Assembly: GCF_002775205.1 (NCBI RefSeq)
Contig: NC_036453.1
Location: forward strand, 31,287,213 to 31,351,212
From: Xiphophorus maculatus
Taxonomy: Eukaryota; Chordata; Actinopteri; Cyprinodontiformes; Poeciliidae
Length of the DNA stretch: 64,000 nt
Direction of reading: 5' to 3'
Shown: positions 1 through 64,000 of the stretch, in pieces
Numbering within the stretch: the stretch's first letter is position 1
Layout of the letters: each line of letters starts with the position of its first letter
The notes under the pieces: generated by a model
Databases searched by the model: none
Told to the model about the DNA's origin: nothing
The model's input: the letters and a program-made list of their open reading frames with translations, nothing else
Position numbers and translations under genes: made by a program

Positions 1-2392
1 AGACCTGGGGGTGCAGGATTTGGACCTGGGGGTGCAGGATTTGGGCCTAGTGGTGGAGGAGTTGGACCAGGGGGTGCAGGATTTGGGCCTGGGGGTGCAG
101 GATTTGGACCTAGTGGTGCAGGAGTTGGACCTGGGGGTGCAGGATTTGGGCCTAGTGGTGGAGGAGTTGGACCTGGGGGTGCAGGATTTGGGCCTGGGGG
201 TGCAGGATTTGGACCTAGTGGTGCAGGAGTTGGACCTGGGGGTGCAGGATTTGGGCCTAGTGGTACAGGAGTTGGACCAGGGGGTGCAGGATTTGGGCCT
301 AGTGGTGGAGGAGTTGGACCTGGGGGTGCAGGATTTGGGCCTAGTGGTGGAGGAGTTGGACCTGGGGGTGCAGGAGTTGGACCTGGTGGGACAGGAGTTG
401 GACCTGGGGGTGCAGGATTTGGGCCTAGTGGTACAGGAGTTGGACCAGGGGGTGCAGGATTTGGGCCTAGTGGTGGAGGAGTTGGACCTGGGGGTGCAGG
501 ATTTGGGCCTAGTGGTGGAGGAGTTGGACCTGGGGGTGCAGGAGTTGGACCTGGTGGGACAGGAGTTGGACCTGGTGGTGCAGGAGTTAGACCTGGTGGG
601 ACAGGGGTTGGACCTGGTGGTGCAGGAGTTAGACCTGGTGGAACTCTTCCAGGCGGAGGTGATGAATAAATTATAATATATCCAACAATTTTCAAATGTT
701 TGTCTATTGTGCCTTGCTAAAACGTTCATTATCCTTCTACTTGCACAGATTTTGTCATGTTACAACCACAAATCTTTATGTTTTTTATTGGAATTTTATT
801 TATTAGTCAAACTAAGATTGGCACATATTTGTAAAGTGGAAGGAGCACACCATTTTAAAATTTGTTTTGAAACACAAACTTGAAAACTGATGTGCATGTG
901 TATTCAGCCCCATTTGCTCTTCTTCCTTCACGTGTGACAAATTAATATTCTTTTAAATGACTTTTTTTTGGCTTTTTGAAAGTAGCTGGACAGGAAAATG
1001 GGTTATGAGAGGTGGGAAAACATGCAGCAAAGGTCAACAGGCCTTAAAAAACAGTATTTTAATTTTACTAAAATTCAGTAAACCTTTAAGGTTTAAAAAC
1101 AAAATGTCTGTTATTTGTCATATCGTGGCATTTTTTAATTCTAAATGCATAATGTGTTTTTCTATTAACTGCAAATTTTCTCTGCAGGTCCGATATTACC
1201 TCAGACTGGTGCAGGAGCTGGGGGAAAAAGTGGTGGTAAAGCATCGAAACAAGTTCCAGGTACATGCCGTATGAGCTCAATCAATCTGTTACAAAACCGT
1301 TACACAAAACCACCTCAAATTTATCACTATTTAATTTATTATTATTGACAATAATTTTTCCTTCAGATATTCTTAATGTAATTATGAATTACACAGGCAT
1401 TGGCGTACCGGGACTTTATCAGGGTGGATTTGTTCCAGGTCAAGGTGTGTTGTAGAGCTATATGTAACATAGAGTATCGTGTACTGCAGAGAAAAAAATA
1501 AATATTGGTCTTTCAATGTCCTCTGATAAGGTTTTGGAGGCCGAGGGGTTCTCCCTGGAGTAGTCACTGGATCTGGAGTTGGGCCTCAAACTGGTACGTA
1601 AATGTACTTTGGTTATAAACGATGTGAGAATTTGTTTTGGCACAACATACAAGTCCAACAATAAAACTTATCTTTTTGCAGGGACTGGAGTACTTGGTCA
1701 AGGCGGGGTAGGACAAGGAAGCAGTAAGTGTCTCAAGGTCTTAAAACTACAAGTTAATAAGTACAAATGTTACTAATTTGATTTCAAAATATAAATACTA
1801 GGTTCCCATTTATGTAATTCTGTATTTTGTCTTTCTCGTCATAGATGGTCGAGGACAAACATTATCTGGAGTTTTTCATGGTTACCCTCTAATATCACCA
1901 AAATCAGGTACATCAGGACCTCTAAATGCAGAAAAACATTTCTATGAAAACAATAATACATGCAAAGGACATACTGAATAAACTAAATCTTTATTCAAAC
2001 ATTTCTGTTTTGATTTAGGGACAGGAAAATCAAAGAAACCAGGCAAAGCTGCAGCCAAATATGGTAACTCAAATCTGTAATCTGTAACTTACTGTGGAAA
2101 GCTGACTGGCTGCATTGTTTTGGTAAACGTTATTTTTCTTGAGGTGGTGCTGGAGCTGGAGGAAGCCATCTTGGTCAGGCAGGTGCCTTAGGCACTGGAG
2201 GACTTCCTGGAGGTGGCATAGGTGTCGTCCCTGGAGCAGGAAGTGGAGTCAGACCAGGCGGAGTCGGACCAGGCGGAGTTGGACCGGGCGGAGTCGGACC
2301 AGGAGGAGTCGGACCAGGCGGAGTCGGACCAGGAGGAGTCGGACCAGGCGGAGTCGGACCAGGAGGAGTCGTTCCAGGTGGAGTTGGACCAG
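1..2392 (+). other. eln: Elastin exon block 1: long hydrophobic repeat exon plus short exons
   Basis: Exon 1-658 runs in frame 1 and encodes repeats of about 14 residues such as [14 protein letters not shown]; it is cut by the window start and ends at donor 659. Seven exons of 42-72 nt and one of 249 nt follow. Exon 1188-1259 ([18 protein letters not shown]) and exon 2019-2063 ([16 protein letters not shown]) supply paired lysines and are the likely cross-link exons here. Exon 2144-2392 ends in a run of GGVGP pentapeptides with a 15-nt period. Exon 1845-1907 is atypical for elastin ([20 protein letters not shown]). Introns 659-1187 and 2393-2580 hold nothing I recognise. Confidence 0.9.
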
Positions 2393-5300
2393 GTATGGGC
2401 AGCAGCATACATGATTTCTTTCCTGCTCTTTGAGGGAAACAAATTGCAAAACACAACTAACAAAGATATTTTTCTTCTGTTAATGATCTTATCAATAATT
2501 CCTTTAATATTTTATTTAATAGCACACTTCAATTTCAAGTACACGATTCAGTAAATAAATTGATATTACATTTTACACAGGTTATGGTCCCGGCTCAGCA
2601 AAAGCACGCAAATATGGTGAGACATGCCTTCATGCAACTAACATCTAAGGTATGTGGATTTTATCATTTTAAAGCAATAAACTGTCTTAATCTTTGATGG
2701 TGGTGTAGGTCCTGGAACTGGAGTTGGTCCCAGCACAGCAGGGGGCGGTCTAGGAGGACAACTAGGAGGCGGACTTGGCCAGGGTACAGGGTTGGGGCCT
2801 GGATCAGGGCTTGGTATTGGCACAGGAGGTGCTGGGACTGGATATGTCCCTGGGGGAATTGGACCAGGTGGAGTCAGACCAGGTGGTGCTGGGACTGGTT
2901 ATGGACCAGGAGGAGTTGGACCTGGTGGTGCTGGGACTGGATATGGACCTGGGGGTAAGTCAGCAGATATGGTATAATTTCCCTACCCATTAACAGAACA
3001 TGATCACTTTAATTCCCATTCACTGAAAACCCGTCTGATTCTATATGTTTATTTCAGGATATGATGCCAGTGCCAAAGCTCGTAAATATGGTAAGAATTC
3101 TCCAAAACTGTAAGATATGGATGAATAAAATATTTCTGCAACTGTTTCCTAAAATTAATAAAACATTATGATTCTGCACATTGTAGGCATGCTAAGTGGA
3201 GCACTTGGAGGGCCAGGATTAGGACCAACTGGAGTTGGGCCGGGTGGAGTTGGTCCAGGTGGCGCTGGTACAGGATACGGACCAGGAGGAGTTGGGACTG
3301 GTGGAATTAGACCTGGTGGAGTTGGGCCGGGTGGAGTTGGACCTGGAGGAGTTGGACCTGGTGGTGTTGGTACAGGATATGGGCCAGGAGGAGTTGGGGC
3401 TGGTGGAATTGTACCTGGTGGTGCTGGGACTGGATATGGACCTGGTGGAGTTGGACCTGGTGGTGCTGGGACTGGATATGGACCTGGTGGAGTTGGACCT
3501 GGTGGTGCTGGGACTGGATATGGACCTGGTGGAGTTGGACCTGGTGGTGCTGGGACTGGATATGGACCTGGGGGAGTTGTACCTAGTGGTGCTGGGACTG
3601 GATATGGACCTGGTGGTGTTGGGACTGGATATGGACCTGGGGGAGTGGGACCTGGTGGAGTTGGACCTGGTGGTGCTGGGACTGGATATGGACCTGGGGG
3701 AGTTGTACCTAGTGGTGCTGGGACTGGATATGGACCTGGTGGTGTTGGGACTGGATATGGACCTGGGGGAGTGGGACCTGGTGGTGTTGGACCAGGTGGC
3801 GCTGGTACAGGATACGGGCCAGGAGGAGTTGGACCTGGTGGTGCTGGTACTGGATATGGACCTGGCAGAATTGGCACTGGAACAGGATCTGGGGGTAAAT
3901 CAGCAGATATGGTTATAGAGTGAAATTGTAAACATAATTTCCCTTTATAACTATCACTTAACAGAACATGATCACTTTAATTCCCATTCATTGAAAACCC
4001 GTCTGATTCTATATGTTTATTTCAGGATATGATGCCAGTGCCAAAGCTCGTAAATATGGTAAGAATTCTCCAAAACTGTAAGATATGGATGTATAAAATA
4101 TTTCTGCAACTGTTTCCTAAAATTAATAAAACATTATGATTCTGCACATTGTAGGCATGCTAAGTGGAGCACTTGGAGGGCCAGGATTAGGACCAGCTGG
4201 AGTTGGGCCGGGTGGAGTTGGTCCAGGTGGCGCTGGTACAGGATACGGACCAGGAGGAGTTGGGACTGGTGGAATTAGACCTGGTGGAGTTGGGCCGGGT
4301 GGAGTTGGACCTGGAGGAGTTGGACCTGGTGGTGTTGGTGCAGGTGGTGCTGGTACAGGATACGGGCCAGGAGGAGTTGGGGCTGGTGGAATTAGACCTG
4401 GTGGAGTTGGGCCGGGTGGAGTTGGACCTGGAGGAGTTGGACCTGGTGGTGTTGGTGCAGGTGGTGCTGGTACAGGATACGGGCCAGGAGGAGTTGTACC
4501 TGGTGGTGCTGGGACTGGATATGGACCCGGAGGAGTGGGACCAGGTGGTGTTGGACCAGGTGGTGCTGGGACTGGATATGGGCCCGGAGGAGTGGGACCA
4601 GATGGTGTTGGACCAGGTGGTGCTGGGACTGGATATGGACCTGGCAGAATTGGCACTGGAACAGGATCTGGGGGTAAATCAGCAGATACGGTTATAAAGT
4701 GAAATTGTAAACATAATTTCCCTTTATAACTATCACTTAACAGAACATGATCACTTTAATTCCCATTCATTGAAAACCCGTCTGATTCTATATGTTTATT
4801 TCAGGATATGATGCCAGTGCCAAAGCTCGTAAATATGGTAAGAATTCTCCAAAACTGTAAGATATGGATGTATAAAATATTTCTGCAACTGTTTCCTAAA
4901 ATTAATAAAACATTATGATTCTGCACATTGTAGGCATGCTAAGTGGAGCACTTGGAGGGCCAGGATTAGGACCAGCTGGAGTTGTACCTGGTGGTGCCGG
5001 TACAGGCTATGGACCCGGTGGCGTTGTCCCTGGTGGAGCTGGTACAGGCTATGGACCCGGTGGCGTTGTCCCTGGTGGAGCTGGTACAGGCTATGGACCC
5101 GGTGGCGTTGTCCCTGGTGGAGCTGGTACAGGCTATGGACCTGGTGGCGTTGTCCCTGGTGGAGCTGGTACAGGCTATGGACCTGGTGGCGTTGTCCCTG
5201 GTGGAGCTGGTACAGGCTATGGACCCAGTGGCGTTGTCCCTGGTGGAGCTGGTACAGGCTATGGACCTGGTGGCGTTGTCCCTGGTGGAGCTGGTACAGG

Positions 5301-8300
5301 CTATGGACCCAGTGGCGTTGTCCCTGGTGGAGCTGGTACAGGCTATGGACCCGGAGGTAAAATAAAAAACACAAACATATACTCTAATACATTTAACTTG
5401 GTTATTATAGTTCGTAAAGTACTTATGATTTATTTGCAGGATATGCAGGAGCAAAAGCAAATAAATATGGTGAGGCAACCTTCTAAATATCCAATATCTG
5501 ATTAACCTTGTAGTAAACTTGTGATTTCATTGTTTCTACCAACAGATAAAGTCTGATCAATTAATCCTGCAGGCAGTAATTGATTGGACATTACTTCATG
5601 TTATCAAATTGTTGTTCAGTAATATCTATCTTCAATTACATCAGTTTTTTGATCAATGAATTCTCTTTACAGGACTCCCTAGAGGTGTGGGAGGTGCCCT
5701 GGGAGCAGGAGGACTTGGGGTTGGAACTGGGCCAGGGTCTGGACTTGGAGTTGGTGGAGGGCTTCCTGGAGGAGGTGGGGTGGCAACTGGTGGTGGGCCT
5801 GGATCAGGACTCGGGACAGGAGGGACACCTGGTTCTGGCATTGGAACAGGAGGTTTAGCAGGAGGCTTTGGACCAGGCAGTGCCGGAGGTAAAAATAGAA
5901 AAAGAAAATTGTCCAAATGTCTGAAACAACTTTGGAATTAGCCTTCTTTTTTTTTTTTTTTTTACCAGTTTTGTGTCATCATTTTGTACTCGTGTCAAAT
6001 TCTTCCTTATTAGGCTTGAGCAGTGAAAGCGCTGTGAAGGCCTATTGTATTTCAAATAAATTAACTTGGAGGCCTAAACATATACAAAACTAACCAAACT
6101 TGACCCAAAACTGTCCCCCAACTGAAATTTTTATATTTTGATGTGAGACAGGTCAACTGGTAAATCATACAGAGCTGAAATTTGGTTTGTAGGTAGAACC
6201 CACTGAAACAAGAAAAAAAGGTTGTATGCCCTAAACCCAACAGGAAGCATTAAAGAGTCATTTTTGAGTTTTTATACATGTTGAACTTTAACAAACTGAT
6301 TTTCAGCAATCAGCTTCAAATTTGGTCAATATGGCCTTACGGCATTAGGGATTAAAGTTATCAAAAGCTTGAGTTTTCATGCTTAGGTCTTCACAAATGG
6401 CCTAATTTCAAAACGCTGTAACTTTCACATTGAAAGCCCTAATTGCACCAAACTTGGTATTAGTCATCCATGTTGGATGCCCGATGATACTATGTAGTCA
6501 TATGCTGAGGTCATCTAAACCCCACCCCTTCAGAACAGGAAGTGACATTTTTTCCATCTCCGACCCCATTCACCTAATCACGATAATCTTGTGTCAGAAG
6601 ACAGCTAACACATTGGTCTAACTTGTTGTAAAGTGCAAAGAGTTTTCAGTGGGTGGTGTGGCAAAGACAGCTGTTAAGCTTTTGCCATACATTTGGCTCT
6701 AAATTCCACATATTTCAACCGAGCTGCACCAAACTGACGATGATTGGTCCTAATCTACCCTCCAAAAAGAAGGCAGTACAAAATTTCATGGGCGTAGCCT
6801 AATTCCTCCACAGTGGCGTTAGAAATCTTTTTAAAAAATTAGCCCCCAAATTAGCCCAAGGTATTAGCCCTTTGACAGACAATCACAATATTACGGTACA
6901 CATGTGCAACTTATCACGACCAACAAAAAAACTCTCTGGTAGTCATGGTTCAATTCAAATCCCACAAAAAGTCATTCATTTTGAATCAAAGACACCATTT
7001 TGTCCGTTTTAAGCACATTGTATATAACCAAACTCCTCCTACAACTTTTCACATACAAACTTCAGAATCACTCAATAGTCTTTAGGCATTGACGATCAAA
7101 AGTTATCAAAAGCTTTGTGCTACATCAAAGCCAAGCCAAAATCTGACCATTCACCATAACATATCAGGATGTAATACCTTCCACTTACAAGAATACAATT
7201 ATATGAAACCATATGTGTCAAAACAGACCAATACTGATCACACTCACCACCACAAAGCCACATTAGTCCCTCCCCTTTTGAACAGGAAGTCACCTTAAAT
7301 AAACTGATAATGCTGATGTGTAAATGTTTTAATTCTCTGCTTTATTTCTTAGGATATCCTGGTGGTGCAAAGTCTCTCAAATATGGTGGGATTTAAGTTA
7401 TTTGACTCATTTAAAAAGTGAAAACAATTGTATGTTAGATTAGCTTTTGACTTTAACTGTAACTATGATGTTATGTTTAATTGTTTATATGACAAATATG
7501 AATATGTTGACTAGTTATAAGTTAGCTGTAAACTCTCTTCTCCACAGGACTTCCTGGGGGAGGAGGATATCCTGGATCTGGATTTGGGGGTCCAGGAACT
7601 GGAGCAACTCTTGATGTTGGCAGAGGATATGGACCTGGAAGTGGCTCGGTAGCTGGAACTGGTTATGTGCCAGGAGGAGGTTATGGTGTAGGCCCAGGAT
7701 CTGGATATGGGACAGGTGAAGATGGCATTTTAATCTCTTGAATACATTCAGATTAGTTACAACTTGAAACCTGTTGAGGTAAAGTTTCTCTCTTATGCAC
7801 AGGTCATGGGCCAGGATCTAAACCCTCTAAATACGGTATTTATTTTCAATAAATTAATTTTTTGGGAATGTTTGAAATTGCAGGAAATGCTGACTTTTTT
7901 TTCTGATACATTTTTTGCCAAAGGTCAAGTTGGAACAGGTGGTGGCGGAGTGCTTGGAGGGGGAGCCGGAAGAGGTAATGAGTTCTTTCTTTTGGTGTTT
8001 GTGTGCTGGTGAATTTTTTTTGTTCTCTTAAGTTAATTAAAAACACTTTTTGGGGTAATCTGAATTTTTTTTCCCTTATTCTTTGGTTTGATGTTCTTAT
8101 AGGTGGCTATGGACCTGGATCTGGAGGTCAAGGTTAGTTTGGTCTGTTTTATATCGAAAAGATAAACTTTAAACACTAAAACTCATTTAAACAATTAATT
8201 CTCTTTTATGGAGCTAAGAGATTATGGGTTGAAATTATTTTACAAATATGCTGCCATAGGACGACTGAAAAGAATAGGCGTATTTTATGCAGCTTTTCTC

Positions 8301-11300
8301 AGACATTATCAGACGGCAGACAGTCAAATATAAAAACTTTGGACATTTTCATTTTGGCAACTGTTTTCTGCCATAGCAAAGTGGTAAAAGTGTTTTTGAC
8401 AACTCTCATAAGCAGTCAATAAAATCATATCAGCTACTTTGAACTTACTGAATTCAGTCAACAATAATCACAGTTACTTCTTTTGTCCATTCCAGACTTG
8501 AATGACAGTTTAGGAATGAAACAAAACATCAAAACAAACCAAAAAAATTATAATGTGCAACAAAAAAAAAGTTTTCAAATTCAGATTAAAATGTTATCCT
8601 GTTTTGTGGTCAGAAAAAATACCTTGGTCATCTGTTCATGTTTTCTTACAATTTCCTTGTGAAATCAAGTTAAGTTTTTCTCTGTCTACAAGCATTGGAA
8701 CAGGGAGTAAAGCAGCTAAGTTTGGTAAACAGACAGAGGAAAATCAATCAATTAAATAGGATTTAAAAGGAATTTGTTAATGACTATCTCTTCTTTTCAA
8801 CATTTAAGGCCAGACAGGCGTTGTTGTACCTGGGGCAGGAGCAGGAACCGGTGTTGATGTAAATGGAACCGTCAGTGGTGCAAGACCAACACCTCAACCT
8901 GGTGGTGAGCTTATTCTTAATGTTTATAAGTTTAAAAACATTATTGTGGCCACTTTAGATCAATAATTGGATTATCTATATCTGATAAATCACATAAATT
9001 GGATCAGAAGGACGACCTGGATCTCCAGATGGCACATCAACACCAGCAGGAGAAGGTATCTGTAATATTTTTGTTTCTACTTTAATTCCTCAGATTAAGT
9101 TTCTCTTATTCATAATTAAGAAGTTTTAAATTATTTTTTAACTAATTGTCCAGGTGATGGTGGTGCAAGCACTACATTAGAGGGCTCTGGGATTCCTGGA
9201 GGAGATGGTGTGTGAAACTTGAAATAATTTATATTAAATGAGATCAATCTGTCTAGATTAAAAGGTTGATTTCATATAAATTAATATTAAAGCAGGACAG
9301 ACTGGTGTAGGTGGAAAACCACTGGGAGGCGAGGGAGATAGTGCAAATGGAACCAGTATCCCCATCATTGGAGCAGCACCAGGTAATTCCAACCAAAATA
9401 CTCATCAAATATGCTAAAGTGTTAAAAATATTATTGTGCAAATGCTAGACATTATCTTAAAGCTACGTTTCATTTACAGTGAACCCTCGCCATATCGCGG
9501 TTCACCTTTCACGGCCTCGCTGCTTCATGGATTTGTTTGTGCAGTTTTTTTTCACACTGCATTGTATTCTGCGTCCTGATTGGCTAAACAGTCTCCACGC
9601 TTCTTCTCTACCCGTGTGCCAATAACGTTACAGTACTTAAATACACTGCCTGGCCAAAAAAAAAGTCGCCACCAAAAAATGGTCACACTCTCTAATATTT
9701 TGTTGGACCGCCTTTAGCTTTGATTACAGCCTGCATTCGCTGTGGCATTGTTTCAATAAGCTTCTGCAGTGTCACAAGATTTATTTCCATCCAGTGTTGC
9801 ATTAATCTTTCACCAAGATCTTGTATTGATGATGGGAGAGTCTGACCACTGCGCAAAGCCTTCTCCAGCACATCCCAAAGATTCTCAACCTGCCTCTCTT
9901 CTTACCCTGATGCGCCCATCACTCTGGAACAGGGTAAATCTGGACACATCAGACCACATGACCCTCTTCCATTCCTCCAGAGTCCAATCTCTATGCTCCC
10001 TAGCAAACTGAAGCCTTTTTTTCTGGTTAGCCTTACTGATTAGAGGTTTTCTTACGGCTACACAGCTGTTCAATCCCAACCCCTTGAGTTCCCTTCGCAT
10101 TGTGCGTGTGGAAATGCTTTTGCGTTCACAATTAAACATACTCCTGAGTTCTGATATGTTTTTCTTCGATTTGATTTGACCAAACGTTTAAGTAATCGCC
10201 GATCACAATCATTCAGGATTTTTTTCTGACCACATTTCTTCCTGGAAGACGATGGTTCCCCACCATCCTTCCAGTTTTTAATGATGCGTTGGACAGTTCT
10301 TAACCCAATTCTAGTAGTTTCTGCAATCTCCTTAGATGTTTTCTCTGCTTGATGCATGCCAATGATTTGACCCTTCTTAAACTGCTGTATAATAATTGTA
10401 AAAAATAAAGGTAAATACTTTACGGATTTCGTCTATCACGGGTTCTTTTCGGAAACCAACCCCCGCACAAAACGAGGGTTTACTGTATACCCATTTAATC
10501 ATCATTCTAAAATAGGACTTAATGGGACCACAGTTCCAGGTGAGATTCTTTTACAATTTGTAAAAGTGACGTCAGGTTATATTGTAATCAGTCTTTGTGG
10601 GCGTCTATAATTTCACTTTAAATAAGCAAGGTTTTCATAAACTTCTCAAACAGCATCCCCATGTGACAATAAAAGGACACTTTAATTTCATTACTCATTC
10701 AATCTGAGTAAAATAAGATTTACATTTTATGTGTAAAATTGGTAAATAAGATAAAGTAACGTTTAGTTTGTGTTGGTTTAATGTTTGGCTATAAAGTTGT
10801 TCCAGGAACATTTACATAAAAGAGCAAGAATCAGAAAAACTTTGGATTAATATATTAAGCTGTTTATCTTTTTGACTCTCATATCATCATAGGTTTGATA
10901 AGTTTACCTCATGCACTAATGACTCAATTTAGAAATGTTATGTTTTAACAAAAGATAATTAAAACATATTAGTTGTCTTAAGATTATATGTTTCCTGGCC
11001 GTTACTGATTTCCAATTTTCTTTGAGGTCTGATCTGCTACTTCCAACTTCAACTAACTTATATTTTTTATTTCTAAAATCTTTAACAAATAAAAGAGAAA
11101 AATGTTATGTGAGGGTCCTTTTATAAATGTAATAATTTTGAATCCAAAGAAAATGAAGGAATCACTGGATCACGTTAAAAACTTTATCTGATTGGTTTTT
11201 AAAATGTTCATTGTTCATGGTTCATTGATGCATTTATACAACAAAAATATTGGGATTTCTAAATTAAGATGCACTTAATGAATAGTAGGGAAACATTATT

Positions 11301-14300
11301 TTATTTTTGTTATATTTGTCCAAAGATTAGGGTAGTTTATAAACAAAATGGATGATTTATTGGTGCATCTTATAATTGTATATATTGTAAATAATACATC
11401 TCCACACTTTGGTGACATCCTTCACCAAAGTGTGGAGATGTATATAATCTATATAATGTATATTTTATTTTTTAAGTACAAAAATAAACAAAAACAAAAG
11501 TATTACACCAAAACCAAGGCAAACGCTGATCCTGTCAGTAATTATTTCAAATTTTCTGATTTAATGATTTTGAAAATGTGTGAAAAAAAACCCTTTAAAA
11601 GTTCCAAGAAGAAGAATTTAAATTTGAATCCTGAATAATAATAACATGTTGTTTTCTCTTTACAGCTGGTGGTTCACCTGTACAAACAGATGGTAGGTAT
11701 TACTTCATGAACTGATTTCATCCACTGTGTACACTATTGGTAAGTGCATATTTTTAAAAGTATTTCTTGTTTTAAACAGGGGGAACAGAAGTTGGTGAGT
11801 TGAACCATCAGATATTAGGCTCACATTTTCAAACATACCTGTTCATAGTTCATAAAATATTGTCACTTTGGTATCTCGTTTTAAATTCTCTCTAAAATTC
11901 AGGTGGAACAGGACTTCCCCCTGGAGGTGAGAGTTAATCATTGCAGTGTATTCCAATTGTTTCATATGACCGAAACCAGGAAGAAAACTTGCTTTGATTT
12001 AATTTTCTGATTTATGCAGGTCCTGGAGGTGATCTCTCCGGGGGAGGACTCCAACAAGTCAGTCCTCTCAAACCTCCAGGTGAATAAAATGAGTCTGGTT
12101 TAGGCACAACAAACATTATTGTTACCTTTAAACTATTCTTATTCCCTTTTCTGCACTAAAACATGAGAAGAAATACAAGGACAAGATGAGTAAGAAATAA
12201 AATAAAATAAGAGAACAGAGTTATAGTAGTTATATCCCTAGAATATCTTCACATTTTATCAAATTACAATCAAAAACATTATTTATGTTATTGCAATTTT
12301 TTGTGGCAGATCAACAAAGTAGATTATAACCGTAAAGTGAAAAGTAATTTATAAATGCCAATATTGTTATTAATAAAATTCTGAAAAAAGTGCCTTACAT
12401 TTACACTCAAATCTTTTAAAATTTTAATAAGATCAATGTTTTAAAGGTAAACAGATTCCACACGTTATTCATGTCTGAGTAAATAGAGTCAGAGGGGAGT
12501 AGAGTACCTAAAACGTTTACTCAAGTAAGAGTAGCAGTACTTCAACATATTTTTACTCAAGTAAAAGTAAAAAGTAGCCATCCAAACATTTATCAAGTAA
12601 GAATAAAAAAGTATCTGATAAAAAGTCTACTCAACTACTGAGTAACAGATTAAATGTCACTCATTTAATATTTAAAATTTACATCGTCAGACGGAGCAAA
12701 ATATAAAGTTAAGTGGAAATTTTGGTATTTTAAGGATAAAAATAGCAATAATTCATATAAGGAACAAAAAAATGACAAAATGATTTTTTTCTGCAGGTGT
12801 GTGTCTGGTGAATTTGTGGTTATAACATGTTTGTTTTCCATTCAATGGGTAGAAAATCCAGAAATTTTACTACAGCAAGAGATATAAAATTACTCAAGTA
12901 AAAGAAAAAAGTAAAAGTACTCCTAAAAGTAAAGTTTTTCAAAAAAAAGTTAGTCAAGTAAATGTAATTGAGTATATGAAACTAGTTACTACCCAACTCT
13001 GAATACAGGTAATCAGAAAAACAGCCTGGAAACTATGGAGGAGCAACATCTATGCTGTTCGGTCATCAAATAGATTTTGTAATGTTTTTGGGTTTGTCTT
13101 ACAGGTGTTCCAAGAGGCGACACACCAGGTGAGGGAGATGGGGAAGGAGGTCCTGATGGAGAAAAAGATGGAAAGCCCAGGAGTCCGATCGGCGCCGGGG
13201 GAACTGGAGACGTTTCTGGAACACAAACAGGAGTGGGAAGAGGCGACAGTCCAGCCACTGGAAGTGAAATCAGACCAGCAGGAGGAACAGCGAAACCACC
13301 TCAAGGTCCTGATTTGATCAACTATACAACTAACAAACGAATGGACTAAAGTTACAGGAAAAAAAAAATCAGAACAAATTCTGGAAAAAATTTTTTAAAT
13401 TATTTTATAGGTGTTGGACCAGGTGGAGTCGGTGGGGTGGCAGGAGTTGGGATGGTACCTGGAGCTGGTGGGATAGCAACAGAAGTCGTAAAACCTGGAA
13501 AAAGTGAGCAGCAGCCATGTTTTATCTTCAGAATGTTTTTCATTCATCTGTAATTTACTGACATTTAATTTATACATCTCACTTATCGTCTGCTGCAGGC
13601 TACGGTGCAGGTGGAGTTTTACCAGGTGGAGGTACGTAAACTTGCACTCCAACGTTAGAAAACGCTTGAACTGTGGTACAGCATGTACGTTCTGTCCAAC
13701 TCAGGTCCACGGTACCCTGGTGCTGGTGGCTATGGTACTGGTACAGGAGGTTTTGGTGTAGGTCCAGGTGGATATGGTACTGGGTCTGGTGGATTTGGGA
13801 GACCCATTGGCGGTTCTGGCAGTGTTGGGACTCCTGGGGTTGGAACGGGCCCTGGAGGTGTAGCACCAGGCTCAGGTAGCGTCAGCGTTGGGCTGGGTGG
13901 ATATGGTGGTGGCATCGGACCTGATGGTAGGTTCACTAGTACAAACATTTAAAAAATAAAAACAAGTAAAACAGTTGGATTTGTGTTTAGTTTAAAAAGA
14001 CTCTAACAGGGAACCTGTTTATAATTTGTGTTAACCAGGTTCTAGATATGGCACCGGTTCCGGACCTGGGAAACCCCCAAAAAGTATGAAAGCACAGAAT
14101 AAGTGCAGATTATAATGGGAGGAAACTGGAACTGAACAGGATTTAATTTCAGGTTATGGAGCTGGAGCTGGCCTTGGCAGCTATGGAACTGGATCAGGGG
14201 GAGTTGGTCCAGGTGGCTTGGTGCCTGGTGGTGGTTACGGACCCAGCGGTACTGGTCAAGCCGGACTTGGTCCTGGTTCTGCTGGCACAGGACTGGGAGG

Positions 14301-17300
14301 TGTTGGAACTAGACCAGGTACCTTTGGTGGTGTTGGTTCTGGTGGAGTAGGGCCTATTCCTGGAGTTTATACTGGAGGTCAAGGACTGGGAGCAAGAAAA
14401 CCGTCAAAAACAGGTAGAATAATAAATACATTTAATAATTAAATACTGTGACACATTTCAAAACGTTAAACTTTGTTGACAGGCTACGGAACATCACTTG
14501 GTGGAGCTGGATATGGACAAGGTAATTTAATTTTATTCATTTATTTTAAAAGGGAAAAAGCACATTGATGAACGTGATTAAACCCATGAATGAGCCAGTT
14601 TTCCCTCACATGTTGATAACAGGGTTTCCTCCAGTTTACCATAAGCCTGGCGGGCCACCAGGCTTGCCTCCCCCCCACCAGACTTAGCATCATTGTTTAA
14701 TTTAAACAGGCAGCAACTGCACTGTCCCTGCACCTGCCCTTTGACCCCACAAGATATTATTTCCCAATCATGATGCCTGCTCATGTACTATTAACATTTT
14801 TTAACATGAAAACATATTGGGCTGCTGGTGGACTGTGTTAGTGCCCCTACCAATGGGCCTAGCAGGTTTTCTGGTATGAAACTAAAATAAAGAAAATTCA
14901 CATTATGCTGATAAAGAGAAAAAGAAACTAAAAATGTATAAGAAAAACTAAGGTTGAAGCCAAACATCATGGATTCAATAAATATAGTAGGGCGGGAGGC
15001 AGAGGGACACGTTTTTTCAAAACTTATGTTATACTGTCAGGACATCATGACATTTTAATAAATATGTAAAATAAATATATGATTTTTAAAAAATGTTAAC
15101 TCTTGCATTAAAAAGCATCTAAAGTTTATTTCTTTCAAAGTGTCAAGCTAGAACAGAATGTGTATCGCCATTTTTCAGGTGCAGCAGGAGGAGTCGCACC
15201 TGGTGGAGCTGGAACTGGACCTGGCAGATATGGACCTGGTTCTTTTGGGACTGGAGGAGTCGCACCTGGTGGAGCTGGGACTGGACCTGGCAGATATGGA
15301 CCTGGTTCTTTTGGGACTGGAGGAGTCGCACCTGGTGGAGCTGGGACTGGAACTGGAGGCTTTGGACCAGCTGGTGCTGGAACTGGAGGCTTTGGACCAG
15401 CTGGTGCTGGAACTGGAGGCTTTGGACCAGCTGGTGCTGGAACTGGAGGCTTTGGACCAGCTGGTGCTGGAACTGGAGGCTTTGGACCTGCTGGTGCTGG
15501 AACTGGAGGCTTTGGACCTGCTGGGGTTGGGATTGCAACTGGTTTTGGACCTGCTGGTCAAGGACTAGGAAAAAGGAAACCTAAATCTGGTATGTAGGGT
15601 TCACACAGGTAGACATAAAAATGGGTTTGATTTAAAAAAAATAATAAAACACAGTTTGATTTTTATCTTTTCATCTCTGCACATCCAGGTTATGGAGGAA
15701 CTGGTTATGGTCCAGGTAATCCAGTTTAAGTTTAATCAATAATGAATTGTTTATATCTATATTTATATCTTTAATGCACTCTTTGTCCTGACAGGAGGTT
15801 CAGGAGGAGCCGGTCTTGGTGGAACTGGAGCTAGACCTGGAGGATACAGCCCAGGTGGCACTGGGGGTGCTGGATCCACTGGTTTTGGTTCTGGAGGAAC
15901 TGGAGGAGGCAGCTTTGGTACTGGAGGAACTGGAGGAGGCAGCTTTGGTCCTGCAGGAACTGGAGGAACTGGAGGGACTGGAGGAGGCAGCTTTGCTCCT
16001 GCAGGAACTGGAGGGACTGGAAGAGGCAGCTTTGCTCCTGCAGGAACTGGAGGGACTGGAGGAGGAAGCTTTGGACCTGGTGGCCAAGCACTTGGATCAA
16101 GAAAGTCTGGATATGGTTCAACTTTGGGTGCAACTGGATATGGACAAGGTAGATTTCTCTAATATGCCGTTTTAAAAACAAAACATTAAAAAGGTTGAGG
16201 TTATACTTTGCCGATGGTGCTGGTCTTTTACCCCCTACATCCATAGCTTTACCGTCAAAAAGGACAAACAAATTATAGTGGGTTAAAACAGGGAAATTCT
16301 GAAACATCTAACTAAGAACACTGTCTCACAGTAATTCCTGACAGTGTTCTGGGAATCCGGTCTGAACAATGTCTGCAACTGACCTTTCACACAAGCATTG
16401 AATAACGAGACAAACCAACCATGTAAATGTTGACATTTCATTACTGAGTTTGCTCCAGACAATTTCCTGCTTTGGGCTGGGATCTGGATGCATGCTACAT
16501 TTACAGACATGACATAATAAAGCCTCATTGAGTGTGCTGATCATTCATATACATTGGTCGCTTTTGCCTCATTTTTTTAAATATTAAGAATATGATTAAT
16601 CTGTTATGTAAAATCACCTGTTTTTGAGCTTCACATCATGTTTATGTTATTCCTTCATCAAAACATACCTGGAGAGTTGCTTTGACTCTTTCATGCATGT
16701 TTGAGAAATCCTTGAATCTCCTGTTGCAACCATTCAAGCCAAAATGCCTGCTGTCTCAGAGCATTCCTCCCCTTGACTCAGCTCCTTCAGACTAGTGGCA
16801 GCAACAATTAGCAAACACCTGATGGAACTGAGTTTAACATACAAGCTGCTGCAAGTGCAACACTCCTGAAAACCTTCTTAAAGGCTTCATGGAGAAACAT
16901 TGTTCTGATGACATGCTGAAGGCAGATTGTCAAAAAGAGCAGAAGCTTCTTAAAGAGACAGAGGCCCAATTTCAAGGTGTCAAATTCCTTTTAAGTCATG
17001 TTTGATATATACATCATTTAGCATCAGATTGTGCTACAAAATGAGAAGATGTGCCTGCAAAAGACTGCACCTTAAATTTAAAACTATTTATTTTCTTTTT
17101 ATTTCTTGTGTAAATGATCTGATTTTTTACTACACCAACTGAGTTGCCTGTAATTTATCTAAACAAGATTACTTACCTCTGGCCTTCTTGTGCAGGAGTT
17201 GGAAGCCGTCCAGGTCCAGGAACAGGAGGATATGTAGGAGGGGGACCAGGCAGGATACAACTTTCAAAAAGACATTGCTCTTAAACTTAGTGTTCTTCAG

Positions 17301-19136
17301 ATTTTATTTGCTATAAAATGCTGTATTACACAGAGAAATGTATGTCACTTACTCACCTCAACTTGCTTGTTCAGGTACTGCAGCTGGAGGTGCAGGAGGT
17401 ACTGGAGGAGGTCAAACAGTTGGAGGAGTAGGCGGTCTACCAGGTTCGTACCACAGAGCTCTGAAAAATAAAAACTAATTTATTATTAACCACAATATAA
17501 AAATGAACAATAAAAACACATTCAGATGAAGCAAAAAATCGTAACTGTCTAACAGTTCAGGCGAAACAGTTTTAAATTGTAATGTGTATGTTACACCAGG
17601 AGGGGGAGCTGTGCCTGGATATGGCGGAGTGGCAGGAGGAGGCTATCCAGGTAAAATGACCTTCACCGGATAACAGGCATTCTTATAAAGAAATGTTTCA
17701 GTCTTGAAGTTGCTGTTTGTGTCGTCTTAAAAATGACTTAAAAACGCCTCGATGAAACTATTGTTAACAGAATCTATTGTTAACTGTGACTTTTCCTGCT
17801 ATTGTTCCCTAGGATATGCAGGGACCGGACAAAAATGTAAGAAAACTTACTTTGTACTCTAATTGAGCCACAGCATTCAGCATTCACAGAGTCTATATTA
17901 ACTGAAAGCAAGCAGCTTCCTTTAGACGTTTGGTTTAGCACAACATATATTAATTTTAGTTACCTTTTAAAAACCATTTTTTTTAAAAACTTGGATTTTT
18001 CTGTGGAAATTAGCAAAATCACTATTTTTATTTTTCACAACTTTCAGCCAAAGCACAGAAGGCAGCCAAATATGCAGCCATGCAGGGGTTCCTTGGAACT
18101 GGAGGCTACAGAGGTAACAAAGATCAAATTATATAACCTGTTGTTCCAGAAGTTATTGTGATAATATTGTTTTTGAGACCATTTTCAAGTAATATAATGG
18201 TAGCCAAATAATGCAGGATCACATTTTCAAAGATCAATAAACTTTAAATTCTAATGAAGATTTAACAATGGAACTGGAAGACATTTTAAATATACAAATA
18301 AAATGGATACTGAGGTCTCTGTAAACAAAATTGTTCTTAAAAAAAAAGCTAGCGGAGACTGAAAACTTTTGTTATGCAGTTTTTTGTAGAAAGAAAGAAA
18401 AGAGAAAAATGATAAATAATGCAAATGGAAATTATTGAGCTTGTTTTAATTCAGCGTGCAATTCATTGATTTATTGATTTAAGAAAGGGTTGGAGCTCCC
18501 TTAGGCCTTCAGAACTGGCTTACTGTCTCTAGAGAAATAACACATTTTTGGAAATAAAAGTGTCACTGTTGACATAAACACGGCATTTTCATCCACACAA
18601 CTACCTTTCAACTGATATTTCCTCTTTTGAGTGGTTACTGTGTGAAAACCACAGTAGTTTTGAAGTTTCTGAAAAACTTCTCCTTCAGGAAGTCAGCTTC
18701 AGACGCCTAAATGCATTAAATTGTTACCATTTGATTTACGTCAACAAGTAAACAGAACAGATGTACCTAATAAAGTGGCCAGTAAATGCATATCTATTCA
18801 AACAAAAGAATTATCACAGGATATCCTGCTTTCTTTCTTGAGAAAAACATGTTGCAATTAGTTATTCAGCTACTAAAGAAACAGAAACTTTGTGACTTTT
18901 CATTACAATCAAGATATTTGACGTCTCGTATGAAAAGAAGTAAAATCTATTTGTCACAGAATAAGGAAAAGTATTATATGTCTAAGACATATGATAATAC
19001 GTCTTAGACATATTATCTAAGACGTATTATGTCTTAGATAATACGTCTTTGTACATCAGCTGGAGAGTAACTGTCTTTGTTCCTGCTATTAGCTGGAGGC
19101 TGTCAGGGAAACTACTGTGGCCGAAGGAGGAAGTGA
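1..19136 (+). CDS. eln: Elastin (tropoelastin), 5' truncated by the window edge
   Basis: Secreted monomer of elastic fibres, cross-linked through lysines by lysyl oxidase. I placed 48 exons by matching AG/GT borders to one open frame: 1-658, 1188-1259, 1397-1444, 1531-1593, 1682-1723, 1845-1907, 2019-2063, 2144-2392, 2581-2616, 2709-2954, 3058-3090, 3187-3894, 4026-4058, 4155-4673, 4805-4837, 4934-5356, 5440-5469, 5673-5888, 7353-7385, 7548-7715, 7803-7835, 7924-7974, 8103-8132, 8809-8904, 9008-9055, 9154-9207, 9296-9382, 10516-10539, 11666-11692, 11780-11794, 11903-11926, 12020-12079, 13105-13305, 13411-13503, 13599-13631, 13705-13926, 14039-14083, 14153-14413, 14483-14521, 15179-15589, 15689-15715, 15795-16148, 17196-17249, 17375-17443, 17600-17650, 17813-17836, 18048-18113, 19093-19136. 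All internal exons are multiples of 3 and introns are phase 1, as in known elastins. About 2,086 residues are visible, far longer than mammalian tropoelastin (roughly 750). Signal peptide and first exons lie before base 1. Confidence 0.96.
2581..5469 (+). repeat. eln: Tandemly duplicated exon-intron cassettes of elastin
   Basis: Four units each pair a large Gly-rich exon with a 30-33 nt cross-link exon: 2709-2954 with 3058-3090, 3187-3894 with 4026-4058, 4155-4673 with 4805-4837, and 4934-5356 with 5440-5469. Three of the small exons encode the same [12 protein letters not shown]. The intron after each of these three is 96 bp (3091-3186, 4059-4154, 4838-4933) and almost identical; introns 3895-4025 and 4674-4804 are both 131 bp and nearly identical. 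The three later large exons all open with the same 15 or so residues ([14 protein letters not shown]). This is recent tandem duplication including introns. Confidence 0.95.
4979..5356 (+). repeat. eln: 42-bp coding minisatellite in an elastin exon
   Basis: A 14-residue unit, [14 protein letters not shown], is repeated about nine times with only a few differences (CCC/CCT, and GGT to AGT giving Ser for Gly). The near identity at third codon positions points to recent expansion or gene conversion rather than old selection. The exon stays in frame and ends at donor 5357. Confidence 0.93.
5673..8132 (+). other. eln: Elastin exon block 3: alternating repeat and small exons
   Basis: Exon 5673-5888 (Gly/Leu/Val-rich, 72 codons) is followed by cross-link exon 7353-7385 ([12 protein letters not shown]), hydrophobic exon 7548-7715, cross-link exon 7803-7835 ([12 protein letters not shown]), 7924-7974 and 8103-8132. 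The Lys-Tyr-Gly or Lys-Phe-Gly ending is shared by most of this gene's short cross-link exons. Donor 7386 (GTGGGA) is weak; the others are ordinary. Confidence 0.9.
5889..7352 (+). repeat. Large elastin intron filled by an old degenerate interspersed repeat
   Basis: The 1.46-kb intron holds a poly(T) run near 5947-5963 and two related segments about 745 bp apart. Around 6341 and 7086 both read GGCATT, then a few differences, then AAAGTTATCAAAAGCTT. Around 6527 and 7271 both contain CCCCTT followed by GAACAGGAAGT. No transposase reading frame is visible. It looks like a decayed repeat with an internal duplication; family not identified. Confidence 0.55.
8692..8724 (+). pseudogene. Probable dead elastin cross-link exon
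   Basis: A 33-nt stretch translates in the expected phase as [12 protein letters not shown], a cross-link exon by length (33 nt like its siblings), composition and placement between repeat exons. It has a pyrimidine tract (8675-8686) and a donor (GTAAAC at 8725). The base before it is A, so the border is CAA/G where CAG/G is expected. The nearest AG (8691-8692) would start the exon one base late, giving 32 nt and a frameshift. I infer that it is skipped; a sequence error or polymorphism at 8691 is the alternative. Confidence 0.6.
9477..10485. mobile_element. pogo/Tigger-like terminal repeats enclosing a Tc1 fragment
   Basis: The left end reads CAGTGAACCCTCG and the right end is the inverse of CAGTAAACCCTCG, a 12/13 match, flanked on both sides by TA (9475-9476 and 10486-10487), the target duplication of the Tc1/mariner/pogo superfamily. 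The short outer sequences have no transposase of their own. A different element sits inside, so this is nested. It lies in the elastin intron between exons 9296-9382 and 10516-10539. Confidence 0.75.
9644..10400 (-). mobile_element. Defective Tc1-like transposon, internally deleted
   Basis: The left end CACTGCCTGGCC preceded by TA is a Tc1-type terminus. On the - strand, 10357-10139 encodes the N-terminal helix-turn-helix part (segments such as [20 protein letters not shown]) with a frameshift before the next part. 10139-9885 continues through [15 protein letters not shown], containing the first catalytic Asp. 9880-9720 encodes the end of the protein ([17 protein letters not shown]). The segment between, with the rest of the DDE site, is missing and the far terminal repeat is not recognisable, so it is non-autonomous. 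Confidence 0.85.
10540..11665 (+). other. Elastin intron with a perfect hairpin
   Basis: This 1.1-kb AT-rich intron contains a perfect inverted repeat, 11394-11415 against 11422-11443 (22-nt stem, 6-nt loop). I see no coding sequence or transposase in the remainder. Confidence 0.6.
12490..13001. mobile_element. hAT-like MITE, CAGAG...CTCTG family
   Basis: About 510 bp in an elastin intron, starting CAGAGGGGAGTAG and ending in the inverse of CAGAGTTGGGTAGTAACTAG. It is packed with the motif ACTCAAGTAAAAGTA, typical of a common fish MITE. No clear 8-bp target duplication remains. Related copies are at about 43044-43531 and, truncated, about 21950-22164. Confidence 0.7.
13599..16148 (+). other. 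eln: Elastin exon block 5: Tyr-rich and FGPAG repeat exons
   Basis: Exons 13599-13631, 13705-13926, 14039-14083 (ends GKPPKS), 14153-14413 (ends ARKPSKTG), 14483-14521, 15179-15589 (six copies of a 30-nt unit [10 protein letters not shown], ends GKRKPKSG), 15689-15715 and 15795-16148. Here the Lys/Arg cross-link motif is of the KP type and sits at the 3' end of the large exon. In 15795-16148 the motif SRKSGYGS is followed directly by GATGYGQG with no intron, whereas the preceding pair has an intron at that point. Intron 14522-15178 holds nothing I recognise. Confidence 0.9.
16149..17195 (+). other. Long elastin intron without recognisable content
   Basis: About 1 kb between exons 15795-16148 and 17196-17249. 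Only short frames occur on either strand, with no family resemblance. No terminal repeats seen. Confidence 0.5.
17196..19136 (+). other. eln: Elastin 3' exons and conserved C-terminal tail
   Basis: Exons 17196-17249, 17375-17443, 17600-17650, 17813-17836 and 18048-18113 lead to terminal exon 19093-19136. Exon 18048-18113 encodes [15 protein letters not shown], a KA-type cross-link domain with K-x3-K then AAKYAA spacing. The last exon encodes [14 protein letters not shown] then TGA: two Cys four residues apart and a basic end, the hallmark of the tropoelastin C-terminus used in microfibril and cell-surface binding. Exon 17196-17249 appears to use a GC donor at 17250. Confidence 0.93.
18960..19048. 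repeat. Cluster of overlapping inverted repeats before the last elastin exon
   Basis: The words GTCTTAGA, TCTAAGAC, AATACGTCTTAGA and its inverse TCTAAGACGTATT alternate here, so several hairpins can form. It ends 44 bp before the terminal exon at 19093, covering the branch-point region. Confidence 0.8.
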
Positions 19137-20330
19137 GAGACCGACCGACAGGAAGTGACCTCATTGACACAACAGTGGTGCTATAGCATGATTACAGCTT
19201 GTGAATGTCTTAGCTGATTTAGAAACTAAGGCCTTAACACGTTCGAAAAGCTACATTTCTATACATGTTTCTGAATATTTCTTAAAATCAGCCTTCTGTT
19301 GTAGACTAGTTTAATTTAACAATGTATTTACATTAGTTTTCTACAAGAAAAGAACAAAAATTGGAGAAAACAATTTATTATAAAGTCTGTCTAGGCTGAG
19401 AATCCAAAACAACGAGTCACATTTTATGGCCAAGCTGTTAAATATAATGTTTTGTTCTGCTGTGTTAGATATGAACTGCAATATTGTTTATTATGATTTT
19501 TTTGGGCAGATCCTTCAGCTCTGTCTGCATGCTGACGCACTGTTAAGATACTATTCAATAAAATTGCCTTAATACACTAACACTGAATTTATCTTTAGTT
19601 TCACAGTTGTCAAAGTCATTTTTAACCCAAACATTTTAGACGGATCTATAAGCTTTCAGTAGATAAAATACAGATATTTTTGTTTTTGTGGAAGGAAGAA
19701 CAACAGCTTTAATGTTCTTCCTATAATCCTTGAACAGATTTTGTTCGTGTCACTGTATTCACACCTCAGGACCTGCAGATTTTAACATTTCTTACAAAGT
19801 AACAAAGAATTTTTAATGTAAAATTCTAGTTAATGTGTTTGTATTTATGCAGTAAGGATGTTGTATTGTTACAGAAAGTAACAATGTGACTTTCTGTCAG
19901 ATTTTTTATGTGACATTGATAAAATCTAACCAAATATGAATTATGAGAAAAAAGGACAACAACTTTTAACTACTTTTCATTCTTGTCTTGTAACACTGTT
20001 GAAAAAAAATGAGCTCACACTTACTAGTATTTTTAAATTATGCAAATAAATGTATTTGGACACTTCTTTTATTTGCCTACATCTTGTAAGTGGGCGTTTT
20101 GAAACATGTCTAACACCTTCATAAATAGATTGTGTGTTTTCTACATTGTCCCTAGGAATCTAGATATTTTAAAATCTTAATGTAAATGAGCTTGTCTTTC
20201 TATCCTGTAGCTCTACATGTGTTTAACATTTGTTTTGTTTGTTTTGCCTATGAAGAAAATTATGAGGTTTTGTACATTGTTTCCTGAAGTAAAGAGAAGA
20301 ACAATAAAATCTGGTTCTAATATGGAGTTT
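19137..20330 (+). other. eln: Elastin 3' untranslated region
   Basis: Sequence after the elastin stop without further coding exons. AATAAA signals at 19557-19562 and 20303-20308 suggest two alternative 3' ends, about 0.45 and 1.2 kb long. Confidence 0.6.
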
Positions 20331-23300
20331 GTTTGTTTTTTTATTTTAGCCACAGGAAATTATAATCCTGGACAGTAATGTTCAAAAAATGAGTCGAGAT
20401 CAGGAAGAGGAAGTCAGATATAAAGAAACAGATGTGTGTTTTCACATTTCTATCTGTGGTTGCTCTTTTAAAACCAAAGGCCTAAAAAAGGAATAGAAAA
20501 ATGACCGCTTCTAAAGCGTCGCAGAAAAGTTGAACGGCATTTTCAAGTTGACTTATGGAAATTAACAGATCATTTCGTTAACCATGGGAGTGCAAATACG
20601 AATAAAGTGGTAAACAACAACACAAACACACATCTGTCAGCAGGAAAGAATCAGAAATAATAAACAGAACATAGCATTTCTGTTTTAACAAACAATAAAA
20701 GCATCAGAAGCTGCACAAGGAAGTCAAAGCCTTTTTAACAAAGCTTCCTTAATTCAGGGCTCTTGCAGGTTTTGATGCATCTGTGTCAAGTTGAGATATC
20801 CAATAAAATGAACTATAAGTTCTTAAAGACATAAAATGCCAAAATTCTCTGCAATATGTAAATTCTGCTTCTTTCATATAATTATATACTGAGGGTGCAC
20901 CGACTGCAGTTTTACTGGACGATCACGATTACCGATCTTTGCTGACACCAATTTGCTTTGCCTAAAATGTTTCTAAATATAGCAAGAAAGTCACTGAGTT
21001 GGTAACAGTGGGTGACTATGACCTGGTGGGCCGACCTGTCAGTCAAATCTCTCGTAAAGGCAGAACAGGACTGTGGTTAAATTTTAGACCTTTCCTCAGG
21101 TAGATGAGATCAGCTTCACATTTAAATATCAGCCGATCACAATCTCCCAAAATTAAGAAAATCATAGCCAATGTGAAAGTAGTCTAATTTTCTGCTCAAT
21201 CAAACTCTTGCTATTTTGCAGTAGTCCGGATGAGTAGTTTTTTTTTTGCTCCTTTTTTTGTTTTGTTCAAACATGAAGAACCAACATTAGTTTTATCAGA
21301 ACAAGAATCCAGAGAAACCCCTACTAGTTACGTCACAGACTATAACTTGACGTCAGGTAAGGCTGAGGCAGCAGTCACTTAAACCCAACGTTTTTGGCCA
21401 AATTTGAGAAAAACATTCAGTAAAATCAGAAAAAATGTGGGGATTTGTTGATTTTGTGTGAATTTTATGGTTTTGTGAAAAACTGGAGGGACTTTTAGGT
21501 GTAATTTGGAGTCAAGGGGGCCACATAAAAAGCTGCGGCGGGCCAGATTTGGCCTCCAAGCCTCGAGTTTGACACACTTGAACTGCCTTGTCGCTGAAAA
21601 TGTGCTATATAGATAAAATTACCTTACCTGTTTTTGCTAAATATGTGTTGATATATTATGCTATCATTAATATTTCTGATTCCATTGGAAGCACTTCCAG
21701 GATTCTTTTCTTTTCTCCCGTTGCCATGGTGAATGCCGTTCTTCTACACTCACACTCAAGCTCAACTTCGGGATAACTTGACTCAGAATTGAGTTACATA
21801 GTTTTTATCTCAGAGCTCGAGTGTGACAGAGCCTGGTAGGTTAATTCAGATCATCTGCCTTCTACTCAAGGTTTGGGGTAAAAAATAACAAAATAAAAAA
21901 AAGACATTTTTTCCATCAGTTTTCACCAGAAATTAATTTGTTTTAATAAAAAAACTTGTGAAACTTTAACAAAGACTGCAGGTGCGTGTCTGTGTCTGGT
22001 GAATTTTGGTTAAAACATGTTTGTTTTTCACTCAGTGGAAATCCAAAAATTATACTCAAGTGAAAGTAGTGAAAAAGTAAAAAGTACAGCATAGGAAAAT
22101 ACATTTGTTTGAAAAACTTACTCAAGTAAATGTAAATGAGTGAGTAATTACTACATAACTCTGATTACATTTAAAAAAGGGGCATTTATATATCAAGCTG
22201 TTAATTTAATTGATTATGGTTCATATAAACTTTGAAAAGCATTTAGTTAGAGACTTCAATGAAGCAGATACTCCAGTACATGTACAACATGCATCTTTTT
22301 CTTTTATCAAATGTTTCCACCGACACTGATTTTTTACTCATATTTTGTCTGATTTTTGTGGCTAAACAGGACAGGGTATCTTAAAATAAGACATATTCAT
22401 ATATATCCTATTTGAAGTCTACCTTTATTATTGTTACTCTCATTACATTTACACGAATCCTTGAGGAACTTTATACCAAACAGAATCAATGGTTCTGTTC
22501 TTCTACCTCTAAGCTGCTTTGTCTAATTCTCTTCTTTGTTTGTTGTGTGGGATGAATGGATTGCTTTACCGTGGGATCTTGACAGTGCAGTAATTGGAGC
22601 ATTCATAAAGAGATTATGCCTGCGCTAATGGGAACAAGCTGGATTTCAAAACATAGACTCTGTGACACACCACTTCTGTGAAAAGCAATAAACCCTCATC
22701 AGGGGATCAGATTTTATTCTGAATTTAGCTCTACTACATTTTGAGGAGTCTGCAGATAAGTGTAACTGTATCTTGCAGCGGTCTACATACTGGAAACGGC
22801 AGGAAAGGGAGGGCGGAGTGCAGCTTCTATAACTGGGCTAGGCCTTTTTTTCCAGCAGCCAGCTGATTTCAGAGGGCTGTTTTTTTCTCACACTAACAAC
22901 AAACCACCCACAGAGAAGGGAACATATGCACAGGAAGCCTTTACACATGGAGAAAGGCGGCAGAAAAGTAAAGGGCAACGCCTGCTACTGTCACGGCAGA
23001 GTGAGCGTCTGATTCGCTCTGAAACTCATGCTGCTAGAAACGCTCTTACTCAACTGGGTGGGTTGTGTGTGACTGCTGTGTCGGTCACTTAGCAGAGCAG
23101 AATGTCACGACGGGACCAAAGGTTTCGGAGGGGAATAAAAGGACGGTAAGCACTGCGATTTTTAATCTACGAGACATTAAAATGCAGCGTAGAGTGAGAG
23201 AAAGATGAGGAAAAAGAGTAACAGGATGAGAGGAAAAGTACAAGTGCAGATACATTTCTGCATACTTCCTCAAACTGAACTCTGTCAAGACTAACAGAAG

Positions 23301-26300
23301 TAAAGCGTGCTTTAATCCTGCTTGTGCTTACACATCAGCTTTTAGATTAGTAGTTTACGAAACACTGAAAACAGGATGCAAAGCTAGTAGCTTATGAGCA
23401 ATCAAGCAACTTTGTTTTACATCTCAACATTCTTCTTGAAGATCAGTCGAATGAGCTTTCCACAAACAAGCAGGATGTTGACATTTATTCATCCTTAAAT
23501 AAAACAAAATTTAAAAAAATCTGAAATAAAAAGTTTCTTGCCTTGTACTTTACAAATATAATTTTTTTAAGGAAGTGAAGTTGGTTAGCACAGACAAAAC
23601 AATGAGGAAGCTAAGCAGGAGAATATGTCGGCTAAACTCTTAACATTTAGCATGTTAATGTCCTAACATCATAAAACATTTATTTAATGTATTGAAACAA
23701 AAACAATGGTAACAGAAGGCTCAAAATATGAGTTAAAGTGGTGAGAAGAAAAAGCAAAAGGGATGAAGTATTTGGAAATATTTCTGGGCTTATTCCAGGG
23801 TTTTTTCCCAACCAGATGTTCGAGAGGAAGTGCAGATGTGCAGCTGGAAGGTTTCCCATCCATTGCATGATAAAAACAACAAAAGGACAAAAAAATAATA
23901 AATCACCACCTTTTGTCAAGCTTTTATTATCTCATTAGTTCCATTATGACGAACGAGAAGCAGGTCTAATAAAGGACAAATGCTTCCTTTGATTCAAGCG
24001 GATATTTGAACTTTGTGACACCAAATACCTCACAATTTCAGCAATACATTCCCTGGAGTAAAATGAAAAAAGGAACGGCGTAGTTGCAACACAGACTGCA
24101 ACAATGACTCATGATTTTAAAGACTACACAAAGTTTCAGCACTCTCAACAGTTTGGGTAAAATATACAAACTGCATTTATAACACAAAAGTATTTGCCCT
24201 TGTACTGACTTCTGCTTGCTTTTCTGTTGCAAATGTTTCAAATGCATTTCAGTATCAAATAAAAATATACAAAGTAAAAATAAAACCCAGTTTTCAAATT
24301 ATGATGTCAATTACTAAGGGAGAAAAAAGTCATTCAATTCAATCCAGCCGTATGGGAAAATGTAACCTAATCATTTGTGCCACCTTTAATGGTGCCAACA
24401 AACGATTTTCCAGTGAGACTTTTTCGTCACTTTTGGCTCCATTTTCTTGGCAGACTTGTTTTTATTCAGCCAGACTAGAAGCATCTCAACTGGATTTGAG
24501 TCAGGACTTTGACAAAATCACTCCAGAACCTTCATTTGTTAGTATTTGAGGAATTGGAGGTTGGATCACTGTCCTGCTACATGACAAAAGAGTGGATTTG
24601 CTTAAAGTAGATGTGGATATTCCTCTATTTGGGGTAGAGAGAATAAATCACAATTCCATTTAGGACTATTGCAATAAGCAATAAATCAATTAATCACATG
24701 ATAAATTAAAAATAAACTCATAATTTCCTTTTGCTTTATTTATTGTTTTTCTCTTTTCTCTCTCTTTTTAATGAAAAACTGATCTGGTGCTTTGGTTTCT
24801 ACTACCTTTTGTTGTTTCTGTTTTATTTATTTACTTTGAACATTTAAAATGTTTCAGTTCCAGTGCTAAATGTTCATTAGATTTTAAAGATTGTCGATCT
24901 TTGAGAATGTGTTCCTGCGCATTCGCATACTATTGTGTTACTTAAAGCGTTTTCAAAACAATTGCATCTCTGGATGCAAGTTTTGCAGAGGTCCCTTTCT
25001 TATTGACCTTAATTGAGGCAAACAAGACCTTTGGTGCTTCGATGTTAACCTCGGTCGTTTTGTGGCTTCCTAGTTGAACTATAAGATAAGATTTATTGTC
25101 ATTGTCTTCAACAATTAATTGATTGCTTAATGACGTGTTGCTTTTTCAGATATTTGAGCCTGCATCATGCTGTTAGAGGAGTTTTATTTGATTCTACATT
25201 TGATTCTTTTCGTGACCAAGTCTTGCCAAAGTTTATGAAAATGACCTAAAACAAAAATAGGTAACCATCGTAATCATTTCCACATTGGTTTGGGTAGCTG
25301 GTTTCTCTTAAAAACACACACACAAGAGGAAAACCACCCTTTTATCTATGCCTGATGTTCAAACTTATTATATAAGTTACAAAAAAGCAAAAACAAATTA
25401 AATTTGGACTTTTCACACCACTGCATTTCTTCATTCCTCTATAAATTAATAAAATTGTACATCTGGTTTTAGAGAAATGCTATTTAATGTTTGAAAGGAC
25501 ACAGAGAAGCAGATTCCTTCCTCCCTTTCTTCTAAATAATAATCCTTCCCCTTCCTATTGTAAGAACAATCTGCCATTTACTGTTAAAAGTTGAGAGAGC
25601 AGAAACGTGGAGCACTGCTCCATGCAGGAAGTCGCCTCCCATTCTGGTTGTAATGTTGATGAGATAAGGAAACAGTTTTTTTAATCAGTCTATTCAAGTC
25701 AGGAAGTCAGGATGAGTTTCAGTTTTTAAAGCAAAGAATCTCATTGAGTTGTTTTTGCCCAAGAGCACTGTAAAAGCAAACATGGTATTTAATTGAAAAT
25801 AGTAAGTTGTCTTAAATCAGTTTTCATCATATTTAGTAAGTTACTTGGAATTTGTGGTTGAAAAGTCTCTAAAAACTCTAACTGAGCTAGATTAATTTAG
25901 AAAAAGTAAGTTTTTGATAATTGTGCTTTTATTCTGAATTAATACTGCATGCATCCAAGTACAAATGCTTTACTTTAGTTATTTTTCTTTACTGGAGCCA
26001 GTAATTTATCTTATCTCACTCATGAAGAGAGACTAATCCCACACATTTGAATAAATCTCAATGTATTATTTTATCTTAAGCTAGGCTGTTAGCACTACGC
26101 TAACTTAACAGTCTGAGCTTATCAAAGACAGGACTACCACTGTGTGTTGACCTATGGTTAGGGATATCACCACAGAGAACTAACGTTTTTGTTATTTTTG
26201 GGGACGATTAATGCAGTTATTTGCATTTTGTTTACATCCAAAAGTCCCAAGCTGGAACCTTTGTATTGTGTTTCTGGTGTTCCTGTAAATCTGACGCACA

Positions 26301-26699
26301 AGCGACGCCTGCAAACAACAGTGATAGTAGATTTTTGAATCCCGGCATGATGACCTTTGTCCCATGTCTTCCTCCTCTCTCTTATTACTCACTTTCCTGT
26401 CTGACCTCTTGCAAATACAGGTCACTTCAGCCAGTAAAATCTTAATAAATTAAATTAAATCAACAATTTCTGTCACCTGCGCATCAAATTTGCAGGAATA
26501 CCAGAAACATGATGCAACAGCTGGGGACTTTTGATTGTAAAAAATTAAAAATAAAATGCAATTAATTGCATTAATAGCCAAAAAACCTCCAAAACTTTGA
26601 GTTTGACACTTCTGATCTAACCGGTCAAATTTTCTTCAGTGTCAATATGGCACCCTATCTAAATGCTTGCTTTGCTTCTTGTTGTCCTCATTAATAAAG
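20331..26699. other. Spacer between elastin and LIMK1 with repeat fragments
   Basis: No complete gene is visible. Fragments of dispersed repeats occur at about 21520-21585 (MITE end with TCGAGTTTGACACA), about 21950-22164 (ACTCAAGTAAA family) and about 24640-24970 (ACGATAA family). TTACGTCAC and TGACGTCAG, CRE-like sites, lie at about 21328-21357. LIMK1 5' exons should be in this interval, but only a weak candidate first exon was found (see 22780-23145). Confidence 0.5.
22780..23145 (+). promoter_or_regulatory. Candidate LIMK1 promoter and first exon
   Basis: This is the most GC-rich stretch of the eln-LIMK1 spacer. An ATG at 23102 opens a frame of about 14 codons (MSRRDQRFRRGIKG) running into a good donor (GTAAGC at 23146). 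Position and splice site fit a first exon, but the peptide does not resemble known LIMK N-termini and there is no transcript evidence. Confidence 0.25.
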
Positions 26700-34528
<7,829 letters not shown>

Positions 34529-37275
34529 ATCGTTCTCAACATAACTGCATTCAAGTGTTAGGGAATAAACACATTTTTTTGAGGACATTGGTACCTTGGC
34601 ACCAAATAGAGAAACGTATTTTAACCGATTACTATGAATTAGATGCACAAAATGTGCAACTGCAGGTTTTTGAAGAGGTTTGCAGCTTGATATTAATTAA
34701 ATAACAGTCCATAAACCAGTATTTAAGAAGCAAAGCTAAAGCCTAGTTCAACAGGAATTTAATTCAGTATTTTTTACAACAAAAGGTATACTGAAAAAAC
34801 ATCCTGAAATTTCTGAAATTGCATGGATGGATGCTCTCTTTTGATAGACTGTGTTATAGTTCCACAGAATATAAATTACCTCAAGCACACAATTTAACAT
34901 TTCTGTATTGCAAGGACTGTTTACTACTTGATAAGCAAGAGCATGTCTGTCATAAGCTCAAATTGTCAAATGGCTCCAATTTCAAATTGGTCCAGAAGCT
35001 GTGAAATATGTTATTTTATTCTTTAAGGTATGTTTAATTATGTTTTTAGATTGTCTTATGTCTTGTCCCATACACTGAGCTATGAAATAACTACTAATGC
35101 TATTAAACTGTAGATAATATTCAAAAATATGTACACCTTCTGATGTATAAGTCTGTATTACTGTATTAAGACAGAGTACAGAAAAGTGACTGAAAAGAAA
35201 ATACCTGATTTATGCTTTAAGGTTAATCCTAGTCATCTGGTCAAGGCATTTGTCCACATGTCCATTGTTTCTGCAAATTCAAACAAAACCATCAGGAGTT
35301 ATTATTTATATCCTGTGGTGAGATATCAATCATGGTAATCTCTTCCAGAATATTAAGGCCTCCTAAATTAACAAGTAAAGTCACTGAGTAGGGTGATTCA
35401 AAAAAATGCTTTAAAAATAACGCTGCTGCAAATTGCTAAAAACTAATCAGTGTTTATGTCATGACTCAACTGTTTTAAAATACTCAATATGGTTATTTTT
35501 TAAACTAATGCCTCTCACAACTTTTGGTTTAAAAACAAATCAATTAACACACTATTTTGAGTACAAATAAACATAAAATCACCAGGTCAGACATGTAAAA
35601 ACAAAAAACTGTTGGCTGCATCTCTACCTCAAAATAAAGCATTTGTAGATATTGTCAAAACCAAACTACCAAAATGCAGATTTTTTTTTTTTACATTATA
35701 ATGTCTCTACAATTTCAACAAAGAATATTCTTCTTCAAACTTGTTAAAAAAAAATATTTGAGATTAACTGAATTGGTAAAAAAAACAACAACTGTGATTT
35801 ACATTTTCCGATCATATTTACAGCTAAATTTTGCAACAACATTTTTCCAGAAAATATCACATTGTGCTCCAAACTGTTTCACTCATTTCCTATAAACACA
35901 AGCTGTAATATCGACATTTTACTAGTTTTTACAATTACAATATATTTTAATTTCTGAGTTACTTTTTACATAATAACTTTTCCTTCTGAGGCAGTGCGGG
36001 GCATAAAGTATGATTGTAAATAATATTTGCCCTGGTTTTAAAATTATACATTAATAATATTCATGTATTTAACATCTTCAATATTAAATACTAAATAATG
36101 ACATTTAAAATGATGGTTCCTGAAGTTTTGGGTATTTTAGCTGGCCGTTTTTCTTTTTGTTTTTAACCCACCTCCACATCAGGCGGTGGCTAATGCTACA
36201 TAGCAACTTGTCTCATACAGCACAAAGCTTAATTTTAGTCAAAAGACAGATAGTAACAACAGAAAACGTCACTTCAAAATATGTTTCTCTAGCTAAGTAA
36301 ACGAACTAAATAATGCGAAATGTTTGAGCTAGATTTAAAAAATGTTTATGCTAGCTGGCTAGATGCTAGCTTACCTTCTAGCTTACAGCGCAAACATTAA
36401 AACGGCTAAAATTGACTAAAAAGGCAAATAAAAACCAAGAAAGAGTTATTTAACGCAGTCTATATTTTATAAATTTGAAATTATTACCATAAAAAACAGA
36501 TTCAGCGAAGCAGTACCAAGCTCGTTATGCTCAGGCGCTGAGGTTATCAGTTTTACCTTTGACCTCTGACCGACCAATCAAAATGGAGAGAAGTCTGGGA
36601 GCTGGCAAACAAAAAGTATATTTTATTGATCAATTAGTTGATTCAGGATTTAACAAGTGAATATTTATTTTCTCAACAACATTTTGATTTAGTTAGGTAG
36701 TGGATGAGAAGTAGTTAAGAAAATACATTTATAATGTGATCGTTAAAAGATGAGGGACAAATGAGTCTGGCAAGCTTCTCTGATTAAGCAATTAAAGACA
36801 ATAAGTTTATTAAAACTATTACAAAAAATATTGTAAATTAATATCTAATTTAGCTATACCTGATTCTGTTTATATCAAGCAACTGTTTTACTTCAGTAGC
36901 TTTAAAATAAAAACAGCCAATTAAAAAGGTTCCAACACTTTTATTTGATTCACGTTTGATCAAAAACCCAACCAATATCCAGAGATCTGGTAGTCCTATA
37001 ATTTACTATGAAAATGATGTTCTTACTGTTTGAAATTGCAAATATTTCTGGATTTAGCTAAGCTCCCTCTGAGTGCAACCAAGTAGCTAATTATTGTGGT
37101 ATAATTGCAAAAGAGTGGACAAAAATTAAGATCAAGTATATTAGATAATATATGCAGGTGGCTTGTTATACAGACCAATGAATAAATATGCAATGGCTTG
37201 CCATACTGGCAGGCGCTCTGGCAGCCGGGCGCCGCATGTCGCCGATCTGGGGTCAGTTTGGACTCAGGTCACACC
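34529..37275. other. LIMK1 3' end and LIMK1-septin spacer
   Basis: AATAAA at 34564 probably ends LIMK1. The rest is AT-rich with no long reading frame. A stretch at about 36500-36600 is less AT-rich and contains a CCAAT-like GACCAATCA, possibly a promoter, but no adjoining coding exon is visible on either strand. The region just before the septin start (37200-37275) is GC-richer and is the likely septin promoter/5' UTR. Confidence 0.45.
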
Positions 37276-40200
37276 ATGGAGCACATGTCCTCTCCGATCA
37301 GATTCCGTAGCAATAAAAAAGGTAAGTCCATAACATTTACATATTTCTAGCATGTCTTTCTGTTTTATTAAAGTTTTAGGCAGTGAGGAAATAACTTCAC
37401 TATTTAAACTACAAATGAATCACCCTGAAATATTCATGCTAAGCACCGTCAAGAGTCTGTACAAACGTTTCTTGTGCTATTTAACGTTTGTTTATTATAA
37501 TCTTAATTATTTATTTAAATTGCCAGCTTTATGTTTACGTTATGCCGCATTAACCATACTCATTTATTTTCATATATTCCTTTTAGCAACTTATTTTCTC
37601 CTTTACACTAATGTTTTAATGTGCTGCTGTCCTTGTTCAAAGAAGCTACGTCTTTTTCAGAAAAGCAGGTAGGACTGTCTTTAAAATACACTTGTGTTTG
37701 TTAGTGTGTGTGCTTGTGTGTTTAGGAGGTAATTCTCCAACCCCCACCCTGTTAGAGTATTAGAAGCTGGGTTAAGCCTGGTGCTGAGGAGCTTTCTGGG
37801 TAATTAGAGGTGACAGGTAGAGGGATGGCAGATGAACCCTGATCAGACCTGCAGCTCTGTGAGTTGCACTTCTCTGTCATTAGACCAAGTCAGTAGGACA
37901 GTAGGCCTAATAGTTGGCTCAGATTTTATCATAGAGTAGATGATGTTGCGTTCAGGGTGGGAGTATAAAATCAGTTGATGTTTGAGGCTGTCCTGATAAA
38001 TAATGACTTATATAAAGATGCTCTTCACAGGTTGTAGTTTGACCTGGCTGACCCTGAACTTCAGGGAGGTTTTTGTCCTCTTGCCCTGACAGATGGATGA
38101 GTTCCTTTTAACGTTATAATGGGATCACTGGTCAGATCTAATCAGAGAAAAAACAGTGTAATCAAACAGTGCAGGTGAAGATCAGTAGACCCTTTATCAG
38201 TCTGTTTCCATACCTACAGGATTATATTTACAAAAAAAAAATTATGTAAAAATATTTCCACTAGTTTCTAGTGGAAATATTTTAGAACACGTAAAATAAG
38301 ACAAAACTAATTCATAACTTTTTAGCAAGATCTAGGAGCTTGCTGAAATTATTTGTAAATTTGAATAATTTGTAAATTTGTCAATAATTTTATAGAAGTA
38401 CTTGTTCCATTGGCAGATTATTTCACTTATGAGGAAAATGACTTGTTATAAGTGAAATAATCTGCCAATGGAACTAGTACTTTTTCGTCAATACTAAGTA
38501 ATTATTTACTTAAAACAAGCTCCTTTATCATGCTGAAAAGTTACTTGTAAGTAAGTTTTACCTTACTTCAAGTGAACTAAGACATATTCACTGGAAACTA
38601 GACCAAAATTACTTTGTAAGATTTTGTTTTTGCAGATGTGTTTTCACATTTAATTTTCAGCGCCAGTCACAGTTTGAAATAGTTCCCAGTTGGGGTCAGT
38701 ATCGCTCCACCAATGATAGATGACCGTTGCTAGGAGATGACCGTTGCTAGGAGTAACCGCCGTGATACTTCTAAATGAGTTATTTGTGTTGCAGTGTAAC
38801 ATTTTCACATTTAGCTATTTATTCACTGGGAGGTTTTTCACTGACAGTAGTGGATGTACTTGTTTCCCTATTATTATGATGAAATCTTAGCAGTAGACTG
38901 TACAAGAAAAGAAACAAACTTTGTGACATTTTGTCCCAGTTGTCCAGTCTTTCCATCGAAGACCAGGCAGACATACAGTTCCCCTACGCCATGAGGGATC
39001 TACCTCCTGTGTCTCATTCAGCTGAGAAGTCACAGAACCAAGACCGCTTGGATGTAGAAGAACCTCCGACTGCAGCCAACGGGAAGCTGCCCGGGTATCC
39101 AGGAACGCCCCCTCCATCCCGTCCAGTTCGCCCTGCCGGTTCTCCGACCGTCCCGCCCCGGCCCAGTCACGCAGGACGGGACTCGTCACAGATTCTCCCG
39201 TTGAAGAGGCAGCTTGTCTCTCAGGTTTCTCTGGACTCTCCTCTGAGCCCGGCCTCACGGCCGCGCAGTCCCTGGGGACATTTTGACCCGTACGACTCTC
39301 CAGAGGTAGGTTTGGTTTGACGACTTTGAGCTCTAACTTTGCTCTCTCAAGCCTTTACTATTATTGTGCAGCTCTTCACACTTTCTCACCACACATTTGT
39401 GTAAACTGAAGAGTTTCCTTCCTTTATTCACTCTGGTCGTTTGTAAAGTTACACAGTAAAAAATTAACGGCAATCATTTGTTTTATTTAGCCTGTCAGAG
39501 AAAAAAATGTGGGTGTTCATTTTTCAAGATCATATTTTCACCATGTTATTCATACATTTATAAATGTCAGAGTTCCAAACTAAATATTTAACTAATAAGC
39601 TAAATACTTTGCTTGCAAACTAAATATTTAGCTTTGAAATTAAATGCTTAGTTAGCAAACTAAATATTTAGATCTAAGCTAAATACTCACTTTGGAAAAT
39701 AAATATTTAGTTTGAAAATTAACTATTTAGCTCATACGTAAACGTTTAGTTGGGATCTAAATATTTAGTTACCTAACTAAACATTAAATATTAAGTTTAA
39801 TATTTAAATATTTTACATAAATGTTTAATATTTGCCAGTTTACTGTAAAAGATTAACAGCAATAATTTGGTTTATTTAGCCTGTGAAAAAGAAAAAAATG
39901 TGGGTGTTCATTTTCAGTAGCATTTTAACCATGTTAACTAAACAAAATTTTCAATTAACACGTTACATATTTAGTTTGTAAATACTAAATAGTTAAAATA
40001 AATCACTAATGTGAAACATCCAGCTAAATATTTACATACTTATTCTCCAAATATTTAGCTCAGACGTAAATATTTAACTTGCTAACTAATTTTTGAATTT
40101 ATAAGCTAAATATTTAGTTCGCAAAAATATTAAACTTGCTAATTAAATATTTTGTTAAGAATGCTGATATTTATAAATATATGATTAACATGGTGAAAAT

Positions 40201-43200
40201 GTGACTTAAAAAAATTAACTAATTTTTTATTGTATAACTTCACAAATGGACGCCTCACTCCTGTTGTTGTCTTAAAGCATCATTTACTATGTGTGATTAA
40301 TTGTCACAGATTCATGGAGTTGGGCTTGTTGAAGGCCACAGCAGTAACTGGTTGCTTCATGATGCTGAAATGTGGATATGCTGAGCATTAATATGACGTT
40401 CATATCTTCGTTCTGCAGGATCAGGACAAGGAGTACGTGGGTTTTGCTACGTTGCCCAGCCAGGTTCACAGAAAGACGGTGAAGAAAGGATTCACCTTTA
40501 CGCTGATGGTGGCAGGTGAATATTTTAAAAAATAACCTAATTGTTCAGCTAGAATAACACAAGGCAGTTCCAGTCAGAAGTTTCCATCATTTTTTACTTT
40601 TATCGATTTATCTGATCCACTTTTTTCCTCTGGTGCCTTGATTTTACTTCAGTGTTGATGTGGCTTTGGGATTGTTGTGTCAGTGTTTTGACACACAGCT
40701 GTTGCTTCAAGTTAAAGTTGAAAAAATTGCAGGCAGTTCTTCATCTTAATCATTTATTTATCAGCTTTGTAAAATGTATAAGTGGCTCTGGAAGAAAAAC
40801 AGTCCACAGCATGATTCTACCACCACCGTGCTCAACAGCTGCCCCAGTATTCTTGGTCAGAATATCAATGTTTGTCTTATCTGACTTGGAGACGTTTGTT
40901 CAGAAAACATTTAGTTTGTCCAGCTTTGTGTTGACCTCTATGACTTTGGTTCCACATCTTTTGTTTTGGATTTTCTTCTGGATTATTTTGGCTTTTATTT
41001 TTTAATAACTCTCATTTTCTGCCATAACATTCGCTACAGTTTTTAAATGCACTCTTGGAAAAACTCCTTAATTTTTCGTTGTCTGACAAAACTAATAGTG
41101 AAGTTTTAGGTCATAACTATCAATACATTTGGAGAGAAAAATGGTGAAACCGGAAAGCACATACGGAGATGACAACATATTTAGCTTCCAAACTAAATTT
41201 TTAATTTGAAAGTCAAATATTCAGTTTGTAAATATCAGTTTGGGAGTAAAAGCTTGAAAATAAATAAATAATTATGCTAATGATTCCAATCTTGTGGACG
41301 AAAACCTCATATAATCTGTCCCAAAACAGATTAAATTGCAGTTATTTTTTACTTAATAAAAAATAATAATAAGGAAGATGTGATGTGGTCTGATTTGAGT
41401 ATTTTTAAAGTGACATAGAGGAATGTGTGTTCCTGTTATTGTAGGAGAGACTGGACTCGGCAAATCCACACTAATAAACAGTTTGTTCCTCACTGACCTC
41501 TACAGAGACAGAAAAGTTCCCAACGCTGAGGGTGAGTTCACCTTCATCATTTATCCAACCATTCAGTTCTTCTTACAGAGTTTTTAACTCTGCATGCATT
41601 GCTACCTTTGGCTAATCTGCAGAGCGGATCAGTCAAACGGTCGACATCATCAAGCACACCATCGGCATCGAGGAGAAAGGGATCAAACTGAGGCTCTCCA
41701 TCATAGACACGCCAGGCTTCGGAGATGCTGTCAACAACACAGCAAGGTGAGCGGACATGTTAAAACAACATCACACTGCTGCAGCCCGAACAAAAACATT
41801 AATAAGCACCTAAATATCCAAGACCTCACCTGCAAAAATCTACATTAATCACACATATATACAAATGTAATCTCATTAAAACATATATTTACCAGAATGC
41901 AAAAACACAGAATATTAGCAAGTAATTTTGAACAAATATCTTCATTTGTAGTAAGACAAAACTAACTCATAGGTAACATTTCAGTAAAATGTATGAGCTT
42001 GTTTTAAGTAAATAATTACTTAATATTGATGAAAAAGTAACAGATCCACTGATAGATTATTTCACTGATAACATGGGGAAAATATCTTATAAGTGAAATA
42101 ATCTGCCAAGGGAACTAGAACTTTTTTATTAATATTAAGAAATTATTGACTCTAAACAAGCTCTTATATCTTGCTGACAAGTTAATTAAGAGTTGGTTTT
42201 GCCTTATATTAAGTGTACTAAGATACTTCCACTATAAACTAGACCAAAAATACTTGCTAAGATTTTGTATTTTTGCAGTGAATAATGAAAAACAATCAGC
42301 TAAAATAACCATATGATTTATTTGATATTTTTCTTACTTTTTTCCTCATTTATTTTCCAGTTATGTATTTATTTTCCTTTCTCTGCATTATATTATAATT
42401 ATACAAATACTTTAAAAACTATTTTGTTGCTTATGCTAAATTTTGACAGGTTTGTTAAACGTCACTTTGTATCACGGAGTGCGTATAAAATAAATAATCG
42501 TGAAACTGCTTGCATTAAAAACATCTCCTGTAGGTTTGCTGCTCTAATCACAGATATTTTATGTGTTTGCATCAGCTGGAAGCACGTAGAAGACTACATT
42601 GACCAGCAGTTCGAGCAGTATTTCAGAGATGAGAGCGGGCTGAACAGGAAGAACATTCAGGACAACAGAGTCCACTGCCTGCTCTACTTCATCTCTCCTT
42701 TTGGCCATGGGTACATTCCTACTTCTGCATCTAAAGATGTTTTACAGCCTCAGCTGCATCCATGCAACATGTTCAGAGTTTAATCATGTTTTGTTTTGCC
42801 TCTGCTGTCAGTTTAAGGCCAATCGACGTGGAGTGCATGAAGGCTTTGCATGAAAAAGTCAACATTATTCCTTTATTGGCCAAAGCCGATAGCCTGACAC
42901 AAGCAGAAGTCCACAGCAAGAAATTAAAGGTACAATAATTTATAAATTCAGTAGTTTTCTTTACTCAAACCTAAAAATAATCCAGGATGTAACTATTAAC
43001 CTTGTAACATTAAAAACTGATTGAACAGTTTATTTCTTCATCATGGTCAGTAACTAGTTAAATTTACTCAATTACATTTACTTGAGTAACTGTTTCTTTT
43101 TTAAATGTACTTTTAGGAGTATTTTTGCTACTTTTTTCTTTTACTTAAGTATTTTATTATGATGTATTGCTACTTTTACTTTAGTAAAATTTCTGCATTC

Positions 43201-45872
43201 TGGACCCACGGAATGAAGAACAAACATGTTTTAACCAAAAACTCACCAGACTCAGACGCACACCTGCAGATTTTTTTAAAGTTTATAAGTTTTATATTGA
43301 AAGTAACTGATTTGGAAAAATTTTCTTTTGTCTGATTTTGTTATTGGTTTTTACTTGTATAAATTATTGCCATTTTCGTCCTTAAAATACCAAAATTTCC
43401 ACTTAATATTTTGGTACGTCTGATGATGTCATTTTTAAATATTAAATGATTGATAATTTGATCAGTTACTCTAGTTATCAGTAGTACTACTGTTACTTTA
43501 GTACAATTTATGGGTACTTTACCCACCTCTGATCATTATTTATTCCTCTTCCATCATGATAGTTTTCTTCTGTTTCAGATGAGGGACGAGATCAAGCAGT
43601 TTGGGATTAACATCTACCAGTTTCCAGAGTGCGACTCAGATGAGGACGAAGACTTCCAAAGACAGGAACAGATCCTCAAGGTTTGACCTGGAAATTAGAT
43701 AAAAGTGGCATCTCATCCTCACAGGCTCCAACAGTTTGACATTTTGACCTCTGCTTGCAGGACAGCATACCGTTTGCTGTAATCGGGAGCAACATCCAGG
43801 TGGACAGCAAAGGCAGAAGGTTCAGAGGTCGTTCCTATCCCTGGGGTGTGGTAGAAGGTACGAAACAAATACACTGTTTGGCATTTTGTCACTTTACACC
43901 CATGGAACCTCAATGTGTTGAGTTTTTTTGAAGGGATTCTATTTAATTTGTTCATCCACACCGAAGAAAACTGAGAACCGTGTAGCAAACCTGATTTTTA
44001 TTGATTGCAGATCAGCTTTTCTTCCCAGCACAATTTCCCCAAAGCATCTTGGTGAACAAACTGTACAAACACCCATCCTACATATTACTACATGTAAACA
44101 CAATATGTTGTCAAGTGTTTTTTGTCTAGTTTTTTTAGAGCAAATATCTTAGTAAACTTTAAATAAGAAAAACTCACTTCCATGTTATTTGTGAAATAAT
44201 GGAGCTAGTACATTTTCATCAATATTAAGGAGTTATTTACTTAAAACAAGCTCCTATTTCTTGCTGAAAGGTCAAATCTAAGTTTTGCACTAGAAACTAG
44301 ACAAAAATACTTGGTAAGATGTTTCAGTTTTGTTTTAAAAAAGATGTGTATAAAACCACCTTCAAATCACCTTTAAATCGTTTAAAAAGCTTATTTTCTT
44401 AATAAAACATATTTTTATGCATTCTGTTTTGTGACACTAATCGTTGTAGTTGAGAACCCGGTCCACTCAGACTTCCTGATGCTGAGGAACATGCTGGTGA
44501 GGACGCACATGCAGGACCTGAAGGACGTGACGCGAGAGATCCACTACGAAAACTACCGGGCACAGTGCATCCAGAGCATGACCCGCATGATGGTGCAGGA
44601 GAGGAAACGCAGGTAGGCGGAGCCAGGACTCCTGTCAGCGTGGAGAAATTCATGCAGCAAACTAATAAGGAGTTATTGATGAATGGGGCTGTCGTGGAAA
44701 AACATTTTTGTTCTTGTTGCGTGTCTGTTTCAGTTTACGGGAGAAGCATCGCGAAGGAAGCGAGGTGGACTTTCCTCTTCCACTCGCAGCAGTTGACACC
44801 GAGATGGAGAGACAGATTTTCGAGAAAGATGAAGAAGTGTGTTTCCTCCTCTCTCAATTATATGGATTCCCTGCATGCTATTGTTTATGTCCGGAAATTT
44901 CGCGCATGCGCACATCACTGGAGGGAAAAAGGCTATTCTTTTACATGCCATCTGTAGCCGCTCTCGGGCGGTATAATAATTCCGTTAACTAAATGACACC
45001 TGTAGATGTAGGTATTATTAATTTGGTGCAGTGCGCCACAGGAAAGGAGAAAATAACGCATAAAACCCGTTGAAGAACAACTCAAAAACACGTTTTTTTT
45101 TCTCGCTCTCTGTGTCGGCTACGCTACGCAAACACGTTGTCATAGCAACGGACAACAACGCCACCAAAAAAAGCAGTAAAGCCTTTCCTACAAAAAGAAC
45201 AGCACATTAAGTGCGTAACAGTTTAATGTTTTTAGGCTTGATGTTTATTTTGCGATTATTAATAAGTGATCGCTGTTGTAGATAGCTACCGCTGTTATTA
45301 GCTATGCTAACACAGCCGTGGTAGATTAGCTGATGCTAATAGCTAATCTCACAGGCGGTTGATCATTTAAATACCTGTTCCACTGATGATCGGTCAGAGT
45401 TGGTGTTTATTTCGCCTTTTATACTTTCTATCTGAACCGAAACACACCGAATTCCACATCACATCTACTTGTTACAGTTGTCAAAGTCAAGCTAGCAAAA
45501 CTTAACCACTTAAGTTATTTTTTTCTTAAATAAAACTTGTTCCTGACCTTGTTATCTGGTTGTAATAATGTAGCAAAGGACTGCGTCCCTTTTTCTTTTT
45601 TTTATATCAGGTGTGCCTTTAAGATTTAGCGTGTTATATTGACAATTTAACTGCTAAAACCAATGCTAATCATGCTTGGCTAGCAGCTTTTTGCCCTCCA
45701 GCAGGGATCTTACGCACGTGACGTCACATAGGAGCCCATATTTGTTGTACTTAGGTGAAGTAATCAATCTGCCACTGATTTCCTTCTGCTCTTCTTTCAG
45801 CTGAGAAAGATGCAGGAGGTGCTGGAGAGGATTCAGGAGCAGATGCAGCAGAGCCAGAGAGGCACCTGCTGA
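37276..45872 (+). CDS. septin4: Septin of the SEPT4/SEPT5 group (septin 4-like)
   Basis: GTP-binding cytoskeletal protein that assembles into hetero-oligomeric filaments at membranes and the division furrow. Exons: 37276-37321, 37661-37668 (8-nt microexon, inferred), 38940-39305, 40419-40515, 41445-41531, 41623-41746, 42576-42710, 42812-42929, 43579-43680, 43761-43857, 44450-44612, 44734-44836, 45801-45872; total 1518 nt, 505 residues. The N-terminal region is Pro/Ser-rich ([16 protein letters not shown]), then [11 protein letters not shown] and [11 protein letters not shown] as in SEPT4. G1 [10 protein letters not shown]3 [12 protein letters not shown]4 AKAD, septin-unique element with [10 protein letters not shown] and [11 protein letters not shown], and a C-terminal coiled coil ([20 protein letters not shown]). 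Start: the ATG at 37276 is open into the exon; the ATG at 37236 meets a stop. The 122-codon second coding exon resembles the long SEPT4 N-terminus rather than the short SEPT5 one. Confidence 0.92.
38220..38640. mobile_element. MITE copy with fold-back hairpin, TTTTTGCAGTG family
   Basis: In the second septin intron. It contains an inverted repeat, 38398-38430 against 38448-38480, 33 nt with one mismatch and a 17-nt loop, and ends in GATTTTGTTTTTGCAG. The same family recurs at about 41896-42280, 44095-44335, 48355-49365 and 52640-52882. Confidence 0.65.
38718..38753. repeat. Short tandem duplication, AGATGACCGTTGCTAGG
   Basis: A 17-bp unit occurs twice in tandem, about 190 bp before septin exon 38940. 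GTTGCTAGG resembles one half of an RFX X-box, but no full site is formed. Confidence 0.7.
39580..40160. repeat. AT-rich array of the palindromic word CTAAATATTTAG
   Basis: Within the intron after septin exon 38940-39305, words such as AACTAAATATTTAG, GCTAAATA and TATTTAGTT recur every 15-30 bp for nearly 600 bp, in variable spacing. CTAAATATTTAG is its own reverse complement. Two related stretches of longer unique sequence (39450-39550 and 39845-39920, both with GGGTGTTCATTTTCA) suggest an internal duplication of about 390 bp. Confidence 0.75.
41747..42575 (+). other. Septin intron with a MITE copy
   Basis: About 41896-42280 is a copy of the TTTTTGCAGTG family (ATGCAAAAACACAG at the left, TTTTTGCAGTG at the right), with a stem around AAGTGAAATAATCTGCCAA. 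The rest is AT-rich and featureless. Confidence 0.6.
43044..43531. mobile_element. hAT-like MITE, CAGAG...CTCTG family, second copy
   Basis: In the septin intron 42930-43578. It starts GGTCAGTAACTAG and ends with the inverse of CAGAGGTGGGTAAAG, inverted in orientation to the elastin copy at 12490-13001. Non-coding. Confidence 0.65.
44837..45800. promoter_or_regulatory. Promoter-like cluster in the last septin intron
   Basis: This intron contains an ETS-type CCGGAA (44891-44896) and a perfect NRF1-type palindrome GCGCATGCGC (44902-44911). An X-box GTTGTCATAGCAAC (45136-45149) is close to the RFX consensus, and CACGTGACGTCA (45715-45726) overlaps an E-box and a full CRE. CpG content in the first half is visibly higher than in neighbouring introns. 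No open reading frame starting here was recognised, so the transcript, if any, is unknown. Confidence 0.5.
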
Positions 45873-47460
45873 GCAAACAGACTCAATCTTCTGCAAACCG
45901 GCCATTTCGACAAGTTCAAGTGAGAGCTTTCAAAAATATGGACCAAAATGTTTCAGTGCATCTTCGCAGAGAAGGAACAACAACTGTGTGACAACTCAAG
46001 CATTGGTTTATGTTCATATCAAGAGAGCTGGTTGCATGCTGTTCAAACAGTGTTGTGCGGTGAGTCCAAAATCCAATATAGCAGCTATATTTTCATTTTA
46101 ACCAAAGCTTATTAAAGCTTCTAACAATATAGAGGCAAAGAATATTTAATAAGGCGACATTAAAAAAATTCTTTGGCTGACCTCCCTATTTTCTGATGAA
46201 GATATCGTAAAAATCGTGTACGATCTTACCTTTATTTTATATTACCTATCCTTCTCCACAAACATCTTTCTCATTATGTCGTTAAACAAAAAAAGTCCTC
46301 GTTTCCAACTTTTCTTTCATTTTTAAAAACCTGCCAGCCTTGAACGGTTCTGTTCCGTCTGTTTTCAGTCTTTTCAATTTCGTAGAAGAAGAGCCATGTT
46401 GCCCGTTGTGTCTGTGTGGCTCAGCACTGCCCCCTATCAGTAAGGCACGGTACTTTCTGCTTCACCATGCGCATTTTCACTGCGCATTTATGGCCAAACA
46501 GTAAGACTAAATATAACACCCACGTTAATTAAACATATCAAACAGACCGCAGAACGTCAATATTCGTAGAAAAATATTTATTTAAACAAGTACACTGGCG
46601 ACATAGACAGACATTTGTGTGGTACAGCGCCCCCAGAGGTGAGGTACAGTACTGCACTGCATTACCTGGTCTTTCATGTATTTCAAAAAGAAATGCGTAA
46701 ATCCAGCGATTTTGACCATAAAAATGTTGAAATTACCAATAAAAAACAATTTATAGAAAATTCAAGAGGACAAATTGATTTTCTCTCATCATTGTTAGCA
46801 TCTATTTTACTTCTTATGTCCTTTTTTATACTTATCAGGATTACAGTGAGGAACCGCCTCCCCTAGCTCCGTTTTTATTTCCTCTGGGGAAAATTAATGC
46901 TCTGACTCATTATTTGGTGCAAAACTGATGCAGCATGATGCAATGACCCAGAGGTAAACCAGTTTGCAGAGAGCTGTACTACGACTCAAGTTCAACATAG
47001 CGGTGTTTGCTCTTCAACAAAACCTAAAACTCCTCTGAGAGAGAACAGGTAGAACAACAGTGATGATGGTTTCTCCTGGTTTTACTCTTTAGGATTTCAT
47101 GCAAAATACACAGATGATGTGGATTAATTTAAAAATATAAAGATAGTTGCAGGAAAATATGGCTTCAGTTACAAAAAGAGTTATCTTGCAAACAGGCGAA
47201 AACAAGCATTTGTGATAAAGAGTTAAACACTGTTAATTTGTTTTGTAGTACAGCCTTGTCATGTTGGTTTCTTCTTCTCCTGCTTTATTTTTGTACTGTC
47301 ATTATATTCCTGAACTTCTTCTTCCTTAGCATTACCCACCATTTGTGGTCAGCGTGATGTTGGATTTTTAAAATTTTTATTACATTGTTTTATGTCAGTT
47401 TTTTATGTTAATGTTTGTTTTGTAAGGTCAGAAAAACAATAAAATTTTAAACCACAAAAA
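45873..47460 (+). other. septin4: Septin 3' untranslated region
   Basis: No further coding sequence after the septin stop. A clear AATAAA at 47438-47443 gives a 3' UTR of about 1.6 kb. A CTCF-like GCGCCCCCAGAGG lies at 46627-46639. Confidence 0.65.
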
Positions 47461-48354
47461 CAAACAGACCAATGTGTTGTAAATGTAATAAGATTTATTA
47501 AGAACCTTTATTTTTCCATCAGCATAATTCTTCATTAATATGTTTTATTCATTTTCATTATGGTTATTTTCAACAGTGGACAGTTAGATCTAAAAGGCAG
47601 CCCAAAGTGTACAGGCAATATATAACTTAAACTTTCTCCATAGGGAAAACATGTTTTTTATATTTTATATATAATATCAATGTAGCATGAGGTCCAGGAT
47701 TCTGCCCACGTTATACAGTATTGTACATGGTCCCGAAAAGAAACATTAAAAGATCATTTTTAAAACAAAGGAACTAAACTGCAACCTACATGCAAAACAA
47801 AACCAAAAGAAAACAAGCATTTAAGATGCATACACTCATATGCTGAAACATGCGTACGATCACAAGTTACAAAACTTCCATACGTACAAATATTACAAAA
47901 CTCAATTTCAGTTATAGACAATATTATTTTACCCAGAAAAGATCAACAGGCTTTTTTTTTTTTTCCGCTCAGCATCGCAGTCCAACTCAAAATGAAAAGT
48001 ATTAAAACAACAACAACCCAGAAGTCGTTTTCTCCTCCATTCACTCCAAGTACGTGTTTAGCCAGAGTTGTCACAGTGTTCAGGGAAACTGAGTATAGGC
48101 ACGCACAATAGCATTCAAACAGGCTCGTCTCATAAATCTGTGTAAAAAAATAACCTGCTAACAGCTACACACACACACACACACTCACACACATACACAG
48201 ACCATCATGCACGGGGCAAACTGCACAACCAACAAACAGCCATGCTACAGGTACAGCAGGGTTAAGTAGAGCAGAGAATATATAAAACATATAATCACAT
48301 TTACAGACGTAAAGCAGGGAAACTGCAGAGGAGTAAAGGAGGAGATCCACCATG

Positions 48355-49365
48355 CACTGCAGAAACACCAAATCTTACCAAATACTTTTGTCTAACTTAA
48401 GTGCAGATATCTTATTATAACTAAAGTAGGATAAAACAGACTTAGAAGTAATGTTTCAGCAAGATACAGGAGCTTGTTTTAAGCCACAAGTGCCAAATCT
48501 GTCCCGCCATGAAGTTTTATGTGGCCCAGAGAGTCATATAAATAGAACCTTGTAAATAACAGTTGTATGTTTAAATAATATTTGATCAATTAAATGAAAG
48601 CAGTTTTCAATGGAAGAGGATTAGCACCACAGAAAAAAAAATCAGAATGTTTTTTCTCTGAATTTTGACTTTTTCCCAGAATTTACCTGAATTATTCTGA
48701 CTTTAATCTTCTAAGATCAAAAGTCAGAATTCTGAGGGGGAGAAAGTCAAAATTCTGAGAACAAAGAGAAATCGGAGAAAAAAGAAAAAAAGTCAAAATT
48801 CTAAGAAAAAAAAATTCTGATTTCTGGGAAAGAATCAAAATTCTCAGAATTATGATTTTTGACATCACGAGACTAAAGTCAGAATTCTTTTATTTTTCCA
48901 CTCCTTATAACCTTTTTCTGTAGTTTCGTATGTATTCTGCCCAATTCTATCAAAGTGTAATGATGTTTGGTATTATTTACCAAACGCTTCAAGCGGCTAT
49001 TTATTCATATTTTAGAGGGTTATTAATGAGTTTCATCGATACATTTTACCACAACCGGCCCTTTGAGGATGTTCATAATCTTGCCATGGCCCAAATAAAA
49101 GAAAGTTTGACATCTCTGTTTTAAGTCAATAACTCCTTAATATTGGTGAAACAGTAGCAGTTCCATTGGCAGACATTTTTTCCATATTATAAGTGAAATA
49201 ATCTGGTTCTTTTTCATCGAAATTAAAGAATTACTGACTTAAACAAGCTTCTATATCTCGCTGAAAAGTTCCTTGAAAGTTTTTTTTTCTTATTTCAGGT
49301 GTACTAAGATATTTGCAGTAGAAACTAAACCAAACCACTTGGTGAGATTTTGTGTTTTTGCAGTG
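48355..49365. mobile_element. MITE of the CACTGCAAAAAC family, interrupted by another MITE
   Basis: The left end is CACTGCAGAAACACC and the right end GTTTTTGCAGTG, an inverted pair. Internal motifs match the septin-intron copies (GGAGCTTGTTTTAAG, AAGTGAAATAATCTG). It is split at 48483/49118 by a second element. No outer target duplication was recognised. Confidence 0.75.
48484..49117. mobile_element. hAT-type MITE nested in another MITE, with 8-bp target duplication
   Basis: The inserted element is 634 bp, of the TGTCAAACTC family in inverse orientation to the LIMK1 copy. It is flanked by GTTTTAAG at 48476-48483 and again at 49118-49125. Removing it restores the host-element word AGCTTGTTTTAAGTCAATAA seen in other copies. 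An 8-bp duplication is diagnostic of hAT transposition. Confidence 0.85.
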
Positions 49366-51100
49366 CGTTAACGTACGATAATGACAGAATGATGCGTTTA
49401 GTCTAACATAAACATTCACACACACTGATTTACTCATTAGTGGGCGTCAGAACATATTCCCAATTCTGACTAAGAACAATTAGTTTCTAATCTTTTTTAT
49501 AATTTTTTTAACAAGAGCGACAGATTTTAATTTAGATTTTAGACACCAGCTGTTTGAGTGGAAAACGATATTAACTAAAGCTTACAGTATCTGCTGACAC
49601 ATGAGCAGAGACCAATTTCCAGAGCTGCAAGAAGCGGTTTGAACCCTACGGAGGTCCAAAAGTGCCACAATTCAAAAAAAAAAAAAAAAAAGAAAATCCT
49701 TCACAGTATAAACTAATCACAATCACAATTAATATCCCAATCTGATTAGGATTTAAAATAATCTTTTAACTTTACCAACATGTTTTCTTTAACTGGAAGA
49801 ACTTGGAATCTTCTTAACGAAAGATAAATCATTATAATACCAATCAAAACATGAAAAAAGTAGTTTTGATTTCTGTAATGGGATTGAAGTTTTCTACCGA
49901 TTCTCAAGAAAGGTTAAATAATTTTTTAGATGAAATATTAAAAAAAAAATTCAAATAAAACAAGTGATTTATCATTTTTAGATTATTTAATTTTTGTTTT
50001 CGATCTACGTTTCATTTTAATTCATAAACATGCTTCTGGATTGATTAAAACTTAAGATTAAATTTCTCAGAGAGCTTAACTGTGTGCTGCACTGAAGCAC
50101 AAAAGACATAAAATAAATTTAAACTGGAATGATTCTGTATGGCTTTACCAACTGATTATTTTTCCAACTATGCATTTAATTACTGCCACATTCAAATAAT
50201 TCCAAAATTTTTTATTCCTTCATTTGTTTGTCTGAATTATGACACTTTTGATTCATCATTAAATATTACATTATGGCACTTTTGGCTCTCAAAAAAGCTT
50301 GTGTTGGGTGCGAGTGACATCAGTGTAAGCTGTGCTATTTGGCAGCAGGGGGCGCTGTGGTAACAGCCAGAAAATAAAACGCATAGAGGGGGAACAATGA
50401 GAGCAGAAGGAAATTGTTGCGTGAAATGTGAACTTTTCCTGTAGGATTCTGCTCAGTATTGTCACCCAACATGTGTTCATATAATCAGATCCAAGCAGCA
50501 GAACATAAATTAGAAGTTAAACATATTTTCTCTATTTTTTGTTTGGTTGTGAAGTTTAAATTTGGGTGAAGCTGGAGCACAGGAGGGAAAAAATCTGGAA
50601 TATTCTCCTTTGAACATGACCGAAGCTGTTGTGAATAATTTATTTAGATCAGCGAGCTTCGTCTTAAATGCATCAGTGATGCTTCTCCTCTTCATCACAT
50701 CTGAGTGAGAAACACACTCGTATCATTACATTAAGAGCTGACGACACCTTTCACCGAATGAGAGCGAGGCCGATGGAAGTGAATCTCTGGAGCCTGAGTG
50801 TGAACTGAGCTTATCGTTTTAGTGCTTCTGGTTGCAGAGGAAAGGAATAAAAGAGAGAGAGGCAGGAAGAGGAAAGGTGAAACTAAGTTCCTGACTTTGC
50901 GGCGAAGCCAAATGTCACAGTCTCGTTTTCACCAACAATGCCCCGAACCCGCCGAGTCTGCAGCAATGTTCTCATTAGCAGAGCTGTGACCAAAATATCA
51001 CAAAGATTCTCACATCCAAAACCAACGGATCCGACCGAACGCAGATCCAGGCCGTCTGAGTCCGACTCGCCTCTCCGTCAGGCCGTGGTGGATTTCTGTT

Positions 51101-54100
51101 TTAGGCCAGTTTGAGCGTGCTGACGGGGAAGGTTGGGACAGTAACCATGGTGACAGGGTTGAGGACAGCGGCCTGGCCAACCAGCTGGGGATGCGGGGCG
51201 AGCACCGCCGTGGGTTTCCCCAGCGACGGGTTGCCTTGGCTCACCACGGCGGCGCTGCTCACCTGTGCTCCATTAGTGTTAGTCTGAGCGCCGGCCTGGA
51301 TGTGCGGCAGGGCGTGGTGGGCGAAGGTGTGGGTGATGTGGCCCACCACGGTGGGCTGGGTGACCGGCACACCCTGGGGGTACAAAGTCGGGAGGTGGGA
51401 CGCGAGGGGCGCCCCCAGGTGCGCCACCGGGTGGACGGTGATGTGTCCGATGGGCTGGGCTATGTGCTGGTGCGTCGCCGTGACGGGTGCCGCCGCCATT
51501 GGCTGCAGGGTGGAGGAGACGGGACCCGGAGAGGGGGCTATGTGTGCTAAGTGTTTGTGGTTGGCTGGGATGGTGTGACTGACCGAGTGGATCACCGACG
51601 GGTGTGAGACGGCGGCGTGAGCAATCACGGTCGGCTGGACCTGCACAGCTGGAGTATGAAGAGGAAGAGGAGGAGGAGGGCCGGGAGGCGGAGCGGGGGC
51701 GATGGCCTGAGGAGGAGGAGGACCGGCGGGAGGAGGGGCAGCGAGGACTCCAGAAAGAGGAAGAGCGGCGTGCTGGATGGACAGATGTGGAGCCAGGAGC
51801 GGCTGGGCTTGGAGGATGGACAGAGCCGGTTTCTGGAGGGATGCGGGAGCGGGACGGGCGGCAGCGTCTTCGTCCACATCCTGGTCGAAGATGTCCTCTC
51901 CCTCTGCAGATCAGACAGAAAACTGTGACATCATGACAGGAAACTGCATTTACAGAAATATTCACACCTCCTTAAACATACAGTGCATTTTAAAGCGATT
52001 TCATAAAGCAGAGTGGCCGTGTTTCTGGACTATACGTCACATATTGTTTTCATAGTTTAGCTTTTCCTGCGACATAAACTGGAAAAACCTGTGTACGTTT
52101 TTTTTTCCTCTATAACATATAATTCAGAAAACATTTAAAATGTATTCATGGTTTTCAAAACTGTATAAACACAGAACACAGAGTCAATATAGCAAAAAGT
52201 AAGTGATAGTGGTGAACCGATTTCTAGGCCTGTAACGATAACAAATGAAACTGGATGATAAATTGTCCCAGACGTTACTGCGATAAACAATAATGTTGTT
52301 TTGTGACCAAATTCAAGTAATAATAACTGCATATTAATGCTAGAACACATTAATAAAGATAAATAAACTTAAAGCTCTAATGAACATTTAACACTTAAAC
52401 TGGAAGATTTTTTAAAAACCAAAAATAAATATACAAAACAACATAAACAAATAAAGTTAATTATGAAGTTTCTGTAAATAAAACTGTCTTTCAAAAAAAG
52501 TTTTAGTTGAGACCAAAGCACCAGACTGAAGACTTCAGTCATCCAGTTTTTGGTAGAGAGAAAGAAAAAAAAAGATGAATCAGGCAAATGGAAATTATTG
52601 AGTTCTTTTAATTTATTATCCAATTAATTAATTTATTGCTTAAGTTTTAGTTCCTCTGGCAGATTATTTCCCTAATAAGACATTTTCACGTTTTAAGTGA
52701 AATAATCCAGCAATGTAACTTGCTCTTTTTTATCAATAATAAATAATTTACTCAAAACAAACTCCTATATCTTGCTGAAAATTTGCTTATGAGTTAGTTT
52801 TGTCTTATTTTAAGTGTACTAAAATATTTCCACTAGAAACTAGACCAAAAATACTTAGTAAGATTTTACATTTTTGCAGTGCAATTTAGTAGAACGATAA
52901 TTTCTTAGCAAGTTTGCGGAGCTCGAAATATTGTTTCATAACCTAACCCTGTTTTAAATGTTTGTATTGGTCTCCATCATACTGTTTATTAATCATCTTT
53001 AGCAAACCTCTGAGGCTTTGCCAGAACAGCCGGATTCCTACCCAGGTTAAATTGCACTGGTGCACTACAGAAAAAACTACATCTGTGAGCCATTTTGCAC
53101 CTGAGGCAGTAGACGTGGAGGCCTGGTCGTCCTCCGGCTGGATGGTCTGTCGGAGGACTCGGTCGATCTCCATGGCGTCCATGTTCTGGCTGAGCTCGTT
53201 CTTCAGCTCGGCCAGCCGCTGCTGCGTGGAGATCTTCTCTCTGGCCAAACGCTCCATCTCGTGCTCAAACTCCTTCTCCTTACGCTTCAGAGTCTTTAAG
53301 GGGAGAAAAACACGACAACAGGCTGTGTAACAAACAGCTTCCATCAAATTTAATATAAAACACATGAAGAATTTCATTCCAAAATAAAACTAAAAAACTA
53401 GGAACAGAAAACAGATTCTGCAAAAACACTGAAATTGTTCAAGTTAGGTTGACTTTATGGTATAGTTTGTACAAAAATACACATTAGATTATATTTCAAT
53501 GTTTAATATTCATTAGTGCAGAAAAAAGTCTGAAGTTAAATATCAAACAAGAAGCTGAATTATAACAAGAAGAAAAAACATCATCACCAACTAATTGGGT
53601 CCATTATCAACTTCAGTATGATTATTGACATCCTAATACAACTAAATATTCCTTGCTAACACAGGTATATTTTGAAAGGTAATTATAGAACCGTCTAGTC
53701 TTGTCTCTGCATGTGCAACAGGCTCTGCAGCCGCACCCAATCAGCAGACACACCAGTATCATTCCACTGGGAGAACGAGGACCTGCATTTTCAGAGTAAA
53801 AGACGTCTCTGATGTCCCCTTTGAGCCACCGTAGTCGTGTAAATAGCAGCTTGTCATGGTGCGCTGACACACATGGCATATTGTGTCATTCTTTTTGTAC
53901 TGCTGTCTTTTTAAAGAGAAAATGTCAAATGATGAGGGTTTTCTCCAGCACTCCTCTTCCCCCACTTGTTGCTGCACACAGTTGTTCAGCTGGCTGAAAG
54001 AAAGCTTCTACACGTTTCCTTTAATGACGAAATAGAAAAGTTCAGCTGCTTTGAAATATTTGTGTTTGGAAAACCAGAGACGGTAAAGTTGTGGAATCTA

Positions 54101-57100
54101 AACGAGCTCCACCCATCAGTTTTATTAAAGGGCCGGTGTTATGAGTTTTCCAGGCACACGGTGCCTTTTTATAACACAGTCAAGTAACTATGTTACCTTC
54201 AGTTGCTATAGATAAACAAAATTTGGCTTTGTAATTTGATGCTTTGAAACTGGCCTCTGTCTCTTTAACTCCTACTCTCCTACTTTTTCTGACACTCCAC
54301 TTTCGGTGCATCTTACCGACGTTTCTCCAGGAACGACAGGTTTACAACCGTTTCTAAAAGCTTCGGATTAAGAAGCAGATCATATAATTAACTCAGTAAT
54401 ATAATAATAATAAAGTTTATCATATAATAAACTCGGCACACTCGCAGTTCCACCTGGTGTTTCCCAATTCCTGCTGCCGCTAGTCTGAAGGAGCTTTGGC
54501 AACCTGAATGGCTGCCATAAGCGATTCAAGGATTCCTCAAACGTGCGTGAAAGAATCAGAGCGACACTTTGATGAAGGAACATGAAATAAAGTGTGAAAG
54601 AGTACATTTTACAATTTTACATTTAACATAATTAAGACTGCACCTGCAAGCAGCAAGGCAAACTGAGTACTTACCCAGCTAAAATCACAGCCGTGTCAAG
54701 AGCTGAGCGACAAATGTACATCCTTCTGCTGAATTTAGTAGGTCTCTATCCCATATTTCTGCTTAAATTTATGGATTAAGCCTATAAGATCTAAGTTTCA
54801 AATGTACACCTGGACATATATGCTTATTTTAACTATAAAAAATTCTTTAAATGTCCTGTGAATAAATATATTTGCCCATCTATTCATAACAACTGGAACT
54901 TCGAATATCTAGCAAGTTATTTTCACACTTTACCGTCTATTAAAAGAGTCTCATCAGATTAAAAGAATGCCCTTCAGATTAATTTCAGTCCCTGCTACGG
55001 CGGGGGTGAAATTACCGTAATAACCCGATATAGGAAAGCGTAACATCTCTCCTTTTAGAAAGCATTGGAACTTTTCAGATAGAGCAAAGGGTGGCAGAAT
55101 TACAGTACTGCAAATCTGGCTGGATCGTTGCCGCTTTGTTCGGTCTGGAAGGGTTAAAACTCAATGAAACATCCTAAAGTGTAATGGTAACCAGTGCAGT
55201 GTAACCAGTTACTTAGATAATTGCCCTGACTTGTTTTTATTTTATTGTTAGTTACTGTACGTTTTTATTTTCATTGCCGTATTGGTAAGAGTATATTTTT
55301 CTTATACAGTAATTTGTTACATACTGTATATATATGCTTTGTACCCTTCTGTATGATTTATGCATGTTGTATTTTGAAAAACGTAATAAACATATTTATT
55401 AAAAAAAGAAAGAAAAAAACTCAATAAAACACAAGTAGATAAAATATCACCATTATAAATGTAGACATTTTTAATGCTTGGGTCTCAAACTCCGGTCTTC
55501 CTGTAACTTTTAGATCTAACTCATTAACAGAACTCTGTAGAGCCTGTCTGCATGTTAGTGACCCAGTTCCACCATTTAATTCAAGCGTGCAGGACAAGGG
55601 ACACATCTAAAAGTTGCAGGACTCTGGCCCTCGAGGAATGCAGTTTGAGTCCGCTGGTGTAAATAATTTTGATTCTGTGTAATCATGGCAGTAAAGATGT
55701 TGAGAGTCTCCTACCAACCTGTGCTGAGCTGCAGAACAACATTTTGTCCCGTAGACACTTGAACACCTCCAGGTGAGCATAAGGCTGACATAAAACTTGT
55801 CATGAACATGAAAGAGTCTTCATGAATGTTTATGACTGTTGTCATGACGTATCATACGGTAAATAATCACACTTTTAATGGACTTTTAATTGGTTTTGCT
55901 TTATAATTGTCATTATTTACAGAAAGCAAAGTTGACACTTTTAATGCAATTTTAATTAAAATTTAATTTAATTTAAAAAAGTCATAATTTATTAAATGTC
56001 ACCTCATGAAGCAGTAATAAACATTCATGAAGACTCCTCTGTTCATGACAGGTGTTATGCACAAGCCTTCAAATAAAATGCTACTCGAGGAATCATCTAA
56101 GAGTCAGTTCTCCATGTTAACTGGAGGAAAATGTTTTACTTCCAGAGGGAAATATGCAAATCCCTTTCTTATCATGGATAAAATAATTTTGCCTGCCATT
56201 TAAAAGACTTCTGTCCCAATTTTGATTTGCTGAGGGGGGTGGGGGAGAGTGTGGCAATTCTAATTTTTTATTTTCTGGTTGAGAAGGAAAAGGGAAGAAA
56301 AGCTTTTCCAGCCCCAATACTCCATCTGTGTGACCCAGTTTCTTTGCGTGACAACTGACGTAAAACACCACATAGCGTGACAGGCTAAGGACATTAACAT
56401 AGATTACAAGAGGGGACCAAAAGAGATGGAGAGGGATGAAGGCTAAGGAAGGGATTTTTGTTTATGTCTACTTAATTTCATTACAGCACATCTGAGTCGT
56501 TTTTTTGAAAATTGAAAACAACAGGGTAGGTGAAACCCAACGTGATGCTCCAACAGTTCAGGAAGGAAAGCCGTATTTCTGTCTGTGGGCCTCGTAACGG
56601 CGCCTCACGTGAGCCACATTCCTCTCTGCTCCATTCACTCTCCTGCTACCAGATCCAGGCCGGAGCGACTCCGACCCCACAGCCGTTTACGGTTCAGCTC
56701 AAAAACTCACAGGCAGATTTAATGACGGTGAGTAAAACAAACACAAAAATAAAACTGGACTTTGCAGCAACAGGTTGCTCTTAATGAAGCTTAAATAAAA
56801 CTGGTGGCTTTTATTAAAAAGCAACTGTCTCCACATGATTTCCACACAAAAACTAAATATCAGCGCCATTTAAATGTATTCATATCACTTAAACATTTAT
56901 AAATTTTTTCAGGTTATAACAATAAAACTAAATAAAATCCACCAGCTTAGAAAGTAAATAAACATGTAAACAACAAATTTTTTTGCATGTTTTTCTTTGT
57001 CCCACTGGTTGTTCTCGGGGTTTTTAAAAACCCGTTTGGAATAAATAAATGAATCACAAAAACTAAATTGTCAGTTAAGTCAAGCAGAAATTACTGAGCT

Positions 57101-60100
57101 CTTCCCATCTTCATGCTAGAAGTATTTGTTTTGCTACAAATGATGAAGCATACACCAAACAATTGCTATGCTATTAGCAATAAAATGTTTATTGAATTTG
57201 ATTGAATTATTTGTTCATTTGCAAATGTATTTCTAAAATATAAAATAAGCTTAACTTGTTAAATAAAAAATCTGCAGCTAAACGTGCCACATTTTTTATC
57301 TGATTAATTGCCAGAATAATTTGTTGATGAATCGATTACTGAAATAATTGCATTTTGCCATGGTGATGGCAGCATTGTGCTGTGGGAATGTTATTCTTTA
57401 GCAGAAAGAAAATTATTGATGTGTTATAATGAGTTTTTGCTGAAAATTTTTTGTATTAGTCTAAGCATAAAATCCCAGTAAAATATATTCAGGTTTCTGG
57501 TTTATAACACAACAAAATGTGAAAACGTTCAACAGTAACCAAAACTGCAGCAAAGACACAGGATAACTCTGAATGAGTCCACTACCAACTACTACAAGTT
57601 CTGGAGTACTTTTGTTCATCCATGCAAACCCGGTCACCATTCGTCCTGTGGTAAATCACCAAGGAAACTGCTGCCACCCATAGCTGTTTCCGTGGCAACC
57701 TCCTACGTGGGATCGGGCTGCTAGAGAAGCAGTTTGTAAAAGAAAGAAGGGTAAAGTACAAGGCCGCATACAAGGAAAGATGTGGCTGGACGTTGGCCAG
57801 CTGGGCGCTTTGGATCTTTCCCTCAAAATGCCCTTCCCCCCGTGTCCCCTCAGCTCTTTCATTCTTTCCTTTTAAAAGATTCCTGCGTCTCTGGAGTAAA
57901 AATGTCTGCTCTTGCAGGCTTAATTACAAATCCAACAGGTATTTCCGAAAGGAAGAAAAAAAAACCAGAAGCCCTCTTGGTACCCAATAATTTTGATACA
58001 AGTCTGCAGACATGAAGAGGAAAAAGCTGACATCGCTATAGCGAATCTCTACCTATCCTCCTGTTATCACCATGGAAACACAGCTACATCGTTAACACCT
58101 GTCATTGACTCTGTCCCTCTCCCTGTTTCTCTGTAGTCTCAAAGAGCACAGCGGATCAGAGGGGGTGAGCGACGGTGACGTCACCGGGTTTGCTGTCGCC
58201 ATGTGCTTGGATCTCACATGGCTCAGAAACAGAAAGAGAGACAGAATTTACAGGTTTACATGAACGCCGCTGCCAAAAGAGGAAAAGAAATATCTGGGAG
58301 GGCATGATTTTATGATTAAGTAGCTGTTGAGCACCTAAGAGCATCAAAATGAGCTCATTCATTTTCAGGAAAAACTGCATGGAGTGCAAATGAACAGGAG
58401 TGTGAATGTTTTAAAGTCCTGAATAGGATTAAACAGAAGTAATTTACCAATTGGTAACAGAGTCACCCCCCCCCCAGTGTTGAAACAAAAAGATGTAAAA
58501 AAGAAAAAACAAGGCGACAGCAAAACAGCTCACAGGAAAAATAAAGAGCAACATTACAGCTAAGGTCATACAGAGGCGTGACCCCAGTATCACAGTACAC
58601 TGAAGGTTTAAAAAGTTGTAAAGACGCTGCCAGCAGCCTGGCTACCAGAGCATATAGCCTGACTAGCTAACCAGCTAATATCAGCTCACTAGTGTTGATC
58701 TATAACAAGCAAAACAAAATGCTGATTTACATGTAAATCAAACTAAATAAATGCATTACAGGACAAAACTGCAAATCAAATCTATACAAGTGTTTCAGTG
58801 TTTGTTGAAGGCTATTTGTTGGTTAAAGACTTAAACTTTTATTCAGATTTTCACCCTCCCAAACAGGGTCTCTAATCCACCCGGCTCCGCTCCCAGGGGG
58901 GTTCCTGTTCCCCGTGATCTTGCTGCCAGCCGTGTTATGAACAAATTCCCTCATCTCTTGGCCTATTTTAGCTCCGCTCACTAACTTTCCATTGCGCAGC
59001 ACATTGAACTTCAAATGTCAGAAGATTCGCTGCAGAAAAAGGCGGCACTGCATTTACTGTATCCCCAGGCCACAAAGTAGTCTACCCAGAGAAAACATCA
59101 CATAATCACATACAGTATTTGTTCTCTGCACAACTAAAGCAAGTTCTGAGCAACTATAATCGATTTTATTTACTTTTTTAGCTAAAACTTTATCTTATAT
59201 TCTCACGTTGATGTCAGTTCAGATAAATTGCCATGCCAACCAGTCATGATGATGGGAAACTTACGAGAACATAAGAGTTCATTCACAATTTTTTTCTGTT
59301 TCGGATTCACTGCCAATTTTCACCCAGAGAGAAACAAAGGGGCTTTGGCCCACAGAAAGGAGAAAAATAGCAGAAACAAGAAGATAATGAGTCTTTTCCA
59401 AAATATTTGACCTACTGACCTGTATGTAACGGAGTGCACTGCGCAGAACGCTGAGGTTAGAGGTTTTCTTCTCATCAACATTAGGAACGTTTTTCTTAAG
59501 TGTCTCAAAACACTCCTTGAGGTGTGCTCTCCTGCAGACATTTAAGAAAAAAACAAAAATAAAATTTAGTCTAACCATTACAGCATTTATAAACTGAAAA
59601 AATGCCAAAACAATTTCACTGAATAAACTGTACAAGTAGGTTTCATTGTCCTGCACAGTGTAAATTCAGGTGTGACAGCAGCAACAGATGTTCACATAAA
59701 AAGTTCTTAGAGTGTTAATCAAACTATATAAAAAACAACAACAATAATAGTCATCATATACTACAGTACAAGACTGTATTGTGTAGTTATTACAAATAAA
59801 CATATCAGATTCGTGATCCAAGTGTTGGGCAACAGAATTTAATTACTTTTTCAAAAATGCACATAATGTGCATATTTGCTGAACACTGAACAAAACAAAT
59901 TACTTGCACTACTTACAGTATGTTACTGCTGAAAAACAAACACAATAACAGCAGAAATGTTAATTAAAAATTAGCAAAAAAAGCAAAAGTGATTGTGAAT
60001 GTCTGGATGTTGTTCTTAAGTTTAATTCTTGATACTTTTTCATCAGCTGCAACAATAAACATATCAGCATAAAGACTAACCTGTTCTTTTCCAGCTTGTT

Positions 60101-60790
60101 GTGCACCTCTCTGGTTCCCGCTCTGGAAAATAAAATGCAATGTAAACATGAACAGATCCTCAAACTTAAATTAACTGCACCATTCAAATACTTAAACTAA
60201 CCCTCCAGGTCTCCTCTTGCCCTCCATCCCCCTCAGGTCCTCTATCGTCACGCCATTGGGGCGCGGCTGAGGTGTAGGTGGTGCTTGATGGGGAGCCAGT
60301 GCATGATGGGAGCCAGAGCCATTGGTACTAATAGAAGCTGGGTACTGAATCTGCATCTGAGGCTGCGATAGGCCCGGCTTTACATCTATCAGCTGCTGAG
60401 CAGGTTCCATTTTGATCTGGGAGGGGCACAACAGGTGATGAGACACTGACTGCTGCTGCTGCGGCGCCGTAGAGGAAGTGCTCTCTTTTTTGGGAGGCAG
60501 GGGGCTGCTGAGCGTAGTGGCAGCTGCAGCGATCGGCGTACTGAGGGGAAGGGGGGGGACAGAGGGTGTCGCATTGACGACCGGGACCATCGGGATGACG
60601 GCGATGGGAACTTGTGAAGGTGGGAGAGAAGGCGGCGGAGGGGCGGGAGGATGATGCGGCTGCTGGCGAAGAGCATCATCAGCCCAAGCAGTGTGGTTGG
60701 CTCTGACAGGCAGAGGTGAGGCGACAAGCTCCACATGTTTAGTCTCAGCCTCCGTCTTGATGGCTTCCTTCTCCTTAAACAGCTCATCCT
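51101..60790 (-). CDS. mnt: MNT, MAX-binding bHLH-leucine zipper repressor, first exon(s) outside the window
   Basis: Partner of MAX that binds CACGTG E-boxes and represses MYC targets through SIN3. Exons on the - strand: 60790-60202, 60122-60081, 59531-59420, 53293-53101, 51903-51101; phases agree, 578 residues visible. Exon 1 visible: Pro-rich region ending EGKRRPGG. Exons 2 and 3: basic region and HLH, GTREVHNKLEKNRRAHLKEC with the E-R-R contacts, then KTSNLSVLRSALRYIQ. Exon 4: zipper, LKRKEKEFEHEMERLAREK and IDRVLRQTIQPEDDQASTS. Exon 5: Pro/His/Ala-rich C-terminus ending VTMVTVPTFPVSTLKLA. The SIN3-interaction N-terminus (around SIETLLEAA in mammals) is not in the window. Confidence 0.95.
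52222..52882. mobile_element. Two abutting MITE fragments in an MNT intron
   Basis: 52222-52640 matches the ACGATAA family (AGGCCTGTAACGATAAC start; TTAACACTTAAACTGGAAGA inside), seen also near 18180-18480, 24640-24970, 62080-62350 and 63380-63800. 52640-52882 is the right half of the TTTTTGCAGTG family, with CTGGCAGATTATTTCC and GATTTTACATTTTTGCAGTG. Confidence 0.6.
53294..59419 (-). other. Large MNT intron
   Basis: A 6.1-kb intron between the HLH and zipper exons. I see no coding exon of another gene. Less AT-rich stretches occur near 53700-53860, 56580-56700 (with a CACGTG E-box at 56606-56611) and 57650-57900; conservation would be needed to give them meaning. Confidence 0.5.
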
Positions 60791-63700
60791 CTGCAGAAGA
60801 GCGACGGATAATACTTCGGTCAGAAACACAGTACGTTGAAATTCACATAAATTAAAGTGATTCATACTGGGATGCAAGTTATCGATAGTATGATCGATAA
60901 GATAATTTTTGTCTTTCCATAACATAAAGGGAAACATTTTTCATTTATTGAATTTAAAAAGAGAAGCACATCATTATATTTGAACTTTTTTGTGTCAGTT
61001 GTGTTAAACACTGAAAAAATAAAAAAATTGTGGTCTTTTCACATTATTATATGTAGGCAGTTCTACAAATCAAACGTGCTTATTGGCATCATGTCTTTTT
61101 CCGTCCTAAGTTATGCCTTCCACTTTTCTGTCACATCATCACCTTTGTACCAAATCAGTAAATATTGGTGAGACGTTGACGCTGCACATTAAGGTAAAAC
61201 TTAAGGAGCTTGTTGAGTGTCTATGTTTCAAAACGGAATTGCATAAAATGCATTTTGCACACTGGATTCCGTTTGGATCGTTTCTCTTTCCTGCTCTGGT
61301 ATGACCCCCGCCATCTTTATTTTTGTATCATCTGCCTCACTTAAGAATGACCAGTCACATCCGACTCGGGATGCCGGCAAAACTACAACAATAAGAGACA
61401 TTATTAGCTAATCGATTGGAGCTAATTTAAATCTAATAAAACATTTATCAACAAATAATCACAAGCCGATTAATTCTTTGAATCCCTGACCTTATGTTAA
61501 TATCTGACAGGATAGAAGAGTATTCAAAAGAGAAGCAACTAAGAGACCATGCACATCACTTTGAACATCTTTTGAAACATGGTGGTGGCAGCATCATGCT
61601 ATTTTCTTTAGCATAGACAGGAAATCAAGTTGGAGTTAATGAGAAGATGGATGGAGCTAGGTGTGGGTATTTATCGTATTGTTTACTATTTAGTGTCAAA
61701 AGTTTCTTATGATAAAAATGTTGATTTATCATTGTCTCGATAAATTCCGATTAATAATGTAAAAAAAAAACTGACGGTGTCATTGGAAATTTTATTTTAC
61801 CATTTTCTCCCCTATTTGTTCCATAAGGGCATCACGAAATATCAGTAAATTTGGAAAATATGATAAAATGCAGCTGCTGTGTGCAGCTTAGTGATATAAA
61901 TCACATTAATTTAAGTAACTGGTGCCCTGAAGAAGCCTGTGTCAAATGGGAATTTATTTCAAGAGCAGCATTAGTGTTTAGGCAGCCATAGCTACCTAAA
62001 AAAGACATCATAAATAGTTTATTGTTATAACAATAGTACCACAAAATATTGTGATAAAATTCTAAATCCATGTTGCCCACCACTGATGTGGCCTGGAAAT
62101 TAACACTGAAACTGGAAGACACTTTAAATATTCAAATATAAATAAACAAAACAACAGGAACAACACATAAAATGAGTTATGAAGTCTCTACAAACAAAAC
62201 TGTCCTTCAAAAAACAGCTAGGTGAGACAAAAGCACCAGACCGAACATTTTCTCCCAGTTTTGGTAGAAAAAGAGAGAAAAGAGAAAAACGATAAATCAT
62301 CCAAATGGAAATTATTGAACTTGTTTTAATTTATTATGCGATTAATTGATTTATTACAACATCCATAAAGTCAGCTTCACAACACTTGGTGCAAACAAAC
62401 ACAAGCAGTGAATGACATCATGTGGGAAACGGAGTGGAAACAAGAGCAGCTGTGTGAGAAGCTCTGCCCTGTGATTGGACTGGTCCAGTGCTGAGCATGC
62501 CTCCAGCCCCAGGCTACCTCAGGACTACTGACCAACAACAGCAGAGGACAGTTGTGAGACTCCAGCATTCGCACTAGGACAGTCTAAAAATAAATCACAG
62601 GTCGAAGATAAAAGGATTAAATTAAAAAAAATGATAAAAATACCCACAACACACACATAACGATGCGAGTGAGTAGTTAGTACACACTGCAGCGCCAGGC
62701 TCAAAGTAATGTGGAAAACCCTGCATCACCATGGAAACAGCTACATCAAAAACAGAAGATCCCAGGGATTCCTCAACCTGTGCTCCTAATACAGCACCCA
62801 AACATTTCCAACACAATAGACAATACCAGTTGTCAAGAGGCCCAGCTTCACATTAGGCAAGACTTTTGTTTCTGTTCTGCATGACTCTGCAAACCCCCTG
62901 ATGGCGCAATTTCCTCTCACCTAGGAGAACATTCACCCCTGAGAGGACCTGCGCAGCTGGATACTGTCATCATGATGATATGCAGAATAAAAGCTTCTCC
63001 TCTCTGCACTCTTTCTTCTGTACATTAATTAACAACTACTTGAAAAATACCAGTTTTTCATAATACAATCTTAGCCGTTTGTATCTTCTGCAGTATATTT
63101 TTGCAGTGAAATCAAACTTTCTGCTGTAGGATGTTGCGTATCAAAACATGCATATAAATATACCTTCTTTGAAAACTGACGAGTTAAAGTAGAAAGTGGC
63201 TGGTACAACACAAAGTATTTATCTTTTTAAAATGATTTTTGATTTTATAGTAAATAAGGACATAAATATCCACAAACTTTCACTGAAAAGAAGACTGGGG
63301 TGCGTCTATGTCTGCATTTAATTTATTAAACCTGAAAAAATATTTCAACTGCTTTAAAGGTGCCAGTCGACACCTCCAAAAATTTGGAAATGTTATGCCA
63401 GTCGCAATTTAATCAATTTTAAAAGCTCGATAATTTCCATTTGCATGATTTGGAAATGTTTGTTGTTGTTTTTCTCTTTTCTATCAAAAACTGGATGACA
63501 AAAGTCTTCAGTCTGGTGAATTAGTCTCAAACAGCCTGTTTTTTTCATTCATTATTTTATTTTCTTGTTTCTATTGTTTTGTTTATTTATTTTTGAATAT
63601 TTAATTCAACTTTTTCCAGTTCCAGTGTTAAATGTTCATTAGAATTTAAAGTTTATTGATCTTTGAGAATGTGTTCTTGCATTATTATATTGCATCACCA

Positions 63701-64000
63701 TTACATCACTTGAAAATTGTCTCAAAACAACATTATTATTTATCACAATAACTTCTGGAACGATTTATTGTCCAGCAAAATTTGTTACCGTGACAGGCCT
63801 ATTTCTATTAATAAATAGGCAAACTTACAAAACCGATTTTGTGTTTGGGGCTTACTATGATTCATCAGTCTTTAAACAGTTACTTTGTTCCACTAAAATA
63901 TTGCAAGTGCAGTTTATGACTGCGTGGTTTTAATAAACTGCATTTTTGTGGGTGATTTTTACCCAAGTTTGGACCTTGATGACTGAGAAGAATATGCTAG
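60791..64000 (-). other. MNT first-intron sequence to the window edge
   Basis: Upstream of MNT exon 60790. No exon matching the MNT N-terminus was seen. ACGATAA-family repeat fragments lie at about 61660-61760, 62080-62350 and 63380-63800 (ends GTGACAGGCCTAT). Confidence 0.5.

Follow-up and report, generated by a model that had tools for sequence, protein, structure and literature searches.

The window analysed here is a stretch of 64,000 nucleotides of Xiphophorus maculatus DNA, and positions below are counted from its first letter. It contains the 3′ portion of an elastin gene and, downstream of it, a group of neighbouring genes:

1 to 19136, plus strand: 3′ part of an elastin gene of elnb type, 48 modelled exons, recognised by its open frame, KxxK cross-link motifs and C-terminus; the gene extends 5′ beyond the window
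30711 to 34528, plus strand: pieces of a limk1 gene, not the a-type paralogue, from identities to fish LIMK1 proteins and a kinase Pfam match
42304 to 42783: septin, from a Pfam match, downstream of the elastin gene
59279 to 60842, minus strand: helix-loop-helix gene (Pfam HLH at 59279–59665), possibly mnt

That the gene is a fish elastin, as the initial annotation had proposed, is borne out by the protein that can be read from it. Exons were assembled from open Gly-rich stretches with splice-like flanks, mainly from phase-1 candidates, so that the phase-1 pattern of the 47 introns is partly a matter of design; the single frame of 2086 residues, open without a stop across all 48 joined exons, is not. 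Hydrophobic exons alternate with exons carrying Lys cross-link motifs (SAKARKY, KPPK and KAAK) between these phase-1 introns, an elastin arrangement in which the phase was partly an assembly criterion. The last exon starts at 19093, and the chain ends as elastins do, in a Cys pair and a basic tail, here GRRRK, ahead of the TGA stop codon at 19134–19136. One further exon, 17196–17249, was ended at a GC-type donor (CAG/GCAGGA); its boundary is uncertain, and this donor was excluded from the comparison of donors given below.

Teleost ElnB is recognised by extended exons and a low hydrophobicity of 33.4 ± 3.6% (PMC12733013). The longest exons of the model measure 708, 519, 423, 411 and 354 nt, and its hydrophobic residues make up 32.3% with Pro counted or 21.1% without, figures that refer to a partial protein and to a residue set that may differ from that of PMC12733013. 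The neighbourhood points the same way, as elnb is described as adjoining limk1b (PMC4735684) and an eln–septin–limk1 synteny has been described for teleosts (PMC12733013). A protein search with limk1 gave 1014 matches with E values of 0.001 or better, the top four being from Poecilia, Ameca, Xiphophorus and Fundulus. Identities of a 135-residue kinase piece were computed for 20 of the best 120 of these proteins: they reach 99.3% with one Xiphophorus couchianus LIMK1-like protein and 97.8% with a Poecilia formosa protein, compared to 77.8% with the X. couchianus protein named LIMK1a, while a protein named LIMK1b from Iconisemion gives 83.7%, aligned over 86 residues only. Since the piece is by identity not limk1a, its most likely identity is limk1b, and the fish is poeciliid-like, judging from these matches. 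With this gene and the septin alongside, and sharing with teleost ElnB the long exons, KA- and KP-like cross-links and Cys-containing basic C-terminus as well as the synteny, the elastin gene is very likely elnb. Protein searches with the joined elastin itself gave no match, either from the second exon on (region 1090–1320, 7993 candidates scored) or with a shorter joined form (region 300–1215, 7987 candidates scored), Gly-rich words having likely swamped both lists. Because the same database yields fish proteins for limk1, we do not take these empty searches as absence of relatives.

Within the modelled chain lies a domain of unusual composition, whose last exon contains two RGD motifs:

8809 to 13305, plus strand: acidic hydrophilic domain, 212 residues in ten modelled exons, from acidic positions, hydropathy and sequons
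13105 to 13305, plus strand: RGD exon, long form, 67 residues, with an acceptor of 7.2 bits, supporting codon log-odds and GC, and a poor distal donor
13105 to 13128, plus strand: RGD exon, short form, 24 nt, G/VPRGDTP/G, ended by the donor CAG/GTGAGG and with precedents for its size
13113 to 13121, plus strand: first RGD (PRGDTP), retained with any of three in-phase donors (13129, 13264, 13306)
13239 to 13247, plus strand: second RGD (GRGDSPA), present only with donor 13264 or 13306

The domain (residues 1278–1489) contains 22 of the 29 Asp and Glu residues of the modelled elastin and all three of its N-glycosylation sequons, each of them NGT, and it lacks Tyr. Its mean hydropathy is −0.58 as against −0.06 elsewhere in the protein, falling to −1.09 in the RGD exon, where 25% of residues are charged compared to 4.3% outside the 212-residue domain. 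The initial annotation had placed the motifs in a flexible Gly/Asp/Glu-rich stretch; the charge and the Gly-richness are there, and the flexibility is a presumption from them. At the sequence level, a query of 213 residues covering the domain matched no Pfam family at E 0.01, and thus no FNIII fold, and the solved structures returned chance matches only (E 0.18 and 1.5). The domain is probably disordered, interrupting a chain that is elastin-like elsewhere, and would likely be a place where a short motif is exposed. When the RGD exon was compared with the other elastin exons, the best local match (2144–2392) scored 30, and codon-shuffled copies, compared with the hydrophilic exons alone, scored up to 31; as shuffled copies match equally well, we claim no exon origin for it.

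The 9-mer AGAGGCGAC, which encodes Arg-Gly-Asp, occurs exactly twice on the plus strand of the whole window, at 13113–13121 and 13239–13247, and both occurrences can be read in the frame that the intron phases impose, as had been claimed; the second would be translated only with a weak donor. In this frame the exon begins GVPRGDTPG and ends KPPQ, and its acceptor is good (7.2 bits). Over 13131–13304 the codon log-odds are +42.7 bits in frame, while the two remaining forward frames give −102 and −120 and no base shuffle out of 2000 exceeds −9.1; together with the stop-free 2086-residue model, this upholds the proposed reading frame. One reverse-strand frame also scores positively (+16.1), which can be explained by GGN/CCN symmetry. 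Among 7150 intronic windows of 174 bases, 269 are open and the best scores −60.5. The GC content of the exon is 0.565 against 0.25–0.28 in the flanking introns and stays exon-like right to 13305, and the part beyond the first possible donor contains no stop in its 58 codons, of which 17 encode Gly. The running coding score has its maximum at the codon at 13308 and then drops, so the exon end proposed initially agrees with the end of the coding signal. The stretch 13105–13305 thus looks protein-coding.

Where the exon ends in the mRNA is a different matter, as three in-phase donors compete for it:

13129 to 13134, plus strand: internal donor GTGAGG, strong by generic matrix and U1 pairing, in phase
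13264 to 13269, plus strand: internal donor GTGAAA, weak by donor scores, in phase; it would keep both RGDs
13306 to 13311, plus strand: distal donor GTCCTG, the weakest on three donor measures

We compared these on a generic matrix, on a matrix from the gene itself and by U1 pairing, taking as reference the 45 further GT donors in the model, a comparison that is somewhat circular in that the model exons were partly selected on splice score. The distal donor (AAG/GTCCTG) scores −3.7 on the generic matrix, below the range of −0.2 to 6.7 for the 45 others, and on the gene's own matrix and in U1 pairing it likewise comes below all of them; its C at position +3 is found in none of the 45. The proximal donor (CAG/GTGAGG) has the highest generic score (7.1) and the strongest U1 pairing (−11.6 kcal/mol, compared to −4.1 for 13306), though it is ordinary on the gene's own matrix (4.6, with 16 of the 45 better). 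The donor at 13264 (GAA/GTGAAA) is weak at −0.7, yet above 13306. Among 445 internal exonic GTs, only two outscore the proposed end of their own exon on both matrices, and these are 13129 and 13264, both in the RGD exon. So while the frame and coding signal of the exon initially drawn at 13105–13305 hold, its 3′ end is not confirmed. Use of 13129 would join the first RGD to the next exon (from 13411) and drop 59 residues including GRGDSPA. The first RGD is therefore robust to the choice of donor, and the fibronectin-like GRGDSPA is doubtful because it needs one of the poor donors, 13264 or 13306, to be used over a strong one upstream. The donor and coding data are compatible with alternative donors as well as with the distal part having been lost recently.

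The explanation we consider best, and hold tentatively at rather less than even confidence, is that this is a real elnb exon in an acidic, non-elastic domain, that its 5′ splice sites compete, and that its RGD or RGDs serve as an additional integrin ligand. It is supported by the open frame, the coding signal over 13107–13305, the make-up of the domain, the donor scores and the limk1 neighbour, and is weakened by the distal donor coming last of all on three measures and by a single RGD being not unlikely from composition. The cell binding of engineered RGD chains and the reported role of elnb, both described below, also speak for it; the inequality of RGD sites and the reduced cell spreading on such chains speak against it.

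It is quite possible, at something like one chance in three, that only the short exon 13105–13128 is used, and that 13129–13305 is a former part of the exon that recently became intron, either as GGTGAG arose or as the distal donor decayed, leaving the protein with one PRGDTP and no fibronectin-like motif. The superiority of 13129 by generic score and U1 pairing (−11.6 versus −4.1 kcal/mol) and a C at +3 seen in 0 of 45 other donors are what this account would lead one to expect, and 24-nt exons occur twice nearby in the model, at 10516–10539 and 11903–11926. Set against it are the 58 stop-free codons with 17 Gly, the +42.7 bits and the exon-like GC up to 13305, which speak for a long and recent coding use, as well as the fact that 13129 is not outstanding on the gene's own matrix (16 of 45 better).

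A different kind of doubt concerns whether the motifs mean anything. In shuffles of the residues, at least one RGD appears with a probability of 0.10–0.16 and at least two with 0.004–0.012, whereas GRGDSP appears with 0.0003–0.0006; one RGD is thus unsurprising by composition and GRGDSP is surprising (P below 0.001). The two motifs sit in two copies of a near-repeat:

13112 to 13128, plus strand: 17-base near-repeat, copy 1, AAGAGGCGACACACCAG
13238 to 13254, plus strand: 17-base near-repeat, copy 2, AAGAGGCGACAGTCCAG

The copies share AAGAGGCGACAnnCCAG and are identical at 15 of 17 bases, and none of 2000 shuffles was as good. Because the near-repeat beats every shuffle, the two RGD motifs are probably the product of one short local duplication; they are then not independent, and the probability for at least two overstates the surprise. 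It is conceivable, though rather unlikely, that both RGDs are perhaps translated and have no special function, being by-products of a fast-drifting linker rich in Gly, Arg and Asp, and that cells attach by way of GRRRK at the C-terminus and of other sites. The 0.10–0.16 chance of one RGD, the second copy lying within the shared 17 bases and the further GRG motifs of the same protein (VGRGYG, GGRGVL and TGRGSF) all agree with such drift; the rarity of GRGDSP in the same shuffles (P below 0.001) does not, nor does the position of both motifs inside the one domain where most of the protein's acidic residues are concentrated. Finally, a wrong frame, with the exon read as a 104-codon open frame, is scarcely credible: the alternative frame is also open (13003–13317), but its codon use scores −102 bits and it violates the phase-1 rule of the model's other introns.

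To see how an RGD in an elastin exon acting as an integrin ligand would compare with what is known, it is useful to consider several related systems. For mammalian tropoelastin, which belongs to the same family and has the same kind of basic C-terminal tail, a review states that a canonical integrin motif was not found and that integrins are bound through domains 14–18 and 36 (PMC7947355, which prints Arg-Glu-Asp, apparently a slip). This agrees with the statement, made in the initial annotation, that mammalian tropoelastin has no RGD and binds integrins at other sites, and it differs from the fish elastin exon with its two RGDs. In other proteins of the elastic fibre, fibrillin-1 and fibulin-5, RGD does serve integrins (PMC4031001), so that there the motif is on microfibril or bridging proteins and here on the elastin chain itself. 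RGD sites are described as not equivalent to one another, and for fibrillin-1 the flanking folded domains are of importance (PMC4031001).

Elastin-like chains with RGD have also been made artificially. The engineered polymer [RGD-V6]20 carries the motif as VGRGD, near to the natural GVGRGDSP, though it is man-made, has 20 copies and is without an acidic domain. Its maximum binding of N2a cells is about 96% of that of fibronectin (PMC3507755); at 5 µM the RGD chain binds at 88% of the fibronectin level compared to 43% for a chain without RGD, and spreading is 42.9% compared to 84.3% on fibronectin (PMC3507755). Since such engineered chains bind N2a cells, an RGD within an elastin chain can work, and integrin binding by the exon is plausible from its sequence.

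For the second motif the natural comparison is with fibronectin itself. The cell-binding loop of the tenth type III module carries GRGDSPA, and the fibronectin-like context proposed at the outset is indeed present in the letters, over six or seven residues; its presence in the mRNA hinges on a poor donor. The loop is folded in fibronectin, whereas in the elastin exon it would lie in a presumably disordered linker. As neither a Pfam family nor a meaningful structure match was found for the domain, the likeness reads as a short match and not as shared ancestry. A literature search found no report of RGD in a fish elastin, though one may exist elsewhere. The string 'rgd' has 0 occurrences in the main texts of PMC12733013, PMC4735684 and PMC8875079, a count over main text only, so that RGD in other ElnB proteins, whose sequences may stand in figures or supplements, is possible.

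Returning to the explanation by competing splice sites, the strong proximal donor at 13129 would give a mini-exon of 24 nt with one RGD, and the weak distal donor would add up to 59 more residues and the second, fibronectin-like RGD; we infer that more than one donor may be used. The RGD would then act as an extra ligand for integrins that read it, of the alpha-v and alpha5beta1 types, if it is exposed, bound and able to affect the cell as we suppose. The target cells might be those depositing elastin B, whether smooth muscle or precursor cells, and the motif would add to the basic cell-binding tail at the C-terminus (here GRRRK). For elnb itself, a role in steering outflow-tract cells to smooth muscle with involvement of yap has been reported (PMC4735684), and a smooth muscle role is also given in PMC8875079. 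If elastin B had an integrin site, there would be a receptor-level route for this role, a link that fits and that we put forward as no more than suggestive.

A more far-reaching version, which we regard as improbable, is that elastin B has an integrin-binding domain controlled by splicing, the strong donor giving one RGD and the weak donor, if used in the bulbus arteriosus or during a certain stage, giving two, one of them of fibronectin grade. Were this so, integrin signalling to cells would not be confined to the microfibril partners of elastin but would come from the elastin chain too, and the step, involving yap, in which elastin B can direct cells of the outflow tract towards smooth muscle would have a molecular reason. 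A natural RGD elastin would also have, as part of the gene product, the motif that is otherwise engineered into elastin-like polymers.

Several other features of the elastin gene were seen along the way. Between 3058 and 5356 a pair of exons, one for cross-links and one hydrophobic with GMLSGALGG, appears by eye in three similar tandem copies with introns much alike, probably from a recent tandem duplication inside elnb. Within another intron, the minus-strand frame 10070–10432 matches helix-turn-helix Pfam models; the surrounding 9480–10440, with bounds set by eye, is probably a transposable element remnant, and our guess is that it is Tc1-like. The last intron has at 18970–19045 an AT-rich stretch that by eye is repeated and palindromic (gtcttagacatattat...).
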